A stretch of 64,000 nucleotides of DNA from Suipraeoptans intestinalis (GTDB lineage: Bacteria; Bacillota; Clostridia; Lachnospirales; Lachnospiraceae): positions 693,001 to 757,000 of the forward strand of contig NZ_VULY01000018.1 in assembly GCF_009696485.1 (NCBI RefSeq). The letters are read 5' to 3'. Shown one piece after another: positions 1 to 64,000 of this stretch (positions are counted from its first letter, which is position 1; each line of letters opens with the position of its first letter). The notes under the pieces were generated by a model. The model was not told the DNA's origin. It ran no database searches and saw nothing but the letters and a program-made list of their open reading frames with translations. A program made the position numbers and the translations under genes.

Positions 1-705
1 TACATAGATATTCTTTCTATCTTTTACTTGCTTTCCATCGAAAGAATTAGTAATCCAATAATTCTCTACACCATTAGCTTTTAATTCACGATTAAAGTCT
101 TCCATCACTTGATTGAGTAGACTCAATGTAGGAACGATGTATACAATGTCAATATTTTCAGTTCGCAATCTATTTACTATTTTTAATAGAATTACAAATG
201 ATTTTCCTGCAGAAGTTGGAGCAGAAATCCCTAAAATCTTATCATTATCCATACTATCCCAAATTTTCTTTTGAAAATTTGTTAACAAATACTTCCGATT
301 ACCTATATTGACCTCATTATTTAACTGATTTATTGTTGTTGTTATCTCATCAATATAACTGTCTAGTACAGTAAATTTGCAATTAGCTCTATCAAAATTC
401 TCATCACATATAATAGCTGAAGTTGGATAACCTATTCTGGATAAAAATTTTACAATGATTTTTCTCAAATCATATTCTTCAAAATTAATATGTTCCCACA
501 TTAGACCAATAACAGTAATAATATAATTAACATCGGGAGAAGCAATCATAATAGATTCATAATCCAAGCATCTAACAGAGTTATATATTAATGTTTCATT
601 ATAGCTAACTACTCTGTCAGCATTTATCAGCCCCATTTTATGAGCAACTGAAGTAAACTCAATATTTAACCACTGTTCAAGAATATCATTCTTTAGTTGC
701 TTCAT
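1..705 (-). CDS. hamB: Hachiman helicase HamB (N-terminal part only)
   Basis: Superfamily 2 helicase, truncated by the window edge; about 235 N-terminal residues are visible. A non-helicase N-terminal region of about 165 residues is followed by a Q-motif-like LLTNFQKKIW and Walker A motif APTSAGKSF. A strand DIVYIVPT (motif Ia region) lies downstream. In Hachiman, HamB surveys DNA and releases the HamA nuclease when it meets damaged or phage DNA. The ATG at 705 has an AGGGGG-type ribosome site 9 bases upstream and lies 19 bases after the hamA stop, so the two are co-transcribed. Identification as HamB rests on the SF2 motif plus the HamA-type partner. The DEAD box and later motifs are not in view. 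Confidence 0.75.
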   Translation of the reverse strand, partial: MKQLKNDILEQWLNIEFTSVAHKMGLINADRVVSYNETLIYNSVRCLDYESIMIASPDVNYIITVIGLMWEHINFEEYDLRKIIVKFLSRIGYPTSAIICDENFDRANCKFTVLDSYIDEITTTINQLNNEVNIGNRKYLLTNFQKKIWDSMDNDKILGISAPTSAGKSFVILLKIVNRLRTENIDIVYIVPTLSLLNQVMEDFNRELKANGVENYWITNSFDGKQVKDRKNIYV

Positions 706-724
706 TAATTTGTTCCCCCTTTCT

Positions 725-1639
725 CTATATTAATTTCTGAAATTTTCCGGCTAGTTCTTTTAAATCCCAAACAGGAAATACTATATAAGTAATTCTCGAC
801 AATATTGGATTTTTAATAATATCAATCTTAGTATTGTCATAATTTCTATATCTTTCTTCAATTATTTTTTCAATATCATTTCTAATGCTATATTCATCTA
901 TTTTATTAATATTAGATAACTCATTATAAGTTACTATACTTACCAGCTGAATTTCTACAGGTTTCAAGGTATTATTTAGATATTTTTCAGCAATTTCGTT
1001 CATTTCATCATCTAAAAAATCTTCATGTACATATAAACCCACCTCTGATCTGTGCTTATTATATGTATTTAATATGCTATCTAACGCATCAGAAAATGCT
1101 TCATTAAATTTATATTTAGATGTATATGTTTTCGCTTCTCCTAATATGATTATATTTTTACCATTTTCTATTTTAAAATGTATTGCGTCCGCTCCAAATC
1201 TTTCATGGTCAGGTGATGTGGCTATATTCATTTTTCTAAGCAAGGGAACTGCTTTCATACATTTTTGGATGAAATGATATAATAGCAATTCTCCCATTTG
1301 ACCTTGTATTAAAATATTTTCACTATTTTTATTAGCTCTAAATTTATTTTTAGCTTTTCTGCTAATATGTTGCGAAGCTGAGGCCTCGGATTTGCCGGTT
1401 TTAACTAACTTTTTCTTAATTTCTTTATATTTTTCCGAACTATAAATCCAATCAACAATAGTGTCAGATAGTTCTTCAACAAATCCATCTCTAAGCTCTT
1501 GTATATCTTGATATTCTATATATGCACCAATATGTTCTTTGTTATTTGGAAGAATATCATATTGCTTGACAACTACGCCAATCATATTAAATAAAGAATC
1601 ATTTTTTATTAACCGTTTTAATATATCTTTTTCTTCCAA
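725..1639 (-). CDS. hamA: Hachiman nuclease HamA (DUF1837)
   Basis: About 304 residues, typical for HamA. The DUF1837 core shows an acidic-helix motif QGQMGELLLYHF (near residue 120), then GAD (about 152-154) and ILGEAKTY (about 169-175). This D...E-x-K pattern is expected of a PD-(D/E)XK nuclease, the effector that degrades DNA when released by HamB. Start choice: an ATG at 1648 sits directly on the AAAGGAGG site with no spacing, while a TTG at 1639 has a 9-base spacing and is preferred. The gene begins about 32 bases after the restriction-enzyme stop and no terminator is visible between them, so it probably shares the restriction-modification transcript. Confidence 0.82.
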   Translation of the reverse strand: MEEKDILKRLIKNDSLFNMIGVVVKQYDILPNNKEHIGAYIEYQDIQELRDGFVEELSDTIVDWIYSSEKYKEIKKKLVKTGKSEASASQHISRKAKNKFRANKNSENILIQGQMGELLLYHFIQKCMKAVPLLRKMNIATSPDHERFGADAIHFKIENGKNIIILGEAKTYTSKYKFNEAFSDALDSILNTYNKHRSEVGLYVHEDFLDDEMNEIAEKYLNNTLKPVEIQLVSIVTYNELSNINKIDEYSIRNDIEKIIEERYRNYDNTKIDIIKNPILSRITYIVFPVWDLKELAGKFQKLI

Positions 1640-1671
1640 AATTACCATCCTCCTTTAATAGTACAGAAGAC

Positions 1672-3654
1672 TTATGCCTTATACTCCCCAGTAGCCTCTC
1701 TTATCATCCCATCATGCCAATCTACTGTCTCTAATGGCATTTCGTGGTATTTGTCAAAGACCTCATACAAATACTTATACTTGACCTTATTTTCAATAAT
1801 CTTCTTCAGAGAATCTGTATCCATTGAAATAATCTTCATGCCTGTAATGGTTTCTTCATCTCTGGTATATGGGATTATCTTTCTATACCTAAAATCTGAA
1901 ATCACATTTTTGTCCAGATAAGTGCTAACAAACAAGCTATAATCGAATGGATTATTAAATCTAATCCTATAATCTCCTAAATGTCTTGAAACAGGCTCCA
2001 TTTCCATTCTTCTTTGATTATTTCCATCTGCAAGAGTTGCTTCAAGTAATAGCGAATGTTTAGGATAAGAAGTACATGCCTCATATTCATATATAATATC
2101 TGCATAGCCTCCGGCTGCATGTGTCTTAGGTAATAAATTTGCTTCTAATGATAATTTCATGAAATCTAAAATATTTCCCTGTCTTTCGCTTACCTTGTAC
2201 CATATAATTCCTAAAATATATTCAAAAATAGTAGGTATTGCAGCCTCATCTGTAACAAGTTCTTCAATCCTTTTATCATCACGTTTCTCAAAACAATTTA
2301 GTAACTCTATAAGCACAGAATCGTTAAATTTCTTATCGATCAAAGCATTAAATCTTCTGTATCGTTCATCATTTACATAAGTTGCAGCTTGTTCCGGACT
2401 CTTAATTGTAATTCCTAAATCTTTACTTAAAGCTGCATATACTTTGCTAATATCTAACTTGAATGCTTCTGATATAGTTTCAAGTGGGGCATCAGCCCTG
2501 AGATTATTATCTCTACTAAAAGTTTCTGTATACAGAATATCAATAATTTCTTTAAAATAATACTTTGGAATCATATCCAACTTAATCATACGATCTTCAA
2601 AAATTAGAGTATCTGTAATATTAAAATATCTTCTATTTAAATCAAAATAATCAGATAACGTCGCCATTGCTTTAAAAACATGTAAATATTTGAAAAACAC
2701 TTCTTTTAGTTCTGTTTCATTTTTACAGTTTATAAATGGGCATTGTTTGTGAATTGAAGACTTCCCATTTTTTCTTACAACACCAATATTGGTTGTTTTA
2801 AATAGTAAACTTCTCCACAATGTTCCAGGTTTTTGATTTATATTCTTTGCAGAATTTAATAGTGATTCATAAATGTTTTCACCATCAAGAAATACCTTCT
2901 TTAAATTCTCATACAATTTATAGTACGGCTTGTCATAGCTTCTGCTTTTACGATTCATTCCCACTAAACATATTAGATTTTCATCAACATCAGAGGCTAT
3001 AAATTCTTCTTGTGCAAGTTTGTAGTTTTCCATTTGCATAAGCCTCTTATAAATTATTTCTTCCGGCAAAATTTTACCTTCTCGATATAATTTAATATCT
3101 GATATGATTTGTTTTGCACTTTCGTCATCTCTAATTAGCGGAACAAAATAAGTAAACTCGTCATAACTTAAAAACTCAAGTTCCGTCAGGCACTTTACAA
3201 CCGCAATAAACGGTCTAACGATACTACCACTTACATCTATACTTGTTTTAAGAAGCTGTTTTAGATAGATAAAGCTATCTCTATTAATATTAAACACATT
3301 ATTAGTTTCAAAATCCCCACTACTTGTTATTTTAAGGAGTTCTCTTCCTGCATCCGTAATCAATCTATCTTCTGTAATTAAACCAATATCAACCAGTCCT
3401 GATGTTTTTTCTCTGGCATCTTTGTCTTTTCTTTTTGCTTCTCCTGTTAGGAAAGCTCTATCTTTCATAAAATCATAATATTTTTCTTGCAATTCATTGT
3501 TCCAGTTCCAACTTGATTCCTTTATGACCTCATTATAAAACTCATCAAGAAGCAACAACTGTGCCTCGATTTTTAAATTTAGTTTTGCAGTTCTAAAACT
3601 TGTAGTTCCTATAACCCAACAAAAACTTTGATATGGAATACTTTTATTTACCAT
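1672..3654 (-). CDS. AlwI-family type IIS restriction endonuclease
   Basis: 660 residues. The N-terminus has the AlwI-family signature around SFCWVIGTTSFRT followed by NLKIEAQL. Near the C-terminus lies a nuclease-like core: YADIIYEYE (Asp near residue 519) and LLLEATLADGNNQRR (Glu near 538), then MEPVSRHLG, resembling the D...E-x-T centre of the AlwI/MlyI/BstNBI group. Family members cut a few bases outside an asymmetric site; AlwI itself recognises GGATC. The site of this enzyme is inferred only by family and by its two adenine methyltransferase domains. The start codon follows immediately after the methyltransferase stop (TAA then ATG), so expression is translationally coupled, with the methyltransferase made first. 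Confidence 0.85.
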   Translation of the reverse strand: MVNKSIPYQSFCWVIGTTSFRTAKLNLKIEAQLLLLDEFYNEVIKESSWNWNNELQEKYYDFMKDRAFLTGEAKRKDKDAREKTSGLVDIGLITEDRLITDAGRELLKITSSGDFETNNVFNINRDSFIYLKQLLKTSIDVSGSIVRPFIAVVKCLTELEFLSYDEFTYFVPLIRDDESAKQIISDIKLYREGKILPEEIIYKRLMQMENYKLAQEEFIASDVDENLICLVGMNRKSRSYDKPYYKLYENLKKVFLDGENIYESLLNSAKNINQKPGTLWRSLLFKTTNIGVVRKNGKSSIHKQCPFINCKNETELKEVFFKYLHVFKAMATLSDYFDLNRRYFNITDTLIFEDRMIKLDMIPKYYFKEIIDILYTETFSRDNNLRADAPLETISEAFKLDISKVYAALSKDLGITIKSPEQAATYVNDERYRRFNALIDKKFNDSVLIELLNCFEKRDDKRIEELVTDEAAIPTIFEYILGIIWYKVSERQGNILDFMKLSLEANLLPKTHAAGGYADIIYEYEACTSYPKHSLLLEATLADGNNQRRMEMEPVSRHLGDYRIRFNNPFDYSLFVSTYLDKNVISDFRYRKIIPYTRDEETITGMKIISMDTDSLKKIIENKVKYKYLYEVFDKYHEMPLETVDWHDGMIREATGEYKA

Positions 3655-5823
3655 TTACTCATTCCTCCAATCAACTGGATAATTAGTAATCAAAACTTCT
3701 TCAGATATACTATTCTTATTTCTTCTGTGATAACTGCTATTTGAATAACTTTTATTCAGACGATTGCAGGAATAACCCTTACTTTCAATCCAATTATATA
3801 AAATATCATTTCTTTTATTTTTACTTTCCAAAACATTAGACAAAGCAAAACTAAAACCTTTTTCATTGGCTTCGTCCAAAAATTCAAGTAAAGCTTTTTC
3901 TTCTATTTCAGTCCACATTCCATTTTCATTATATGTTGCATTTGTAATCAAATAAGGTGGATCACAATAAATAAAAGTCTCCTGAGAAAAATCATCTAAC
4001 GAGATTTCTCTAAAATCCTTTTTCATAAACTGGACATCTTTACTTTTTAATTCTTCAGAAAATAATACAAGTTTACTTCTCATTTTGGAATTAAAATCTC
4101 TCTTACCTACCGGAAGATTAAAAAGTCCCTTTCGATTAAACCTAATCTGATTATTAAAAGAGAACACCATAAGTACATACAGCATTGGATAATCTATTTC
4201 TCTAGCAAGAACTTTAGCATTAAAATCATCTCTTAACTTGAGAAATCTTCCTTTATTGTATTCGGCTAAGCCTCTACTACTATCACAATCATAATAAGAA
4301 TACCCATATAATGATGTATTGGATAAATTATACGCCTCAATAATATTGTCTATTTGTTTTAATAAAGCATCAGTATCAGTGTCTTTTATAAATTCAATTA
4401 AATTTATCAAATTTTCATTCGTATCATTAAAAATAACTTTTGAAGAAGATGAATTTATTCCAACATTTCCTCCTCCGGCAAACAAATCTAAAAATACTTC
4501 CTTTTCATCAAATAAAGGTTGCAACTGTTCTAGCAACTTAAATTTTCCACCTGTATAATTAAACGGGCAAGGTATATTCATTTTCTTTTTTTCTTCGCTA
4601 AATACTTCACATAAAAATAGTCTTTCTTTATTATCTTTTATATCTGATTTCCCCGTCGAAAAACTCTTGTAGTCTGATTCAAATATAATAACTTTCCCCT
4701 TTTTACTAAGAATTCTCATAATATCTTCATCTGATATTTTCGCATTCGACCTATCATTTCCCTTGTCGGACATATTGTTATATGAAAGTAAGATATACTT
4801 TGTATCAGCCATTTCAATAAGTTCTTCAAATGCTTTTGTAGCCGTAATCATGCAGTAATCACTTTTAAGTGAAGTCCTATCCATCTTTCTTGCAACTCCA
4901 TAAACTTCAGGTTTTTCCCATCTTGCCACATTTTCAAGTAAATGATATGCATCACAATACTGCCTTGAATTATATGGAGGATCCAAGTACAACAAATCAC
5001 CCCTAATACTTTTAATAAGTTTATTGGCATCTAAGTTATAACAAATATTATTAGAATTTACCGTTTCTTCAGGTAATAAAACATTCAATACTAATTTTTT
5101 CTCAAAATCAACATTTTTTCTATATGCATCGTAGTGTCCAACTGTGTTTGCAATCTTATCCATTGCATATAGAAGCGATGTAATAAGTATTGCATATTCC
5201 TTAAAATTTATTTCTTTGTTTTTATACTTTGTTTCTATATCTTCTCTTATATATCCTATCTTGCTACAATCATCAGCAGAAAAGAATGTATCTGCAAAAT
5301 TTTCTCGCATATAATTATTTTCTTTTGTTTTAACTTGATTATAGTCGTATATAAGCTCAATTATCTTTTTACTTGAATATTTTTCATATCCAAACCATGC
5401 ATAATTGGAAATATAATTACTATACAGTAAATCATTTGTGATAAGCATTTTATCCTTAAAAGTATTCGCAACTGCACCAGTTCCACTAAATATGTCAATA
5501 ACAATATTTACACCTTTACAATTTTCATCAACTGTTTTTCTTATAAAATCGGAAAGAGAATATTTATTTCCTAAATATCGTCTATTGTTTATGAATAACT
5601 GCTTTAATCCTAATTTAGATATTAAAAAATCTGTGTCATCCTTATCCTGTAAACCATCTATATGCAAAAATCTTTTTATAATTTCAACTGTATTTTCATC
5701 CCAAAAGTACCTTCCTGTATCACTTCTCGGAATTAAAATATTTTTTTTATCTATTAATTTATATAAATATGACTTAGAAATGTCTAATTCTTTTATTACA
5801 TCAGTAACATTAAGACTTGCCAT
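3655..5823 (-). CDS. Fused double N6-adenine methyltransferase with N-terminal helix-turn-helix
   Basis: 722 residues in three parts. Residues 1-55 look like a MerR-like winged helix (ISKSYLYKLI, then a wing with GRYFWDENTV). The first D12-class methyltransferase has SAM motif DIFSGTGAV (about 110-118) and catalytic LDPPY (about 280-284). The second begins with the Dam-like NYTGGKFKLL (422-431), SAM motif DLFAGGGNV (446-454) and catalytic CDPPY (620-624). Two active sites fit an asymmetric type IIS site with one adenine to protect on each strand. ATG at 5823 has GGAGG 7 bases upstream, so a longer upstream reading is unlikely. The HTH could bind the operon promoter and autoregulate, like a control protein; that is inference. 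Confidence 0.88.
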   Translation of the reverse strand: MASLNVTDVIKELDISKSYLYKLIDKKNILIPRSDTGRYFWDENTVEIIKRFLHIDGLQDKDDTDFLISKLGLKQLFINNRRYLGNKYSLSDFIRKTVDENCKGVNIVIDIFSGTGAVANTFKDKMLITNDLLYSNYISNYAWFGYEKYSSKKIIELIYDYNQVKTKENNYMRENFADTFFSADDCSKIGYIREDIETKYKNKEINFKEYAILITSLLYAMDKIANTVGHYDAYRKNVDFEKKLVLNVLLPEETVNSNNICYNLDANKLIKSIRGDLLYLDPPYNSRQYCDAYHLLENVARWEKPEVYGVARKMDRTSLKSDYCMITATKAFEELIEMADTKYILLSYNNMSDKGNDRSNAKISDEDIMRILSKKGKVIIFESDYKSFSTGKSDIKDNKERLFLCEVFSEEKKKMNIPCPFNYTGGKFKLLEQLQPLFDEKEVFLDLFAGGGNVGINSSSSKVIFNDTNENLINLIEFIKDTDTDALLKQIDNIIEAYNLSNTSLYGYSYYDCDSSRGLAEYNKGRFLKLRDDFNAKVLAREIDYPMLYVLMVFSFNNQIRFNRKGLFNLPVGKRDFNSKMRSKLVLFSEELKSKDVQFMKKDFREISLDDFSQETFIYCDPPYLITNATYNENGMWTEIEEKALLEFLDEANEKGFSFALSNVLESKNKRNDILYNWIESKGYSCNRLNKSYSNSSYHRRNKNSISEEVLITNYPVDWRNE

Positions 5824-5863
5824 CTTTATTCCTCCTTGCCACATTTTAATCTATTTAGTAGAC

Positions 5864-5872
5864 ATTATAGCA
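5864..5872 (-). promoter_or_regulatory. Extended -10 promoter of the defence operon
   Basis: On the minus strand the sequence reads TGCTATAAT, a perfect extended -10 (TGn plus TATAAT). It lies about 40 bases before the methyltransferase start. No good -35 is present, as is usual for extended -10 promoters. It is the only clear promoter seen for the four defence genes. Confidence 0.6.
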
Positions 5873-5931
5873 TATTTCACCCATTTTTTCTATATTTTTA
5901 TTAAAAAATCAGATGCTAATTGCATCAAAAA

Positions 5932-5963
5932 ATGGAGAGTATCAAATTTATAATACTCTCCAT
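5932..5963 (-). terminator. Rho-independent terminator after the relaxase operon
   Basis: An 11-bp perfect stem (ATGGAGAGTAT / ATACTCTCCAT) with a 10-base loop is followed on the minus strand by six T residues. It lies just after the stop of the relaxase C-terminal fragment at 5970 and separates the mobilization operon from the cargo operon. Confidence 0.85.
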
Positions 5964-5969
5964 GTATTG

Positions 5970-6479
5970 CTATAGCTCTATATCGTTACTCATACTATGA
6001 CTCTGCTCAATTGTTTTATCTATTTTCCTTTTATGTTTCTTAATTGCCCCAATAACTGATTCCTTTTTCTCTGTTTTATCCTTACCAAGATACTCATTCA
6101 TATTATTTTTCAGATGCTCCAATTCATGATACTGTTTTAATAATGAATTATGTTTCTTCATAATCTCCTCTTGTTTATCTTGCAATTCTTTAGAATGCTC
6201 GTTTAATCTCCTAAAAAGATTTTTACTTGATTTTTTCTTCAATCCTTCTAATACAATATCTTTCAAATGCGGAAATTGCTTAAGAAAAATATCTATTTCC
6301 TCATAGGATTTCTGATAGGCTTCTATATCTTTTCGGTTCATCATCATATAAATTTTATCATTCGGATTTTTGCGATAACCCTGATAATGCTCTCTTTTGC
6401 TGATACAGATTTGAATATGCTTTACTACTTCTTTTATCCTCTTTTGTTCCCACGAAAGTTTATCAAATTCTTGTTTCAA
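5970..6479 (-). CDS. C-terminal part of split relaxase (coiled-coil)
   Basis: 169 residues, charged and helical (for example KELQDKQEEIMKKHN), like the C-terminal half of MobA/MobL-type relaxases. The apparent start is a TTG overlapping the stop of the upstream relaxase ORF (TTGA), with no ribosome site at usable distance. Adding one A to the A6 run at 6484-6489, or a -1 slip there, joins the frames as FQKNELKQEF, a smooth continuation. I read this as the tail of one relaxase gene that is broken or expressed by frameshifting. An independent gene is the less likely alternative. Confidence 0.7.
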   Translation of the reverse strand: MKQEFDKLSWEQKRIKEVVKHIQICISKREHYQGYRKNPNDKIYMMMNRKDIEAYQKSYEEIDIFLKQFPHLKDIVLEGLKKKSSKNLFRRLNEHSKELQDKQEEIMKKHNSLLKQYHELEHLKNNMNEYLGKDKTEKKESVIGAIKKHKRKIDKTIEQSHSMSNDIEL

Positions 6480-7405
6480 TTCATTTTTTGAAATGATATT
6501 TTTTGAATTCCTTTTTCCAATGCTTCCATAGAGTTAAAACCTTTATCTCTTATTTTTAATAGAATTTTGGATGCTACTTGCATGTTGGTGTGAACTACCC
6601 AATCCTGATTTCCATATTTGGTTTTATCAACAAATTCTCCTATTTCTTTATCTTTATTTCGGATTCTTTCTTTGATTTTTTCTTCTGTGTAATTATCACC
6701 TATGGTTTTCGCTCTGGTAAATCTCTGCTGATTTTTCTGTTTGAAAGCAATATACTTTCCAAACTTAATTTCATATCCATATTGTTCCATTATTTTAAGA
6801 AAATGTTCCCAGTTTATTGCTTTTTGAATTACTCTATCCATATCAAATTGAAGTCTTGATTTATAACTTTTACCTTTTTTATCTTCATTCCAGTCATACC
6901 AATTCACGAACTTTCTTCGCTTAATCTCGTTGATTTCCTTTTGCGTTTCAACATCTATTACCGATAAATTATGTTCCTTGCACAACCTGTCACTCTGATT
7001 TCGGATATTCATATAGGAACCGTAATAGGAATGGTAAACTTTGCCCTCATCAACATCTATGGAATTAAAGATTATGTGATTATGAATATGATCTTTGTCG
7101 ATATGAGTGGCTAAGACATATTCATATTTTCCCTCTAAAATCTTTTCACAAAGTTCGATTCCCACTTGATGTGCTTCGTGGGCGCTCACTTCTTCCGGCA
7201 CGAAGGATTGGATCAGATGATGAGCCAAAGTCTTTGTCCTTGAGTTAAACTGCTTTTTGGTGAGTTCAAATTCCTTATGAGCATTTTCTCTGCTACAAAG
7301 ATGTGTGGTAACATAGATTTCATCATCGGTTTTATTTCCATTGCAGATATAGTCTATCGCCTTTTTAAGAGTTGTTTTAATGGGATGTATCTTTGTAACT
7401 GCCAT
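6476..7405 (-). CDS. MOBP-type relaxase, N-terminal catalytic part
   Basis: 309 residues covering the relaxase domain (PF03432-like). It starts with MAVTKIHPIKTTL, and the HUH-type metal motif HIDKDHIHNHIIFNS lies near residues 127-141. Tyr residues in the first 30 positions are candidate nucleophiles. It nicks oriT and pilots the transferred strand. The reading frame stops at 6476 directly after an A6 run, and the rest of the protein continues in the -1 frame (5970-6479). Its start overlaps the MobC stop by one base, so it is translated in an operon with MobC. Confidence 0.88.
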   Translation of the reverse strand: MAVTKIHPIKTTLKKAIDYICNGNKTDDEIYVTTHLCSRENAHKEFELTKKQFNSRTKTLAHHLIQSFVPEEVSAHEAHQVGIELCEKILEGKYEYVLATHIDKDHIHNHIIFNSIDVDEGKVYHSYYGSYMNIRNQSDRLCKEHNLSVIDVETQKEINEIKRRKFVNWYDWNEDKKGKSYKSRLQFDMDRVIQKAINWEHFLKIMEQYGYEIKFGKYIAFKQKNQQRFTRAKTIGDNYTEEKIKERIRNKDKEIGEFVDKTKYGNQDWVVHTNMQVASKILLKIRDKGFNSMEALEKGIQKISFQKMN

Positions 7406-7785
7406 TACCCTATAACCTCATTGATAATATAGTCGGAAACTTTTTCTCTAAATTCTGATAGAAAAAGTAGTTCCACTTGCAAAGTTTTCTTAATACTTTC
7501 CATATCATCTTTGTAAATAACTCCTGTGCTGTTTACCACTTTGGCTATCTGATTTAAGTTAGCTGAATTACGACTTACAAGAGAAGATAGTTCTCTTAGT
7601 TCTTTTCTAAGAGCTCCTGATATATCAATGCTGATAATTCTGTTCTTGAAAATACTATTTCGGTAAAACTCTCTTTTACTCTTGAAACTGGTCAATGCAA
7701 ATCTTCGGTTAAGCTCATTCATATCTTCTTCATTCACCATAAAGTGAACGGTACAATTATTTTTACGATTAACTGTCTTTGACAT
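7405..7785 (-). CDS. mobC: MobC-like relaxosome accessory protein
   Basis: 126 residues. The N-terminal half resembles a ribbon-helix-helix (CTVHFMVNEEDMNELNRR). The C-terminal half holds the MobC-type segment with LRELSSLVSRNSANLNQIAK, common in Firmicutes mobilizable elements. It would bind oriT and help the relaxase nick. The gene lies directly upstream of the relaxase (1-base overlap) and downstream of the inverted-repeat region proposed as oriT. A GGAGAG-type ribosome site precedes the ATG. Confidence 0.82.
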   Translation of the reverse strand: MSKTVNRKNNCTVHFMVNEEDMNELNRRFALTSFKSKREFYRNSIFKNRIISIDISGALRKELRELSSLVSRNSANLNQIAKVVNSTGVIYKDDMESIKKTLQVELLFLSEFREKVSDYIINEVIG

Positions 7786-7797
7786 TTTTCGTCTCTC

Positions 7798-7895
7798 CTT
7801 TCATCTTCGGGGTATTAGGGCTCTCCCTAAATATTTCAAATTTGATTCTTCAAATTTCAAGCCTACTTTTTGGACTGTGGTCAAAAAGTATATGC
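7798..7895. other. Candidate oriT region of element 1
   Basis: This stretch between mobC and the replication ATPase has no gene but dense symmetry: ATTAGGG-ctct-CCCTAAAT (about 7825-7842), two direct copies of the nonamer AAATTTGAA read on the minus strand, and a hairpin ACTTTTTG-N9-CAAAAAGT (7865-7889). Origins of transfer of MOBP elements usually sit beside mobC and contain such repeats. The nick site cannot be assigned by eye. The remaining bases to 8053 show nothing else. Confidence 0.4.
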
Positions 7896-8053
7896 TTGCT
7901 ATCTACCTATAATTCATGATTTTTATAAATTCATCTTTAACTTACACAGAAAAAATAGATGTTACTTCTTCATTTACCGTTTACACCGTTCATACCGCAC
8001 GACATTCTCTTATATACGAAACATCAAACGGTACGAACGGTTTGAACGGCATT

Positions 8054-9016
8054 TTAATAAATCACATCCTCCGAATTATATTTAACTTGGTAATTGTTAT
8101 TGTTTTTACCTCGCTTCATCGTAATGCTGATTCCATTTTTCTTTAGAATATCCTTATTACGACTTAAAGTTTTCCCGAATTGTTGCGGACTTTCAACATC
8201 AAGATTAATCTTAGAGCAAATATCCACTATCGTTCCTTCCATCATTTTCAGCTTTGGCATCATTTGAACCAATTTCTGAATAGACGGTTCCAATGTTTCA
8301 ATCGGATCTATTTTATCAAGTTCCAATATCTTTCTCACAGGATGTATTTTTACCTGATAGGCTTTCGATTCAAAGAGCCTGCTTGTTACATCCAACTTGA
8401 ATTCCGTATCAAATTCCGAAGCTTTATCAATCGCAATGATGGTATCTACCGAACCAGATAAGGCTTGAGAACCTATAACCTTCTCGCTGACACTTTTTAC
8501 CGAAGAATCTTTTTTTGTGTGATACATCATGATAAAAGTACAACCGTATTTGTCAATGAGTTCATAATATTTCGCCATGACTTCATAGGTATCATTGTAA
8601 TCATTTGCATTGTATTTCCTGTCATATTTTATCTTGGAAAAAGTATCGACAATAAACACCTCATAGCCTGATTCAACATCTAATTTTATGATTTTTTCAA
8701 ACTCATCAAAATCCACATAACTTGTGCCTTCATAGAATTTCATCGTACTTGAGCAAGGTAAATCCAATCTGCCGACTCTCTCTTGAATAAGACTTCCGGA
8801 TAACTCATTGCAATAATAAACAACCTTTGTTTTCCTCACCTTGTTTTCCAGAAAATCAATTCCCTCATTGATACATATTCCAAGATTAAGTCCCAATGCA
8901 GTCTTTCCTTTTTTGGGCGAAGCAACAATCAGGGTTATACTTTTCCTTGCAATAATATTATCGACTACATACTTACCGGAGACATCAAATACCGTATCTA
9001 TCGTGTATGCTTTCAA
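8054..9016 (-). CDS. RepA-like AAA ATPase / replicative helicase-like protein
   Basis: About 320 residues, AAA_25/RecA-like fold. It has Walker A ASPKKGKTALGLNLG near residue 28 and a Walker B-like strand VFIVDTFSKI; MMYHTKKDS fits the following sensor strand. Such proteins occur with primase-like partners in the replication modules of Firmicutes mobilizable elements. Start: TTG at 9016 has GGAGG 7 bases upstream and overlaps the stop of the upstream ORF as TTGA. Longer starts overlap that ORF without a ribosome site. The C-terminal 60 residues look like a winged helix (SRNKDILKKNGISITMKRG). Confidence 0.75.
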   Translation of the reverse strand: MKAYTIDTVFDVSGKYVVDNIIARKSITLIVASPKKGKTALGLNLGICINEGIDFLENKVRKTKVVYYCNELSGSLIQERVGRLDLPCSSTMKFYEGTSYVDFDEFEKIIKLDVESGYEVFIVDTFSKIKYDRKYNANDYNDTYEVMAKYYELIDKYGCTFIMMYHTKKDSSVKSVSEKVIGSQALSGSVDTIIAIDKASEFDTEFKLDVTSRLFESKAYQVKIHPVRKILELDKIDPIETLEPSIQKLVQMMPKLKMMEGTIVDICSKINLDVESPQQFGKTLSRNKDILKKNGISITMKRGKNNNNYQVKYNSEDVIY

Positions 9017-9357
9017 TGAATCACCTCCTTGTTTTTCCTGTGGTAGTTGTAATCCCAATAATTCGTTCCTCCGACTTCCTGTGCTTTTTTTATACTTTGA
9101 TTCAGATACTTAAGATACGCCGCTTCCGTCCTCCTTTTGCTCATATCTCCCATACGATTCAATGCGGATTTTAAAAAGATTTCCAACATCAAGTCGGCAT
9201 TTCCATGTGTAAAGCTGTTCAACACAAGAAGAAGCTGAAAATCATCTTTACTTGGATCTCCCGTAGAATATCCTCCGGTGAAAAGTCCGCTTCCCTTTCT
9301 GTTAGTCCGATAGATTGCTTTCATAATATCTTCAATATCCGGAACATCACTGCCCAC
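9013..9357 (-). CDS. C-terminal part of split primase-like protein
   Basis: 114 residues in the -1 frame relative to 9321-9938. Its content (DPSKDDFQLLLVLNSFTHG, NRMGDMSKRRTEAAYLKYL, YWDYNYHR) is typical of the C-terminal half of primase/polymerase-like proteins in these elements. The apparent GTG start at 9357 has no ribosome site. Reading the same frame upstream gives sensible sequence (KSIGEQISYYRNVGSDVPD) back to an A6 run at 9390-9395. It is most likely the 3' part of one gene with the next ORF. Confidence 0.65.
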   Translation of the reverse strand: MGSDVPDIEDIMKAIYRTNRKGSGLFTGGYSTGDPSKDDFQLLLVLNSFTHGNADLMLEIFLKSALNRMGDMSKRRTEAAYLKYLNQSIKKAQEVGGTNYWDYNYHRKNKEVIH

Positions 9358-9938
9358 ATTTCGGTAATATGAAATCTGTTCTCCGATACTTTTTTGATTG
9401 CATATCTTTCATAATGAATACTCAGCTTATATTGTTCTTCTTTTATTTCTGTGCAAGTTCCTATCACATTACCTGTCATAGCAATGCACTTATTTGATTT
9501 ATACATTTCAAATAGATCGTCCTGATTATTGAGATTTTTCGGAATGTTCCCCTTAGCAAAAATATGCACTCCGTTTCCTGATACGGATATTTCCTTATAG
9601 GTATCTGCAAAATCACTTATAATTGCTCTCGTTTTATCAAAATTCTTTTCTTTCACCTTGTCCAAATCTATACAAACAAGGGAATCGTCCTCCGTCAATA
9701 CAAAAGACAAACCATCGCATCCGCTTCTCTCCAAACCTGCAAATGCGGTTTCAAAATCCGACCAATTCTCTTTTTTATTCCAATCGTTTGAATCACAAGT
9801 AATCGGACTGATCGGTATCTTAATCATTTTTATATTCCCGTTTTTATCCTTGTTTCGATAAATCTTAAACCATAACCATTGCTTGTGTTCTTTTAATTCC
9901 TGCGGAATATTGTTAATATATTTTTCCTTGTTTATCAT
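9321..9938 (-). CDS. N-terminal part of split primase/polymerase-like protein
   Basis: About 205 residues from the ATG at 9938, which has GGAGG 5 bases upstream. Family features are PQELKEHKQWLWFK near the N-terminus and LVCIDLDKVKE with SGNGVHIFAKG, matching the prim-pol core where acidic residues and a histidine bind metal and nucleotide. The final 16 or so residues (after AIKK) appear out of frame because the A6 run at 9390-9395 shifts the reading. With one extra A the product would continue into 9013-9357 as a roughly 308-residue protein. The partner ATPase is directly downstream. Confidence 0.7.
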   Translation of the reverse strand: MINKEKYINNIPQELKEHKQWLWFKIYRNKDKNGNIKMIKIPISPITCDSNDWNKKENWSDFETAFAGLERSGCDGLSFVLTEDDSLVCIDLDKVKEKNFDKTRAIISDFADTYKEISVSGNGVHIFAKGNIPKNLNNQDDLFEMYKSNKCIAMTGNVIGTCTEIKEEQYKLSIHYERYAIKKVSENRFHITEMWAVMFRILKIL

Positions 9939-10027
9939 TGCTACCTCCATATTTTTGTTGATGATGGAAGTACAACCTGATAAAATATTATTTGAGAGTT
10001 GCAATCTTATCAGGTTGCTTCCCGGCT

Positions 10028-10411
10028 CTATCTATCGCCGTAGATAGAGTCATTTTTATTTCTATTCACCGTTTCGAACATTTCTAGAATATATGCAAGA
10101 AGTTCAAGTTTATTTTCATCCATATCGCAGTCCAAATTTACATTTTCAAAATATTCTTCAAGCACTCTCAGTTTCTCTTTTAATTCATCAAACACTCTTA
10201 TATTTCCGAACACTTCAACGCTATGATTTAAGCTCATTTGAATCATATAATCCTGTTTGTTCAATCCTGATAATGCTATTTTCTCTTCCAATAAACTTTT
10301 TTCTTCCGGAGACATTCTGAAATTCACTATAATATTTCTCTTCCTGTTTTTGTCGACTTTCAGCTTTCTACCTTTTGTTCGTAGACTTTCTCTTTTAAAA
10401 ATCTTACTCAT
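10028..10411 (-). CDS. Ribbon-helix-helix-like mobilization or replication accessory protein
   Basis: 127 residues. A basic N-terminus is followed by a segment with FRMSPEEKSLLEEKI and ALSGLNKQDYMIQ, the pattern of MobC-like/RHH proteins found next to integrases in these elements. The C-terminal half is acidic and helical. Element 2 has the same gene in the same position (19,451-19,771), including the SGLxKQDYxI signature. It is probably DNA-binding; the exact role is unknown. Confidence 0.6.
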   Translation of the reverse strand: MSKIFKRESLRTKGRKLKVDKNRKRNIIVNFRMSPEEKSLLEEKIALSGLNKQDYMIQMSLNHSVEVFGNIRVFDELKEKLRVLEEYFENVNLDCDMDENKLELLAYILEMFETVNRNKNDSIYGDR

Positions 10412-10421
10412 CTTAAATTTC

Positions 10422-11492
10422 CTAATTCCTTTCTTTTTCGATAATGTTCACAATCTCCAACTGCTTTGACGGATACAAATGTGCGTAATTTAGAGTGATT
10501 GAAATGCTTTCATGCCCTAAACGATCCGCTATTACCACCGGTGAAAAGCCTTGCTCTATTAAATAAGCAACATGGGAATGTCTTAAATCATGAACCCTGA
10601 TTCTTTTTACTCCCGACAACTTACATCCCCTATCCATCTCGTGATGCAAATGTGACTTTGTAAAATGAAACAGCCTTGATTTTGAACCCAAATGATAATA
10701 CATTCCGAAAAAATCAGCCATTTCATCACATAGAAACTGCGGTAATTGAATCACACGATTGCTTTTTTCCGTCTTGGGTGAAGTGATATAGTCTTTTCCT
10801 TTGATCCTCTGATAGGATTTATTGATGCTCAAAGTTTTCTTTTCAAAATTAAAATCCTCTTTAGTCAAAGCCAGTAACTCACCTTCTCTAATACCGCACC
10901 AATAAAGTATCTCAAAGGCATAATATGAAGCCGGCTTGCTTTTAATACTTTCAGCGAATTTTTCATACTCCTCTTTCGTCCAAAATAACATTTCCTGTGC
11001 CTTTGATTTTCCTATTTTTGTCGTTTTATGAGTAGGATTGCTTGTCAGTCCGTAATATTTGCTTGCATGGTTAAGGATTGCATTCAGTTGATTCTGAATC
11101 GTTCTTAAATAAGTTTGAGAATACTGTTTCCCTTCACTGTCCGACTTTTTAAGCAACTCATTTTGCCATTGTAAAATATCCGGAGCTGTTATTTCAGCTA
11201 TAGATTTCTTGGCAAAGTATGGTATTATTTTCGTTTCTATAATATGAACCTTTGTCAAATAAGTGTTGTATTTAATCCTCGGCTTTAAATCGCTCAAATA
11301 GATTTCAACAAAGGATTCAAATAACATATTCAAATCTCTTGACTTACTCGCTAAAAACTCCCTTTCATATTCCAATGCCTCTCTCTTTGTAGCGAATCCA
11401 CGTTTTGTATGGATTTGTTTTACTCCTTGCCAATCAACATACCTCAAATAAATTTTCCAGGTACCTCTTTCTTTATCCTTGCTTGCTGACAC
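10422..11492 (-). CDS. int: Tyrosine site-specific integrase of element 1
   Basis: 356 residues. It has an N-terminal arm-binding domain (WKIYLRYVDWQGVKQIHTKR), a SAM-like core-binding domain (about 55-160) and a catalytic domain with Arg in YWCGIREGELLAL, the box VHDLRHSHVAYL, LGHESISITLNYAHL and the Tyr nucleophile near residue 336. It should integrate and, with the excisionase, excise element 1 at the guaA 3' end. It is about as long as, and clearly related to, the integrase at 19,761-20,876, which fits the shared target core. Confidence 0.93.
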   Translation of the reverse strand: MSASKDKERGTWKIYLRYVDWQGVKQIHTKRGFATKREALEYEREFLASKSRDLNMLFESFVEIYLSDLKPRIKYNTYLTKVHIIETKIIPYFAKKSIAEITAPDILQWQNELLKKSDSEGKQYSQTYLRTIQNQLNAILNHASKYYGLTSNPTHKTTKIGKSKAQEMLFWTKEEYEKFAESIKSKPASYYAFEILYWCGIREGELLALTKEDFNFEKKTLSINKSYQRIKGKDYITSPKTEKSNRVIQLPQFLCDEMADFFGMYYHLGSKSRLFHFTKSHLHHEMDRGCKLSGVKRIRVHDLRHSHVAYLIEQGFSPVVIADRLGHESISITLNYAHLYPSKQLEIVNIIEKERN

Positions 11493-11503
11493 AGCACCAC
11501 CTC

Positions 11504-11695
11504 CTACACTTCTTTCGATTGTCCATAACAGTTCTCTTCATAAAATTTTCGATTAACCTTGCCTGCAATCACTATCAGATTTGGATTGCCTTTTAACATT
11601 CTCTCATTTAATTCTTTTATCATTTTGTATGCCTTAGGTTTTGAAACTCCCCAATCTTTGCTGACTTCTTCAGCATCAACATACATTTTTCTCAT
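11504..11695 (-). CDS. Excisionase-like helix-turn-helix protein (DUF3173-like)
   Basis: 63 residues: VDAEEVSKDWGVSKPKAYKMI forms a winged-helix/HTH, followed by a conserved tail NLIVIAGKVNRKFYEENCYG. Small proteins of this kind sit directly upstream of integrases in Firmicutes elements and are thought to control excision. The same arrangement and tail (TIAGKVDRKYFYEQFYG) occur in element 2. AGGAGG lies before the ATG. Confidence 0.75.
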   Translation of the reverse strand: MRKMYVDAEEVSKDWGVSKPKAYKMIKELNERMLKGNPNLIVIAGKVNRKFYEENCYGQSKEV

Positions 11696-11732
11696 ATTTT
11701 TCCTCCTTTCTCGTTTATTTGAACTTGCGATA

Positions 11733-11830
11733 TATATTAGTATACTGATTTATATAATATAAGTCAATAGTTATTTCTAATTTTTATCAGAATTTCTCTT
11801 TATTTTTAGTATACGATTTGATATAATAAG
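11733..11830. promoter_or_regulatory. Divergent promoter/operator region of element 1
   Basis: Between the excisionase-like gene and the XRE repressor are two similar sites: TTAGTATACTGATTTATATA (about 11,736-11,755) and TTAGTATACGATTTGATATA (about 11,806-11,825), each ending in an AT-rich -10-like tract. The layout fits an XRE-type repressor controlling both directions. Operator identity is inference from repetition and position. Confidence 0.5.
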
Positions 11831-11856
11831 ATATAATAAATATAGGAGATTATAAT

Positions 11857-12459
11857 ATGAATAATAAAACTGTATCGGAACGATTGAAATATCTTCGTTC
11901 TATAAATAAAAAAACACAAAAGGAGTTTGCAGAATTTTTAGGAATACCTCAACCGTCAATGTCTGCTTACGAAAATGGTAAAAATAATCCTACAATAGAT
12001 GTGCTGATAGATATTGCCGATAAATGCAAAGTATCTTTAGATTGGCTTGCCGGAAGAAGTGACTATACTTTAGGTCTTTCAAGCATGAGAGATTTTGTAT
12101 TATTTATGTATGAACTGGCAATGAAAAAAGAAATCGGATTTGAAATAATTGTGGAAGATAAATTCCCCAATAATGACATTGAAACCGATGAAAATAAATG
12201 GAATGTTAAGCTTGTGTTCTATGGTAATGATAAAGAACACGCTTTTAATGCTGACGTATGTAATATTCTAAAAGAATTGTCCGATAATCTGTTTGACTTG
12301 GAGTCTTACTCTATTACAAAAGAACAATTTGATTCTATGAAAAATAAGTCTGTAGAGTATTACACTCTACCACTAACACAGAAAGAATTTGAGGAGCTGT
12401 CAAGAGATGAAATTCTAAAAAAGAGAATTGAGTATTTGAAAGAAAATAATTTGCTATAA
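11857..12459 (+). CDS. XRE-family transcriptional regulator of element 1
   Basis: 200 residues with a Cro/CI helix-turn-helix at 6-62 (RLKYLRSINKKTQKEFAEFL, QPSMSAYENGKNNP, LDWLAGRS). A C-terminal region of about 130 residues without a recognised domain follows. It is the only leftward-to-rightward regulator in the element, divergent from the integrase module, so it is the likely lysogeny-type repressor. TATAGGAGATTATA-type ribosome site precedes the ATG. Confidence 0.85.
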   Translation: MNNKTVSERLKYLRSINKKTQKEFAEFLGIPQPSMSAYENGKNNPTIDVLIDIADKCKVSLDWLAGRSDYTLGLSSMRDFVLFMYELAMKKEIGFEIIVEDKFPNNDIETDENKWNVKLVFYGNDKEHAFNADVCNILKELSDNLFDLESYSITKEQFDSMKNKSVEYYTLPLTQKEFEELSRDEILKKRIEYLKENNLL

Positions 12460-12513
12460 AAACGGAATCGTTAAAACGACAAAATTTTATAAGTCATGCA
12501 GGAGGTATTAAGT

Positions 12514-12888
12514 TTGAAAAGAGATATGGACTTATGCAGAAAAATTTTATTTAAAATCGAAGAACAATATATTGATACGGCATTGTCAAATCTTGAACTA
12601 GAAAATTATGATAATTTACAAATTGCTTATCATTGTAAAATTTTAAATGAAGCTGGATTGATCGATTACTATAATGCTCAGTATGCTGATAACTCATTAT
12701 ACTTTTTTTCAGTTGGTTCATTAACTTGGGAAGGACATGATTTTTTAGATAAAATTAGAGAAGATACTACATGGAATAATGTCAAGAAGATAATTAAAGA
12801 TAAAGCTCTGCCGTTTACATTAGAAGTTGCTAAAACAATCGCCACAGATTTGTTGGCAGTTTCGATGAAAGCAGCATTAAACTTATAA
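12514..12888 (+). CDS. DUF2513 family protein
   Basis: About 124 residues from TTG at 12,514, which lies 8 bases after the ribosome site GCAGGAGG. The ATG at 12,496 overlaps that site and is rejected. It starts KRDMDLCRKILFKIEEQY, then YHCKILNEAGLIDYYNAQ and LTWEGHDFLDKIR, the DUF2513 signature (a small winged-helix-like fold common on mobile elements). The C-terminus is hydrophobic/amphipathic (LPFTLEVAKTIATDLLAVSM). Function unknown. It follows the XRE gene by 55 bases and probably shares its transcript. Confidence 0.8.
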   Translation: MKRDMDLCRKILFKIEEQYIDTALSNLELENYDNLQIAYHCKILNEAGLIDYYNAQYADNSLYFFSVGSLTWEGHDFLDKIREDTTWNNVKKIIKDKALPFTLEVAKTIATDLLAVSMKAALNL

Positions 12889-12903
12889 ATGATAAAAAAC
12901 AAA

Positions 12904-12942
12904 AAAGCAACTAGGATTTTTCTCTTAGTTGCTTTTTGTATT
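12904..12942 (+). terminator. Terminator after DUF2513
   Basis: The stem AAAAAGCAACTA / TAGTTGCTTTTT with a 12-base loop is followed by a T-rich tail (TTGTATT). It closes the rightward XRE-DUF2513 operon near the end of element 1. Confidence 0.8.
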
Positions 12943-12982
12943 CCTTGAAAATTATTCTTCAGGTGACCAATTTCTAAAATTT

Positions 12983-13000
12983 GCAAGCATTTCGCAAGCA
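12983..13000. repeat. Candidate integrase arm-type sites, right end of element 1
   Basis: Two direct copies of GCAAGCA (12,983 and 12,994), spaced 11 bases apart, lie about 60 bases inside the element 1 core. Element 2 has a different heptamer with the same 11-base spacing at the matching place, as expected for arm sites of related integrases. Confidence 0.45.
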
Positions 13001-13049
13001 CACCAATCACAAAATGGCTATTTATAAGGCTTTATAGCCTATTTTTAAC

Positions 13050-13060
13050 TATTCAAACTC
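13050..13060. repeat. Attachment core between element 1 and element 2
   Basis: TATTCAAACTC is an exact 11-bp copy of the guaA 3' end (21,908-21,918). Read on the minus strand it gives GAG TTT GAA TAG, recreating the last codons of guaA and a stop. Upstream context is also shared between the two copies (TTTATAAGG about 30 bases before the core). It is therefore both the right end of element 1 and the left end of element 2. Confidence 0.7.
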
Positions 13061-13078
13061 GCAAATGAGTTTTTGTCA

Positions 13079-13096
13079 CTATACAATTTTGTATAG
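13079..13096. promoter_or_regulatory. Perfect palindromic operator at the left end of element 2
   Basis: CTATACAATTTTGTATAG is a perfect 18-bp palindrome. It matches the CTATAC-N-GTAT motif repeated four times in the divergent promoter of element 2 (21,098-21,223), over 8 kb away. It lies 19 bases inside the attachment core. It probably binds the element 2 XRE repressor. No rightward gene starts nearby. Confidence 0.55.
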
Positions 13097-13163
13097 GCGT
13101 TATGGTTCTATCTGGTTTTATATGTGTTCCACTATCCTTAGTCCACGGACTGTACTGAACGGT

Positions 13164-13195
13164 GTTATCAATTTGTTATCATATTTCTGTTATCA
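13164..13195. repeat. Integrase arm-type sites, left end of element 2
   Basis: Three direct copies of GTTATCA at 13,164, 13,175 and 13,189. The first 20 bases (GTGTTATCAATTTGTTATCA) match 19 of 20 with the block at 21,829-21,848 at the other end of element 2. The third copy overlaps the end of the toxin-antitoxin gene. Confidence 0.6.
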
Positions 13196-13741
13196 ATCAA
13201 AAATTCTTGTAATATCCTGATACCGATTGATGACACGATAAATTTCTACATACTCGTTGCTTACCTTGTAGATAATCACATAATCTTCCCATATCGCATA
13301 TTTATAGTCTGTCCGAAAGCTGACTCGCTTTGAAAGGTCTGAACCCATTCCCGGAAACATCTGGAGATTCTCAAATTTACCATAAATTTCCTTTATAGTC
13401 TTTGCGGCATATTCTTCACTATCTTCAGCGATGTAATCCCGGATATTCTTCAGGTCCTTTGCAACAATCGGGTTAATCCGTAATTTTAACATCTTATTCC
13501 CCACAAGTGCCTTCAGTTCATCTAACTCCAGCCATCCCTCGCCGTCTTTCACTGCTTCTTCGGCTTCCTGCAGCTTCATTAAAAGCTTCTTTTCCGCACG
13601 ATCACGTTCATAATCTTCAAAATCCATAACCACAAAACGTCCTCTACCATTCTTGGTAAGATATACAGGCTCGCCTTTATGGCAGTTCTTCAGGACTTCG
13701 TTATAATTTCTCAAATCAGATACTGGTAAAATACTTGCCAT
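13193..13741 (-). CDS. Fused antitoxin-toxin protein (Phd/YefM-RelE/ParE)
   Basis: 182 residues. Residues 1-80 are a Phd/YefM antitoxin (ILPVSDLRNYNEVLKNC, EPVYLTKNGRGRFVVMDFED). From the internal Met at residue 84 (ATG at 13,492) it is a complete RelE/ParE toxin (KLRINPIVAKDLKNIRDYIA, KRVSFRTDYKYAIWEDYVII, RVINRYQDITRIF). Such pairs are normally two genes. Here the junction reads LVGNKMLKL; adding one G to the G4 run at 13,499-13,502 would give LVGE-stop and free the toxin ATG two bases later. It may be a real fusion, a recent mutation, or a site where both proteins still arise by internal initiation. Confidence 0.85.
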   Translation of the reverse strand: MASILPVSDLRNYNEVLKNCHKGEPVYLTKNGRGRFVVMDFEDYERDRAEKKLLMKLQEAEEAVKDGEGWLELDELKALVGNKMLKLRINPIVAKDLKNIRDYIAEDSEEYAAKTIKEIYGKFENLQMFPGMGSDLSKRVSFRTDYKYAIWEDYVIIYKVSNEYVEIYRVINRYQDITRIFD

Positions 13742-13797
13742 ATTCTTTCAGCTCCTTCCTTGATTTTATATTGTTTCTGCTACTTATATTATACACA

Positions 13798-13842
13798 AAA
13801 AGCTGTAAAATTCAACGTGAATTTTTACAGCTTTCTATTATA
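13798..13842 (-). terminator. Terminator after the XRE-membrane gene
   Basis: A long stem AAAGCTGTAAAAATTCA / TGAATTTTACAGCTTT (minus-strand reading) with a very short loop is followed by T-rich sequence (TTTGTGT). It separates the PAP2-XRE operon from the toxin-antitoxin gene downstream. Confidence 0.7.
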
Positions 13843-13896
13843 ACTATTCCTATTTTTTAATTCGACAAACTTGAAGTTGTAGGGGACAATACCTGA

Positions 13897-14520
13897 TCAG
13901 CCTGCCTTGGCTTGTTTATAAAGGAGACCACTTTTGATCAGTAATAGCAGAAAAGCAACTATTATTGCATATGGTTCTTTCATCATTGCCAAAAACAAAA
14001 CATCGATAACACTGCATCCTATAGACAATGCAGTAATCACCTTTTTGCCTTTTTCAAATTTGAAATAGACCATCAATATTTTCACAATCCCGATAATCGT
14101 TAAAGTGATGAACATTATCCAATAAATGGTAATAATCCATTTATTATTATCTACATACTCAAAAAGATTTACCGAATAGATATAACCATTGACCGGCTTG
14201 GGATACAGCGGAAGAAAAATAAGCATCAAAGAAAGCAAGTCAACAAATCCCCATAATAAGTCACATACACTATTGAGATTTGATTTGTTTTCTTTTTCTG
14301 CAATCAAAATCAACTGTTCTCCAGATAACAGATCATCAATCGACACAGAAAAATATCGAGATATTTCCTTTAATGAATCTATGCTCGGATATCCTCTTCC
14401 GGATTCCCATTTTGAAATTGCAGTTCTAGATACAAATAATGCCGCAGCCAGTTCTTCTTGTGTCATTCCCCGGCTTTTTCTTAATTCCTGAAGTTTTTCA
14501 TGAAATTCCAAAACCTCCAC
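13897..14520 (-). CDS. XRE regulator with C-terminal membrane domain
   Basis: 207 residues. A Cro/CI HTH lies at about 7-62 (EKLQELRKSRGMTQEELAAA, RTAISKWESGRGYPS, FSVSIDDLLSGE), followed by four hydrophobic segments (about 85-105, 125-148, 160-175, 180-198). HTH-plus-membrane proteins are common in Firmicutes and may sense the envelope. It is the second gene of an operon with the PAP2 phosphatase (12-base gap). A perfect palindrome upstream of that operon (15,286-15,302) is a candidate operator. Confidence 0.8.
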   Translation of the reverse strand: MEVLEFHEKLQELRKSRGMTQEELAAALFVSRTAISKWESGRGYPSIDSLKEISRYFSVSIDDLLSGEQLILIAEKENKSNLNSVCDLLWGFVDLLSLMLIFLPLYPKPVNGYIYSVNLFEYVDNNKWIITIYWIMFITLTIIGIVKILMVYFKFEKGKKVITALSIGCSVIDVLFLAMMKEPYAIIVAFLLLLIKSGLLYKQAKAG

Positions 14521-14532
14521 CCCTTGCTCGTT

Positions 14533-15195
14533 TTATTTATTCTTTATTGACAGTATAACCGCTCCCTGATAAATAGAAAATAATCCAATGCTTAACAATA
14601 CGCCACCTACAATATCCGTGAGCCAATGTACTCCCGAAATCAATCTGCCAATAACCATGAATGCCGAAAAAGCGATTGTTACAATCGTTATCACTTTTTT
14701 GACTGCAATGCTTGACAGCCTGCGCTGAGTCTGTTCGATCAAAGTCGGCATCACACACAATACCAATAGTGTAGTTGATGATGGATAAGATGCCTCCATT
14801 ACTCCGTTAATTAAAATAGGTCTGTAATTGATTGGAATCATCTCAAAAAATATATATGCCAGGATCACGACAATATAATAAATACCCAGAATAATGATAT
14901 CCGGATCCACCTTGAAAAGACTTCTTTTCTTAATCAACTGAACTAGTCCCACACCTGCAAAGATCAGGCATACTACGACAGGCACCAGCCCCATCCAATC
15001 AGTAATCGAATAAATCATCATGTGTACGCCTGTGAAGCGGTGAAACCAGCAATTGAGTGTTGCAAATCCAATATTCGTTCCGTTTTGACCATGAGGCTGC
15101 ACATCTACCATCTGGATCAAAACTGTCCATAATACAAAAGTTGCAATGAATATTCCTCCAAATAGTAAATTCTTCATTCCGTTCTTTTTCATCAT
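14533..15195 (-). CDS. PAP2-family membrane phosphatase
   Basis: 220 residues, six predicted membrane segments. Phosphatase motifs visible are SYPSSTTLL (C2-like, with PSSTT) and SGVHWLTDIVGG (C3-like, SGxHWxxDxxxG with catalytic His and Asp). The C1 motif KxxxxxxRP is not obvious. Family members dephosphorylate lipid phosphates such as phosphatidic acid, lysophospholipid or undecaprenyl pyrophosphate at the membrane. Substrate unknown. It is placed first in an operon with an XRE-membrane regulator, and the pair is inside element 2, so it is accessory. Confidence 0.8.
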   Translation of the reverse strand: MMKKNGMKNLLFGGIFIATFVLWTVLIQMVDVQPHGQNGTNIGFATLNCWFHRFTGVHMMIYSITDWMGLVPVVVCLIFAGVGLVQLIKKRSLFKVDPDIIILGIYYIVVILAYIFFEMIPINYRPILINGVMEASYPSSTTLLVLCVMPTLIEQTQRRLSSIAVKKVITIVTIAFSAFMVIGRLISGVHWLTDIVGGVLLSIGLFSIYQGAVILSIKNK

Positions 15196-15285
15196 TCTAC
15201 GTCCTTTCTATATGGGTTTGTCTTTTCGACACATTCACCTTATCAAAAAACATAAAATGATGATAGAATCGCTCGGTCACATACG

Positions 15286-15302
15286 TGATACGATTCGTAT
15301 CA
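15286..15302. promoter_or_regulatory. Palindromic operator upstream of PAP2-XRE
   Basis: TGATACGA-T-TCGTATCA is a perfect 17-bp palindrome about 90 bases before the PAP2 start. Its position and size suit an HTH regulator, most simply the XRE protein of this operon. The rest of the 15,196-15,448 gap has no gene or other clear feature. Confidence 0.45.
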
Positions 15303-15448
15303 TACCCGTAAATGCTTGTTTTTTCAGTATTTCCTTCTGATTATCTATCCCTGCAAATCCGGATTTATCTTTTAGCATTCTATCATGTTCTATTCTGAAA
15401 TTCCACTCTTACATTTACAAAGAGTCGCCTTTCGGCAGCCCTCTTAAC

Positions 15449-15823
15449 TTATATATAAACGATCTCTTTCAGTACATTTTTTTCAGCACTTGTTCTGATA
15501 TTATTCATCAACCCGACCCACTTCATCTGATCCCGTATCTTCAATGTTTCTGTCACACTCTGTTCTTCTGCCATCTGCTTCATTAACATTTCGACCTGCT
15601 CTCTTGCATCCCGATCAATCTGATTCAGATGTTCAGTCAGCTTTCCAGTCAATAACAGGCACTGATATCTTGCTGGTCTATACTCTTTCAGATATTGTTT
15701 CCGCAACATTCCATATTTCCCATATGTCGGTTCTTCCTCATTCAGCACCAGACCCGGCAAATAGTAATCTCCATGCAAGGTATAGCTTAATCCGTTCTTT
15801 TCATCATAAATGTGTTTTTTCAT
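15449..15823 (-). CDS. tnpV: TnpV-like transposon-encoded protein
   Basis: 124 residues from ATG at 15,823. TnpV signature: KKHIYDEKNGLSYTLHGDYY near the N-terminus, GKYGMLRKQYLKEYRP, then a helical region ending QMKWVGLMNNIRTSAE. TnpV proteins accompany many clostridial mobile elements; their function is unknown. The start is 4 bases downstream of the MobV relaxase stop, so it is co-translated. A longer reading in this frame (from 15,901) overlaps the relaxase and is rejected. Confidence 0.85.
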   Translation of the reverse strand: MKKHIYDEKNGLSYTLHGDYYLPGLVLNEEEPTYGKYGMLRKQYLKEYRPARYQCLLLTGKLTEHLNQIDRDAREQVEMLMKQMAEEQSVTETLKIRDQMKWVGLMNNIRTSAEKNVLKEIVYI

Positions 15824-15827
15824 GCAC

Positions 15828-17249
15828 TTATATCTCCATTCCTCTGTTCTTTGTTTTATTTTTCTTACGCTGCTGATTCTCCATCTCGCTCTTTTTCGCA
15901 CCCCATGCTAATCTTTCGTAAATGCTTCCTTTTGGCATTTGTTCCATCCGTCGTTTTTCTTCCAGTGCTTTCTGATTATGAATATCCTGCAGTACCGCAG
16001 CCTCCACAGTGTCTATTCCCATGACACGCACAACACGATCATATCTATCAGAAACACTTTGCAACATATTCTTTTCTTCTAATAATTTCTGATTGTCTTT
16101 ACGCATATCATCCAACTCTTTCTGAACACTGTTATATGCCTGTTTTGTCTTCTGGTATTTATTTTTCCATTTCTCCACTTCTTTCGTAAGTTCTTTTACC
16201 TGGGCAGCCATTGCAGCAATCTTATTCTTCATTTGAATAAATAATGGTTTAACTTTTTTATCCCGATAGGTTCCTGCACGTTCCAATGCTCCTGCTTCCG
16301 GTAGAAGCGTTTTAACCGTCCCATATTCTTTTATTTCCTTACTGACATTATCTATGATCGGCTGTAACTGCTCCCGACGTTCTTCTAGGCTTTTTAATTC
16401 TATTTCTGCTTTCTCTGCCCGCTTTTCTGCAGCTTCTTTATCCCTGACCGCCTGTTCCTTATCTTCTTTCAAAAGCTGAATATCTGCCTTGGATTCTGCA
16501 ATCTGTGCAGTCAGTCCCTCATTCTCTGCTGTCAGATACTCTTTTTCCTGCTCCAGAGCCTGAACTTCCTTCTTTCGTTCTTTTTTCTTGAAATTATAAA
16601 CATCCAGATGTTCCTCATGGGTACCTTTCTGTTCCCATTCAATCCCATACTGCTTTGCAATATCTGCCAGCACTTCTTTTTCGTGGTTTATCCACTGATT
16701 TAATTCTGTGTCATGTTTATTTCCACCTTGAAATCCCAAACTTTTTAATGCCTGCTTCAGTGAAACTCTGATATCCATCCCTTTTCCTTTCCAACCAGTC
16801 ACATAGGGAACAAAATCAATATGCAGATGTGGTGTAGCTTCATCCTGATGAAGATAACAGCAAAATACCCGGAGAGTTGGATTCCTTTTCTGAAAATCCT
16901 GCATATATTCATTCAACACCTTCACTGCCAGTTCTCCTTCTACTGTCCCTACAGCCATGTCTTCACAATTTCCAATCTGGAAAATGACCTCATGGAATAG
17001 TTTTTCCTGTTTTCCCTGCCGGATTTTTTCATAATAATTTGTAATCTGACGGTCTTTTCTTTTCCCCACATTGTATCGCTCCACAGAATCATCAAACAAC
17101 TCTTTATAAACATCTTTCAGATTTTCATTCTGGTAACAAATATTCAAGTGTACTCTGTCCGGATCTACATTTTCTGCTATGAAATCCCTTCTGTTATGAG
17201 CCAGAGAACCAGCTCCGATCATACCGCTAATTGTTCTTTTCATGGTCAT
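15828..17249 (-). CDS. MobV-family relaxase (Mob/Pre)
   Basis: 473 residues from ATG at 17,249 (GGGAGGTGA 5 bases upstream; earlier starts lack a site). Relaxase domain is about 1-200: KRTISGMIGAGSLAHNRRD near the start, and the metal-binding HQDEATPHLHIDFVPY (HxDExTPHxH) near 137-152. The C-terminal half (about 215-440) is a long coiled coil (KEDKEQAVRDKEAAEKRAEK). It nicks oriT for mobilization by a co-resident conjugative system. It belongs to a different relaxase family from element 1, so the two elements share an integration site but not a transfer system. Confidence 0.92.
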   Translation of the reverse strand: MTMKRTISGMIGAGSLAHNRRDFIAENVDPDRVHLNICYQNENLKDVYKELFDDSVERYNVGKRKDRQITNYYEKIRQGKQEKLFHEVIFQIGNCEDMAVGTVEGELAVKVLNEYMQDFQKRNPTLRVFCCYLHQDEATPHLHIDFVPYVTGWKGKGMDIRVSLKQALKSLGFQGGNKHDTELNQWINHEKEVLADIAKQYGIEWEQKGTHEEHLDVYNFKKKERKKEVQALEQEKEYLTAENEGLTAQIAESKADIQLLKEDKEQAVRDKEAAEKRAEKAEIELKSLEERREQLQPIIDNVSKEIKEYGTVKTLLPEAGALERAGTYRDKKVKPLFIQMKNKIAAMAAQVKELTKEVEKWKNKYQKTKQAYNSVQKELDDMRKDNQKLLEEKNMLQSVSDRYDRVVRVMGIDTVEAAVLQDIHNQKALEEKRRMEQMPKGSIYERLAWGAKKSEMENQQRKKNKTKNRGMEI

Positions 17250-17299
17250 GCTTCTCACCTCCCCTTCTGAAACCAGTGCCAGACATGGCACATAAATTT

Positions 17300-17460
17300 G
17301 TATCTTCGCCAGTTATGGCGATAAAAAGAACTCTTCGCCGGATACGGCGGTTTTGTTACTTTTGTCAAAAGTAACGCAAAAGCACTTTCGACAGCCGTAC
17401 CGTCCATCAAAAGTCCCCTTGCGCCCTGCCGGGGGCAAGACGTCCGGGGACGTCTGTTAT
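17300..17460. other. Candidate oriT region of element 2
   Basis: Upstream of the MobV relaxase is a 160-bp block of inverted repeats without a gene. It has a 10-bp perfect repeat GTTACTTTTG-t-CAAAAGTAAC (17,355-17,375), a CTTGC...GGGGCAAG hairpin (17,418-17,438) and a perfect AGACGTCC-GG-GGACGTCT palindrome (17,438-17,455). MobV origins normally lie just upstream of mob. The block is also more GC-rich than its flanks. The nick site is not assigned. Confidence 0.5.
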
Positions 17461-17534
17461 GCACCGACCGAATCGGAGCGAAGACCTATTCCTCCCGTTG
17501 GTCGGTTTACTCCTGCGTTACTTGTATGACTGAC

Positions 17535-17762
17535 TTATCCCGTTATTCTCGCCCGGACATATTCCAAATCTCCGCAGTATGGTGTCCCCACCAGATACCA
17601 TTCCCTTGCCGGATTCATTTCCATTCTGGTCTTGACCCACTGATCGTCAACCAGCACTTCCAGCCCTTCTCCGCAGTGAAATCCTGTGTCAATCCATAAA
17701 TCTGATGATAATAAACCGTATCTTCCGTTATTGCTGTTATAACCTAATCTTCCTTCTCTCAT
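17535..17762 (-). CDS. DUF5348 family protein
   Basis: 75 residues: GRLGYNSNNGRYGL, then FHCGEGLEVLVDDQWVKTRM and EWYLVGTPY, the DUF5348 pattern (a small beta-rich, SH3-like protein) seen repeatedly beside MobV relaxases in clostridial elements. Function unknown. The stretch 17,763-17,953 upstream has no gene that I can support. Confidence 0.75.
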   Translation of the reverse strand: MREGRLGYNSNNGRYGLLSSDLWIDTGFHCGEGLEVLVDDQWVKTRMEMNPAREWYLVGTPYCGDLEYVRARITG

Positions 17763-17953
17763 TGTGTCACTCTCCCTTCATTTATCGTTTTCCATAGGGA
17801 GCCCCGTTTCAGGGCATCCTTCACAGCCATCAAACCACCAACGCACTGTCGTTTTATCCACAACCTTCCGTCTTGCATCTTACCAGCTTTCTCCTTGTCT
17901 GCTATCTACAGGTGCGTGACACGCTCCTGTCATAGGACAGACAACAAGAACTG

Positions 17954-18193
17954 TTACCATCGAAAGCTTTCCGGTATTCCCCGCCTGTCCAGATATTCCT
18001 GACGGGACTTTTCCCGTTCTTCCTCTGTCGGAGCAGTTTTCGACTGTGTATATAACTGCCGGTTTGCCATACGCTCCACTTTCTCCATAAGCCCTTTGCA
18101 AATTTCCTCCGAACAGCTTTGATCTTCCATCAAATGATAGGAAACCAGCTGTCTAAACAAGGCAAATGGTATCTGTACATTTTTTATTTCCAT
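17954..18193 (-). CDS. Small element-encoded protein of unknown function
   Basis: 79 residues from ATG at 18,193 (AAGGAG 5 bases upstream; a start at 18,283 would overlap the ATPase gene). Pattern: MEIKNVQIPFALFRQLVSYH, a variable middle, then TAPTEEEREKSRQEYLDRRG. This family sits next to replication ATPases in MobV-type elements. No domain of known function is visible. Confidence 0.65.
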   Translation of the reverse strand: MEIKNVQIPFALFRQLVSYHLMEDQSCSEEICKGLMEKVERMANRQLYTQSKTAPTEEEREKSRQEYLDRRGIPESFRW

Positions 18194-18258
18194 GTTGTCT
18201 CCTTTCAAGGTGGCAAGATGCCCTGTTCTTAAGAAATAGTCATCTTGCCATCTTCCTT

Positions 18259-19326
18259 TTATTCTGGAAGCATCCAGAACCATTGATTTCCACGTTTCAC
18301 CGAATCAATCTCCAGTTCCAGTTTTGCGTTCCGTAGGGTTTTCTTCTTAATTCCTCGTTTTTCCGCTTCTTCTTCAATCTTTTTCTGTGCCATGCCACCA
18401 TCAGCCAATATTTCCAACAGAAACTCCTTTGCCTTCCGGCTTTTCTGACCTCTGCTGTCACCACTGAGCAGATCATCCGCACTAATGTCGTATTCCCCGA
18501 TCCACTCGAATCCAGTATCCTTATCTAATCGGAATGCAATTGATTTCCCTTCCGGTGCAAGGGAACTTTTCACATGGCATACCACACGGATTTCCGGTTC
18601 ATCTTTAATCCGCCCAACAATCAGCACACTTCTGGCTGCCGCCTGAAAATCAATCGAACCCAATCCACGGTAAGAAGATTTTCCGTTACTGTTTTTGTTC
18701 ATATGCCCGATCAGAATGATTGCACAGTGGTATTTCTCTGCAAGCACTGCCACACGCTTCATTAACGGACGGATTTCATTTGCCCGGTGCATATCCACCT
18801 CTGCTCCAAGAAATCCCTGTATTGGATCTAAAACTACCAGACGGGCTTTTGTCTGTATGATAGCTTCTTCCAATCTGGCATCCATCATGGTCAATGCCCG
18901 ATCGTTATCATCAATTACCATCACTCTGGAACAATCTGCACCAGCTGCAAGAAGTCGAGGCTTGATAGTATCGCCCAATCCATCTTCTGCAGTCTGATAA
19001 ATAACATTCACAGGTTCTATCGGGCTTTCCACTGGATTCGCATCAGAGTCAACGTTCTTTTCTGCTCTATCCTTCTCGTCTGTTGCCTGTTGTTGCTCTG
19101 GAAGAATTTTTTCGCCTTTGGTCAACTTCGCAATAATCTGAAGTACCATCGTAGTCTTTCCTTCTCCCGGATCTCCCTGAATAATCGTTACTTTTCCAAA
19201 AGGAATAAACGGATAGAACAGCCATTCAATCTGCTCTACTTCCACTGATTCCATATTTATCAGCTTCAGATCCGACTCCGTCCTTTTTATTTCTGTTTTC
19301 TTTGTCTCTACTCTGTTCGTTTCCAT
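18259..19326 (-). CDS. RepA-like AAA ATPase (replication module)
   Basis: 355 residues. A RecA-like core lies at about 25-260: Walker A IIQGDPGEGKTTM (about 49-61), a Walker B-like ARLVVLDPIQGFL, and IILIGHMNKNSNGKSSYRG. The C-terminal region (about 285-350) looks like a winged helix (QKKIEEEAEKRGIKKKTLRN). It resembles plasmid RepA hexameric helicases and the AAA_25 family. It is the counterpart of the ATPase at 8,054-9,016, but no primase partner is present in element 2. Confidence 0.8.
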   Translation of the reverse strand: METNRVETKKTEIKRTESDLKLINMESVEVEQIEWLFYPFIPFGKVTIIQGDPGEGKTTMVLQIIAKLTKGEKILPEQQQATDEKDRAEKNVDSDANPVESPIEPVNVIYQTAEDGLGDTIKPRLLAAGADCSRVMVIDDNDRALTMMDARLEEAIIQTKARLVVLDPIQGFLGAEVDMHRANEIRPLMKRVAVLAEKYHCAIILIGHMNKNSNGKSSYRGLGSIDFQAAARSVLIVGRIKDEPEIRVVCHVKSSLAPEGKSIAFRLDKDTGFEWIGEYDISADDLLSGDSRGQKSRKAKEFLLEILADGGMAQKKIEEEAEKRGIKKKTLRNAKLELEIDSVKRGNQWFWMLPE

Positions 19327-19450
19327 CGTTCCTCCTTATTTTCCCGTTGAAAGGAAGTGGAGATTTTGATAGAATACTCGTAGAAAGTTTTTGGTGAGTA
19401 TTCTACCAAATCTCTGCCTTTAGGTGTTTGCCGACACTTAAAGGCATTTT

Positions 19451-19771
19451 CTATTCTTCCTTCATGCCATCCATCGTCACTGTGATCAGCCGGATTACTT
19501 CCAGTAAATCCTCCGGCACATCATCACCCTTTTTCAAACGTTTCAGTTCATTCAGAACCTTTGCCAGTTCATTTTTCAACGCCTTATACACTCTCGGATT
19601 TCCTGTCACTACAACCTCTTTTTCCTGCAATCTTCGGATAATATAATCCTGTTTAGTCAGACCGGACAATTTAACCGCTGTTTCCAGAAGTTCATCCTCC
19701 TCCGGTGATACCCGAAAAGCTACCGTTTTATTTCTCCAACGCCCCTGTCTATCCAAACATTTAGCTGACAT
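19451..19771 (-). CDS. Ribbon-helix-helix-like accessory protein
   Basis: 106 residues from ATG at 19,771 (GGAGG upstream). FRVSPEEDELLETAVKLSG then LTKQDYIIRRLQ is the same signature as in the element 1 protein at 10,028-10,411. A helical acidic tail follows. The start overlaps the integrase stop by 11 bases. It is likely DNA-binding, related to MobC-type proteins. Confidence 0.6.
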   Translation of the reverse strand: MSAKCLDRQGRWRNKTVAFRVSPEEDELLETAVKLSGLTKQDYIIRRLQEKEVVVTGNPRVYKALKNELAKVLNELKRLKKGDDVPEDLLEVIRLITVTMDGMKEE

Positions 19772-20876
19772 ACGCAAGTCCTCCTTCCCTATCATTTGGT
19801 TCTTCATTCATGTTTTCTGCATCCAACTGGTCTGCCATATCCTGCTGTACGGACGGGAACAGATGCGCATATCGGTAAGTGATCTTTTCTGCTGAATGAC
19901 CAACCCTTTTTCCGATTGCCAGTGCTGTATAGCCCATGTTAATCAGCAAAGAGACATGGCTGTGTCTGAGATCATGCACCCGGATTTTTTTCACACCGCT
20001 TGCTTTGCATCCTCTTTCCATTTCATGGTTCAGATAATACTTAGTTACAGGGAAAATACGGTCATCCGGCTGCAGGCTGTAATATAACTTCAAACAATCC
20101 TGCATTTCGTCACATAAGAACTTTGGCATAGTTACAGTACGGACACTGTTCTTTGTTTTCGGAGTGCTGATCACATCTTCTCCCTTTAAACGCTGATAGG
20201 ATTTGTTGATCCGCAACGTTCTCTTCTGGAAATCGAAATCCGCAGGAGTTAAAGCCAAAAGCTCCCCGGATCTGATTCCGCACCAGTACAATAACTGGAA
20301 CGCATAGTAGGAAAGTGGTTTATCCATCATTTCTTCTGAAAACTGTTTATACTCTGCCTTTGTCCAGAAGAGCATTTCCTTGCTTTCTTCTGAGCCGATT
20401 GTGCCAGCTTTCCTTGCCGGATTCATGCTAAGATCATAAAACTTGATCGCATGGTTGAAAATCGTACTCAACTGTCCATGGATTGTTTTCAGATAAGTAG
20501 GGGATAAAGGTTTTCCTTTCCTGCTTGTCAATTTGCGAAGCTCATTATGCCAGTCCAAAACATCCTTTGCGGTGATTTCTGACACCTTTCTTTTTCCCAG
20601 ATAGGGTAAAATCTTGGACTTGATAATATTTTCCTTTGTAAGCCAGGTACTCTTTTTCAGCCTTGGTCTCACATCTTCCTCATATAATTTGCAGAAGCTC
20701 TCCAGTTCCATATCCATACTGGCTTTCTTCTGGAGTATGAACTGCTGCTCCCACTGTGCAGCTTCTCTTTTTGTTGCAAATCCTCTTTTGCATTTCTGCT
20801 TACGTTCGCCGGTCCAGTCCTGATACCGTACCATAACGTACCATGTGTTATTGCTTTCAGTCTTGTAAATTGCCAT
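19761..20876 (-). CDS. int: Tyrosine site-specific integrase of element 2
   Basis: 371 residues. The N-terminal AP2-like arm-binding domain has WYVMVRYQDWTGERKQKCKR. The core-binding domain follows. The catalytic domain has YWCGIRSGELLAL, VHDLRHSHVSLL, VGHSAEKITYRYAHLFP and the Tyr nucleophile in YRYAHL. It is close in architecture to the element 1 integrase. The target is inferred to be the guaA 3' end from the flanking cores, and GTTATCA repeats at both element ends are its likely arm sites. Confidence 0.93.
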   Translation of the reverse strand: MAIYKTESNNTWYVMVRYQDWTGERKQKCKRGFATKREAAQWEQQFILQKKASMDMELESFCKLYEEDVRPRLKKSTWLTKENIIKSKILPYLGKRKVSEITAKDVLDWHNELRKLTSRKGKPLSPTYLKTIHGQLSTIFNHAIKFYDLSMNPARKAGTIGSEESKEMLFWTKAEYKQFSEEMMDKPLSYYAFQLLYWCGIRSGELLALTPADFDFQKRTLRINKSYQRLKGEDVISTPKTKNSVRTVTMPKFLCDEMQDCLKLYYSLQPDDRIFPVTKYYLNHEMERGCKASGVKKIRVHDLRHSHVSLLINMGYTALAIGKRVGHSAEKITYRYAHLFPSVQQDMADQLDAENMNEEPNDREGGLAYVS

Positions 20877-20878
20877 TC

Positions 20879-21073
20879 TTAATTCCTCCCATCGTTTGAT
20901 CTCGTTCCGTAGAACTGTTCGTAAAAATACTTCCGGTCAACTTTTCCTGCAATTGTCTGGCATCCCATCGCCTGTAATTCCCTGTTCAGCCTTTTCATCA
21001 GCTTATAAGCGTAGGATTCCGATACTTCCAGAACTTCCATGACCTCTTTTACATTCATAAACATTTTACTCAT
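20879..21073 (-). CDS. Excisionase-like helix-turn-helix protein
   Basis: 64 residues from ATG at 21,073, with GGAGGG 8 bases before it. MNVKEVMEVLEVSESYAYKL (HTH) is followed by QTIAGKVDRKYFYEQFYG. It is a homologue of the element 1 protein at 11,504-11,695 and lies 2 bases upstream of the integrase. Expression is probably repressed through the operator array immediately upstream. Confidence 0.78.
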   Translation of the reverse strand: MSKMFMNVKEVMEVLEVSESYAYKLMKRLNRELQAMGCQTIAGKVDRKYFYEQFYGTRSNDGRN

Positions 21074-21097
21074 TGTAAAATCCCTCCTTCGTTTCTC

Positions 21098-21223
21098 ACT
21101 ATACATTTCTGTATAGTCCGTATGATACTATACTTTTTTGTATTGGTCAAGTGTTTCAAAACAAAAATTCTATACTTTTTTGTATGGTTTCTCCTTGTCT
21201 GTACTATACATATATGCTATACT
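21098..21223. promoter_or_regulatory. Operator array and divergent promoter of element 2
   Basis: Four related sites: ACTATACATTTCTGTATAGT (21,098-21,117, perfect arms), ACTATACTTTTTTGTATTGG (21,127), TCTATACTTTTTTGTATGG (21,169) and ACTATACATATATGCTATAC (21,203). The last overlaps a rightward promoter, TTGTCT (21,195-21,200), 17-base spacer, TATACT (21,218-21,223), for the XRE gene. The others cover the leftward excisionase-integrase promoter. This is the standard layout of an autoregulated repressor switch. Confidence 0.75.
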
Positions 21224-21256
21224 CAATTTATCAAGTAAAAGACAGGAGATATGAGC

Positions 21257-21706
21257 ATGGCAATAGGAGAAAGAATTCATCATTTTCGACTTCTGCGTGG
21301 ATTCACGCAGAAATATTTAGGTCAACAGCTGGGATTCAGCGAATCACAGGCTGATGTCCGCATTGCACAGTACGAAAAAGGCTCTCGCAGTCCAAAGGAA
21401 AACTATCTGAATGCACTGGCTGACATTTTTGAGGTCTCCCCTCATGCACTCGCTGTACCGGACATTGACAGTTATGTTGGGCTGATGCACACCTTATTTA
21501 CATTAGAAGACCTTTACGGACTTCATATTGGAGAAATTGACGGAGAACTCTGTCTCCGGCTGGATAAGTCCAAAGGAACCACCTACCTTTCTATGTTTGA
21601 TATGTTCTACGCATGGCAGGAACAGGCAGAAAAACTAAAATCCGGGGAGATCACCAAAGAAGAATATGACCAGTGGCGGTACAATTACCCGAAAAAAACA
21701 ACATAA
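21257..21706 (+). CDS. XRE-family repressor of element 2
   Basis: 149 residues from the ATG at 21,257, which has AGGAG 8 bases upstream; the ATG at 21,251 is too close. The HTH is at about 4-65 (RIHHFRLLRGFTQKYLGQQL, RIAQYEKGSRSPKENY, FEVSPHALAVPD). The C-terminus has a conserved region of unknown function ending KLKSGEITKEEYDQWRYNYP, common in element-encoded repressors. It faces away from the integrase module across the operator array. Confidence 0.85.
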   Translation: MAIGERIHHFRLLRGFTQKYLGQQLGFSESQADVRIAQYEKGSRSPKENYLNALADIFEVSPHALAVPDIDSYVGLMHTLFTLEDLYGLHIGEIDGELCLRLDKSKGTTYLSMFDMFYAWQEQAEKLKSGEITKEEYDQWRYNYPKKTT

Positions 21707-21709
21707 AAA

Positions 21710-21770
21710 CCAACGAAAAAAGGCCTTACCAAATTGATTTCACTCAATTCAGTAAGACCTTTTTTGTTGG
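21710..21770 (+). terminator. Terminator after the element 2 repressor
   Basis: A long imperfect stem starting CCAACGAAAAAAGG and ending CCTTTTTTGTTGG, with internal TTAC/GTAA pairing and an AATTGA...TCAATT inner stem, makes a bidirectional-looking hairpin right after the XRE stop. It is the last feature before the arm sites. Confidence 0.8.
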
Positions 21771-21830
21771 TTTCACACATATTACCTGACAACCACCGGA
21801 TTGCTGATAAATACTACCTAAATATCCGGT

Positions 21831-21848
21831 GTTATCATTTTGTTATCA
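21831..21848. repeat. Integrase arm-type sites, right end of element 2
   Basis: Two direct copies of GTTATCA at 21,831 and 21,842 (11-base spacing) lie about 65 bases from the core. They match the block at 13,162-13,181 at the left end in sequence and spacing. Confidence 0.6.
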
Positions 21849-21906
21849 AATAGAACTTCTTGTGCCCGGAAATGCCCTGTTTATAAGGGTTTCCAGAATT
21901 TTTTCA

Positions 21907-23454
21907 TTATTCAAACTCTATCGTCCCCGGCGGCTTACTGGTCACATCGTACAGTACCCGGTTCACATGATTTACCTCATTGATGATCCTGCTGGTGACT
22001 TTCTGCAGAACCTCCCAGGGAAGCTCCGCGGCTTCTGCCGTCATAAAATCAATGGTATTTACGGCTCTAAGCGCCACAGCGTAGTCATAGGTCCGTTCAT
22101 CGCCCATAACCCCTACGCTCCTCATATTGGTCAGCGCTGCAAAGTATTGTCCGATTTCTCTTGCAATACCTGCTTTCGCAATTTCTTCCCGGTAGATGGC
22201 GTCTGCCTCCTGTACGATGCGCACCTTCTCTGCTGTTACTTCGCCAATGATACGAATCCCGAGACCCGGTCCCGGGAATGGCTGGCGGAACACCAGATGC
22301 TCCGGTATCCCAAGCTCCAGTCCGGCCTTTCTCACCTCGTCTTTAAACAGATCTCGAAGCGGCTCGATGATCTCTTTAAAATCCACATAATCCGGCAGTC
22401 CTCCCACGTTGTGGTGCGATTTAATCACAACAGATTCTCCGCCTACCCCGCTTTCCACCACATCCGGGTAGATAGTTCCCTGTACCAGAAACTCCACCGC
22501 TCCTATCTTTTTCGCCTCTTCTTCAAAGACGCGGATAAACTCTTCTCCAATGATCTTTCGCTTTTGTTCCGGCTCTGAAACCCCCGCCAGCTTCTGATAG
22601 AATCGCTCCTGGGCGTTGACCCGGATAAAGTTCAGATCATATTGTCCCTTTTCTCCGAACACCGCTTCCACTTCATCCCCTTCATCCTTGCGAAGAAGGC
22701 CATGGTCCACGAACACGCAGGTCAGCTGTTCTCCCACTGCCTTGGACAAAAGAACGGCCGCCACAGAAGAGTCCACGCCTCCGGATAAGGCGCAGAGCAC
22801 TCTGCCGTTTCCTACTTTTTTTCTGATCTGCTCAACGGAATCCCTCACAAAGGAGTCCATCTTCCAATCGCCGCTGCAGTCACACACCTTTCTTACAAAG
22901 TTCCACAGCATTTGTGTCCCCTTTTCCGTATGCAGCACCTCCGGATGAAACTGGATCGCATAGAGATTTCTGTCGGCATCTTCCGCCGCTGCCACCGGGC
23001 AATCTTTTGTATGGGCTGTGATTTCAAAGCCCGGTGCCACCTTGGAAATATAGTCAAAATGGCTCATCCAGCAAATAGTGGATGCCTCCACCTCAGAAAA
23101 AATAGGAGAATCTTCCCGGTCGATCCGCACTTCCGTTTTTCCATATTCCCGCACCGGTGCTTTTTCTACCTTTCCTCCCAGCACATGCATCATCAGCTGT
23201 GCTCCGTAGCAAAGACCCAGCACAGGGATTCCTGACTCAAAAAGCTCTCTTGTATAGGTGGGAGCCCCTTCCTCGTAACAGCTATTGGGGCCTCCTGTCA
23301 GAATAATTCCCTTCGGGCGTAGGGCTTTGATCTTTTCTAATTCTGTTTTATAAGAATAAATTTCACAGTATACATTGCATTCTCTCACCCGTCTGGCTAC
23401 CAGCTGATTATACTGTCCTCCAAAATCAATCACAACCACCAATTCTCTGCTCAC
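21907..23454 (-). CDS. guaA: GMP synthase (glutamine-hydrolysing)
   Basis: 515 residues from the GTG at 23,454 (AAGGAGG 8 bases upstream). A further GTG at 23,472 sits on that site and is rejected. The class I glutaminase domain has GLCYGAQLM with the nucleophilic Cys and [11 protein letters not shown] with the catalytic His. The ATP-pyrophosphatase domain has [13 protein letters not shown]. The C-terminal dimerization domain ends with KPPGTIEFE, as in all GuaA. It converts XMP to GMP with glutamine and ATP. Both mobile elements are inserted at its 3' end. No purine riboswitch was recognised in the leader, which instead holds a 24-bp tandem repeat. Confidence 0.97.
21908..21918. repeat. Attachment core within the guaA 3' end
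   Basis: TATTCAAACTC overlaps the last codons of guaA (GAG TTT GAA TAA on the minus strand). Insertion here leaves the GuaA C-terminus intact because the core restores it. The guaA 3' end is a known target of Firmicutes and other genomic islands. Confidence 0.7.
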
Positions 23455-23714
23455 GCTGTTTTCCTCCTTCACTCATCCCGGTATTTCCGTCTTTTCCTTA
23501 CTTTCTATTCGGCAAGCTTTCATCCGCCCATCTCATGCGCTTCGTAATGCTTTACAAAGTCCTGCCCTTTCTCCCGGTTCGTTCCTGTATTTCTTCAAAA
23601 ACCTTTTGTTTCCCCTTGATATCCACCAGGCAAAACCGCTTTCCCAAGTGCGCTTCCACATGAGTCTTTCCTTTTTCAAGTGTTTCTATTATACGGGAGA
23701 CCTTCTTCTTTTAC

Positions 23715-23838
23715 AAGTATTCTCTCCTTCCATCTGACATTTCTTCTCTCTTCCTGTCCGATATGGATTCTCTCTTGCTGCCTGGTATGAACTCTCTCTT
23801 TCGTTCAGTATAAATTCTCCCTTTCGTTCGGTAGTTAT
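23715..23838. repeat. Degenerate 24-bp tandem repeat in the guaA leader
   Basis: Five units begin at 23,720, 23,744, 23,768, 23,792 and 23,815, each starting TTCTCTC or a close variant. They have a near-constant 24-base period and drifting sequence in between. On the guaA strand each unit carries a purine run like AAGAGAGAA. The rest of the 430-bp gap 23,455-23,883 shows no gene, riboswitch or clear promoter. Confidence 0.65.
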
Positions 23839-23883
23839 TTTAATGTGTTTTTTTCTCTGTTTTCCCATATTCAGAAGGCTTCC

Positions 23884-25248
23884 CTACACCAGCGCCTCTT
23901 TTTTCCACTTTCCACTGCGATATCGAAGCAGAAAGCAACTGGTTCGAAACACCCAGTCGATCACCATGGCCACCCACACGCCAAATACTCCCATGTGGAA
24001 ATAACTTCCCAGAATATAGCTGAAAGCAATGCGGAAAATCCACATGGAAAAAATGGAGATGTACATACACACCTTGGCGTCCCCCGTCGCCCGGAAGGTA
24101 CAGGGCAGTGTAAAGGATGCCGGCCAGATCAAAACGGCGCAGATTCCGTGAAATGTCAATATCCGGCCCGTCACCTCCGCCGTCCTTGCAGACAGATGAT
24201 ATGCCTCCAGTATCTGAGGCCGGATCAGAAACAGTCCTCCTACCACAACAGCCATGCTGATGTGTGTAAGGATAAGAAATTTTTTATTGTAATATGTCAC
24301 CTGCCTGTAATCTCCCGCTCCTACACACCTGGCGATAACCGGTGTGACTGCCAGTGTCATTGCCATTCCCGGAAGGATCTGAAAAAGCGCCACTGCATTG
24401 CTGACTGCATTTGCAGCAATGGCATAGGTGCCAAAGGTGGAGATGAGACTTAGCACCAGTATTTTTCCCAGCTGGAACATACTGTTTTCCAGGCCATTGG
24501 GGATTCCAATGCTCAAAATCCGACCGATCATGCTCCAGTCCGGCCGGTATCTCCACGTGGCTTTCAGATACAGCTCCCGCTTTTTATTAAACAGCAAAAG
24601 AAGCAGGATCAAAGCTGCGATCACCCGGGATGTCAGTGTGGGAATCGCCACCCCCGGGGTTCCCAGATGTACTCCGTAGATCAAAGCTGCATTTCCCGCC
24701 ACATTGATCAGATTCATCAAAACGGACACCTGCATCGGTGTCCTGGAATCGCCCATGGTCCGAAAAATGGCCGCAGTCAGGTTGTAGATAGCCACAAACG
24801 GAATAGAGGCTGTTACGATCATAAAATAAATATCTGCGTGGTTTCGCACATCTGCCTGTATTTTTCCGAAAACCACCTGCAAAACAAACGTTTTTCCCAT
24901 ATAGAGAAGCAGCATGATCCCAATGGCGCAGAACGTACCGAACCAGACCATCTGCCAGGAAGCCTCCCTCGCTTTTTCTACCTTCTTCTGTCCCAGATAC
25001 TGCCCTACAACGACGGCTCCTCCTGTTGCCAGCGCCGAGAACAAAGAAATCCAGAGTATCATCACCTGATCCACCAAAGACACGCCGGATACCGCCGATT
25101 CTCCTACGCTGGCGATCATAATAGTATCGGCCATCCCCACCAGAATCACCAGGAACTGTTCTACCATCAGCGGCAGGATTAAAAAAGCCAGATCTCTGTT
25201 ACTGAACAAATATGCTGTTTTTCCTTTTTGCTCCTTTGGGTTTTTCAT
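23884..25248 (-). CDS. MATE-family efflux transporter
   Basis: 454 residues from the ATG at 25,248 (GAGGAAAAGGA before it; a start at 25,356 gives a charged non-membrane extension). Twelve hydrophobic segments are present. MATE signatures are PLMVEQFLVILVGMADTIMI near the N-terminus, VVVGQYLGQKK, and a repeat of the pattern in the second half (GIPNGLENSMFQLGK, VIARCVGAGDYRQ). It exports cationic drugs or metabolites with Na+ or H+. It stands alone between repeat-bearing intergenic regions. Substrate unknown. Confidence 0.9.
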   Translation of the reverse strand: MKNPKEQKGKTAYLFSNRDLAFLILPLMVEQFLVILVGMADTIMIASVGESAVSGVSLVDQVMILWISLFSALATGGAVVVGQYLGQKKVEKAREASWQMVWFGTFCAIGIMLLLYMGKTFVLQVVFGKIQADVRNHADIYFMIVTASIPFVAIYNLTAAIFRTMGDSRTPMQVSVLMNLINVAGNAALIYGVHLGTPGVAIPTLTSRVIAALILLLLLFNKKRELYLKATWRYRPDWSMIGRILSIGIPNGLENSMFQLGKILVLSLISTFGTYAIAANAVSNAVALFQILPGMAMTLAVTPVIARCVGAGDYRQVTYYNKKFLILTHISMAVVVGGLFLIRPQILEAYHLSARTAEVTGRILTFHGICAVLIWPASFTLPCTFRATGDAKVCMYISIFSMWIFRIAFSYILGSYFHMGVFGVWVAMVIDWVFRTSCFLLRYRSGKWKKEALV

Positions 25249-25460
25249 TCCTTTTCCTCTTCCTGCCACATGCCTCTGTTCCCAAAAATCTCCTGTCGTC
25301 CGGCAATTGTTCCTGTCGTTTCTGGAAATTTTGCGTAACCTTTCTCTTTTTTGCATCTTTCTTTTTTAGAAAGCTTCCCCTTCTTCTTTTTTTTGGGGGC
25401 GCCTTCCCTTTGAAAGCTTTTCCCTTTTTTGGAAATCCTCCGTCCTCTTTTTCCTTATGT

Positions 25461-26570
25461 CTACAGATGGGTTTCTGCACAGGTCAGCGCAGATTCGATG
25501 ACCTGATCCATATCATAATACTTGTATTCTCCCAGCCTGCCTCCAAAAATCACCTGTTTTTCCTGGTCTGCCAGCTTCTTGTACGCCACGTACCTCTGAC
25601 TGTTTTTTTCGTCATTGACCGGATAATACGGCTCATCTCCCATCTTCCATTCCCTGCTGTACTCCCGGCTGATCACTGTTTTCTCCAGGTCATTTCCTTC
25701 TTCATCTTTTCCAAATGTAAACCACTTGTGCTCTATGATCCGGGTCCAGGGCGTCTCCCTGTCTGTATAATTCACCGCTGCATTTCCCTGAAAATTGGGA
25801 ATATCCAGTACTTCTGTATCAAACTGAACAGAACGATACTCCAGGCAGCCAAGCCGATAGTCAAAATAAGCGTCGATCGCTCCGGTATAAACAATATGCT
25901 CTGCCTGCCGGTCCCACTTTGCCTTCTGTTCCAGATAATCTGTTTCCAGACGCACCTCGATCCCTTCCAGCAGATTCTCTGCCAGTTTGGTATAGCCGCC
26001 CACAGGGATCCCCTGGTGCTTCGCATTAAAATAATTGTTGTCGTAGGTAAACCTGACCGGCAAACGCTTGATGATAAATGCCGGAAGCTCCTTGCAGTCT
26101 CTTCCCCACTGCTTTTCTGTATAGCCCCGGATCATTTTTTCAAAAATATCCCGTCCCACCAGGGATACTGCCTGTTCCTCCAGGTTTTTGGGGGTTCCTG
26201 TGATCTCCTGTCTTTGCCGGCGAATCTTTTCCTCCGCCTCCTGTGGTGTTGCCACTCCCCACATTTGATTGAAGGTGTACATATTAAAGGGCATGGAATA
26301 GATCTCTCCCTTATAATTGGCGATCGGCGCATTGGTAAAACGGTTAAATTCCCCAAATTGTGTAATATAATCCCAGACCCGCTGATTGTTGGTGTGAAAA
26401 ATGTGCGCCCCATACTGATGCACCTGAATACCTTCCACCTTTTTAGTGTAGATGTTCCCGCCAATATGCGGCCTCTTATCCAGTACCAGCACTTTCTTCT
26501 TCTTTTTTTTCGCCTCTCTTGCAAAAACGGATCCAAACAGACCCGCTCCTACAACAATATAATCGTACAT
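25461..26570 (-). CDS. glf: UDP-galactopyranose mutase
   Basis: 369 residues from the ATG at 26,570 (GGAGAGGAAGT site). An FAD-binding Rossmann motif starts at residue 2 (YDYIVVGAGLFGSVFA), then VLDKRPHIGGNIYT and VHQYGAHIFHTNN. The C-terminal signature is DEKNSQRYVAYKKLAD with IFGGRLGEYKYYDMDQVI. It interconverts UDP-Galp and UDP-Galf for surface polysaccharide. There are no glycosyltransferases nearby. Its leader holds a 34-bp tandem repeat (26,605-26,796). Confidence 0.96.
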   Translation of the reverse strand: MYDYIVVGAGLFGSVFAREAKKKKKKVLVLDKRPHIGGNIYTKKVEGIQVHQYGAHIFHTNNQRVWDYITQFGEFNRFTNAPIANYKGEIYSMPFNMYTFNQMWGVATPQEAEEKIRRQRQEITGTPKNLEEQAVSLVGRDIFEKMIRGYTEKQWGRDCKELPAFIIKRLPVRFTYDNNYFNAKHQGIPVGGYTKLAENLLEGIEVRLETDYLEQKAKWDRQAEHIVYTGAIDAYFDYRLGCLEYRSVQFDTEVLDIPNFQGNAAVNYTDRETPWTRIIEHKWFTFGKDEEGNDLEKTVISREYSREWKMGDEPYYPVNDEKNSQRYVAYKKLADQEKQVIFGGRLGEYKYYDMDQVIESALTCAETHL

Positions 26571-26604
26571 ACTTCCTCTCCTGTCTCCCGAACTTCCCTC
26601 TATT

Positions 26605-26796
26605 TTCATCCGTCGGGCCTTCTGCAAGTTTCCCCTATCCTTATCTGCCGAGCCTTCTGTAGGCCTCTCTCTCCTTATCTACCAAGCCTCTTACAAGTTC
26701 TATCCTCATCTCCCAGGCCTTCTGTAGGCTTCCCCATCCCATCTGTCAGACCTTCTACAGGCTTCTCCATCCTTATCCGCCGGGCCTTCTGCAAGC
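26605..26796. repeat. Degenerate tandem repeat of about 34 bp between lspA-like gene and glf
   Basis: Six units are recognisable by the core GGCCTTCTGCAAG or variants (GAGCCTTCTGTAGG, AAGCCTCTTACAAG, AGACCTTCTACAGG), with starts near 26,615, 26,650, 26,684, 26,715, 26,749 and 26,782. The period is 31-35 bases and the ATCCTTATC spacer also recurs. It fills nearly the whole 230-bp intergenic gap, upstream of the glf ribosome site. Confidence 0.75.
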
Positions 26797-26800
26797 GCCG

Positions 26801-27262
26801 TTACCGCCGCTGCTTCCGGCGTCCTTTTCCTCCAAACGCAGACAGGACGGCCCCTGCCAAAAGATAAAGATCTGCCAGATTTGCGGTGAAGCCTTTGGGA
26901 ACTCCTTTTACTTCCTCGATTCCGATGTAGTCTACCACGTATCCACGCACCAGGCGGTCGTACAGATTGCTGGCTGCTCCTGCCAGAGTAAGTACCAGCC
27001 CCGCCTTTGCTTTCCTGCTTTTCTCCTTTCGGATCCCTTGTAGCGCAAAAAGGCCCGCCATGCCCGCTGCCAGCATGGATACGCCTTTTATCAGTCCGGG
27101 GAATTCCTCCAGTTTCCCAAGAAGGAATCCCCTGTTATGCACTTTCCTAAAAAACAGCCGCCGGGAAAGCCGAATCTCTTCTGTCTCTTCCATTTGCGTT
27201 TCTACGTACTGCTTCACGGCCAGATCCGTACCGGTCAGGAATAAAAACAAACCGATCCACAT
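26801..27262 (-). CDS. Signal peptidase II-like protein
   Basis: 153 residues from ATG at 27,262. Four hydrophobic segments. LspA landmarks: VHNRGFLLG (N-x-G box), GAASNLYDRLVRGYVVDYI (Asn, Arg and first catalytic Asp) and FTANLADLYLLAG (N-x-AD, second catalytic Asp). The aspartyl pair is thus intact. The N-terminal half is diverged from standard LspA, so this may be a paralogue rather than the housekeeping lipoprotein signal peptidase. It follows a small coiled-coil gene with a 4-base gap. Confidence 0.78.
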   Translation of the reverse strand: MWIGLFLFLTGTDLAVKQYVETQMEETEEIRLSRRLFFRKVHNRGFLLGKLEEFPGLIKGVSMLAAGMAGLFALQGIRKEKSRKAKAGLVLTLAGAASNLYDRLVRGYVVDYIGIEEVKGVPKGFTANLADLYLLAGAVLSAFGGKGRRKQRR

Positions 27263-27266
27263 GCTT

Positions 27267-27557
27267 TTAGTTCCCTTCTTTGATCCTTGCGATGGCTTCC
27301 TTCTGATGGGCAATCTCTTCTTCCCGTTTTTCAATCGCTTCACACAAGGCAATATATTCCGTATCCATCAGCTCTCCGTTTTTAAACTTTTCGTAGATCA
27401 TCCTGCCGATATCTCTGATATCTCTGTCATTGGCCCGATTCAGCAGACCGATCTGACTTTTCTTCCGCTGGATCTCTACTGCATTTTCCGCCTTTTCCCG
27501 CAGATCCGAAACCACATCGCTCACCTGCTGCCCTAATCCTTCCAAAAAATCACTCAT
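27267..27557 (-). CDS. Small helical protein of unknown function
   Basis: 96 residues from ATG at 27,557 (AGGAGC 7 bases upstream). It is almost entirely helical and charged: FLEGLGQQVSDVVSDLREKA, then GLLNRANDRDIRDIGRMIYE and a terminal coiled coil (EAIEKREEEIAHQKEAIARI). It resembles small conserved Lachnospiraceae proteins that in some relatives carry an additional C-terminal zinc ribbon, absent here. Likely translated with the LspA-like gene. Confidence 0.7.
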   Translation of the reverse strand: MSDFLEGLGQQVSDVVSDLREKAENAVEIQRKKSQIGLLNRANDRDIRDIGRMIYEKFKNGELMDTEYIALCEAIEKREEEIAHQKEAIARIKEGN

Positions 27558-27861
27558 GTTCCCTGCTCCTTTCTTCTGCTTTGTTGACTGCACGGCAGAT
27601 CTGCTTCCTGCCGCCCTGTAACCTCCTGTTGTGTTCCGGAGATCCGGAACCTGTCTCTTTTCTTTATTTTAAAGCTTTTCTTTTCTTCTGCCAAGACTAT
27701 TCTTACAGATCCCTTTAGCGCCCAGTATCAAGGACCGGCTGCATCTGATCCGGATCCTTGCTTTCCCTTCCACAAATCACCTTCCAAAGCACATTTTTCA
27801 AAGCATCGCTTTCTCTGCAAAGCTCTTCCACAGCCAAATCCTTTTTCCGGCTGACCTTCTA
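27558..27861. other. Intergenic region with a possible 38-residue ORF
   Basis: This 304-bp gap between the antiporter stop and the small helical gene has no clear terminator. On the minus strand, after the tandem stops TGA TAG of the antiporter, the same frame stays open and reads plausibly (GTG at 27,831 to TAA at 27,715; EELCRESDALKNVLWKVI, then a tail). An AAGGAT site lies 6 bases before the GTG. It could be a small protein or the decayed end of the antiporter. Support is weak. Confidence 0.25.
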
Positions 27862-29082
27862 TCAGATTCCGACGCCGCTTCCTTCCTGTCGGATGGGAGC
27901 GTCTGTTTTTCGGAACACGACCTTCAATAAGATCGGCGTGATGATGGTGGTCGCCACCACCATAATTACCACCGGTCCCAAAAACGAACTGCCAAGCAGC
28001 CCCATCTGCGCTCCCTTTCCCGCCACGATCAAGGCTACCTCTCCTCTGGAGATCATTCCTACTCCGATCCGCTTGCACTGATAAGGCTTATAGCCGCAGG
28101 CCTTTGCTCCCAGCCCGCATCCGATGATCTTTGTCACGATCGCCACTACGATCAGCAGGAGGGAAAACAGAACCACCTTGACTGTCATTTTGGGAATCAC
28201 TACCTGAATGCCGATACTGGCAAAAAACACCGGTGACAGCAGCATAAAAGAAACCGTATCAAACTTTGTTTCTACCTTTTCCACATTTGCCGTGTTGGAA
28301 ATGATCAGTCCGGCGATGAAGGCGCCGGTAATATCTGCCACGCCAAACCACTCCTCTGCGATATAGGCCATCAGCAGACAGAACACAAACGCCATGATCG
28401 CATGCCGGTGAAGAAACTTCGGCGCGGAATCGATCCAGAATTTGTATAATTTGTAGAACAGAAATCCTGCCACAAAAGCAAAGGCAAAAAAGCCCACGAT
28501 ACGAAGGATCACTTCTACCAGATGTACCTTTGAATCCGCCAGGCTGGTAACAATCGTCAGGGCAATGATTCCCAGAACATCATCAATGATAGCCGCTCCT
28601 AAAATAGCATTCCCCGATCTGGTCTTTAATTTTCCCAGTTCTTTCAGTGTTTCTACTGTGATGCTTACAGATGTGGCTGTCAGCACAATGCCAATAAAGA
28701 TATTTTGCAGAAATATGGTACCGGACGCATCCGACGGGATCATCCCAGGCCGGTTAAACAGGTATGCCAGGCCAAATCCTCCCAGTAGCGGCACCGCCAC
28801 CCCGCAGACGGCGATCACTAGAGAAGCCTTCCCACTCTGCTTCAGTTCTTTGATATCTGTTTCCAGCCCCGCTGAGAACATCAGCACGATCACGCCCAAC
28901 TCCGCCACAGAATTAATAAAATTGGTGGAAGACAGAACGCCCGCCACCGCCGGCCCCAGAAGCAGTCCGGCCAGAAGAGCTCCCACCACCTGCGGCATAT
29001 TTACCCTCCTGGTTGCCAATCCCAGTACCTTTGTGCACAGCAGGATCACTGCCAGATCCAGCAAATATCCATAGTCTCTCAT
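27862..29082 (-). CDS. Kef-type cation:proton antiporter (CPA2 family)
   Basis: 406 residues with about 12 membrane segments. The CPA2 core is recognisable: GALLAGLLLGPAVAG, a polar segment with AAIIDDVLGIIALT (the Asp pair of transport) and GFFAFAFVAGFLFYKL. The late segment VGMISRGEVALIVAGKGAQ is the usual conserved glutamate region. It exchanges K+ or Na+ for protons. No TrkA-N domain is fused, unlike KefB/KefC, so it resembles the shorter Na+/H+ antiporters of this family. Two stop codons in tandem end the gene. Confidence 0.9.
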   Translation of the reverse strand: MRDYGYLLDLAVILLCTKVLGLATRRVNMPQVVGALLAGLLLGPAVAGVLSSTNFINSVAELGVIVLMFSAGLETDIKELKQSGKASLVIAVCGVAVPLLGGFGLAYLFNRPGMIPSDASGTIFLQNIFIGIVLTATSVSITVETLKELGKLKTRSGNAILGAAIIDDVLGIIALTIVTSLADSKVHLVEVILRIVGFFAFAFVAGFLFYKLYKFWIDSAPKFLHRHAIMAFVFCLLMAYIAEEWFGVADITGAFIAGLIISNTANVEKVETKFDTVSFMLLSPVFFASIGIQVVIPKMTVKVVLFSLLLIVVAIVTKIIGCGLGAKACGYKPYQCKRIGVGMISRGEVALIVAGKGAQMGLLGSSFLGPVVIMVVATTIITPILLKVVFRKTDAPIRQEGSGVGI

Positions 29083-29160
29083 CGTCTTACTCCCCTCCCG
29101 TCTGACTCACTCTCCCCGGGTTTCTGTCAGACCTTCTTGTCGTGTATCTTTCGGAGCCTT

Positions 29161-30627
29161 TTATCGATTTTCTCCGCCCTTACCCGCATCCTCCAGAGCT
29201 TCTGTTTTCTCCGGAAGCGCAGTCTGGCCTCTCAGAGAGATGACAGGTCCCCCCGTCCCCTCTATATAGGCTCTGGTAATAGTCACTTCTCCGATGCTGT
29301 CATCTTTTGGAATCTCGTACATGATGTCCAGCATAAATTCCTCGATGATCGCACGCAAAGCCCTGGCTCCCGTATCCTTTTTCATGGCTTTTTCCGCAAT
29401 GGCCAGCAATGCCTCCGGCTCAAATTTCAGATTTACCTCATCCAGCGCCAAAAGCTTCTGGTACTGTTTGATAATGGCATTTTTCGGCTCCTGCAAAATC
29501 TGGACCAGCATCTTTTCATCCATGGCCCGCAGGGAAAAAATGATCGGCATACGTCCCAGGAATTCCGGGATCATCCCAAAGCTGCGCAGATCCTCTACCG
29601 CCACCTTTTCCAGAAGGCTCCTGTCCTTGTCGTACTTGTCCTTCAGATCTGCGCCAAACCCGATGGAGGACTGTTTGGTCAGTCTCTCCCGAATGATCTT
29701 TTCCAGGTCTGGGAAGGCACCTCCGCAGATAAACAGGATATTCTTCGTGTTGACCGTGGTCAACGGCACCATGGCATTTTTACTGTTGGCTCCCACCGGT
29801 ACTTCCACCTCGCTTCCCTCCAGAAGCTTCAGCATCCCCTGCTGTACCGATTCGCCGCTGACATCCCGCTGGTTGGTATTTTGTTTCTTGGCGATCTTAT
29901 CGATCTCATCAATAAAGATGATGCCTCTCTCCGCCTTCTCCACATCATTGTCTGCCGCTGCCAGCAGCTTGGATACCACACTTTCAATATCGTCTCCTAT
30001 GTATCCCGCCTCTGTCAGGGAGGTGGCGTCTGTAATGGCCAGCGGCACATCCAGAAGCTTCGCCAGCGTCCTGACCATGTAGGTCTTTCCGGAACCGGTA
30101 GGGCCTACCATCAGCATATTGGATTTTTCAATCGCGATCTCATCCATGGTGCCTGTTGCCACCCGCTTGTAATGGTTATACACTGCCACCGACATAACTT
30201 TTTTGGCATGCTCCTGTCCGATCACATACTCGTCCAGCTGCGCCTTGATCTTATGGGGAGGCGGGATATTTTTAATATCCAGAACCGGTTCTTCCCGCTT
30301 CTCCTTTTCTTTCTTTTCCTCTTTTTTCGGCAGGGTCTCACCGGTGTTCTTCTGTTGGAAAAACTGCATTTCCGGCAGGTTCATCAGGCGGCTGTAGTCG
30401 ATCTGTCCGCTGCTCATTGCATCAAAGCTTCTCTGGATACAGTCCTTACAGATAGACATTCCGTTGGGAAGCTCGATCATCTTTCCTGTGACCTTTTCCG
30501 GCCTTCTGCAAAGGGAGCAGAACTTCTCCGGTGTTTTCTTCTGCTCTTCTGCCGGTTCCTCCTGCTGCTTCAGGCTGCTTTCTTTTTCTTCTGTTTCTAT
30601 GTCAAACTGATTGTCTTTCTCACTCAT
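29161..30627 (-). CDS. clpX: ClpX-type AAA+ unfoldase with extended N-terminus
   Basis: 488 residues from ATG at 30,627; usual ClpX is about 420. It has an acidic N-terminal extension, a C4 zinc-binding domain (FCSLCRRPEK... SICKDCIQ), then a lysine/glutamate linker not seen in standard ClpX. AAA+ motifs: Walker A MVGPTGSGKTYM, pore loop AGYIGDDIE (normally GYVGED), Walker B IIFIDEIDKIA, and SSIGFGA, which contains the IGF loop used to dock on ClpP. It should feed ClpP. No clpP is adjacent. The diverged pore loop and linker suggest a second ClpX rather than the housekeeping one. Confidence 0.85.
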   Translation of the reverse strand: MSEKDNQFDIETEEKESSLKQQEEPAEEQKKTPEKFCSLCRRPEKVTGKMIELPNGMSICKDCIQRSFDAMSSGQIDYSRLMNLPEMQFFQQKNTGETLPKKEEKKEKEKREEPVLDIKNIPPPHKIKAQLDEYVIGQEHAKKVMSVAVYNHYKRVATGTMDEIAIEKSNMLMVGPTGSGKTYMVRTLAKLLDVPLAITDATSLTEAGYIGDDIESVVSKLLAAADNDVEKAERGIIFIDEIDKIAKKQNTNQRDVSGESVQQGMLKLLEGSEVEVPVGANSKNAMVPLTTVNTKNILFICGGAFPDLEKIIRERLTKQSSIGFGADLKDKYDKDRSLLEKVAVEDLRSFGMIPEFLGRMPIIFSLRAMDEKMLVQILQEPKNAIIKQYQKLLALDEVNLKFEPEALLAIAEKAMKKDTGARALRAIIEEFMLDIMYEIPKDDSIGEVTITRAYIEGTGGPVISLRGQTALPEKTEALEDAGKGGENR

Positions 30628-30683
30628 CCTGTCTGTTCCTTTCCTAGTGTTCTGCAACGACCTGTGTTTTGTTGAGACGTACA

Positions 30684-32669
30684 TCAAACCGGCTGCACCG
30701 GGTCTGTCTCTGACTGTCCTGCCATTGCCAGCAGCTCTTCCTCCGACAAAATGGGAATATTCAATTCCCTTGCCTTTTTATTTTTGGAAGAGGTCGATTC
30801 TGCGTCATTATTGATCAGAAAACTGGTTTTCGAGGTAACGCTGCCCGTCACCTTTCCTCCCCTTGCTTCGATCCATTCCTTCAGTTGACTGCGATTGGAA
30901 AATCTGGCAACACTTCCTGTCACCACAAATACCTTTTCCCGGAAAAGGTAAGACGCTTCCTGTCTGTTTTCTTCCAGCCGGATCTCTCCTAAGATATCCA
31001 GATACCTGCTCCGGTTTTTTTCCTGGGCAAAATAGACCTCAAACGCAGATGCGATCACAGGGCCGATCCCGTCGATCTTCCCCAATTCCTCTGCCGTTGC
31101 TTTCATGACCTTTTCCGGATCCTGGTCAAAATGCCTGCAGATCAGCTTGGCATTTGCCAGTCCGATATTGGCGATCCCCAGGCTGTAGATCAGTCTGGGA
31201 AGGCTGGTATCCCTCGCCTTTTCTATGCTATCTGCCAGATTCCGGAAGGACTTTTCTCCGAAGCCTTCCATTTGGCAGATTTCCTCCCGGTACCGGGACA
31301 GCCGGAAGATGTCTCCCGACGTTTGAATAAAGCCTCTTCCCACAAACTTTTCCAGGCTTGCCTCCGACAGCCCTTCTATATTCATGGCGTCTCTGCTTAC
31401 AAACAGGGTAAACGCCTTGATCTGCTTTGCCTGGCAGTCCGGGTTGTCACAATACAGGGCTCTGGCGCTTCCTGTCTGCCGGATAGAGGTTGTTCCCTGA
31501 CAGACGGGGCAGGCTGACGGAATCTCCAGGTTCCCGCTTTTGGTCAGATTTTCTGCGATCTGGGGAATGATCATATTGGCCTTATACACCAGAAGCCGGT
31601 CTCCGATCCCCAGCTCCAACTCCTCCAGTATGCTGATATTATGAACGCTGGCCCGGCTGACTGTCGTTCCCTCCAGCTCTACCGGCTCAAAGATGGCCAC
31701 CGGATTGATCAGTCCCGTTCTGGAAGGACTCCATTCTATAGAAAGCAGGGTGGTCTCCCGCTTCTCATCTTCCCACTTAAATGCCATGGAATCCCTTGGA
31801 AATTTGGAGGTCTGTCCCAGGGACTCTCCATAAGCGATGTCATCATAATTCAGCACCAATCCGTCCGAAGGAAAATCATTTTCTCCGATTCGGGAAGAAA
31901 ATTCCTCCACGGTTTGTCTCAGCGTATCCTGCGTTACCAGACAGTGCTCCACCACTTCAAACCCCTGCTCTTCCAGCCAGTCCAGCTGTCGTTTTCTGGA
32001 ATTTTCAAAATCGATTCCCTCTGCCTTTACTACTGAAAACCCATAGAAGCTCACCTGTCTGCTTTTTGTGATCTGACTGTTCAACTGTCTGACGGATCCG
32101 CTGCAAAGATTTCTGGGGTTCTTGTATTTGGCCTCCACCTCCGGCAGCTTGCGGTTGATCTCTTCAAAATCCCTGTATCCGATCACAGCCTCTCCCCGAA
32201 GGATCAGCTCGTTGGGATACTTGATCTTCAACGGAAGATTCCGAAACGTCTTTGCATTGGGCGTCACGATCTCTCCCGTCTCTCCGTTCCCCCTGGTTAC
32301 CGCTTTATAAAGACGTCCTTCCCGGTAGGTCAGCACGATAGTCAGTCCGTCCATCTTCCAGGACAGCACTCCTTTTTGTACTCCCAGAAACTCTGCCAGT
32401 TCCTCCGCACTTTTCGTTTTGTCCAGGGACAGCATAGGACGCTCATGCCTCTCTTTGGGCAACTGACTGACCACTTCATAGCCTACGTTTACGGTAGGAC
32501 TGTCAGTCCGGGTGATCCCTGTTTCTTTTTCCAGGGCAACCAGCTCCTCGTACAACGCATCATACTCCAGATTGCTCATCTGTTCCTCTGCCTGCTGGTA
32601 ATAGGCGTAAGAAGCTCTATTTAGTATTTCTATCAATTCTTCCATTCTGGCTTTTTTTGACCTGCTCAT
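30684..32669 (-). CDS. ligA: NAD-dependent DNA ligase (possibly a paralogue)
   Basis: 661 residues, full length for LigA. Domain Ia has LEYDALYEELVALE, adenylation site LSWKMDGLTIVLTYREG (KxDG), then an OB fold. The zinc finger is CPVCQGTTS... YCDNPDCQAKQ, followed by helix-hairpin-helix repeats (GIANIGLANAKLI, IDGIGPVIASAF) and a C-terminal BRCT (FREKVFVVTGSVARF). It seals nicks using NAD+. The segment TDSPTVNVGYEVVSQLPKER differs from the usual TPDSPTQRVG box, so it may be a second LigA. Its start overlaps the end of the upstream pseudouridine synthase by 53 bases. Confidence 0.92.
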   Translation of the reverse strand: MSRSKKARMEELIEILNRASYAYYQQAEEQMSNLEYDALYEELVALEKETGITRTDSPTVNVGYEVVSQLPKERHERPMLSLDKTKSAEELAEFLGVQKGVLSWKMDGLTIVLTYREGRLYKAVTRGNGETGEIVTPNAKTFRNLPLKIKYPNELILRGEAVIGYRDFEEINRKLPEVEAKYKNPRNLCSGSVRQLNSQITKSRQVSFYGFSVVKAEGIDFENSRKRQLDWLEEQGFEVVEHCLVTQDTLRQTVEEFSSRIGENDFPSDGLVLNYDDIAYGESLGQTSKFPRDSMAFKWEDEKRETTLLSIEWSPSRTGLINPVAIFEPVELEGTTVSRASVHNISILEELELGIGDRLLVYKANMIIPQIAENLTKSGNLEIPSACPVCQGTTSIRQTGSARALYCDNPDCQAKQIKAFTLFVSRDAMNIEGLSEASLEKFVGRGFIQTSGDIFRLSRYREEICQMEGFGEKSFRNLADSIEKARDTSLPRLIYSLGIANIGLANAKLICRHFDQDPEKVMKATAEELGKIDGIGPVIASAFEVYFAQEKNRSRYLDILGEIRLEENRQEASYLFREKVFVVTGSVARFSNRSQLKEWIEARGGKVTGSVTSKTSFLINNDAESTSSKNKKARELNIPILSEEELLAMAGQSETDPVQPV

Positions 32670-33369
32670 ATAATTGTGTTTTCTCCTGCTCTGATAATTC
32701 CCGTATTTGCCCGCACTGCATCGTATCCAGAGTAATATTGACCACCCGTGTCCGGATCAGCCGCTCCACCCGGCATCCCAAAGCCTGGCACATCCTGCGG
32801 ATCTGCCGGTTCAGCCCCTGGGTCAGGATGATGGAAAATCGCTTCTCTCCCAGTTGTCTGACCCTGCACGGTCTTGTAAGCGCATCCAGCCCCTTTTCCC
32901 GATCCACCAGCCGAACGCCCGCCGCCATCTGTTTCAAAAATGCTTTTGTCACCGGCCGGTCGATCCAGACCTCGTACTCCTTTTCATGGCCATTCCGGCT
33001 GCGCATCATGCTCTGGATCAGCTCCCCGTCGTTGGTCATCAAAAGCAGTCCCTCCGACTCCTTGTCCAGTCGTCCTGCATAGGTGACTCTCTGTGGGTAA
33101 TTCACAAACCGTATGATGTTATTTTTTTCTCTTTTTTCTTCCGTACACACGATCCCCACAGGCTTGTAAACGGCAAGCACCACTTTCCCGGGGCTTTCTC
33201 CCACTTCTTTTCCGTCGATGCACACCGTCTGCCCCTCTTCTATCTGCATACCTAAAAAGGCTACACTTCCATCGACTGTAACCTTTTTCTCTGCGATCCA
33301 TCTGTCCGCCTCTCTTCTGGAGCAAACGCCTTTTTCATTTAAGTATTTGTTCAATCTTATCATTGTCAT
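32617..33369 (-). CDS. RsuA/RluB-family rRNA pseudouridine synthase
   Basis: 250 residues. N-terminal S4 RNA-binding domain (IRLNKYLNEKGVCSRREADR). The catalytic domain has VTYAGRLDKESEGLLLMTND, with GRLDxxxxGLLLLTNDG containing the catalytic Asp, and LTQGLNRQIRRMCQALG (motif III). It modifies a uridine in 16S or 23S rRNA; the exact site is not assignable. Start ATG 33,369 (or 33,363); no strong ribosome site is visible before either. It overlaps ligA. Confidence 0.93.
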   Translation of the reverse strand: MTMIRLNKYLNEKGVCSRREADRWIAEKKVTVDGSVAFLGMQIEEGQTVCIDGKEVGESPGKVVLAVYKPVGIVCTEEKREKNNIIRFVNYPQRVTYAGRLDKESEGLLLMTNDGELIQSMMRSRNGHEKEYEVWIDRPVTKAFLKQMAAGVRLVDREKGLDALTRPCRVRQLGEKRFSIILTQGLNRQIRRMCQALGCRVERLIRTRVVNITLDTMQCGQIRELSEQEKTQLYEQVKKSQNGRIDRNTK

Positions 33370-33546
33370 CGACCCGCGCCGCTTCGCCCGCACTTTTCTG
33401 CAGCCTGGCGCTGCCTGAATCTTCCTATTTATTCCATGTAATCTTATACCCTTTCCCCCTAAAAGTCAAACTTGTGTTATACTGGAAAAAGGATTTATTT
33501 CAGGCCGGAATCTTTCTTTTTCTGCCCGTGAAAAAAGGAGAATTTT

Positions 33547-34029
33547 ATGAACATTTTTACGCTGTCTTCCAAACTGTGCATGTCCCATCTTTTGCTGCGG
33601 GACACCTTTGATTCCTTTTCCTTTTTGGAGGGGGAGATCGTTACCTTTAACCGCTTTTCCATCGACGGTTTCCTCTGCCCGGATTTTTTTGACGAACCAC
33701 AGGAGCGCTCTCATTCCCTTTGGAAGGAGGTAAAAAGCTTCTGTCTGGAACTGATCCGCGGTAGCCGTCCTCCGGTGGAATTCCGCCTGGTGCTGGCTCT
33801 TTCTCCGGTGGATCTGGAACACTTCTTTTCTGCCTGCTCCCTTTCTTCCCGGGAACAGGAAAACCTGCAGGGACTGTATCTGAATTTTCATTTTAAGGAA
33901 CATGTCCTCACCTGTACCACCGGAGTGTCCACCCGCACCTTTTCTTTGGACAGATCCCTGGAAAGAGCTTGGGATTCCTATGCGGAATCCTTTTTAAAGA
34001 GCATCCCTCTGGAGTTAGAAAAAAACTGA
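33547..34029 (+). CDS. DUF5721 family protein
   Basis: 160 residues. It begins MNIFTLSSKLCMSHLLLRDT, with a conserved LEGEIVTFNRFSIDGFL and a C-terminal LYLNFHFKEHVLTCTTGVST. I recognise this as the DUF5721 family of Lachnospiraceae. No catalytic motif or membrane segment is visible; probably cytosolic. It is one of few plus-strand genes here, convergent with htpG and separated from it by a bidirectional terminator. A GGAG site (AAAAGGAGAATTTT) precedes the ATG. Confidence 0.75.
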   Translation: MNIFTLSSKLCMSHLLLRDTFDSFSFLEGEIVTFNRFSIDGFLCPDFFDEPQERSHSLWKEVKSFCLELIRGSRPPVEFRLVLALSPVDLEHFFSACSLSSREQENLQGLYLNFHFKEHVLTCTTGVSTRTFSLDRSLERAWDSYAESFLKSIPLELEKN

Positions 34030-34116
34030 ATCAGCGAAGGAGCAAACGTTTCCCGGTCGGTTGTCTCACGATTCCCTCCGGTGTAAATTTCAGATGCTCC
34101 CGCATCCCGCGCCTGC

Positions 34117-34188
34117 AAAATCCCCCTCTTCTTCTCCTGCCCGGTCTTTTAAAGACCTTTCCGGAAAAGAAAAGGGGGATTTTATTTT
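34117..34188. terminator. Bidirectional terminator between DUF5721 and htpG
   Basis: The outer stem AAAATCCCCCT / AGGGGGATTTT (11 bp) encloses an inner palindrome GGTCTTTTAAAGACC, with T-rich sequence on both sides (TATTTTTT on the plus strand, TTTTGC on the minus). It serves the two convergent genes. Confidence 0.8.
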
Positions 34189-34246
34189 TTGTCGTTTTGT
34201 GATTTCCCGAATGGGTTGCCTTCAATATCCCGAAAGCTTGTCTTTT

Positions 34247-36286
34247 TTACTGCGTCAAAAGCAGCAGGATCTCATTGCTTCTTTGCACGAAAGCAGTCAT
34301 TTCTTCCGGCGACAGCGGCTTATGTGCCATAGCCGCCAGGTCGTACAGCTGTCTGCAGATCAGCGCCGTGTGCTCTCCCTCTTCTTTGGACACATACTGC
34401 ACCAGCGGATGATTGGCGTTCAGGATCAGCGACCCCTCCTGGCCCATCCCCAGATCAGCCATCCCGTACATCTTCATCATCTCCTGCATACGGCGGCTTT
34501 GTTCGGACAGCACCATAACGGACGCTGTCTTTTCATCCTTCAGCCGTTCCACCTGTACGTCCAGCTGTTCTTTTCCCAGCTCCTTCCGGAAGATCTCTTT
34601 CAGCTTTTCAGACAGCTTTGCAAAGCTTTCTTTTTCGTCTTCTTCTATGGTTTCCTTGAAATCGCCTGCCACTTCCGCATCGATCCTCTGGAAAGACAGC
34701 CACGGAAATCTCTGTTCCAGCTGTGTTACAAAAGGCGTATCTATGTTGTGGCCAAAGAGGACGGCATCCTTTCCCTGGCTCTTAAACATCTGGATATACT
34801 GGCTCTGCTGGATCTCATCTGTCACATAGGAAATGGAAAATTTTTCTGTCTCCTCCCCTTCCTTGGGCTCCTCTGCTTCTTTTTCCAGTTTCTGCGGATC
34901 GCCTCCCAGTGCTTCCACCAGCTCCTTCAGTGTGAGATAGTTTCCTTCCAGATTTTTAAACAGGATAGCATCTTTCATCTTATCACTGAATTTTTCATCC
35001 TTCAGGCATCCAAACTTAATGAAGGGACTGATATTATCCCAGTACTTCTCATAGTCTTCTCGCTTGGTCTTACACATCCCCGTCAGCTTATCCGCTACCT
35101 TTTTAGTAATGTAGTCCGCGATCTTATTTACAAACCCGTCGTTTTGCAGAGCGCTTCTGGATACGTTCAAGGGCAGATCCGGACAGTCGATGACTCCCTT
35201 CAGGACTCTTAAAAATTCCGGGATCACTTCTTTGATATTGTCCGCGATAAACACCTGGTTGTTGTACAGCTTGATCATCCCTTCGATGGAATCATACTCT
35301 GTGTTGATCCTCGGGAAATAGAGGATCCCTTTCAGGTTAAAGGGATAATCCATGTTCAGATGGATATGGAACAGCGGCTCTTTGTAGTCCAAAAAGACCT
35401 TCCTGTAGAAGTTCAGATAGTCTTCTTCGCTGCATTCATTGGGGTGTTTTCCCCACAAGGGAGCCGTATCACTCAGGGAAACCGGTCTTTTTACGATCTT
35501 TACCTGATTTTTTGCCGGTGACACTTCCACCAGCTTCTTTTCTCCGTTCTCGTCCTCCTGCTCCTCTGTCTTGGCTTCCTCCTGTATCCGTTCGATGACG
35601 GTGTCTGTTTCTTTTTCTTCCTCCGCATCGATCACTTCGTATTCCGGATCCGCCCCTTCTTTTTCCAGGAAGATCTCTACCGGCATGAAGGAACAGTATT
35701 TTTCGATCACTTCCCGCATACGGTATTCGTTGGCAAATTCCAGGCTGTCTTCATTCAGGTACAGTGTGATCTGCGTCCCGGTCTCTTCTCTGGTACCTTC
35801 TCCCATTTCATACTCGGTACCGCTGGTGCTTTTCCAAAGAACCGGTGTCGCATTTTCCCGATAGGAACGGGTATGGATCTCCACCTCGTCCGCTACCATA
35901 AATGCCGAATAAAAGCCCAGGCCAAAGTGGCCGATCATGTCATCCTCTGTCGTCTTGTCCTTGTATTTTTCCAAAAACTCTGTTGCTCCGGAAAAAGCGA
36001 TCTGGGTAATGTATTCCTCCACCTCTTCCGCCGTCATGCCAAGTCCGTTATCCAGAAATTTCAGCGTCTTATTCTCCGGGCTTACCAGGACCTTGATCTT
36101 CGGACGATAATCGTCCGCCAGCCGGTATTCCCCCATCATGTCCAGCTTCTTCAGCTTGGTGATGGCGTCACAGCCGTTGGAGATCAGCTCTCTTACAAAA
36201 ATATCATGGTCAGAATATACCCATTTCTTAATAATAGGGAAAATATTCTCACTGCTGATGGACAGGTTTCCTTTTTTTATTGTCAT
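34247..36286 (-). CDS. htpG: Molecular chaperone HtpG (Hsp90)
   Basis: 679 residues from ATG at 36,286 (AGAGGAG site 8 bases upstream). GHKL ATPase N-terminus: KWVYSDHDIFVRELISNGCD (catalytic Glu and Asn), LKFLDNGLGMTAEEV and IGHFGLGFYSAFMVAD. The middle domain has YFPRINTEYDSIEGMIKLY and NVSRSALQND. The C-terminal dimerization region ends NANHPLVQYVS plus a short tail. It has an acidic insertion near 215-250, longer than in E. coli HtpG. Heat-shock control by HrcA is likely from the CIRCE element upstream. Confidence 0.96.
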   Translation of the reverse strand: MTIKKGNLSISSENIFPIIKKWVYSDHDIFVRELISNGCDAITKLKKLDMMGEYRLADDYRPKIKVLVSPENKTLKFLDNGLGMTAEEVEEYITQIAFSGATEFLEKYKDKTTEDDMIGHFGLGFYSAFMVADEVEIHTRSYRENATPVLWKSTSGTEYEMGEGTREETGTQITLYLNEDSLEFANEYRMREVIEKYCSFMPVEIFLEKEGADPEYEVIDAEEEKETDTVIERIQEEAKTEEQEDENGEKKLVEVSPAKNQVKIVKRPVSLSDTAPLWGKHPNECSEEDYLNFYRKVFLDYKEPLFHIHLNMDYPFNLKGILYFPRINTEYDSIEGMIKLYNNQVFIADNIKEVIPEFLRVLKGVIDCPDLPLNVSRSALQNDGFVNKIADYITKKVADKLTGMCKTKREDYEKYWDNISPFIKFGCLKDEKFSDKMKDAILFKNLEGNYLTLKELVEALGGDPQKLEKEAEEPKEGEETEKFSISYVTDEIQQSQYIQMFKSQGKDAVLFGHNIDTPFVTQLEQRFPWLSFQRIDAEVAGDFKETIEEDEKESFAKLSEKLKEIFRKELGKEQLDVQVERLKDEKTASVMVLSEQSRRMQEMMKMYGMADLGMGQEGSLILNANHPLVQYVSKEEGEHTALICRQLYDLAAMAHKPLSPEEMTAFVQRSNEILLLLTQ

Positions 36287-36317
36287 AAAATCACTCCTCT
36301 TTTTTAGTCTCACCTGT

Positions 36318-36346
36318 ATGATAATACACTCATTTTTAAAAGTCAA
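36318..36346 (-). promoter_or_regulatory. Promoter of htpG
   Basis: Minus-strand TTGACT (36,341-36,346), a 17-base spacer and TATCAT (36,318-36,323) make a good vegetative promoter about 30 bases before the htpG start. The -35 box is 7 bases downstream of the CIRCE inverted repeat. Confidence 0.75.
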
Positions 36347-36353
36347 CCAAAAA

Positions 36354-36380
36354 TCAGCACTCACCTCGCCAGAGTGCTGA
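36354..36380. promoter_or_regulatory. CIRCE element (HrcA operator) upstream of htpG
   Basis: TCAGCACTC-N9-GAGTGCTGA matches the CIRCE consensus TTAGCACTC-N9-GAGTGCTAA with one symmetric change per arm and the exact 9-base spacer. HrcA bound here would repress htpG until heat shock. The repeat lies just upstream of the -35 box rather than overlapping the transcript start. Confidence 0.85.
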
Positions 36381-36454
36381 TTTTTCTTTTTAGTTCGGAT
36401 CCTTTATGGCTTTCCTTCTCTTCTTTTTGTTTCCTCTTTGGAGCTTCTGTTCCT

Positions 36455-38866
36455 CTATTCCACACTTTTCAGAGATTCCACCATGTTGATCTGTTTCAGC
36501 TTCCAGTACATGACCAGGTTCACCAGCAGTGAAAATAAGATAGTCAGCAAAAAGCTGTACAAATAGCTGCTGGGCTGGATCAATCTGCCAAACATGGCGT
36601 CATCTGTTTCCACGGTCCGGATCATAAACTGGTGCAGAACCGTTCCCACTCCTGCTCCGAATGCCGTTCCAAACAGCGTCAGGATCACATTCTCCCGATA
36701 GACATAAGCGGACACCTCCCGGTCATAAAAGCCCAGAACCTTTAATGTTGCCAGCTCTCTCTGTCTTTCTGTAATATTAATGGTATTCAGGTTGTACAGG
36801 ACGACAAAGCTTAAGGCCCCTGCCGCCATGATCAGTACGCCCATCACCAGATTCAGACTGCCGATCATATCCTGGAGTCTTTCTTCCACTGCATTCATAT
36901 AGGAGATCCCCTGCACCTGTTGGTTTTTCAGCCAGGCTTCCCCCAGCTTTGTAATCTGACTTTCCGAGACGGAATCTTTTACAGTAAACAGGATGCTGTT
37001 GTAAACCGGCGCCTCTTTGTACAGTTCTTGATAGGTCGCTTCATCCATATAAAGAAAATGCCCCATGTAATTTTCCGCAATCCTCTCGATCTTCAGCCGC
37101 TTATCCGCATGCTTCTGATCTTTAAGCAGCAGTGTTTTATCCTTTTCCCACTTCAGCAGCGCCGACGCCTTCTCCGTCAGAACCGCCCCTTTCCCGAGAT
37201 CATAGGATCGTTTCGTTTTCCTGTTTCGCAGGGAAAAGGCATTCCGGTACTGCTCCTTTGGCAGCACCATCAGATAGGTTTCCACCTGCTTTCCGGACAG
37301 CTTCAGAGTCACCTTGCGGACAGAAGCCTCAAAACAGGACTTCACTTCCTTTTCCTGTTTCATTTTTTCCAGAAATGCCTCTCTGTCTTCTGCTGAGGTA
37401 TTTTCCGCAAAATACAGGCTTCCGTCGTAGGTCTGCAGTTCTTCGTACTGCACATCTGCTACCTCTACAATAGAATCCCGCAGCCCAAAGCCCACCAGCA
37501 TCAACCCCATACAGCCGCCGATCCCTGCCACCGTCATAAAAAACCGTTTTTTATACCGAAACAGATTTCGGACCGTAGACTTCCATGTAAAATTCATATG
37601 CGACCACAGGATCCGGATCCGTTCCAGAAAGATCCTGGTTCCATTTTTCGGTGCTTCCGGCCGCATCAACTGCGCCGGCTGCTCCCGCAGCTCCTTGTGA
37701 CAGGCCAGGGCCGTTGCCCCCAACGTACAGACAAGCGCCGTTCCCGCTGCAAGAATCCCGTATCCCCAGTGGTACGGTACCAGGATCTTCTCCATCTGCG
37801 GGTAAAGAATCCTGTAAGAATAGATGATGATATATGGGAAAAATTTTTCGCCTACCAGAACGCCCAGTACGCTTCCGGTCACTGTGGCGCACAGGGCATA
37901 CCCCCAGTACTTGGCAGAAATCTGAAATTCCCCGTATCCAAGCGCCTTCATGGTTCCGATGGAGATCCTCTGTTCCTCCACCATACGGGTCATCCCCGTC
38001 AGACTGATCAGTGCGGCCACCAGAAAGAAAATCGCGGGGAACACCTGACCGATGGCCCCCATTCTCCGGGCGTTGTCCCCAAATCCGTCATACTCCGGAA
38101 GGGAGGTGCGATCTTGTACATACCACGTTCCTTCCTTTTGTTCCACCTGCTCCTTGATCTTCGTTTTCACTGCCGCCACCAGCTTCTGATAGCCTTTTGT
38201 ATACGCCACTTCTTCCCTGGCCCGGTCCACTTCCACATACGCCTGCGTGTAGGATGACAATGCAAAGGTTTCTTCCGGAACCAGGAGAAAACCGTCTAGA
38301 CTGCCGGAGCCGATCCCCGTGCTGCCCCTTTCTGCGGAAATATAGCAGGGGCTGCTTCCGATTCCCGTTATCGTCACTTCCGTTTCTTTCAGCATCGTCT
38401 CCAAAGGGAGCTGACTGCCGGATTCCAGTTGTATCTTATCTCCGATCCGGTATCCCAGCTTCGCATCTGCCAGACATTCCCACCGGTTTTCAGGAAGACG
38501 TCCTGTTGTTACCTCCGGCCTGTTGAATACGTCATTTAGCGCCGTTACCCGGACGGTTAGCTGCTCTTTTCCTTTTTTGCTAAGAAAATCAGCGCTGTAG
38601 CCGCCTTTTGCCTGCTTCACTCCCCGGATCTTTTCTATTTCTCCTATCAGATCCCCGGAAATCCCTTCCGGATGAACGATCTCCAGATCCATCAGATTCC
38701 GGGCATCAAAATAAGCGTCGCCGGTGATCTGCATGGAAGGCTTCGCCGAACGCAGTCCGGAAAAGAAGGCCACTCCCAGCGCCACGATAAACAAAATAGA
38801 CAAAAACCGCCCTCTGCTTTTATACAGTTCTCTGAAAAAATCTTTTCTTGTTGCCAGACGTTTCAT
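36455..38866 (-). CDS. ABC transporter permease (FtsX/MacB-like, large)
   Basis: 803 residues. One N-terminal membrane segment (residues 18-36, FLSILFIVALGVAFFSGL), a large extracellular MacB-like periplasmic domain, then a first FtsX core (about 265-390), a second extracellular domain, and a final FtsX core (about 680-795). This double-FtsX layout is typical of Firmicutes permeases of unknown substrate, partnered by a single ATPase. The start lies 10 bases after the ATPase gene stop. Likely an envelope-stress or export transporter. Confidence 0.88.
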   Translation of the reverse strand: MKRLATRKDFFRELYKSRGRFLSILFIVALGVAFFSGLRSAKPSMQITGDAYFDARNLMDLEIVHPEGISGDLIGEIEKIRGVKQAKGGYSADFLSKKGKEQLTVRVTALNDVFNRPEVTTGRLPENRWECLADAKLGYRIGDKIQLESGSQLPLETMLKETEVTITGIGSSPCYISAERGSTGIGSGSLDGFLLVPEETFALSSYTQAYVEVDRAREEVAYTKGYQKLVAAVKTKIKEQVEQKEGTWYVQDRTSLPEYDGFGDNARRMGAIGQVFPAIFFLVAALISLTGMTRMVEEQRISIGTMKALGYGEFQISAKYWGYALCATVTGSVLGVLVGEKFFPYIIIYSYRILYPQMEKILVPYHWGYGILAAGTALVCTLGATALACHKELREQPAQLMRPEAPKNGTRIFLERIRILWSHMNFTWKSTVRNLFRYKKRFFMTVAGIGGCMGLMLVGFGLRDSIVEVADVQYEELQTYDGSLYFAENTSAEDREAFLEKMKQEKEVKSCFEASVRKVTLKLSGKQVETYLMVLPKEQYRNAFSLRNRKTKRSYDLGKGAVLTEKASALLKWEKDKTLLLKDQKHADKRLKIERIAENYMGHFLYMDEATYQELYKEAPVYNSILFTVKDSVSESQITKLGEAWLKNQQVQGISYMNAVEERLQDMIGSLNLVMGVLIMAAGALSFVVLYNLNTINITERQRELATLKVLGFYDREVSAYVYRENVILTLFGTAFGAGVGTVLHQFMIRTVETDDAMFGRLIQPSSYLYSFLLTILFSLLVNLVMYWKLKQINMVESLKSVE

Positions 38867-38875
38867 ATCCTTCCC

Positions 38876-39580
38876 CTACCACTCAATGTCCTCCACCGAA
38901 ATAGGAGCGGAGTTTTTCTGAACGGAAGCCACCTTTCCGTTTTTTACCTGGATCACCCTGTCTGCCATAGGTGCGATAGCAAGATTGTGGGTAATCAGCA
39001 CCACCGTCATATTTTTTTGCCTGCAGGTGTCCTGCAGCAGCTTCAATATGGCCTTTCCTGTGTGATAGTCCAGCGCTCCTGTAGGTTCATCACACAGGAG
39101 AAGCTTGGGATTTTTGGCCAGCGCCCTGGCGATGGATACCCTCTGCTGCTCTCCCCCGGAAAGCTGTGCCGGAAAATTGTCCTTTCTATCCTTCAGTCCC
39201 ACTTCCTCCAGCACAAGGTCCGCATCCATCGGGTCCTTACAGATCTGCAGCGCCAGTTCCACATTTTCTTTGGCCGTCAGATTTGGGATCAGATTGTAGA
39301 ACTGAAAGACAAAGCCGATTTCTTCCCTGCGGTAAAAGATCAGCTCTTTTGGCGTGCAAAGAGCAATATCCCTTCCATCCACCAGCACGCTTCCGGAAGT
39401 CGCAGTATCCATGCCGCCCAAAATATTCAGCACCGTCGTCTTTCCCGCTCCGCTGGGTCCCACGATCACGGCAAACTCTCCCTGATCGATCTGAAAATCG
39501 ATCCCGTCGGCAGCGGCGATCTCGATCTCTCCCATGTGGTATATCTTTTTTACCTGCTTCAGTTCTACAAATCCGTTCAT
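38876..39580 (-). CDS. ABC transporter ATP-binding protein (LolD/MacB type)
   Basis: 234 residues. Walker [16 protein letters not shown]-loop [13 protein letters not shown], signature [17 protein letters not shown], Walker [13 protein letters not shown] and H-loop ITHNLAI. This LolD-like class pairs with FtsX-type permeases, matching the gene that follows. A ribosome site precedes the ATG, and a PurF-like gene ends 10 bases upstream. Confidence 0.93.
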
Positions 39581-39590
39581 TCTCTTCCCT

Positions 39591-41003
39591 CTACTCTTTT
39601 CCGTTAAAACAGTAGGTACACAGCTTGCAGGCAGGAAGACCGATGGATTCTACCAGATCATCCAGCCTGTGGTATCTTAATGTGGTAAAATTCTGCTGCT
39701 TTCGTATTTCCTCGATCATCTGCTCATAGCGGCAGCTGCCCGGCTTTGCGTACTCTTCCAACACCTCCGGCGAGCATTCTCCTCCTTCTTTTTCCAGGAT
39801 CACCCTCCTGGTGATAAGATCCATCTCTGATTTGGATCTGGAAAAATTCAGATATTTGCAGCCGTACAGCAGCGGAGGACAGGCCGGTCTTACGTGTACC
39901 TCCTTTGCTCCGCTTCTGTAAAGAAACTCTGTCGTTTCCCGAAGCTGAGTTCCCCTTACAATGGAATCGTCGATCAGCAGCAGCTTTTTGTGCTCGATCA
40001 GTGCCTGTACCGGGATCAGTTTCATACGGGCGATGAGATTTCTCTGGTTTTGAGTAGTCGGCATGAAAGAGCGCGGCCAGGTAGGGGTGTATTTGATGAA
40101 GGGCCTTGCGTAGGGAATGCCCGCTTCATTGGAATATCCGATCGCATGTGCCACTCCCGAATCCGGCACGCCCGCGATCACATCAGGCTCCACCTGATTC
40201 CCGTCCCGCTTTGCCAGCATGCTTCCACATTTGTAACGCATTTCTTCTACATTGATCCCTTCATAGGAAGAGGTGGGATACCCATAATACACCCAGAGGA
40301 AGGAGCAGATCTTCATTTCTTCCGAAGGCTCTCCCACCGTTTCCACGCCCTCCGGCGTGATAAAGGCGATCTCCGCCGGCTTCAGCTCTTTGTAGTCCCG
40401 GTATCCCAGATTGATGTAGGCGAAGCTTTCAAAAGAAACACAGTAGGCGTCTTCCTTACAGCCGATCACCAAAGGCGTTCTTCCTTTTTTATCCCTCGCC
40501 GCATAGAGTCCTTTTTCCGTCATGACCAGCATCGTCATGGATCCGTCTATCACATCCTGCGCATAGCGGATCCCCTCCGCAATACTGGCCTGCTTGCAGA
40601 TAAGAGAAGCTACCAGTTCTGTGGCATTTACCTGCCCTGTACTCATTTCCTGAAAATGGGTGTGCCCCTGGCTGTAGGTCATATCCAGCAGTTCTTCCGT
40701 GTTGTTGATCTTTCCTACCGTCGTGATGGCAAAGCTTCCCAGGTGGGAACGGATCAGCAGAGGCTGCGGCTCAAAATCCGAAATACAGCCGATCCCCAGA
40801 TTTCCCTGCATTTCCCCTACATCTTTGTCAAACTTTGTCCGAAAGGGGGAATTCTCTATGTTGTGGATCGCTCTTTCAAATCCCTGTTTCCCAAACGTTG
40901 CCATCCCGCCTCTTCTGGTTCCCAGGTGAGAATGATAGTCTACTCCGTAAAACAATTCCAACACACAATCCTTTTTTGAAGCTACTCCAAAAAAACCGCC
41001 CAT
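39591..41003 (-). CDS. Amidophosphoribosyltransferase-like protein lacking the N-terminal Cys
   Basis: 470 residues with the PurF fold: N-terminal glutaminase-like (Ntn) domain with HLGTRRGGMATFG and GCISDFEPQPL, and a C-terminal phosphoribosyltransferase with the PRPP loop LLLIDDSIVRGTQ. The C-terminal CKLCTYCFNG, with other cysteines, resembles the Fe-S ligands of B. subtilis-type PurF. The protein begins MGGFFGVA where PurF has (M)CGI/VFG, so the nucleophilic Cys is Gly. It cannot use glutamine in the normal way and may be ammonia-dependent, or serve another role. No other purine genes are adjacent. Confidence 0.87.
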   Translation of the reverse strand: MGGFFGVASKKDCVLELFYGVDYHSHLGTRRGGMATFGKQGFERAIHNIENSPFRTKFDKDVGEMQGNLGIGCISDFEPQPLLIRSHLGSFAITTVGKINNTEELLDMTYSQGHTHFQEMSTGQVNATELVASLICKQASIAEGIRYAQDVIDGSMTMLVMTEKGLYAARDKKGRTPLVIGCKEDAYCVSFESFAYINLGYRDYKELKPAEIAFITPEGVETVGEPSEEMKICSFLWVYYGYPTSSYEGINVEEMRYKCGSMLAKRDGNQVEPDVIAGVPDSGVAHAIGYSNEAGIPYARPFIKYTPTWPRSFMPTTQNQRNLIARMKLIPVQALIEHKKLLLIDDSIVRGTQLRETTEFLYRSGAKEVHVRPACPPLLYGCKYLNFSRSKSEMDLITRRVILEKEGGECSPEVLEEYAKPGSCRYEQMIEEIRKQQNFTTLRYHRLDDLVESIGLPACKLCTYCFNGKE

Positions 41004-41073
41004 TTTGTTCTCCTTTTCCTCGTCTTATTCTGTTGTTTCTTTCCCGATTTTATCACAAACACCAAAGCGGTGT

Positions 41074-42651
41074 CTAATGGAAGTTCACCCGGTTCAGTGC
41101 TTCCATCTGCGTCCGGATCCAGGGAGCATCCCTTTCGTCGCACATGGTAACGATCAGATCGCCTGTTACCAGTCTGGTCTTGCCCTTGGGGATGATCTCC
41201 TCTGTTCCTCTCTTTATGGAAATCAGCAGGCAGTTATCCGGCCAGGGAACCTCTGCCACCTGTTTTCCTTCCATTGCGCCTCCCTGCTCCACCACAAACT
41301 GGGTCAGCAGCTTTTCTCCTTCCTCCGCCGGCGCTTTCGTCCGGCCCTTCACTATCCGTTCCAGAAGGCTTTCGTAGATCGGCTTGGATCCTAAAAGTTC
41401 CGCCGTCACATAAGCTGCCACAGAAACTACCGCCAGAGACAGTAGCTGGCTCATAGAGCCTGTCATTTCAAAAATCAAAATGATCCCTGTCAAAGGGGCT
41501 CTTACAATGGCTGTGAAATAGCCTGCCATGGCAAGGATAATGAAATTGCTGATGTAGCTGCCATCCAGCCCCAGAAGCTGATGACAGATGGTTCCAAACG
41601 CGCCTCCCAACAAAGCCCCCAGCACCAGCAGCGGAAAAAAGATTCCTCCCGGAGCGCCGGATCCAAAGCTGAAGGTAGAAAAAAGGAACCTGCCCACCAA
41701 AAACAGCAGCATGACTCCCACCGTCAATCCTCCTCCGGCCAGGCTGTCGATCAATTTTTGCCCGCTTCCTAATAGTTCCGGTACCCAAAGCGCCAGAAGT
41801 CCGGACAGCAAAAACGGAAGCAGCATTTTTTTTACCGGCGTCTTCAGGGTTCTCCCATACCACTCCTGTACCTTCAGCGTTCCGTGGTTATACAGGACTC
41901 CTCCCGCGCCCAGCACGATCCCCAGGAGCAGGAGCAGCCAGTAATTTTCCAGAGGAATGGCTCGTGTCACCTGAAACCGGAAAACAGAATGGACTCCCAG
42001 GATGGAAGAACACAAAAAATCTGCCGTCAGCGATGCCGTCATGACCGACAGCAGCACAGAAACAGAAAAATTCTTATGGATTTCTTCCAGAGAAAACATC
42101 ACGCCTGCCAGGGGAGCATGGAAGGCCGCCGAGAGCCCGGCGCTTGCCCCGCAGGTCAGAAGGAATTTTTCTTCCGTCTTTCCCACATCCAGTCCTTTTG
42201 CCACACCCTTCCCTGCCATAGCTCCCAGCTGGATGGACGGTCCTTCTCGTCCCAGCGCCAGTCCGCCCAGCATGCAAAGGCTTCCCCCGAGAAATTTGGT
42301 CCAAAGGACCCGATACCAGGTCTGATTGATGGATCCTTGCATCTCTCCTTCGACCTGCGGGATCCCGCTTCCGGAAGCCATCGGCTCCAGAGCCACCAGC
42401 TTTCCCGCAAGTACTGCCAGAAAAAAAAGTGCCAGAAACCATGCGATAACATAGAGAGGCTTTCCTTTTATGAAGGAAACGATCCTGAAAAGCCACTCTC
42501 CCGCCTGTTCCAGACACAATCGATAAAGCAATACTACGACTCCCGCTGCGATCCCCACCAGTATCCCTTCTCCCATAAGGATCGCCGGAAACCGCTGCTG
42601 TCGTCTCACTGTGTGTTCAATACTCTTTTTCTTTCCTCTCTCTCTCACCAC
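41074..42651 (-). CDS. ClC-family chloride channel/antiporter with RCK C-terminal domain
   Basis: 525 residues. The membrane core carries the three ClC selectivity motifs: GSGIPQVEG, GREGPSIQLG with the gating Glu, and GAPGGIFFPLLVLG. After about residue 430 a soluble TrkA-C/RCK_C domain is visible (EGKQVAEVPWPDNCLLISIK, then PKGKTRLVTGDLIVTMCD). It is likely a Cl-/H+ exchanger gated by a ligand. The start is GTG at 42,651; the ribosome site is weak and an internal start is possible. Confidence 0.9.
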   Translation of the reverse strand: MVRERGKKKSIEHTVRRQQRFPAILMGEGILVGIAAGVVVLLYRLCLEQAGEWLFRIVSFIKGKPLYVIAWFLALFFLAVLAGKLVALEPMASGSGIPQVEGEMQGSINQTWYRVLWTKFLGGSLCMLGGLALGREGPSIQLGAMAGKGVAKGLDVGKTEEKFLLTCGASAGLSAAFHAPLAGVMFSLEEIHKNFSVSVLLSVMTASLTADFLCSSILGVHSVFRFQVTRAIPLENYWLLLLLGIVLGAGGVLYNHGTLKVQEWYGRTLKTPVKKMLLPFLLSGLLALWVPELLGSGQKLIDSLAGGGLTVGVMLLFLVGRFLFSTFSFGSGAPGGIFFPLLVLGALLGGAFGTICHQLLGLDGSYISNFIILAMAGYFTAIVRAPLTGIILIFEMTGSMSQLLSLAVVSVAAYVTAELLGSKPIYESLLERIVKGRTKAPAEEGEKLLTQFVVEQGGAMEGKQVAEVPWPDNCLLISIKRGTEEIIPKGKTRLVTGDLIVTMCDERDAPWIRTQMEALNRVNFH

Positions 42652-42871
42652 TTCACACGTCCTCCCTGCCTTCTATTATAAACCAGCCACGTGGCTTGTC
42701 AACGAATGGGACCGCCAAATCTCATTTCTTTTCCCGTTTTCTGTCTGACTTTCCTCTCCGGTTACGGAACCTTCAAAACACCTTTCGCCGGATACAGGTC
42801 TTCTCCTTCAATCGTATCTTCCCTGTTTGAGAGGCTTCCCTTTTGATTTTTTTACTTTTTTCAAATTTTGC

Positions 42872-42900
42872 TTGCTTTTTTCTTCCTGGAATGATACTAT
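42872..42900 (+). promoter_or_regulatory. Promoter of tRNA-Gly
   Basis: TTGCTT (42,872-42,877), 17-base spacer, TACTAT (42,895-42,900), 26 bases before the mature tRNA 5' end. Confidence 0.6.
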
Positions 42901-42926
42901 ACCTTTTGTTGAAAATAATATTTCAT

Positions 42927-42997
42927 GCGGGTGTAGTTCAATGGTAGAACACTAGCCTTCCAAGCTAGATACGTGGGTTCGATTCCCATCACCCGCT
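42927..42997 (+). tRNA. tRNA-Gly (anticodon TCC)
   Basis: 71 bases folding as a full cloverleaf: acceptor GCGGGTG/CACCCGC plus discriminator T, D stem GTTC/GAAC, anticodon stem CTAGC/GCTAG with loop CTTCCAA (anticodon TCC), and T arm with TTCGATT. The CCA is not encoded. It is isolated, with its own promoter and terminator. Confidence 0.97.
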
Positions 42998-43025
42998 TAT
43001 TTTATTGCAATGCAGCTCTTTATAG

Positions 43026-43065
43026 AGGACCGAATCTTTGATGTAAAAAAGGTTCGGCCTTTTTA
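43026..43065 (+). terminator. Terminator of tRNA-Gly
   Basis: The stem AGGaCCGAA / TTCGGCCT (one bulged A) is followed by TTTTT, 29 bases after the tRNA 3' end. Confidence 0.75.
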
Positions 43066-43344
43066 GGTTTCAAAATTTCCTTTTTTGCACAGCGAAAACC
43101 CGCTTGCCATACGGCTCGCGGGCTTCGTTGTTATTATCGTTATCTAAAGGAATGAGAGTAAAGTGCTACACCGTGTTTCACTTCCGGTGTTCACTTTTGT
43201 GAGGGGGATGATAGTTGATGTGTTCTTCAACTATCTGAGTTCATTATAGAAAAGAAATATGTCTAAAGTATGTTCCTTTTCTAAAAGAAATCGAAAATTC
43301 CTTAAGCACCTCTTAAGAATTCCTTGCGTTCCCTCTTCTTTTTC
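43066..43344. other. Intergenic hairpin cluster downstream of the O-acylation operon
   Basis: This 280-bp non-coding gap holds several hairpins: CCCGC-N14-GCGGG near 43,098, ACACCG-N10-CGGTGT near 43,171, and a perfect 9-bp stem GATAGTTGA-N8-TCAACTATC (43,210-43,235). None has a good T tail on the minus strand, though one may end the DHHW operon. I see no gene. Confidence 0.4.
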
Positions 43345-44517
43345 CTAAGAACTCCCGGATTCCACAGGTTTTAAGAATCCGCCGATGTTGTTGTCCTGAA
43401 AAAAAGTATTGCCGCTGTACAAAAACAGCACCTCATTGATCCCATAGGTGTCCATCAGTTCGTCCGCATTTCCCGCATAGTATCTGGGGTCCACCATAAC
43501 GATCTCCTGGTAAAAAGGCGTCAGAAACGGGACAAAGCTGTTGGCAAACGAATCCTTCACCAAAAGCAGTCTCCTGGTATTTTTCACATCGGTTCTAATG
43601 TCCAGCAAGGAATAATTTCCTCCCTGGAAAACCTGATATCCGTTCTGGGTATCCAACTGCTTTTCGTCATAGAGAGAGGTCCGTTTTTTCTGATTTTCAA
43701 CATAACTGACAACATACTTTGTATGGTCTTCCTTGGGAAGATACAGCTCTATCTTTTCCTTTTCTCCCCTTCTGAAGCCGCTGGTCTTGGAAAGAGCTCC
43801 ATTAAACTGCGTCGTTACCGGATATTTCTTGTAGGCGCTTTCATCCAAAGGCAGCTCCGCCTCTTTCCCATATTCCAAAAAAGCATAAAAAACGCCCGTG
43901 CCGGTCCAGTGATGGTCCGTTTTATAATAGATGTTCTCCTCCTTGTGATCCTCCATCACCCGCTGTGCCTCCACCCAGCGGATTCCCGGAGACAGTTCTT
44001 CCCGGACGCCCTCGATCATATCCGTCTGGCTGGCCTGACGCACCAGAGGCGGCAGCTTCTCCTGCAAGATCTCTCCCGCATCCGGCACCAGCATCATGCG
44101 CATCGTCACCTCCGGATATCTGCCCTGAAAATCATTCATTCCCCGGACGGTATTCTCTACATACTCTTTTTTCGGCGGTTCTATTTTTTCCAGCAACTGT
44201 CCGTTTTTTCCCAGATAGACCCCGTTTTCTTCCCGGTTTCCGCCGATTCGCTTTAAGGAGGCGTGAAAAATTCTCCAGACACTTCGCCCCACAAACTGAT
44301 CGGATACATATGCTTCGTACTTTTTCATAAAATTTCCCGACAACACGCCGTGGAAGGTCAGCTCCGGTCTTTGTGCCAGCGTCCGGTTTTCTTCCTCCGA
44401 GATCTTTTTATCCCGGATCACAGGCCCCAGCACTGCCAGCGCCAGTATTACTGTCAAAAAAATGATGCCTACTCGTTTATTTCCCCTTTTCATTGCTTTG
44501 ATCCCTTTTCCTTGCAC
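43345..44517 (-). CDS. DHHW/AlgJ-like cell-surface acyltransferase accessory protein
   Basis: 390 residues. One N-terminal membrane anchor (about 16-31, IIFLTVILALAVLGPVI). The external domain resembles AlgJ/AlgX SGNH-like proteins, with the DHHW motif YYKTDHHWTGTGVFYAFLEY near residue 200 and LLLVKDSFANSFVPFL (a GDS-like serine) near 320. These proteins pair with MBOAT acyltransferases to transfer acetyl groups to extracellular polysaccharide. It follows the MBOAT gene by 6 bases. Confidence 0.85.
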   Translation of the reverse strand: MQGKGIKAMKRGNKRVGIIFLTVILALAVLGPVIRDKKISEEENRTLAQRPELTFHGVLSGNFMKKYEAYVSDQFVGRSVWRIFHASLKRIGGNREENGVYLGKNGQLLEKIEPPKKEYVENTVRGMNDFQGRYPEVTMRMMLVPDAGEILQEKLPPLVRQASQTDMIEGVREELSPGIRWVEAQRVMEDHKEENIYYKTDHHWTGTGVFYAFLEYGKEAELPLDESAYKKYPVTTQFNGALSKTSGFRRGEKEKIELYLPKEDHTKYVVSYVENQKKRTSLYDEKQLDTQNGYQVFQGGNYSLLDIRTDVKNTRRLLLVKDSFANSFVPFLTPFYQEIVMVDPRYYAGNADELMDTYGINEVLFLYSGNTFFQDNNIGGFLKPVESGSS

Positions 44518-44523
44518 AAACAG

Positions 44524-45930
44524 TTAAAATCTAAAATACAAAAACGGATTAAATGTACTGGACACCAGGCAGGACAATGCCACCAAAAATATCCCGGCAT
44601 ACAAAGACAGCGCCATCCATCGGGGATTCCCCTCATACTTGTCACTGTTCAGCAGCCAGACTGCCGCCGGTGTGCTTCCGATGATACAGCACAGAAAAAG
44701 CAGCCAATTGGATGCCAGATAATAGACACTCATACTATCCAGTACGCCTTTACTTCCCACTCCAAACAGGATCCCGATATAGCGGATGGCTCCCTGCAGG
44801 CTGTCACTGAAAAAGAACACCCAGCCGATCAGCACCACTGCCAGCGTATAGATCCTCTGCATCCATCCGGAGCCTCTTTCCAGCGCGTTGCCCCACACAA
44901 ATTTTTCCAGGATCAAAAATACTCCGTAGTACAGTCCCCAGAACAGAAAGTTCCAGGCCGCCCCGTGCCAGAACCCTGTCAGCGTCCACACGATCAGAAG
45001 ATTGATGATCTGCCGTTTTCCGCCTTTTTTGTTGCCTCCCAAAGGGATGTACACATATTCCCGGAACCAGGTTCCCAAAGAAATATGCCATCTTCGCCAG
45101 AACTCGGTAATGCTTCTGGACGTATAGGGATAATGAAAATTTCTCCGAAAATCAAAGCCAAACATTTTTCCAAGTCCTATGGCCATGTCCGAATATCCGC
45201 TGAAATCAAAATAAATCTGAAGTGCGTAGGCCACCGCCCCTATCCATGCCGTCAGCACATAGGCGGTTCCCTCCTGCAAGAAGCTGCCATGGATCATGTC
45301 GAAGACTGCGCCGATCCCATTTGCAAGAATCACTTTCTTTCCCAGTCCAATAATGAAATACCTGGCTCCTGCCCCAAACTTTTCCAGAGATTCCTTTCTC
45401 TGGGCAAGTTGCTTGTCTATGTCAATGTAACGGACGATAGGCCCTGCGATCAACTGGGGAAACATGGAAATGTACAAGGCAAAATTCATCACATGCTTCT
45501 GCGGCTTTACTTCTCCCCGGTAAATGTCAATGAGATAGGAGATCGCCTGAAAGGTGTAAAAGGAAATCCCTATGGGAAGCGCGAGTTTCCTGTAAGGAAG
45601 AGGAACCGGAGAAATCTGGTTCCATATCCCTGCAAAAAAGCCGGAATACTTGAAAAATCCCAGCAGCGCCAGATTTGCAGCCAGTGCAAAGACCAGCTCC
45701 CGTTTCCCGGATCCTCCCGCCTCTTTGGCCAGATAGATATCCCTTCCACAGACGTAATTCAACAAGATGGACAACAGCATCAGCCCGATATAGACAGGTT
45801 CTCCCCATGCATAAAAAACCAGGCTGGCCAGCAGCAGCACCACATTTTTCAGACGCTTGGGAGCAATGGCATAAGCCAGCAACGTTATCGGAAAAAATAC
45901 GAACAAGAATGTCACACTGCTAAATAACAT
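44524..45930 (-). CDS. MBOAT-family membrane O-acyltransferase (AlgI/DltB/PatA-like)
   Basis: 468 residues with 10-12 membrane segments. MBOAT signatures are PQLIAGPIVRYIDID, YSDMAIGLGKMFGFDFRRNF, SITEFWRRWHISLGTWFREY and the catalytic His in LTGFWHGAAWNFLFWG. It moves acyl groups across the membrane for O-acylation of a surface polymer. It lies in an operon with a SGNH protein, DUF4358 and the DHHW protein. No dlt genes are present, so teichoic D-alanylation is unlikely. Confidence 0.93.
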   Translation of the reverse strand: MLFSSVTFLFVFFPITLLAYAIAPKRLKNVVLLLASLVFYAWGEPVYIGLMLLSILLNYVCGRDIYLAKEAGGSGKRELVFALAANLALLGFFKYSGFFAGIWNQISPVPLPYRKLALPIGISFYTFQAISYLIDIYRGEVKPQKHVMNFALYISMFPQLIAGPIVRYIDIDKQLAQRKESLEKFGAGARYFIIGLGKKVILANGIGAVFDMIHGSFLQEGTAYVLTAWIGAVAYALQIYFDFSGYSDMAIGLGKMFGFDFRRNFHYPYTSRSITEFWRRWHISLGTWFREYVYIPLGGNKKGGKRQIINLLIVWTLTGFWHGAAWNFLFWGLYYGVFLILEKFVWGNALERGSGWMQRIYTLAVVLIGWVFFFSDSLQGAIRYIGILFGVGSKGVLDSMSVYYLASNWLLFLCCIIGSTPAAVWLLNSDKYEGNPRWMALSLYAGIFLVALSCLVSSTFNPFLYFRF

Positions 45931-45941
45931 GCCCTTCCTCC

Positions 45942-46466
45942 TTAAAGACTTTTTGAAAAAGTATCCCGGTAAACAGAAGCTTTCGGCGACACAGCCAGAA
46001 AAATATAGGTTCCCCGGATGCTGATCTCTGCATGCTCCAGCAATTCCACCTGTTTAGGGGCATACCCTGCGAAATCATTTTTCCGATCTGCCAGTCGTCT
46101 CTCAATGGCCGTCTCTACCTCCTGCACCTGGGATTCCTCTTTCACCTTGATAACCAGAAGCTCCTGTGCGGACATACTGGTGGTCGCCACATAGCAAAGA
46201 ACGCCTTCATAATCTGTGCCGTTTAAACCATAATATCTCTTTAAGCCCTGCTCTCCTGCGTTTTTCAACCTCCGCGTGTCCACTACCTGTTCCATTTCTT
46301 CCTTTACTTTGGAAAATTTCTGGTCGCTCCCTCCCACATAGTGCAGCAGAAAGCCTATATACACGGCGATCCCCAGTATCACTGCGTATTTTAATCCTTT
46401 TACAAGGACTCTCTCTTTTCGGTTTCCCTGCTGCTGCAGCATGTGCTTCACTGAATATTGTTCCAT
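45942..46466 (-). CDS. DUF4358 lipoprotein-like/membrane-anchored protein
   Basis: 174 residues from ATG at 46,466. One N-terminal membrane segment (about 22-43, GLKYAVILGIAVYIGFLLHY). The extracellular DUF4358 domain has VVDTRRLKNAGEQGLKRYYG, YEGVLCYVATTSMSAQELLV and RLADRKNDFAGYAPKQVELL. DUF4358 genes are frequent beside MBOAT/DHHW pairs in Clostridia; the role is unknown. It starts 2 bases after the SGNH stop. Confidence 0.8.
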   Translation of the reverse strand: MEQYSVKHMLQQQGNRKERVLVKGLKYAVILGIAVYIGFLLHYVGGSDQKFSKVKEEMEQVVDTRRLKNAGEQGLKRYYGLNGTDYEGVLCYVATTSMSAQELLVIKVKEESQVQEVETAIERRLADRKNDFAGYAPKQVELLEHAEISIRGTYIFLAVSPKASVYRDTFSKSL

Positions 46467-46468
46467 CT

Positions 46469-47245
46469 TTATAGTCCTGCCCCCTCTACCATCTGCTGCA
46501 GCCATTTGGGATAAAATTCTATTTCAAAGTGATACCCGTCTTCTGCATAATCTGTTTCCTGTGCCAGTCCCTCGTTATCCAAAAAGGCGACTCCCTGTTC
46601 TTTGCACATGCTTCGGATGGCTTCGTTGTAGGGCTGCAGATCCTTATAGGCTTCATTTTCCACCACATCCAGAGACAGTACCGGAAACAGTCCGTTCACA
46701 AAAATCTCCGATTCCGGAAGCGCCTGCTTTAGTTGTATGATAAAGTCTGCGTATTCCTGTCTGAACAGTTCCACGTCTCCGTGCACATGCCCCACATCAT
46801 TAAACCCATAATAAAGAAATACACACCTGGGCTTCAGCTCTGTGACGGTTTCCAGCTGCTTGTCGTAAGAGGTCAGTCCGGTTCCTACTTCTGCCACCAC
46901 ATTCGTACTATCCAGAACGTTGTAGGTAGAAAATCCGGACGCTACCGAATCTCCCATAATGACACACCCCGAAAAGGCCTCCCGGTAATCTCGCTGCGCT
47001 GCCGCACCTTCCCCCTGCAGCTGCTCCTGCCGCACCTTCCGGACAGCGTCTTCCGTTTTTAAAAGATCTCTTTTTTCCAGCTTTTGAAGGAGCTTTCTCC
47101 CCTCCGACACATCCTCTTTCTGTGGGAGCAGAAGCCTGATCCCCATCCCCAAAAGCGCCAGGATCCCCAGAAGTACAAACACGGTCAGAACCTGATATTT
47201 TCTTTTGATCCCCGCTTTGCCCCCGGTCCTTTTCCTGCCCTCCAC
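46469..47245 (-). CDS. SGNH/GDSL-family hydrolase or acetyltransferase, membrane-anchored
   Basis: 258 residues from GTG at 47,245 (GGGAGG 8 bases upstream). N-terminal anchor at about 16-35. The SGNH core has CVIMGDSVASGFS (catalytic Ser), YYGFNDVGHV (block III Asn) and DYAEDGYHFEIEFY (terminal Asp/His). It probably deacetylates or acetylates a surface polymer together with the downstream MBOAT-DHHW proteins. It begins 21 bases after the GTPase-Rae1 fusion gene. Confidence 0.87.
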   Translation of the reverse strand: MEGRKRTGGKAGIKRKYQVLTVFVLLGILALLGMGIRLLLPQKEDVSEGRKLLQKLEKRDLLKTEDAVRKVRQEQLQGEGAAAQRDYREAFSGCVIMGDSVASGFSTYNVLDSTNVVAEVGTGLTSYDKQLETVTELKPRCVFLYYGFNDVGHVHGDVELFRQEYADFIIQLKQALPESEIFVNGLFPVLSLDVVENEAYKDLQPYNEAIRSMCKEQGVAFLDNEGLAQETDYAEDGYHFEIEFYPKWLQQMVEGAGL

Positions 47246-47266
47246 AGCGTTTCCTCCCCTCTTTTT

Positions 47267-49999
47267 CTAATCGATCCGCTCTTTTTTCCCCAAGCGCACT
47301 TCCTCTACCTGACCTGCCAGAGATTCTTCCACCCCATCAAACAGATAGGTTTTTCCTTCCGGTCTGCTCTTTTGATATGCCAGACCCTCTTTTTTGATAC
47401 GAAGAATCTCTTCCAGGAATTCCCGGGAAGAAAGAAGCGTTCCTCCCTGCCCCTGGATGATCACCTGTTCTACCCAATCGGACGTCACCACAGTCACATG
47501 ATGCTTCCTTCCCATCCGATGCACCGTTTTTTCAATATACTGATCCGCCGTCTCTGCCTCTTTGGTATAAACTACAAAAACATTGTGGTATTTTTCTACT
47601 TTTGTCGGGTTTCCCTCCACCTTGTAGGCATCAAATACTGCGATGACCGGAATCCCCCGGTATCCCTGGTAATCACTTAGTACATCCAAAAGCCTCCATC
47701 TTGCCGCACTGATATCTTCCTGCGCCAGTTCCTTCAATTCTTTCCAGGCAAAGATCACGTTGTATCCATCCACCAGAAGGTATTCCTGCACCGGTTCCCG
47801 GGAAGTAGCGTAGTTTCCTGCGGAAACCGTCTGCTGCCGCCTTTCTTTGCCACCGACTCTTCCATAGGTGCGAAGTAAAATCTCTTCCATTTCCTCCTGG
47901 GTGATCTCCCGGTTTCCGGAAACGCTCCTTCCGGTCCTTACGCCCGTACCGGTATCTTCCCCCGGTTTTTGTCTGCCTTCGTCTGTATGAACGTGCATCC
48001 GTTCTTCTGCTTCCTTCCATGATACCGAAATCCCGGATCCCTGACAACAGAAAATCGACCCTGCCGGCCACTCCTTGTCCTCTTCCGGAGAATATCCTGC
48101 CATTTCTATGACCTGTTGCGGCTCCTGACAGGTTCCGTATCCTTCCACCGTCAGAGAACAGCTTCCTCTCCCACCGGTAAACGCCGCCACTTCTCTGGCG
48201 TACTGCTCCAGAGCTGACACCGGCGCCTCTCCCCGGATCAGCACCGTTTCTCCTGCCTGCTCCAGCGGAAAAAGTCTGGCGCCTCTTCGATCCAGATCGG
48301 TCAGGAGCCTTCCTGCATTCTCGGAAGGCGCCTGTATCCACACGCTGTAATAGGGCTCCAGAAGTACCGATCTTGCTTTTAAAAGCCCTTGGCGCAGGGC
48401 CCGTCTTGCAGCCTCCCTGAAGTCTCCGCCCTCTGTATGCCGGATATGTGCCCGGCCGGCTATCAGGGTAATGCGGATATCCGTTACCTCCGCCCCCGTC
48501 AGCACCCCTTTGATCCCTTCTTCTTTGAGAGCTGTTACCACCAGCTTTTGCCAGTGCTCCTCCAGCATATTCGTATCACAATCTCTCTCTATCTCCACTC
48601 CGCTTCCTCTGGGAAGCGGTTCCAGTTTCAGATGTACCTCTGCATAATGCTTCAGCGGTTCAAAATGACCTCTTCCCACCACCGTATCTGCTATGGTTTC
48701 CTTGTAGAGGATGCTCCCTTTTGAAAATCGCACACGCAAGCCGTACTTTTCCTGTATCCATGCCTGCAGGATCTCCACCTGCACCTCCCCCATCAAACGG
48801 ACATACATCTCCTGCGTCTTTCTGCACCACTCCACCTTCAGCATCGGATCCTCTTCTTCCAGTTTCTGAAACGCCTGCAGTACTTCGTGTATGTCTGCCG
48901 TTTCTTCCGCTTCCACCCGGTATTTCAACACCGGCTCCAAAAGGGGGCGACCTTTTCCCTCCTCCCATCCCAGGCCTTCTCCGGCTCTGGTATGGGTAAG
49001 TCCCGTGATCCCGCAAATTTCTCCGGCTGCCGCTTCCTCCTGGCAGGTATATCTGTCTCCCGAATAAATACGGATCTGATGGATTTTTTCTGTGTAAAGA
49101 GTTCCTTCTTCATCCCTGTAGGGAATGGATTCCCGAAGTCCGATCCGGCCTCCCGTGATCCGTACATGGGTGATCCGACTGCCTCTGTCATCTCTTGTGA
49201 TCTTAAAGATCTTTGCTCCAAAGCTTTCCTTCTGCGGAATCTCTGTCTCTTTTTGTCGGGATTCTCCTGTTCCCTTTTCTTTTCCGGCTTTTTCTTTTTT
49301 CTCTTTCTTCGTTTGTGACCAGTCTTTTGTCTGACCATATGTGAAGATTCCTTTCAGGAACGCTTCTGTCTGCCAGAGTTTTAAGGCGGAGCCAAAATAA
49401 CAGGGGATGAGTTTTCTGCTTCCGATCAGCCTCCTGATCGTCTCCGTTTCCAGTCGTCCCGTTTCCAGGTATTCTTCCAGCGCCTCCTCGTCACAGGTGG
49501 CTGCCTCTTCCCACAATTTATCTTCTTCCTTTTGGAAATCTATGCATCCTTCCTGCAATTCCCCGTTTAGCTGTCTTTGCAGCTGTTCCCGGTCAACGCC
49601 CGGAAGATCCATTTTATTGACAAAGATGAACACCGGCACCTGATAAAGTTCCAGAAGGCGCCAGAGGGTTCTGGTATGAGCCTGTACGCCATCCGTTCCG
49701 TTGATCACCAGGATCCCGAAGTCTATCACCTGCAGTACCCGTTCCATTTCTGCCGCAAAGTCCACATGACCCGGTGTGTCCAGAAGGATGATCTGCGTAT
49801 CTCCTTCCTCGATCCGCGCTTCCTTTGAAAAAATCGTGATCCCGCGCCTTCGCTCCAACGCAAATGTGTCCAGAAAGGAATTTTTCTCATCTACCCGCCC
49901 CAGCTTCCTCAAAGCTCCCGCCTGGTACAGCAGGGCCTCTGCCAGCGTCGTCTTTCCTGCATCCACATGGGCTAAAATCCCTGCTGTCAATTTTCTCAT
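47267..49999 (-). CDS. EF-G/TetM-like GTPase fused to a Rae1/YacP-type NYN endonuclease
   Basis: 910 residues. The N-terminus is a translational GTPase of the TetM/TetO class: G1 ILAHVDAGKTTLAEALLY (7-24), G2 RRGITIFSKEA, G3 LLDTPGHVDFAAEMERV, G4 FVNKMDLPGV, then EF-G-like domains II-V to about 640. A low-complexity charged linker (about 655-735) leads to a full NYN/PIN-like domain (739-880): EYLLVDGYNVIFAW, AVFDAYKVEG, YTKEAETADQYIEK, VTSDWVEQVIIQGQGG. The last part matches Rae1 (YacP), which cleaves mRNA in the ribosomal A site. Fusion implies GTP-driven binding to the A site followed by mRNA cleavage. Tetracycline resistance is not implied. Confidence 0.9.
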   Translation of the reverse strand: MRKLTAGILAHVDAGKTTLAEALLYQAGALRKLGRVDEKNSFLDTFALERRRGITIFSKEARIEEGDTQIILLDTPGHVDFAAEMERVLQVIDFGILVINGTDGVQAHTRTLWRLLELYQVPVFIFVNKMDLPGVDREQLQRQLNGELQEGCIDFQKEEDKLWEEAATCDEEALEEYLETGRLETETIRRLIGSRKLIPCYFGSALKLWQTEAFLKGIFTYGQTKDWSQTKKEKKEKAGKEKGTGESRQKETEIPQKESFGAKIFKITRDDRGSRITHVRITGGRIGLRESIPYRDEEGTLYTEKIHQIRIYSGDRYTCQEEAAAGEICGITGLTHTRAGEGLGWEEGKGRPLLEPVLKYRVEAEETADIHEVLQAFQKLEEEDPMLKVEWCRKTQEMYVRLMGEVQVEILQAWIQEKYGLRVRFSKGSILYKETIADTVVGRGHFEPLKHYAEVHLKLEPLPRGSGVEIERDCDTNMLEEHWQKLVVTALKEEGIKGVLTGAEVTDIRITLIAGRAHIRHTEGGDFREAARRALRQGLLKARSVLLEPYYSVWIQAPSENAGRLLTDLDRRGARLFPLEQAGETVLIRGEAPVSALEQYAREVAAFTGGRGSCSLTVEGYGTCQEPQQVIEMAGYSPEEDKEWPAGSIFCCQGSGISVSWKEAEERMHVHTDEGRQKPGEDTGTGVRTGRSVSGNREITQEEMEEILLRTYGRVGGKERRQQTVSAGNYATSREPVQEYLLVDGYNVIFAWKELKELAQEDISAARWRLLDVLSDYQGYRGIPVIAVFDAYKVEGNPTKVEKYHNVFVVYTKEAETADQYIEKTVHRMGRKHHVTVVTSDWVEQVIIQGQGGTLLSSREFLEEILRIKKEGLAYQKSRPEGKTYLFDGVEESLAGQVEEVRLGKKERID

Positions 50000-50152
50000 T
50001 CCCTAACCTCCGTTCTTCCTGCCTACAGTGTACCACGAATCCCTTTCTTTTGTATGAAAAAGATTCCCTTTTATGATTTCAGTTTTTTCTTTTCTCTACA
50101 ATACGATCTTCTTGGAATATTTTTTACTTCATAGGACCTCATTCTCTTTGAA

Positions 50153-50207
50153 CTAAAAAAGCGTCGGACTTCCTGATAGCTGCAAGTCTATCCGATCATC
50201 CGACGCT
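50153..50207 (-). terminator. Terminator after the SIS gene
   Basis: Minus-strand stem AGCGTCGGA / TCCGACGCT (9 bp) with a structured 30-base loop is followed by TTTTTT. It ends the sugar ABC operon and isolates it from the GTPase-Rae1 gene. The rest of 50,000-50,152 shows no feature. Confidence 0.75.
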
Positions 50208-50223
50208 GATTCACATCCCTTTC

Positions 50224-50793
50224 TTACTCTACATTCCTGTGTCTTTCTTCCATTTCATCATGAGAAAGTTTCATTTCTCTCTCCAACATCATAATAAGTA
50301 CGTCATATAAAAGGAATGCATGCTGTTCAAATAAATTCCCCATAGGCTGCATGGAAGGAACTGCTCTTTTATCCGTTCCGTTAAAAACATGAGCCGGTAT
50401 AAACAGTATGCAATCTGCTACAGCATGTACTTCCTCTCCCGGAGATCCTGTTACAACAAGGGTCTTTGCCTGGGCTTTTTTCGCCTGTCTTGTCACATAA
50501 TCCAAATGTCCGATCTTTCCCGATCCGTTTACAATCATACACAGGTCATCTTTATGCATCCCTGGCGTAGTATCATCCCAGATCCAATGAACCGTTTTCC
50601 CTAGATGCATCAATCGCATCGCAAATGCTCTCGCTGCAATTCCCTCTCTTCCTACTCCCAGTATGAAAATGCGTTTTGCCTCTTTCAGTACAGTCATGAC
50701 TGTTTCCAATTCATCTAGATCCTGCTTTTCAAATACTTTTTTGTGCTCCTCTAAAATAGTTCGATATAATTCTTCATACAGTTGTCTGTTCAT
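50224..50793 (-). CDS. SIS-domain sugar isomerase (6-phospho-3-hexuloisomerase-like)
   Basis: 189 residues, single SIS domain: KRIFILGVGREGIAARAFAM (phosphosugar-binding Ser/Gly loop region), VNGSGKIGHLDYVTRQAKKA and LVVTGSPGEEVHAVAD, close to HxlB. HxlB interconverts hexulose 6-phosphates. Here it closes a sugar ABC operon, so it likely processes the imported sugar after phosphorylation. No HxlA-like aldolase or kinase is in view. It is 13 bases downstream of a permease gene. Confidence 0.8.
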   Translation of the reverse strand: MNRQLYEELYRTILEEHKKVFEKQDLDELETVMTVLKEAKRIFILGVGREGIAARAFAMRLMHLGKTVHWIWDDTTPGMHKDDLCMIVNGSGKIGHLDYVTRQAKKAQAKTLVVTGSPGEEVHAVADCILFIPAHVFNGTDKRAVPSMQPMGNLFEQHAFLLYDVLIMMLEREMKLSHDEMEERHRNVE

Positions 50794-50806
50794 CTTCTTC
50801 CTCCCT

Positions 50807-51811
50807 TTATTTCGTACTTGCTTTCAACAGTTTTTTCATGGAATAATTTTTCAACAGATGATTTAACCCCAATACCAGGGTCAGCATAACCCCCCAGATC
50901 AATTTTTGCGTATAGGGAGACAGTGCCATGATAGTAAATGCGCTGGACATAATCTGCATCATTACGATCGCAATCAATACATCTCCTACCTTTCCTTTTC
51001 CTCCGTTCGGATCAATTCCTCCGATCACACAGACAATCAGCGTCTGTAGCAGATAGGAGTCCCCATATCCCACTTTCGCAGAATTCACCCGACTTAAAAT
51101 AATCAGCCCTGCCATTCCTGCCAGTAATCCTGTCAGGATAAATGTCCACATACACATTTTTTCATTATGAATTCCTGAAAACCTTGAAGTTGTCGCATTT
51201 TCTCCATACAGATACAATTTTCTTCCAAATCCTGTCTGCCACAGCACGACTCCTAAAACGGCGGCTGTTATGATAAACACCCAAAAAACAAAGGGAACAT
51301 TTGCAATCAATAATTTCCCCAGCAATGCAAATCCCTTGTCAATCTTCCCTACACTGCTTCCTCCTGTAATAGCCATTCCAATTCCTTTAAACAAAGTCAT
51401 GGTGCCAAGTGTCGCAATCAATGGCGGCGCCGCCGTTTGAGAAATCAAAAAACCATTAAATCCTCCAAACGCCACACTACACAGGATCGCAAGGAAAATT
51501 GCAAACAAAATTCTTGCCGATCCTCCCAGTCCCAAAGCCCATGTTCCGTTCAGAACATACGCAGTTAAAATTGCCACTGTGTTTGCGTTTGCAATAATGG
51601 ATAAGTCAATGCCTCCTATCAGGTTGGATAACATCATCGCCAATGCAAACATCCCAAACTCCGGTATCTGAAATGCCATAGACTGTATATTTCTGGCTGA
51701 ATACATGGAATTTCCAAAGGCAACCCCTGACACCAGGAGTACACACACAGTAACTCCTATCAGAATGCTCCTGTTCAGGTTTTCATTTAGTCGTTTTCTT
51801 AGTTTTATCAT
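50807..51811 (-). CDS. Sugar ABC transporter permease (RbsC/LsrD-like), second of two
   Basis: 334 residues, 8-10 membrane segments. BPD_transp_2 family landmarks are MMLSNLIGGIDLSIIANANT, TAAPPLIATLGTMTLFKGIG and CVIGGIDPNGGKGKVGDVLI. It forms a heterodimeric channel with the product of 51,822-52,811, as in LsrC/LsrD. It starts 10 bases after that gene. Confidence 0.9.
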   Translation of the reverse strand: MIKLRKRLNENLNRSILIGVTVCVLLVSGVAFGNSMYSARNIQSMAFQIPEFGMFALAMMLSNLIGGIDLSIIANANTVAILTAYVLNGTWALGLGGSARILFAIFLAILCSVAFGGFNGFLISQTAAPPLIATLGTMTLFKGIGMAITGGSSVGKIDKGFALLGKLLIANVPFVFWVFIITAAVLGVVLWQTGFGRKLYLYGENATTSRFSGIHNEKMCMWTFILTGLLAGMAGLIILSRVNSAKVGYGDSYLLQTLIVCVIGGIDPNGGKGKVGDVLIAIVMMQIMSSAFTIMALSPYTQKLIWGVMLTLVLGLNHLLKNYSMKKLLKASTK

Positions 51812-51821
51812 GGCCAGTCTC

Positions 51822-52811
51822 CTACTCCGTGAAAATCAGATTTTTTCTGTTTTTTACCTTCTCCTGCAGGGATGTAATAGCAACAGACATTACAAGAATC
51901 GTTCCAATAAACAAATTATTCCAGGAAGCCGATAATCCGATCATAATGAGAGTCGTATTTAGAAGATTGATGATCAAAACTCCCAGAACAGCCCCCAAAA
52001 CTTTCCCTTGTCCTCCTGTAATCTTTGTCCCTCCGATCACAACTGCTGCTACAACGATCAATTCATCTCCTACCAGTTTGTTCGGATATAAAGCATTCGT
52101 CTGCGCAACATAAAGAATTCCCATAATTCCCGCTAAAACCCCCGAGTATGCATAAACGAACAAACGAATCTTTGCCGGATCAAATCCAATCCGTCTTGCA
52201 GATTCCTCACTGTTTCCAATTGCAAAAATCCCTCTTCCTACCATAGTCCTGTGTAGCAGAAACCATGTGACTCCTCCAATACATATCACCGGTATCACTG
52301 CTGCCGTAAGTTTTGCATCACCTGCTTCCAAAATCGCCAGACTTCCAAATCGATGAATACTCTTGGGAAGCACCCCTGCTCCGAACGATCTGTCTCCTAT
52401 AAAAGTTGTCATAATTCCATGAAACAAATTTTGTGTTCCCAGCGTGATGATAAATGGCGGCAATTTCAGCCAGTTGATCAGTCCTGCATTTATGAGTCCC
52501 AATGCTCCGCCTATCACAGAGGACAGGAAAAAAGCAAACCACAGATGGTCGATTCCTGTCTGTATCATAATATTGATCGCCGTATAACTTCCAAACAATG
52601 CGATGGACATAAAAGAAACGTCAATTCCTCCCGAGATCATTACAACCAGCAGTCCTATCGTCACGATCATCATAGTTGAAGCAACCCTTGCAATATCAAA
52701 AATCGTTTCTGCCTTCAAGAAGGAGGGATTTTTTGCTGCAACAAAAATGCTGTATACTATTACAATAATCAGCAATACTGCCTGAAACCTGTCTATCCTT
52801 ACCCGCTTCAT
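51822..52811 (-). CDS. Sugar ABC transporter permease (RbsC/LsrC-like), first of two
   Basis: 329 residues with the same fold as its neighbour: VVMISGGIDVSFMSIALFG, LPPFIITLGTQNLFHGIMT and AVVIGGTKITGGQGKVLGAV. Its ATG overlaps the ATPase stop by 4 bases. Two distinct permeases with one ATPase match the Lsr/Rha-type layout rather than the ribose type with one permease. Confidence 0.92.
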   Translation of the reverse strand: MKRVRIDRFQAVLLIIVIVYSIFVAAKNPSFLKAETIFDIARVASTMMIVTIGLLVVMISGGIDVSFMSIALFGSYTAINIMIQTGIDHLWFAFFLSSVIGGALGLINAGLINWLKLPPFIITLGTQNLFHGIMTTFIGDRSFGAGVLPKSIHRFGSLAILEAGDAKLTAAVIPVICIGGVTWFLLHRTMVGRGIFAIGNSEESARRIGFDPAKIRLFVYAYSGVLAGIMGILYVAQTNALYPNKLVGDELIVVAAVVIGGTKITGGQGKVLGAVLGVLIINLLNTTLIMIGLSASWNNLFIGTILVMSVAITSLQEKVKNRKNLIFTE

Positions 52812-54322
52812 ACAATCGCCTCCTTCCTTTTTTGCTGTCCGATCAGAGCCTCCATCTCACTCTCTGATTTTTCTCTTAGATCTTCCTCCTCTAACATGCA
52901 GGAGCATTTTCCATCTGCAAGTATCATAACCCTGTTGCAGTTTGCCAAAATTTCCTGAACTTCATCCGAAATTAAAATAATCGCCATTCCTTCTTCTGCA
53001 AGACGATGGATTTGCTCATAAATCTCTGCCTTAGACCCTATATCGATCCCGACTGTCGGGGTATCCATAATGAAGATTTTAGGTTGAGTAGCAAGCCATT
53101 TCCCAATAACAGCCTTCTGCTGATTTCCCCCGGACAAAGTCCCTATGATCGTTTCCTCGGAAGGAGTTCTGACCTTTAGTTTCTGTATAAACTGTCTGGC
53201 TGTTTTTCTCTCTTCCTTTTTATCCAGCCTTCCTTTCCTCACAAGCCTCTTTATAATCGCAGAGGAAATGTTTTCCATTATCATTCGATTCATAAAAAGT
53301 CCCTGCACGGACCGGTCTTCCGGAAGTAGTGCAATTCCATACTTTTTAGCGGCGATTGGCGATGTGATCTTGCACTCTTTCCCTTCCACTTTTACGATTC
53401 CGCTATGACTGGGATTCAGCCCAAATAAAGAAAGCGCCAATTCGGTTCTTCCTGCTCCCAGAAGTCCTGTCACTCCCAAAATATCTCCTGACCGAAGGGA
53501 GAAAGAAATATCTTGGAACTGCCCATTCCTTGTAAGATGTTCTACTTCCAAAACAGGGGTGTCATTCTTTGTCTTTCTTTCGTACCTTGGGTACTCTACT
53601 TCCCTTCCCGTCATATAATAGGACAGGCTTTTCTTGTCCAGTTCTTCACTTTTAAAATCTCCGATCTTCTCCCCATTTCTGAAAATCGTAATCACATCTG
53701 CAACAGAAAATACTTCATCCAATTTGTGACTGATAAATACAATAGACATTCCCCTTTTCTTCAGCTCTACCATAATATTCAGCAGTCTGTCTACTTCTGT
53801 TTTTGTCAAAGCAGTGGTAGGTTCGTCCATGAATAAAATTTTACATTCCTGCGCCAGTGCTCTGCAGATTGCCACAATCTGCCTGTTGGCCATGGAAATT
53901 TCTTCCACCGGTTGTTCCAGATCCAATTGAACCCCTATTCTGTTCAAATGTTCTTTTGCTATCTTTCTGACCCTTCTCCAGTCCAAAAGTCCTGCTTTTT
54001 CATTTTTCAGTTTTCCAATAGCTATATTTTCTTCCACCGTCAGATGCGGAAATAACGACAGATCCTGGTAAATAACCTGGATTCCTTCCCTCATTGCCTG
54101 TGTCGGTGTCAACTGGTCATAATTCTTCCCATTTACAATAATTTTTCCGCCATCAGGTACATACACTCCGGAAAAGCATTTTACCAAAGTAGATTTTCCA
54201 CATCCATTTTCTCCGGCCAGACAATGGATTTCTCCCTGTTTTATTTGAATCGTAATGTCTTTCAATGCCTGTACTCCAACAAAGGACTTACTGACCTGTT
54301 TCGCTTCTAAAATCGTTTCCAC
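52808..54322 (-). CDS. Sugar ABC transporter ATP-binding protein (RbsA/LsrA-like)
   Basis: 504 residues from GTG at 54,322, with GGAGAAGG just upstream; longer starts add 38 residues unlike the family. It has two ABC domains. The first has Walker A CLAGENGCGKSTLVKC, signature ISMANRQIVAICRAL (degenerate), and Walker B CKILFMDEPTTAL. The second has GLLGAGRTELALSLFG (degenerate Walker A), TLSGGNQQKAVIGKWL and FIMDTPTVGIDIGSK (Asp-Thr instead of Asp-Glu in Walker B). That asymmetry is normal for this class. It energises the two permeases that follow. Confidence 0.93.
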   Translation of the reverse strand: METILEAKQVSKSFVGVQALKDITIQIKQGEIHCLAGENGCGKSTLVKCFSGVYVPDGGKIIVNGKNYDQLTPTQAMREGIQVIYQDLSLFPHLTVEENIAIGKLKNEKAGLLDWRRVRKIAKEHLNRIGVQLDLEQPVEEISMANRQIVAICRALAQECKILFMDEPTTALTKTEVDRLLNIMVELKKRGMSIVFISHKLDEVFSVADVITIFRNGEKIGDFKSEELDKKSLSYYMTGREVEYPRYERKTKNDTPVLEVEHLTRNGQFQDISFSLRSGDILGVTGLLGAGRTELALSLFGLNPSHSGIVKVEGKECKITSPIAAKKYGIALLPEDRSVQGLFMNRMIMENISSAIIKRLVRKGRLDKKEERKTARQFIQKLKVRTPSEETIIGTLSGGNQQKAVIGKWLATQPKIFIMDTPTVGIDIGSKAEIYEQIHRLAEEGMAIILISDEVQEILANCNRVMILADGKCSCMLEEEDLREKSESEMEALIGQQKRKEAIV

Positions 54323-54448
54323 CCTTCTCCAATCCTTTCTGTATTTTGTAAACACCCGGAATGCTAAAAGGTACATTCCAGAATCGCAGACAGTTGTCAA
54401 GGCCTTGCATAGTCGCAACTTTTCTCTTATCGCCATTACAAAAAGTTA

Positions 54449-54470
54449 CTGCCCGAACTCTGTCGGGCAG
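54449..54470 (-). terminator. Intra-operon terminator after the sugar-binding protein gene
   Basis: An 8-bp stem CTGCCCGA / TCGGGCAG with a 6-base loop is followed on the minus strand by TAACTTTTTG. It sits between the binding-protein stop (54,485) and the ATPase, and probably lets the binding protein be made in excess through partial readthrough. Confidence 0.8.
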
Positions 54471-54484
54471 CAGTTTTTCATTTG

Positions 54485-55528
54485 CTAGAACTTATAGTCG
54501 TTAATATTTTCTGCTGTAAACTCAAGAGGTGCGTTTCCGTATGCCACTCCATCCTTTACTTCTATCGCATCATATCCTGTGATCTTCAGATCTGTTCCCG
54601 TTTTAATCTCCTGCCCTGACGCCAAGAGGTATGCTGCGTAACAGGTAGCATATCCCGCATCCGCCGGACGCCATGCCAAGCCCGCCTGCATCGATCCATC
54701 TTCCAAATAGGTTGCCGACATACTGGGAAGTGCCAGTGATACTACCTTGACTTCTTTTGCCTTATTTTTTTCCTGCAAAGCTTCGCAGATTCCTCCTCCA
54801 TGTGCGGAGCAATCAAAGAACCCTGCTATATCCGGATAGGTTTTTAAGATTTCAAGCGTCTTGTCATGAGCTCCTTCTACACTGTTTCCATCCTCATAAG
54901 GTTCTTTTGTTACACATTCCATCTCCGGATAATTCTCAGTAATGTAGTCCACTGCCGACTGGTACCATTCCATATGGGTTTCCATCGTCAGACCGCCTAC
55001 AAATCCCGCATACTTTCCTTTTCCACCCATTGCTTTTGCCAGTTTTTCTCCGAACAATTCTCCAAAAGTTTTATTCACGAACGCTTCCACATCCAGATCT
55101 ACCGTATCTGCTATTCCCGGCGCTTCATGCGACACTACTACAATCCCGGCTTCTTTTGCTTTCTCAATGGTCGGGATCAATGCAGACGGATCGTTGGGAA
55201 CGATACAGATAGCATCCACCCCCTGTGCAATCAGATCTTCCATAATGGAAATCTGACTTGCTGCGTCTCCCGTTTCCGGAACCTGCACCGTCACATTCAG
55301 ACCGGTATCCTTTTTTAACTGCTCTACTCCTGTCGCCATGTCATCAAACCAGGAATCACTTTGTTTGACAATCATAACCACTTGGTAATCTTCCGGATCT
55401 GCACTCTTGTTTTTAGAATCCTCCGTTTCCTTTGTAGACGCGGTCTTCGTTGTACTTGTGCTGCATCCCATAAGTAATGTGGATAACATCCCTATGCACA
55501 CCAGCATTGAAACAAACTTCTTTTTCAT
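54485..55528 (-). CDS. Sugar ABC transporter substrate-binding lipoprotein (LsrB/RhaS-like)
   Basis: 347 residues. Lipoprotein signal MKKKFVSMLVCIGMLSTLLM ends at a lipobox LLMGC (Cys 22). The periplasmic-binding-protein type I fold (Peripla_BP_4) shows VVMIVKQSDSWFDDMATGVE, DLIAQGVDAICIVPND and EAGIVVVSHEAPG. The C-terminal ENINDYKF resembles LsrB/RhaS proteins. It captures a sugar outside the membrane; the ligand is not predictable. AGGAGG precedes the ATG, and the gene is divergent from the YesM-like kinase that probably controls it. Confidence 0.9.
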   Translation of the reverse strand: MKKKFVSMLVCIGMLSTLLMGCSTSTTKTASTKETEDSKNKSADPEDYQVVMIVKQSDSWFDDMATGVEQLKKDTGLNVTVQVPETGDAASQISIMEDLIAQGVDAICIVPNDPSALIPTIEKAKEAGIVVVSHEAPGIADTVDLDVEAFVNKTFGELFGEKLAKAMGGKGKYAGFVGGLTMETHMEWYQSAVDYITENYPEMECVTKEPYEDGNSVEGAHDKTLEILKTYPDIAGFFDCSAHGGGICEALQEKNKAKEVKVVSLALPSMSATYLEDGSMQAGLAWRPADAGYATCYAAYLLASGQEIKTGTDLKITGYDAIEVKDGVAYGNAPLEFTAENINDYKF

Positions 55529-55646
55529 TTTTCTTTCCTCCTATCACGATCTGTTTGATAAGGATATTATATCTGGCTTTCCCGCAAAATCATATAAATT
55601 AAACCGATGCCTTTTTTTAAAAATCCGACTTTTTCCTGTGGCAAAA

Positions 55647-55675
55647 TTGCTTTCATTTTTTCTTATTGTTATAAT
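55647..55675 (+). promoter_or_regulatory. Promoter of the two-component operon
   Basis: TTGCTT (55,647-55,652), 17-base spacer and a perfect TATAAT (55,670-55,675) lie 37 bases before the kinase start. A second TATAAT on the minus strand (55,566-55,571) is suitably placed for the divergent binding-protein gene, but its -35 is weak. Confidence 0.7.
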
Positions 55676-55711
55676 AATCCTCATCAAAATACTGCTGCGA
55701 GGATTTACATC

Positions 55712-57496
55712 ATGAAGACATTTTTTACCGCAAAACAGAATTGGAAACTAAAAACAAAAATCCTTTCTATGAGCCTCCTTCTGATTTTTTTGTTGCTGAT
55801 TACAGCTTTTGTCAGTCTTCTTGCAGTCATGCATTCTGAAAATCAATTGCTGTACAAAGCCGCCTCCGGCTCCCTCAATTACAGCGCAGACGATATTGAA
55901 AGCAAACTTTCCAACATTGAATACATGACCAGTTCTCTTGTTTCAAATTCTGCTATCAAAAAGAACCTGATCACACTTGGAAAAGAAGGAGAAATCCTTC
56001 AGGATCCCACGGCAATCGTTCGATCAAACAACTCTAAATCCGCCATAGAAGCTACTTTGTCCGACTTTCATCAAATCTACAAGGATGACAATATCAGTTT
56101 TATTAACATGTATTACAGTAATGGCATGACCTCCAGCTACAATGCCAGGATCAGTGATATCCCACAGGAACAGCTTGCCGTTATTACTGCTCGTGCTCAC
56201 AATAATTCCGGATACCCCGTCTGGATTACCGATTACTGTTCTTCTTCCGGAATTCTTTACCTTGCACGTGATTGCAGACAGGTAGAGGATCTACAATTCC
56301 ATACCCTTGGCACTGTTGTCGTTGGCATTCAAATGGATCGGTTCATTCAGGATTCCACTTCTTCCGTCCTTTATGCGGACAAGGTGCATTATGCGTTATT
56401 CCGGTCCGGCAGACTATTTTATCTGACAAGCGACATCAACAAACAGCAAATTGAACTCGCTCAGTCGCAGCTGGACAGTAGTTACGGAATCATTACGGCT
56501 TCCGGAAAACGTTTTTTTGGTCTCCGCGGAACTCTGGAAAATACTGGCTGGAATTTTATCTGCCTGATTCCGTATGATGCCATTTCCGAAACGATAAATT
56601 TGACGCTTCGTACTGTGTTTATTATCATCACGCTCGCTGTAGTGATTTCCTATCTCATTTCTCATCAGATCACAAAATCTATTAACAATGATTTTATGCG
56701 GCTGGTAGATAAAATGAATACTTTTGCTGAAAATGAGACTCTAATCCCGGTTTCTCCTTATGATTACTCGGATCGCAATGATGAGATCGGAATCCTGCAC
56801 AAGCAATTTGACAAAATGGCTCAAAAAATCCAGACTTTAATTCAACAGAACTATGTCTATGAGATTCTGGCAAAAGACGCAAAACTCAAAGCCTTGGAAA
56901 GTCAAATCAATCCTCACTTTTTATACAACACGCTGGAAACAGTGAATTGGCGCGCAAAAGCCATTGGAGAAAAAAGCATCTCTTCCATGACAGAGTCCCT
57001 CGGCATTCTCCTTCGGGAAAGCCTCGGCTCTTCTCCCGCCTTTCCTACACTGAAAAAAGAACTGGAAACAGTAAAACACTATCTGACTATTCAGAAAATA
57101 CGATACGAGAACCGGTTGGACTATTGCGAAGCGGTAGACCCTTCTATCTTGTCTGTACACCTGCCTCATTTAACCTTACAACCGCTGGTCGAAAATGCAA
57201 TTCGTTATACCATTGAAGAAAATGCGGAAGACTGTTCCATTATGATCCACGGAACATACACAGCCGACCATTCCATTGTGTTGGATATCATAAACAGCAA
57301 CTCCCAGTTTTCTCCAAATATGCTGGAGAAACTGGAGCAAAACCTTATCGAACCTCATGGCTTCGGTATCGGCTTGCTAAACATCCATAAACGCCTTCAA
57401 CTTATTTATGGCGCTAAATATGGATTGACTCTCTTTAATTTGGATGAAGAACATGCTGTCGCACGAATCACTTTACCGGGAGGAACCACATGCTGA
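55712..57496 (+). CDS. YesM-like sensor histidine kinase
   Basis: 594 residues from ATG at 55,712. Membrane segment about 20-40 (ILSMSLLLIFLLLITAFVSL), extracellular sensor about 45-285, second membrane segment about 290-310, HAMP (SHQITKSINNDFMRLVDKMN). The His_kinase domain has the phosphoryl His in LESQINPHFLYNTLETVNWR, and the HATPase_c has LQPLVENAIRYTI and HGFGIGLLNIHKRL. The pair with the AraC-type regulator and the divergent sugar ABC operon suggests sensing of that sugar, perhaps through its binding protein. Confidence 0.92.
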   Translation: MKTFFTAKQNWKLKTKILSMSLLLIFLLLITAFVSLLAVMHSENQLLYKAASGSLNYSADDIESKLSNIEYMTSSLVSNSAIKKNLITLGKEGEILQDPTAIVRSNNSKSAIEATLSDFHQIYKDDNISFINMYYSNGMTSSYNARISDIPQEQLAVITARAHNNSGYPVWITDYCSSSGILYLARDCRQVEDLQFHTLGTVVVGIQMDRFIQDSTSSVLYADKVHYALFRSGRLFYLTSDINKQQIELAQSQLDSSYGIITASGKRFFGLRGTLENTGWNFICLIPYDAISETINLTLRTVFIIITLAVVISYLISHQITKSINNDFMRLVDKMNTFAENETLIPVSPYDYSDRNDEIGILHKQFDKMAQKIQTLIQQNYVYEILAKDAKLKALESQINPHFLYNTLETVNWRAKAIGEKSISSMTESLGILLRESLGSSPAFPTLKKELETVKHYLTIQKIRYENRLDYCEAVDPSILSVHLPHLTLQPLVENAIRYTIEENAEDCSIMIHGTYTADHSIVLDIINSNSQFSPNMLEKLEQNLIEPHGFGIGLLNIHKRLQLIYGAKYGLTLFNLDEEHAVARITLPGGTTC

Positions 57497-59034
57497 AACT
57501 ATTGATCGTAGACGATGAACGAATTATCCGGGAAACTATGGCAACCCTCATTGACTGGGAATCCCTTGGCATTCAATTGATCGGTACTGCAAAGGATGGA
57601 ATCGAAGCCTACAATATCATATTGGATGAATATCCGGAAATCATTTTAACGGATATAAAAATGCCGGGACTGTCCGGTCTGGATCTGATTCAAAAGATAA
57701 GTGAGATCCATCAGAAAGCACATTTTATCATCTTATCCGGCTACAATGAATTTGAGTATGCAAAAGAAGCCATGAAGTACGGGGTAAAGCATTATATCCT
57801 AAAGCCGTGCAATGAAAACCAGATTATAGACAGTATTAACAGTGTGAAAAAAGATTATGCCGACGCCATGCTATTTTCCCCTGTTATGCACCAGTCTGAT
57901 GCTCATTTGGATGTCTACCACAGCATCATGGTCAACAGTCTGAATCTGTGTTTGAGTGCTCCTCCCCACGCCTTGCCGCTGGAATCTATTAGCAGAACCT
58001 TTTCCAAATATTTTGATTTCATCCATATTTCTTACGAGCTATGGTATCTGTATTATGTCACGCCACAGGATTATCCACAAATATTGGAAGCACTGCAAAA
58101 GTATAAGTTTCACGCTTTTCCTCACTTGCTTATGGATGCTCTTTATGTGCAAAACACTTTGATCCTCTACTATCCTTCCTTTGCGATTGCTCCAGATTCT
58201 GTAGCGGAATTATTACATCGCTTTACCGATGACTTTGATGTTCTTCCTGAATTTAAACACAAAACATCCGACAATCTGCTGGATGTTCTAAAAGAACTGA
58301 TTCCTCATATCCGAAGGTATGATACCATTTACTATACCAGCAGCTTGAATGCAAAGACCGCCACATCATTAAACAACTATCAAAATATCATTCAGGAAAC
58401 ACAGACACTCGTACTTCAGGTATTTTCACCTGATCCATCTGTTGGTAAGAATGCTTTAACTTCTTTGCTACAATTACTGTCTTCCATTTCCAGCACAGAC
58501 TTTTTGAAACAACTGTCTACTTCCATCATGATGACAGTCGTTACAAAAAGCAGAACGCTTGACATCTCCGGAATGAGAGAAGTTCTTCTTCGCCTTGACA
58601 CCGAAACTTCTCTGCCTGAAATAAAAAAACAAATAAAAGTTTACTTGGAAAATCACTATCTTAGTTTTCAGTCAAATCCAGTGTCACTGTCTCTGAGTTC
58701 CAAAATCAAAAAGTTGGTGCAGCAGCATTACTGCAACTCTAACCTGTCCTTGAAATGGATTTCAGAAAATTATCTTTTCATGAATGTTGATTATTTGAGT
58801 AAAAAATTTCTGCAGGAAACCGACTGCAAGTTTTCTAAATACCTGACAGACTACAGAATTTTGAAAGCAAAGGAGTTTATGCTTTCCTCTAACATTGAAT
58901 CCATTCAGGAAATCGCCGATCTGGTTGGCTGTGGAAATAATCCTCAGTATTTTAGCCAGATTTTTAAAAAAGCAACCGGCCATACTCCCAGTAAATACAT
59001 AAAGACGCTCCGCCAACCTCTTTCAGAAATGTGA
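57490..59034 (+). CDS. YesN-like response regulator with AraC DNA-binding domain
   Basis: 514 residues. Receiver domain 1-120: LKLLIVDDERIIRE (acidic pocket), phospho-acceptor Asp in IILTDIKMPGLSG (about 55), Lys in YILKPCNENQ. A poorly conserved middle follows, and the C-terminal AraC/XylS double HTH (about 415-510) has YLSKKFLQETDCKFSKYL and EIADLVGCGNNPQYFSQIF. The ATG overlaps the kinase stop by 7 bases. It likely activates the divergent transporter operon. Confidence 0.93.
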   Translation: MLKLLIVDDERIIRETMATLIDWESLGIQLIGTAKDGIEAYNIILDEYPEIILTDIKMPGLSGLDLIQKISEIHQKAHFIILSGYNEFEYAKEAMKYGVKHYILKPCNENQIIDSINSVKKDYADAMLFSPVMHQSDAHLDVYHSIMVNSLNLCLSAPPHALPLESISRTFSKYFDFIHISYELWYLYYVTPQDYPQILEALQKYKFHAFPHLLMDALYVQNTLILYYPSFAIAPDSVAELLHRFTDDFDVLPEFKHKTSDNLLDVLKELIPHIRRYDTIYYTSSLNAKTATSLNNYQNIIQETQTLVLQVFSPDPSVGKNALTSLLQLLSSISSTDFLKQLSTSIMMTVVTKSRTLDISGMREVLLRLDTETSLPEIKKQIKVYLENHYLSFQSNPVSLSLSSKIKKLVQQHYCNSNLSLKWISENYLFMNVDYLSKKFLQETDCKFSKYLTDYRILKAKEFMLSSNIESIQEIADLVGCGNNPQYFSQIFKKATGHTPSKYIKTLRQPLSEM

Positions 59035-59045
59035 GAAACACTTAT

Positions 59046-59080
59046 TTGGGGAAGTAAAAAATTCCCTTTTATTCCCCCAA
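59046..59080 (+). terminator. Possible terminator after the response regulator
   Basis: The stem TTGGGGAA / TTCCCCCAA (one bulge) with an 18-base loop lies 12 bases after the stop. There is no T run after it, so termination strength is uncertain. Confidence 0.35.
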
Positions 59081-59196
59081 TCTCCATGCTAAACTAAGAA
59101 GGCATCACCATGCGGAAAGCAGACGCATTCTCGCTGCCGGCAGGATCTGCGATCCTCTCGGCAATATTGATTCTTAAAAGAAGAGAGGTTACATGT

Positions 59197-60336
59197 ATGA
59201 ACAAAAAAGAAATTTTGGAAATCCGCCGTCAGTTTACACCGGAGAACTGCTCCATTACCCGTATCTGCGGCTGTTATGTAGATTATGAAAAAGAAAAAAA
59301 GGCGCAGATGTCCAAAACCTTCCTGACTCTCCCGGAGGAAGAAGCGTTTAAATATTTTGATATTTTCAGGCACACCCTGTCCGGCACTTTTGGAAAGCAT
59401 CTGTTGTCCGTAGATTTTCCCTTGGAATCTGAGCTCTCCGGCGAAGCTTATCAGCTTCTTTGCCAGCTTCGTACTTCCCGACTGGAAGATGAGGAATTGG
59501 TCCATTCCTTTTTTGATAAGGTGATTGAAAATTATGTGTTTGCGGAAAATTACTATATCACCCTGATCCATGCTGTCTACGATGTTCCCGGAAAATCCTC
59601 CGACGGCTCCCAGATGTTTGACGCTTCGGACAATGTGTACGAGCACATTTTATGCAGTATCTGTCCTGTAAAGCTGACAAAACCGGGACTGACCTATAAT
59701 GCGGAGACGGATCTGATCGAAGAACGGATCCGGGACTGGTTTGTGGACGCTCCTGTGGGAGGCTTTTTATTTCCTGCTTTCTCCGACAGACTCTGTGATA
59801 TGCACCATGCCCTGTACTATACAAAAAAACCGGAAGAGCTCCAGCCGGTTTTTATCCAGAATGTGCTGGGCGGCAACGTCCCCTTGAGCGCCATGGACCA
59901 AAAAACCTCCTTCCAGGCGCTGGTCAGCGATACGCTGGGAGATGCCTGCCACTATGAGGCCATCCGAAACATCCATGAATCCATCCAGGAAATGTTGGAG
60001 GAAAGCAAGGACGCTCCGGAGCCTTTGGAGCTTTCCAGATCGGATGTAAAAAAACTGCTGGCGCAGGAAGGGGCGTCGGAGGAATCTCTGCTCACATTTG
60101 AAGAAGAATTTGATCAGATGGCAGGAGAGTCCCGCACTCTTCTGGCTTCCAATATCGCAGGCACCAAGCACTTTCAGGTGGAAACCTCGGTAGTATCTGT
60201 GAAAGTACCTGCCGACAGAAGCGACCTGATCTCTGTCCGGGAGATCGACGGACGAAACTGTCTGGTGATCCCGGTAGAGGACTATCTGGAAGTCAATGGA
60301 ATGCCGGCGCCTGTCTTTAAAAACAGTCTGGAGTAA
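59197..60336 (+). CDS. DUF4317 family protein
   Basis: 379 residues from ATG at 59,197 (AGAGAGG site; the upstream in-frame start at 59,110 has none). It begins MNKKEILEIRRQFTPENCSI with TRICGCYVDYEKEKKAQMSK. Conserved blocks include GKHLLSVDFPLE, AENYYITLIHAVYDVPGKSS, YEHILCSICPVKLTKPGLTY and PVGGFLFPAFSDR. It is a widespread Clostridia family of unknown function. No membrane segment or signal is seen; the conserved Cys residues could bind metal. It stands alone between two convergent blocks. Confidence 0.85.
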   Translation: MNKKEILEIRRQFTPENCSITRICGCYVDYEKEKKAQMSKTFLTLPEEEAFKYFDIFRHTLSGTFGKHLLSVDFPLESELSGEAYQLLCQLRTSRLEDEELVHSFFDKVIENYVFAENYYITLIHAVYDVPGKSSDGSQMFDASDNVYEHILCSICPVKLTKPGLTYNAETDLIEERIRDWFVDAPVGGFLFPAFSDRLCDMHHALYYTKKPEELQPVFIQNVLGGNVPLSAMDQKTSFQALVSDTLGDACHYEAIRNIHESIQEMLEESKDAPEPLELSRSDVKKLLAQEGASEESLLTFEEEFDQMAGESRTLLASNIAGTKHFQVETSVVSVKVPADRSDLISVREIDGRNCLVIPVEDYLEVNGMPAPVFKNSLE

Positions 60337-60346
60337 CACCCATGAT

Positions 60347-60450
60347 AAAAGACACCTCCTTTCAGTTGATCTGCTCCCTTTTCAGTAGGCATGACGATAG
60401 ATTTCATTCCGGCTGAAAGGACACAGATCAGATTCGATGAGGTGTCTTTT
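60347..60450. terminator. Large structured stem between convergent DUF4317 and fucU
   Basis: A perfect 12-bp outer stem AAAAGACACCTC / GAGGTGTCTTTT (60,347-60,358 with 60,439-60,450) encloses TGATCTG / CAGATCA (7 bp) and TTTCAG / CTGAAA (6 bp) in nested order. T-rich sequence flanks both sides. It can act as a bidirectional terminator, but it is much larger than needed. An alternative pairing (CTTTCAG at 60,359 with CTGAAAG) would cross the middle stem. Confidence 0.65.
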
Positions 60451-60522
60451 GTGTCTTTTGTATTTTTGTGTCTTTTTTGTTTTTCGTATTTTGTATTTTT
60501 CGGATCTTATGAACCTGCCTTT

Positions 60523-60957
60523 TTATATCACACCTTTTTGCAGCATGATATTGGCATACAGGGCCGATTCCCCGGTTGCGATAATGGCATATGCTGTTTT
60601 TGCCGCCTCGTAGAAAGCAAATCTTTCCAGATTTCCTACCACAGCCTCTCCTCTGGCATCATACTTCTTCACGATTTCCCTGTAGGTATCCCAGATGGGT
60701 GTCTCCACCGTATCTCCCGGAACTTTTTCCATCAAAGTCACCGGTTTTTCGGTATAGGTATCCAGAGGAAACACCTCCAGGATCGCTTCTAAAAGTTCCG
60801 GAACATTGTGTCCGTCACAGCGGATCACAATCGCATCTTTCCCCATGGATTCCGCCGGAAAATTCCCGTCTGAGATCACGATCCTGTCACTGTGCCCCAT
60901 TTCACACAGCACCTTCAGAAGCTGCGGCGATAAGATTTTTGGTATTCCTTTCAGCAT
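60523..60957 (-). CDS. fucU: FucU/RbsD-family sugar mutarotase
   Basis: 144 residues, usual FucU length (about 140). It begins MLKGIPKILSPQLLKVLCEM, then GHSDRIVISDGNFPAESMG (catalytic His and Asp region), RCDGHNVPELLEAIL and FAFYEAAKTAYAIIATGESA, with a C-terminal YANIMLQKGVI. It is closer to FucU than RbsD in these blocks. It interconverts anomers of L-fucose or a related sugar after uptake by the adjacent RbsABC-like transporter. Confidence 0.88.
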   Translation of the reverse strand: MLKGIPKILSPQLLKVLCEMGHSDRIVISDGNFPAESMGKDAIVIRCDGHNVPELLEAILEVFPLDTYTEKPVTLMEKVPGDTVETPIWDTYREIVKKYDARGEAVVGNLERFAFYEAAKTAYAIIATGESALYANIMLQKGVI

Positions 60958-61078
60958 GGTTCTCTCCCTCTTCTTTCTGTCTTTGATTCTGGGGGTTCTG
61001 TTTTTTCTTATTCCCCCATATTTTTCCGATATTTTTTATGTATTCCCGCGTTTTTTGTTCCCGGGTTGTTCCTTCAAC

Positions 61079-61111
61079 GATACGGAGGGTGCCAAAAGCA
61101 CCCTCCGTATC
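61079..61111. other. Strong intercistronic hairpin between binding protein and fucU
   Basis: A perfect 14-bp stem GATACGGAGGGTGC / GCACCCTCCGTATC with a 5-base loop. There is no T run on either strand, so it is not a classical terminator. On the minus transcript it could stabilise the upstream binding-protein mRNA or reduce fucU expression. Confidence 0.6.
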
Positions 61112-61204
61112 CGTATCCTGACAACCGATCTGCCTTCGTTTTATTTCATGGAAAATTACATTCCGGGAAATAAAACCGTTTCGCAGGCCTCACAGGATTT
61201 TTTC

Positions 61205-62266
61205 TTATTCATACAAGCAAGGAGCGATTTCCTTATCTTCCATGTTGTCTGCTGTATACCACAGGCATCCGGTATCTACGTCAGATACTTTCTCACCTTT
61301 GGAAGCCTTTACAGCCAGCTCTACTGCTTTATAGCCGATCTGTACCGGATTCTGTGTGATGGAACCAGCCAAAACTCCGCTTCTGATGGCATCCAGCTGA
61401 ATCTTTCCAGCGTCAAATCCAACACCGATCACCTTGTCTGCGCCCAGCTTGTTCAAGCTTTCATTTGCCGTTACCAGGTTCTTTGCAGAGAACTCGTTGG
61501 AACCATAGATCGCTACCAGATCATTTTTGTTCAGCAGTGTGTTTGCTACCGTTACGCAGGCTGCATCTTCTACGGTTGCCGGAATTCCAACCTCAACGAT
61601 TACTTTTGCACCGTCTACTTTTTTGTTGTATTTGTCATGTCCTTCTACAGAAGCTTTATCTTCTCCAATCAGTTTTACCATCTTGTCGATGAAACCTGCC
61701 GTTCTGTCGCCGATAGACTGAGATACCGCATCCTGTGCAACAACGCCGATACGTACAGTGTCAGCCGGATCTGTTACCTTATCTTTGATCAGTTCATACA
61801 TTTTCTCTGCTGCCAGCTCTCCTGCTGCATAGTTGTCTGTGGAAGCGTTAGCTGCGATCACCTTGCTTCCCGGAACACCGGAGTCAAATCCGATCACAGG
61901 AATCTCGCTGGACTGTGCGGTATCCAGTGCACTCTTTACAGAGTCCGGATCCAGAGCTGCCAGACAGATTGCGCTTGGCTTCTTGTTGATGGCGTTGTTC
62001 AGCTGCTCTACCTGCTCTGCCACTGCAGACTCGTCCTTCGGTCCTACGAAATTCACTTCTACGCCGAACTCTTTTCCAGCCTCTTCTGCACCCTTGTTTA
62101 CCGCTTTCCAGAAATCGTGCTGGAATCCCTTTGCTACGATTTCTACCGTGCCGCCCTTTGCACTGTCCTCATCGGAAGCTTTCTCTTCCTTTTTGGATCC
62201 GCATCCCATTACCAGTGCGGACACCATTGCTGCACACAACAACACGCTAAGAATTCTTCTCTTCAT
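61205..62266 (-). CDS. Sugar ABC transporter substrate-binding lipoprotein (RbsB-like)
   Basis: 353 residues from ATG at 62,266 (GGGAGG site). Lipoprotein signal MKRRILSVLLCAAMVSALVM with lipobox LVMGC, then an acidic spacer. Peripla_BP_4 domain: GTVEIVAKGFQHDFWKAVNK, NAINKKPSAICLAALDPDSV and EIPVIGFDSGVPGSKVIA. It belongs to the ribose/xylose/allose group. The ligand is not predictable; the FucU neighbour hints at fucose or another sugar with slow anomerization. Confidence 0.92.
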   Translation of the reverse strand: MKRRILSVLLCAAMVSALVMGCGSKKEEKASDEDSAKGGTVEIVAKGFQHDFWKAVNKGAEEAGKEFGVEVNFVGPKDESAVAEQVEQLNNAINKKPSAICLAALDPDSVKSALDTAQSSEIPVIGFDSGVPGSKVIAANASTDNYAAGELAAEKMYELIKDKVTDPADTVRIGVVAQDAVSQSIGDRTAGFIDKMVKLIGEDKASVEGHDKYNKKVDGAKVIVEVGIPATVEDAACVTVANTLLNKNDLVAIYGSNEFSAKNLVTANESLNKLGADKVIGVGFDAGKIQLDAIRSGVLAGSITQNPVQIGYKAVELAVKASKGEKVSDVDTGCLWYTADNMEDKEIAPCLYE

Positions 62267-62413
62267 TTTGAAATCCTCCCTTTTTCTTTTTTGTTTTCTA
62301 TATTTACATCTGCCACAGCAGACATAATATCTGTTTGCAGGATCTTCTCTTTGAGAAGCCTCCATCTCCTGCCGCTGACCGGAACCTCTCCCGCATCGGC
62401 TTCTTCTGCCTCT

Positions 62414-63385
62414 TTAGACAGACGCTGCTTTTTTCCTGTTCAGCACGTCTGCAAATACTGCGCCGATCAATACAAATCCGGTAATGAACAGCTGATAATG
62501 CGGCTGCAGACCTACGAAAGGAAGTCCTGTCTTTAATACCGCCATGATAAATACACCGATCAAAGTTCCTGAGATAGATCCCATACCGCCTGACAGAGAT
62601 GTTCCTCCGATCACGACACCGGCAATGGCATCCAGCTCAAATCCGTTTCCGGTTCCCGGCATCAAGGTGGAATACACTGCTGCGTAGGAAATTCCTGCCA
62701 GCGCCGCAAAGAATCCGCTGAAAATGTATGCCAGTGTTTCCCATTTTACTACGTTTACACCAGACAATCTGGCTGCTTCCTTGTTGCTTCCCAGCGCCAG
62801 GATATAGCGTCCCGGTCTGGTCTTATTCAGGATAATGGACATTACCACTGCCAGTACGATCAGAAGAATGAATCCTGTGGGGATCCCTGCTCCCGGAAGT
62901 CCTTCTCCCTTAAATTTGAAGATATTATGGAACCATGCCCCTGCATCCGTTCCCTGCGGGTATGTGATGCTGGCTGTTCCGGTTACGATGGATCCAAAGC
63001 CTCTGGTGATCATCATGGTGCCAAGCGTTGCGATAAATGCCGGAAGTCCCATGATGGATACCATCAGTCCGTTTGCCAGTCCCAGCAGAACGCCCAGCAA
63101 CAGGATAACCAGCAGGACTACTGCCATAGGCGCTCCTTTTTTCAGCAGGACGCCTCCGATCAGGGAGCAGCAAATGCAGACGGTACCGATGGACAGATCG
63201 ATTCCTCCGGTGATGATGACAAAGGTTACTCCGATCGCCATGAAACCGATGTAATAAGCTGAATCAAAAATACTGATCAAGGTACTGTATTGAAAAAAGT
63301 TGGCTCCAAAAAAGCTGAAGAATGCATACAGGAGTATCAATGCCAGTACCGCCACAAATTTTTGTGTTTTAATTGTCTTTTTCAT
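62414..63385 (-). CDS. Sugar ABC transporter permease (RbsC-like)
   Basis: 323 residues from ATG at 63,385 (AGGAAG site). Eight to ten membrane segments. Motifs: FVIITGGIDLSIGTVCICCS, LPAFIATLGTMMITRGFGSI, ALGSNKEAARLSGVNV (the cytoplasmic EAA-like loop), AIAGVVIGGTSLSGGMGSIS. A single permease with an RbsA-type ATPase matches the ribose-type layout. Confidence 0.94.
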   Translation of the reverse strand: MKKTIKTQKFVAVLALILLYAFFSFFGANFFQYSTLISIFDSAYYIGFMAIGVTFVIITGGIDLSIGTVCICCSLIGGVLLKKGAPMAVVLLVILLLGVLLGLANGLMVSIMGLPAFIATLGTMMITRGFGSIVTGTASITYPQGTDAGAWFHNIFKFKGEGLPGAGIPTGFILLIVLAVVMSIILNKTRPGRYILALGSNKEAARLSGVNVVKWETLAYIFSGFFAALAGISYAAVYSTLMPGTGNGFELDAIAGVVIGGTSLSGGMGSISGTLIGVFIMAVLKTGLPFVGLQPHYQLFITGFVLIGAVFADVLNRKKAASV

Positions 63386-63402
63386 GTTTCCGTACTTCCT
63401 TT

Positions 63403-64000
63403 CTAATCTCTCAGTGTTGCTGCCGTCATGATTCTTTCCTGGGATGCCTCCGAAATGTCGATCTCTCCCGTCTTGCGGCCTTCGCACATTACCACGATCC
63501 GGTCACTCATACGCAGCACTTCTGTTAATTCTGAAGAAATCATAATGATGGATTTTCCCTGTTTGACCAGTTCATTCATCAATGCATAGATCTCACTTTT
63601 GGCTCCTACGTCGATTCCTCTGGTAGGCTCGTCAAAGATCAGGATATCGCTGTCTCTTGTCAGCCATTTTGCAATGACAACCTTCTGCTGATTTCCTCCT
63701 GAAAGGTTTCTGACCGCCTGTCTCACAGAAGGCGTTTTGGTCTTTAATGCCTCCACATATTTCCCGGAAATCTCTTCTTCCTTCTTTTTGTCTATAAAAA
63801 GTCCCTTTGTAAACTTTTCCAGGGATGCCATGGTGGTGTTCTCTGCTACCGTCTTCTCCACGATGACGCCGTATCTCTTTCGATCTTCCGAAAGATATCC
63901 GATCCCGTGTCTGACGGCATCCTGCGGACTTTTGATCTCCACCTTTTTTCCGTGGATATAGATCTCTCCGCTGTCTATCTTATCTGCCCCGAAGATGGCC
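63403..64000 (-). CDS. Sugar ABC transporter ATP-binding protein (RbsA-like), C-terminal part only
   Basis: The gene runs off the right edge; about 198 C-terminal residues are visible. They belong to the second ABC domain: GADKIDSGEIYIHGKKV, IGYLSEDRKRYGVIVEKTVA, signature NLSGGNQQKVVIAKWL, Walker B ILIFDEPTRGIDVGAKSEIY and H-loop-like IIMISSELTEVLRMSDRIVV. It is followed at 17 bases by the permease, so the order is ATPase, permease, binding protein, fucU. Confidence 0.93.
   Translation of the reverse strand, partial: AIFGADKIDSGEIYIHGKKVEIKSPQDAVRHGIGYLSEDRKRYGVIVEKTVAENTTMASLEKFTKGLFIDKKKEEEISGKYVEALKTKTPSVRQAVRNLSGGNQQKVVIAKWLTRDSDILIFDEPTRGIDVGAKSEIYALMNELVKQGKSIIMISSELTEVLRMSDRIVVMCEGRKTGEIDISEASQERIMTAATLRD

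Follow-up and report, generated by a model that had tools for sequence, protein, structure and literature searches.

Bacillus subtilis Rae1 (YacP) is described as a nuclease that cuts mRNA in the ribosomal A site in the accessible text of three papers (PMC6613710, PMC12320835, and PMC10100781). Known substrates of Rae1 include S1025, named in PMC11780869, and bmrCD. The joining of a Tet protein to a YacP-like NYN domain was reported in ten clostridial species by Atkinson 2015 (PMC4342817), the consulted sections of which read it as possible RNase-assisted tetracycline resistance. Literature searches identified only Atkinson 2015 as describing the fusion, and further description in print is possible. 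The initial annotation of the DNA studied here had missed that the fusion was published in 2015, and also that it is the common form of Rae1 in the family concerned.

Within the window, the 64,000-nucleotide stretch of Suipraeoptans intestinalis DNA that was analyzed, the fusion gene is one uninterrupted frame of 910 codons plus a stop on the minus strand (Table 1). The plus-strand frame over 47267-49999 carries many stops. The initial annotation had given the coordinates and length of the frame exactly, leaving its strand unstated, and all of the GTPase and nuclease motifs that it quoted were found. Both halves share one frame in 20/20 further fused genes fetched with their flanks, the products of which have 43 to 51% BLAST identity to the window protein, and in 77 of the 80 named loci that ranked best out of 595; the three exceptions are one locus with a pair of overlapping frames and two loci truncated at a contig end. 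Chance or a frame error can thus be excluded. The hairpin upstream of the gene exceeds the loop limit of the terminator scan and is absent from the output of that scan. As this hairpin probably terminates the transporter/SIS operon that lies upstream, the fusion gene probably has its own promoter; a simple promoter scan identified no site immediately in front of the gene. An upstream RNA element or attenuator was also considered and rejected, since an Rfam search over 41000-60000 returned only a tRNA at 42927-42997.

Table 1. Features of the fusion gene and its surroundings, in window coordinates
Feature	Position	Strand	Remarks
Whole fusion gene	47267..49999	-	Translational GTPase, linker, Rae1/YacP nuclease
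GTPase module, residues 1-668	47996..49999	-	G domain, domains II-V, C-terminal extension
Domain IV tip, residues 518-527 (HIRHTEGGDF)	48419..48448	-	Alignments with EF-G, TetM
GTPase C-terminal extension, residues 624-668	47996..48130	-	Common to fused and unfused members
Linker, residues 669-738	47786..47995	-	Low model confidence apart from one helix
Conserved linker helix, residues 702-713, EEMEEILLRTYG	47861..47896	-	Consensus roughly xELxxIFxRTYG
Rae1/YacP NYN nuclease domain, residues 739-905	47285..47785	-	Asp744, Asn747, Asp790, Asp819, Asp841
GGAGG ribosome-binding site	50007..50011	-	7 nt before ATG at 49999; read directly from sequence
Hairpin GCGTCGGA...TCCGACGC then TTTTTT	50155..50206	-	Probable terminator, upstream transporter/SIS operon; read directly
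GDSL-lipase-like gene	46469..47245	-	Downstream, 21 nt past fusion stop; context only

Pfam searches of the GTPase module identified GTP_EFTU at residues 5 to 221 (162.6 bits) and EF-G domains III, IV, and V at residues 355 to 426, 429 to 542, and 545 to 627, respectively. EF-G domain 2, at residues 262 to 343, fell under the Pfam cut-off (22.4 of 27), with strands predicted there in the structural model. The GTPase motifs are AHVDAGKTT (10 to 18), RRGITI (51 to 56), DTPGHVDF (74 to 81), NKMD (128 to 131), and GSALK (203 to 207). Conservation was counted over 73 proteins (set A4), comprising the window protein and all complete named loci except L132 and L185 (72 of 74); set A5 comprised the window protein and 50 of these 72 loci. 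K16, T17, T55, D74, G77, and H78 were invariant (73/73, window included), as were Lys129 and Asp131, and Asn128 of the NKxD motif was replaced by Thr in 8/73. The G1 to G5 motifs, the catalytic PGH histidine, domains I to V, and the EF-G fold were all found, as in members of the EF-G/EF2 family. At the tip of domain IV, His518 aligns with EF-G His573; His518 and His521 were present in 73/73 and in 8/8 unfused relatives, and residue 520 is Arg in the window protein and Lys in the other 72. The eight unfused GTPase relatives that are whole end at the point corresponding to residue 668 or no more than about 15 residues away. Tyr636, Asp641, Ser648, Phe650, Cys651, and Trp661 of the C-terminal extension were kept in 73/73. 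A zinc site in this extension was considered, given the invariant Cys651 and a Cys624 present in 72/73, but was rejected, as the neighboring histidines are Gln in the window protein. The GTPase probably belongs to a distinct subfamily of EF-G-like translational GTPases with the tip motif HxKHTEGGDF.

The C-terminal domain matched Pfam NYN_YacP (PF05991) at residues 741 to 902, scoring 166.5 bits against a cut-off of 24.6 and covering model positions 1 to 165 of 166, with the motifs LLVDGYN (741 to 747), VFDAYKVEG (788 to 796), YTKEAETAD (811 to 819), and TSDWVEQ (839 to 845). Asp744, Asn747, Asp790, and Asp819 were found in 73/73 and Asp841 in 72/73 (Tyr in L153); all five catalytic-site residues were found in 21/21 of a second set, the window protein being counted in both. 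The initial annotation had named loss of the catalytic aspartates across homologues as grounds for abandoning its reading, and no such loss was seen. The sole convincing PDB sequence matches of the domain were Rae1 5mq9 and 5mq8 (E value, 4e-26; profile E value, 8e-43). The structure prediction proposed in the initial annotation was also run, and the predicted nuclease superposed on B. subtilis Rae1 with a Z score of 20.9 and an rmsd of 1.8 A over 135 residues, only residues 1 to 149 of the domain model being aligned. Rae1 was the top fold (Z, 20.9 and 17.8; the next among those listed, 9.2), and other PIN/NYN folds were far lower (MARF1 NYN, 7.2). The domain is accordingly Rae1 rather than a different PIN/NYN family, a match to which the initial annotation had given as the other ground for abandoning its reading. 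By its motifs, the fusion carries a complete and catalytically intact Rae1/YacP domain.

The linker between the two modules ranges from 61 to 154 residues (median, 79) in the 73 proteins, window included, and in its helix Glu703 was kept in 73/73 and Ile707 in 72/73. The C-terminal helix signature of the nuclease was present in 27/27 stand-alone Rae1 proteins versus 34/92 fused copies, leaving 58/92 fused copies without it (the window protein is not among the 92); a strict motif kept 90 of the 92 (all except L178 and L190), and a looser motif counted all of them. The R166P change in B. subtilis Rae1, which lies at the site of this signature, causes loss of function according to the accessible text of PMC6613710. 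The window protein keeps the tail helix (LEKxRR type) and ends VEEVRLGKKERID. In the class sample, the profile match stopped before position 158 of 166 in 34/54 fused versus 0/46 unfused copies, or 33/53 fused once G466, with a match ending as early as position 75 of 166, is set aside. In the family, early stops were found in 58/129 fused versus 0/8 unfused copies, the former including contig-edge or broken rows and becoming 54/124 without G009, G013, G075, G094, and G172. The phylum sample adds no support, with early stops in 1/11 fused versus 3/73 unfused copies; the three stand-alone cases (G598, G557, and G634) are divergent members of one family, score 61 to 66 bits, and end at 135 to 140. 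Tail loss is therefore claimed for the class and family only, and the statement that stand-alone Rae1 always keeps its tail, which holds for the 27/27 above, 46/46 in the class, and 8/8 in the family, was rejected. The tail cut-offs were picked after the data had been seen, and the HMM end positions behind the counts were typed from search listings. Supported branches require at least three changes of the short-tail label.

A survey of the architecture, including whether hosts also carry a stand-alone yacP, had been proposed in the initial annotation and was carried out. Among 150 sampled genomes of the family, 129 carried the fusion, six a separate GTPase and a separate YacP, 13 neither, two YacP only (G006 and G067), and none the GTPase only; a weak GTPase-profile match in G067 (3e-43) falls outside the subfamily in the GTPase tree. 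Counted among the 129 are G041, in which a pair of frames lie side by side; G094 and G172, in which the gene is divided between contig ends; and G134 and G177, each with a large frame that has the NYN domain and no GTPase-profile match. The window genome (97% complete, 44 contigs) has a single NYN_YacP, that of the fusion, and no stand-alone yacP. The fused form is no curiosity but the usual Rae1 in the family of the window genome, a finding that is new here, and in many gut Clostridia the only Rae1 copy is the one joined to the GTPase. Across the 21 nonfused family genomes, a separate GTPase tracked a separate YacP (6/8 versus 0/13; Fisher p 5e-4, uncorrected for relatedness). The class sample showed no such co-occurrence of unfused GTPase with stand-alone YacP (4/46 versus 4/47; p 1.0), and four of 147 genomes (G463, G423, G420, and G449) had an unfused GTPase and no NYN_YacP, so the GTPase can function in the absence of the nuclease. 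The rule that the nuclease always accompanies the GTPase holds in the family (0/150 exceptions) but fails in the class, and it was dropped as a general claim.

The place where yacP would be expected was empty in fused genomes: cysS, mrnC, and rlmB were together and yacP was missing there in 19/19 genomes checked; in 12/19, the sequence fetched also reached a sigma gene after rlmB. In the window genome, cysS-mrnC-rlmB is followed by pyrH and frr, with no yacP (gene names are by our assignment). Of the stand-alone yacP genes fetched, 8/13 were beside rlmB and 5/13 were elsewhere; the fusion gene does not lie beside rlmB, a position that is a habit of the Rae1 family and not a requirement. One test used 13 stand-alone-yacP genomes, chosen from among the top matches by E value, and 20 listed of 45 no-match genomes. 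In the GTPase tree, built by a quick method with SH-aLRT support only, 39 fused GTPases grouped in a single clade (SH-aLRT, 99), to which the unfused G201 GTPase was sister; the NYN tree gave no resolution on whether fused nucleases form one group. A tblastn search with the nuclease domain, bearing on the idea of a mobile or acquired gene, identified 23 plasmid and 12 phage records. Of three records opened, that of A. rectalis is a 252-kb non-mobilizable replicon carrying the fusion, that of C. difficile resembles a piece of chromosome (cysS, rlmB, sigH, and tuf), and the phage record carries no annotation.

On balance, the fusion is probably the Rae1 of its lineage, predicted to act as a ribosome-dependent mRNA endonuclease delivered by its GTPase. 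Support at the level of sequence comes from the intact motifs, the Rae1 fold, the sole copy, the single fused clade, and the lack of the TetM drug-expelling residues. In the scheme proposed, "clear, then cut," the GTPase would bind at the factor site of ribosomes that have paused or stalled, and domain IV would enter or clear the A site and then withdraw upon GTP hydrolysis. The nuclease, held near by the linker of 61 to 154 residues, could occupy the vacated A site and cut the codon, after which the ribosome would be handed to rescue and the mRNA to decay. The order of these events is the part of the scheme that is least secure. The A site is the position assigned to domain IV as well as to Rae1, and the two cannot occupy it at once, which counts against this reading, as do the class genomes with the GTPase alone, the lack of co-occurrence in the class, the phylum tail data, the tail kept in the window protein, and the low confidence of the linker and relative domain placement in the predicted model. 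The self-delivered nuclease suggested by the initial annotation gains support from the tail loss, which in the class and family affects fused copies only, but the phylum sample lacks this pattern.

Another reading is that the fusion protects ribosomes from tetracycline, or from a different drug of the A site, with the help of an RNase. It was suggested by Atkinson 2015 and is implied by an automatic annotation, an Agathobacter rectalis copy being annotated as TetM/TetW/TetO/TetS family. We regard this reading as quite improbable. The closest NCBIfam model is indeed the tet_protect equivalog, but the fusion missed the cut-offs of NF012153/NF033148 (398 bits of 775, the tet_protect value, and 279 of 1100), whereas two genuine Tet proteins that the host has besides passed both (819 and 1284-1285 bits). 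The TetM residues that clash with tetracyclines according to the accessible text of PMC7456112, Ser508-Pro509-Val510, are replaced, residue 520 being Lys in 72 proteins and Arg in one and residue 521 His in 73/73; those aligned in the window protein are Ile519-Arg520-His521, with Arg520 opposite Pro509. The fusion may still have drug-stalled ribosomes as its target. Its standing as the ordinary Rae1 of 129/150 family genomes speaks against drug protection. Because the TetM loop is replaced, the Tet cut-offs are missed, and the host has two true Tet genes, the fusion is predicted not to be a tetracycline-protection protein. The "TetM-class" label of the initial annotation holds only in part: the protein is Tet/EF-G-like, but the tet_protect cut-off and the tip loop give no support for drug protection.

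A role in rRNA maturation or quality control, with the GTPase bringing the nuclease to subunits in assembly or recycling and the nuclease trimming rRNA, appears unlikely. Several translational GTPases act on ribosomal subunits, the long and variable linkers would permit a distant target, and the ancestral neighbors are RNA enzymes (an RNase III domain protein and rlmB). The proposal that the YacP-like NYN domain acts in rRNA and tRNA maturation is credited to Anantharaman and Aravind 2006 in the consulted sections of Atkinson 2015 (PMC4342817). However, B. subtilis Rae1, with the same fold and catalytic residues, is described as cutting mRNA in the A site, and the absence of both parts from 13/150 family genomes would be odd for an rRNA-processing step. 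Linker length and variability could also fit a loose fusion that co-expresses two independent activities, the GTPase being EF-G-like or acting in back-translocation and the nuclease being an ordinary Rae1, as could the unfused GTPases of class genomes without any YacP and the phylum sample, which shows no tail release. This is rather improbable given the tail loss, which the class and family samples show for fused copies alone, the fused state of 77/80 named relatives, the near-invariant helix within the linker, and the tendency of separate parts to co-occur in the family. Very little credence is given to phage defense or infection-triggered programmed translation arrest, an end that a ribosome-bound mRNA cutter could serve and that the initial annotation had raised: PADLOC gave two marginal matches only (19.4 and 17.7 bits), the 10 neighboring proteins scanned in the window belong to transport, cell-surface, and regulatory genes, no neighbor family recurred in more than 5/21 fused loci, and the fusion is present in most sampled family genomes.

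If the fusion is the Rae1 of its lineage, it would, in our view, bear on how stalled ribosomes are selected for mRNA cutting in bacteria other than the model species; the natural fusion supplies the likely partner of Rae1, a GTPase that would read the ribosome. A naming error would also be corrected. Tetracycline resistance is the recorded role of at least one of these genes, and if such misnaming is common, resistance counts would be inflated in gut genomes and metagenomes.

The consulted sections of Atkinson 2015 make no link between the fused Tet and Rae1, the paper on which dates from 2017, and say nothing of the absent stand-alone copy or of the tail and tip in the fused members; relative to them, the status as usual Rae1, the non-Tet assignment, and the tail loss in fused copies are new. 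B. subtilis Rae1 (5mq8 and 5mq9; PF05991) shares the same catalytic acids and 36 to 41% identity over the aligned part of the nuclease. It stands alone as a protein, ends in a C-terminal tail, and has its gene next to yacO (rlmB), whereas the nuclease studied here is the C-terminal part of a GTPase, lies outside the rlmB operon, and has often lost the tail in relatives. Tet(M) and Tet(O) are likewise five-domain GTPases, and TetO is the best PDB sequence match of the fusion (E value, 6e-74). Unlike them, the fusion is without the drug-expelling residues, scores under the NCBI cut-offs, and carries a nuclease, and the TetM and TetO alignments end before its C-terminal extension. Elongation factor G has the fold, G motifs, PGH histidine, and domain IV tip His in common with the fusion, and EF-G structures have about 22 to 26% identity to it in the Foldseek list. 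The fusion adds the C-terminal extension, linker, and nuclease to this plan, and the host also has further EF-G-length GTPase frames of 702 and 708 residues. RelE-family nucleases are unrelated small toxins with antitoxins and, unlike the fusion, have no GTPase. They likewise cut mRNA in the ribosomal A site, as described in the accessible text of PMC12320835.

The coordinates of the frame in the initial annotation were exact, and the strand, which it had left unstated, is minus. Read from the sequence, the gene starts with an ATG preceded at 7 nt by GGAGG, and a hairpin with a T-run 5′ of it is probably the terminator of the preceding transporter/SIS operon. Pfam recognized GTP_EFTU, EF-G domains III to V, and a complete NYN_YacP domain in the protein; EF-G domain 2 scored 22.4 bits, under its cut-off of 27, and this region forms strands in the predicted structure. 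The model (mean pLDDT, 86.4; pTM, 0.71) had an EF-G-like body, and EF-G/EF-2-type factors and TetM made up the best 50 among the Foldseek matches listed. A short, near-invariant helix (Glu703 in 73/73 and Ile707 in 72/73 aligned fused proteins) lies amid the otherwise variable linker, and the unfused GTPases seen terminate upstream of its position. The C-terminal extension of the GTPase, common to unfused members of the subfamily too, has invariant Cys651, Trp661, Tyr636, and Asp641. Downstream of the fusion are genes for a GDSL lipase, DUF4358, an MBOAT acyltransferase, and DHHW/AlgX-like proteins, which may form an operon for cell-surface acylation.

Features of the fusion gene, its surroundings, and the Tet genes of the source genome (nucleotide positions are those of the window unless a fetched locus is named)
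Feature	Position	Strand	Basis or remark
Fusion gene	47267-49999	minus	open reading frame
NYN_YacP	residues 741-902	minus-strand gene product	Pfam, 166.5 bits (cut-off, 24.6)
Linker	residues 669-738		predicted structure; low model confidence except one helix, 703-712
Near-invariant linker helix	residues 702-713 (47861-47896)		
GTPase C-terminal extension	residues 624-668 (47996-48130)		
Downstream gene cluster	43345-47245		
tRNA gene	42927-42997	plus	Rfam, 77.6 bits
Genuine Tet(M/W/O/S)-class gene	locus L262:1936-3855		contig C37, near 1.185 Mb
Genuine Tet(M/W/O/S)-class gene	locus L263:1825-3744		contig C37, near 2.007 Mb

The nuclease domain of the fusion is Rae1, as the initial annotation had proposed. 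Modeled by itself (pLDDT, 91.4), it superposed on Rae1 (Z, 20.9; 1.8 Å over 135 residues) and not on a different PIN/NYN family, other folds reaching at most Z 9.2 among the matches listed. Bacillus subtilis Rae1 (5mq8 and 5mq9) gave the only convincing PDB sequence matches (E value, 4e−26, and 8e−43 with a profile). Loss of the catalytic aspartates across homologues, which would have told against this identity, was not seen: Asp744, Asn747, Asp790, and Asp819 were present in 73/73 aligned fused proteins, the window's included, and Asp841 in 72/73 (Tyr in protein L153), with all five in 21/21 of a second set that also included it.

The GTPase half is not a TETRACYCLINE protector. It should be active, because Lys16, Thr17, Thr55, Asp74, Gly77, and His78 are invariant (73/73); Thr replaces Asn128 of the NKxD motif in 8/73. 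Scores against the NCBI tet_protect (398 bits) and M/W Tet (279 bits) models were below the cut-offs of 775 and 1100. In a residue-by-residue alignment, Ile519-Arg520-His521 occupied the place of TetM Ser508-Pro509-Val510, of which Pro509 overlaps bound tetracycline (PMC7456112). At the tip of domain IV the subfamily has the motif HxKHTEGGDF. His518, which aligns with Thermus EF-G His573, and His521 were found in 73/73 fused and 8/8 unfused proteins in the comparison, all of which have Lys at position 520 apart from the window protein, which has Arg. Two genuine Tet proteins (639 residues each; YSPVSTPADF loop) are also encoded on the window's own contig, and both exceed both cut-offs (819 and 1284-1285 bits). 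Their genes are closely similar by eye, with different neighbors. Public annotation labels an Agathobacter rectalis fusion copy a TetM/TetW/TetO/TetS family protein.

The fusion is the usual Rae1 of the Lachnospiraceae and the only one in the window genome, an assembly of 44 contigs that is 97% complete, where the survey for a stand-alone yacP suggested by the initial annotation found one NYN_YacP domain, the fusion itself. A first family survey, left out of the fused counts, found NYN_YacP in 352/397 genomes. Among 150 family genomes (one per genus, ≥90% complete), 129 had the fusion, 6 separate GTPase and YacP, 2 YacP only, 13 neither, and none GTPase only; the 129 include one fusion read as two adjacent frames, two broken across contig ends, and two large frames without a GTPase-profile match. 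These last, in G134 and G177, have 690 and 931 codons and a Rae1 domain with no match to the GTPase domain IV-V profile, the N-terminal partner being divergent or different. One fused genome, G038, has an extra NYN piece at a contig edge. The class sample (Clostridia; n = 147) gave 54 fused (two frames in one case), 4 separate pairs (from a single family), 42 YacP only (including G522, with a weak outgroup-type GTPase match), 4 GTPase only, and 43 neither. In the phylum sample (Bacillota; n = 149), which like the others shares some genomes across samples, YacP was found in 85 (84 above cut-off) and the GTPase in 11, 11/11 fused. Among named genomes, the best 80 of 595 relatives comprised 77 fused, 1 in two overlapping frames, and 2 cut by contig ends; hosts include Anaerostipes butyraticus, Clostridium fessum, Hungatella hathewayi, Dorea phocaeensis, Fusibacter, and uncultured Faecalibacterium.

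Stand-alone yacP adjoins rlmB in 8 of 13 genes fetched from the family, in a conserved cluster that in one Clostridioides difficile record reads cysS, an RNase III domain protein gene (which we take to be mrnC), thyX, rlmB, an NYN domain protein gene, and sigH. MrnC and Rae1 are named together in one B. subtilis region (PMC8266666). In 19/19 fused genomes tested, cysS-mrnC-rlmB were together with yacP missing there, and a sigma gene followed rlmB inside the fetched stretch in 12; in the window genome, genes read as pyrH and frr stand there instead. The cluster likewise lacked yacP in four genomes whose stand-alone copy lies elsewhere. A 97-kb C. difficile 'plasmid' record (H8, NZ_CP149721.1) resembles a chromosome fragment (cysS, rlmB, sigH, tuf, and ribosomal protein genes). 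Comparison of neighbor families identified no neighbor of the fusion in more than 5/21 fused loci. In the GTPase tree, 39 fused proteins formed one clade (SH-aLRT, 99; quick method), sister to the unfused GTPase from genome G201, which still carries yacP beside rlmB; the branching of the nuclease tree did not settle whether fused nucleases form one group. The likeliest history would be one fusion, then loss of the operon copy and spread by descent, with perhaps some transfer.

Stand-alone Rae1 ends in a helix of LEKxRR type, a signature found in 27/27 examined. In B. subtilis, R166P in this tail behaves like a loss-of-function change (PMC6613710). Of the two Rae1 crystal entries, one is a W164L mutant. 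The window's fusion protein retains the tail, and 34 of 92 other fused proteins keep the signature; fewer than 55 residues separated the TSD motif from the end in 22/90 fused versus 0/27 stand-alone proteins. The profile match ended before position 158 of 166 in 34/54 fused versus 0/46 unfused in the class (p, 6e−13) and 58/129 versus 0/8 in the family (p, 0.02), kinship being ignored in both. On a tail-free nuclease-core tree the short-tail label required 10 changes, 3 of them forced by supported branches. The simplest reading of these sequences is that the GTPase can replace the tail's role in lone Rae1, most plausibly ribosome docking, and tail loss is the most direct evidence in this analysis for mechanical relevance of the fusion.

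EF-G inserts domain IV into the A site. Tet-type GTPases do so too (PMC7456112), and B. subtilis Rae1 is reported to cut mRNA there (PMC6613710, PMC12320835, PMC10100781). Domain IV and the nuclease cannot share this site, so successive rather than joint occupancy is favored: the GTPase half would bind a stalled ribosome, domain IV would clear or test the A site and withdraw upon GTP hydrolysis, and the tethered nuclease would occupy the emptied site and cut there. A linker of 61 to 154 residues would allow this order, and its helix (Glu703, Ile707) may serve for docking or as a hinge. All of its binding and cutting steps are inferred.

Some observations cut against joint function. Unfused GTPase occurred without any NYN_YacP match in 4/147 class genomes (G463, G423, G420, and G449; loci L208, L209, L210, and L211), where it must therefore have its own use. 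Across the class, occurrence of the unfused GTPase was independent of that of stand-alone YacP (4/46 and 4/47; p, 1.0), so that their co-occurrence in the family (6/8 versus 0/13; p, 5e−4; 9/13 versus 0/20 in an earlier selection ranked by E value) backs a partnership within the family only. The tail-loss pattern was also absent from the phylum sample, with early-ending matches in 1/11 fused and 3/73 unfused proteins. The latter three (G598, G557, and G634; family f77) are divergent stand-alone YacP-like proteins of 163 to 177 codons, possibly an exception to the tail rule.

The literature searched, which did not reach the main Rae1 papers, contained no experiment bearing on the fusion and no account later than that of Atkinson (2015), where the same architecture was described in ten clostridial species and RNase-assisted tetracycline resistance was proposed (PMC4342817). 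What appears new is the fusion as the family's usual Rae1 and the window genome's only one, the absence, judged by alignment, of the tetracycline residues from its GTPase, and the finding that many fused copies have shed the Rae1 tail. The fusion is classed as a Rae1 variant acting with an EF-G-like GTPase, not as a Tet protein.
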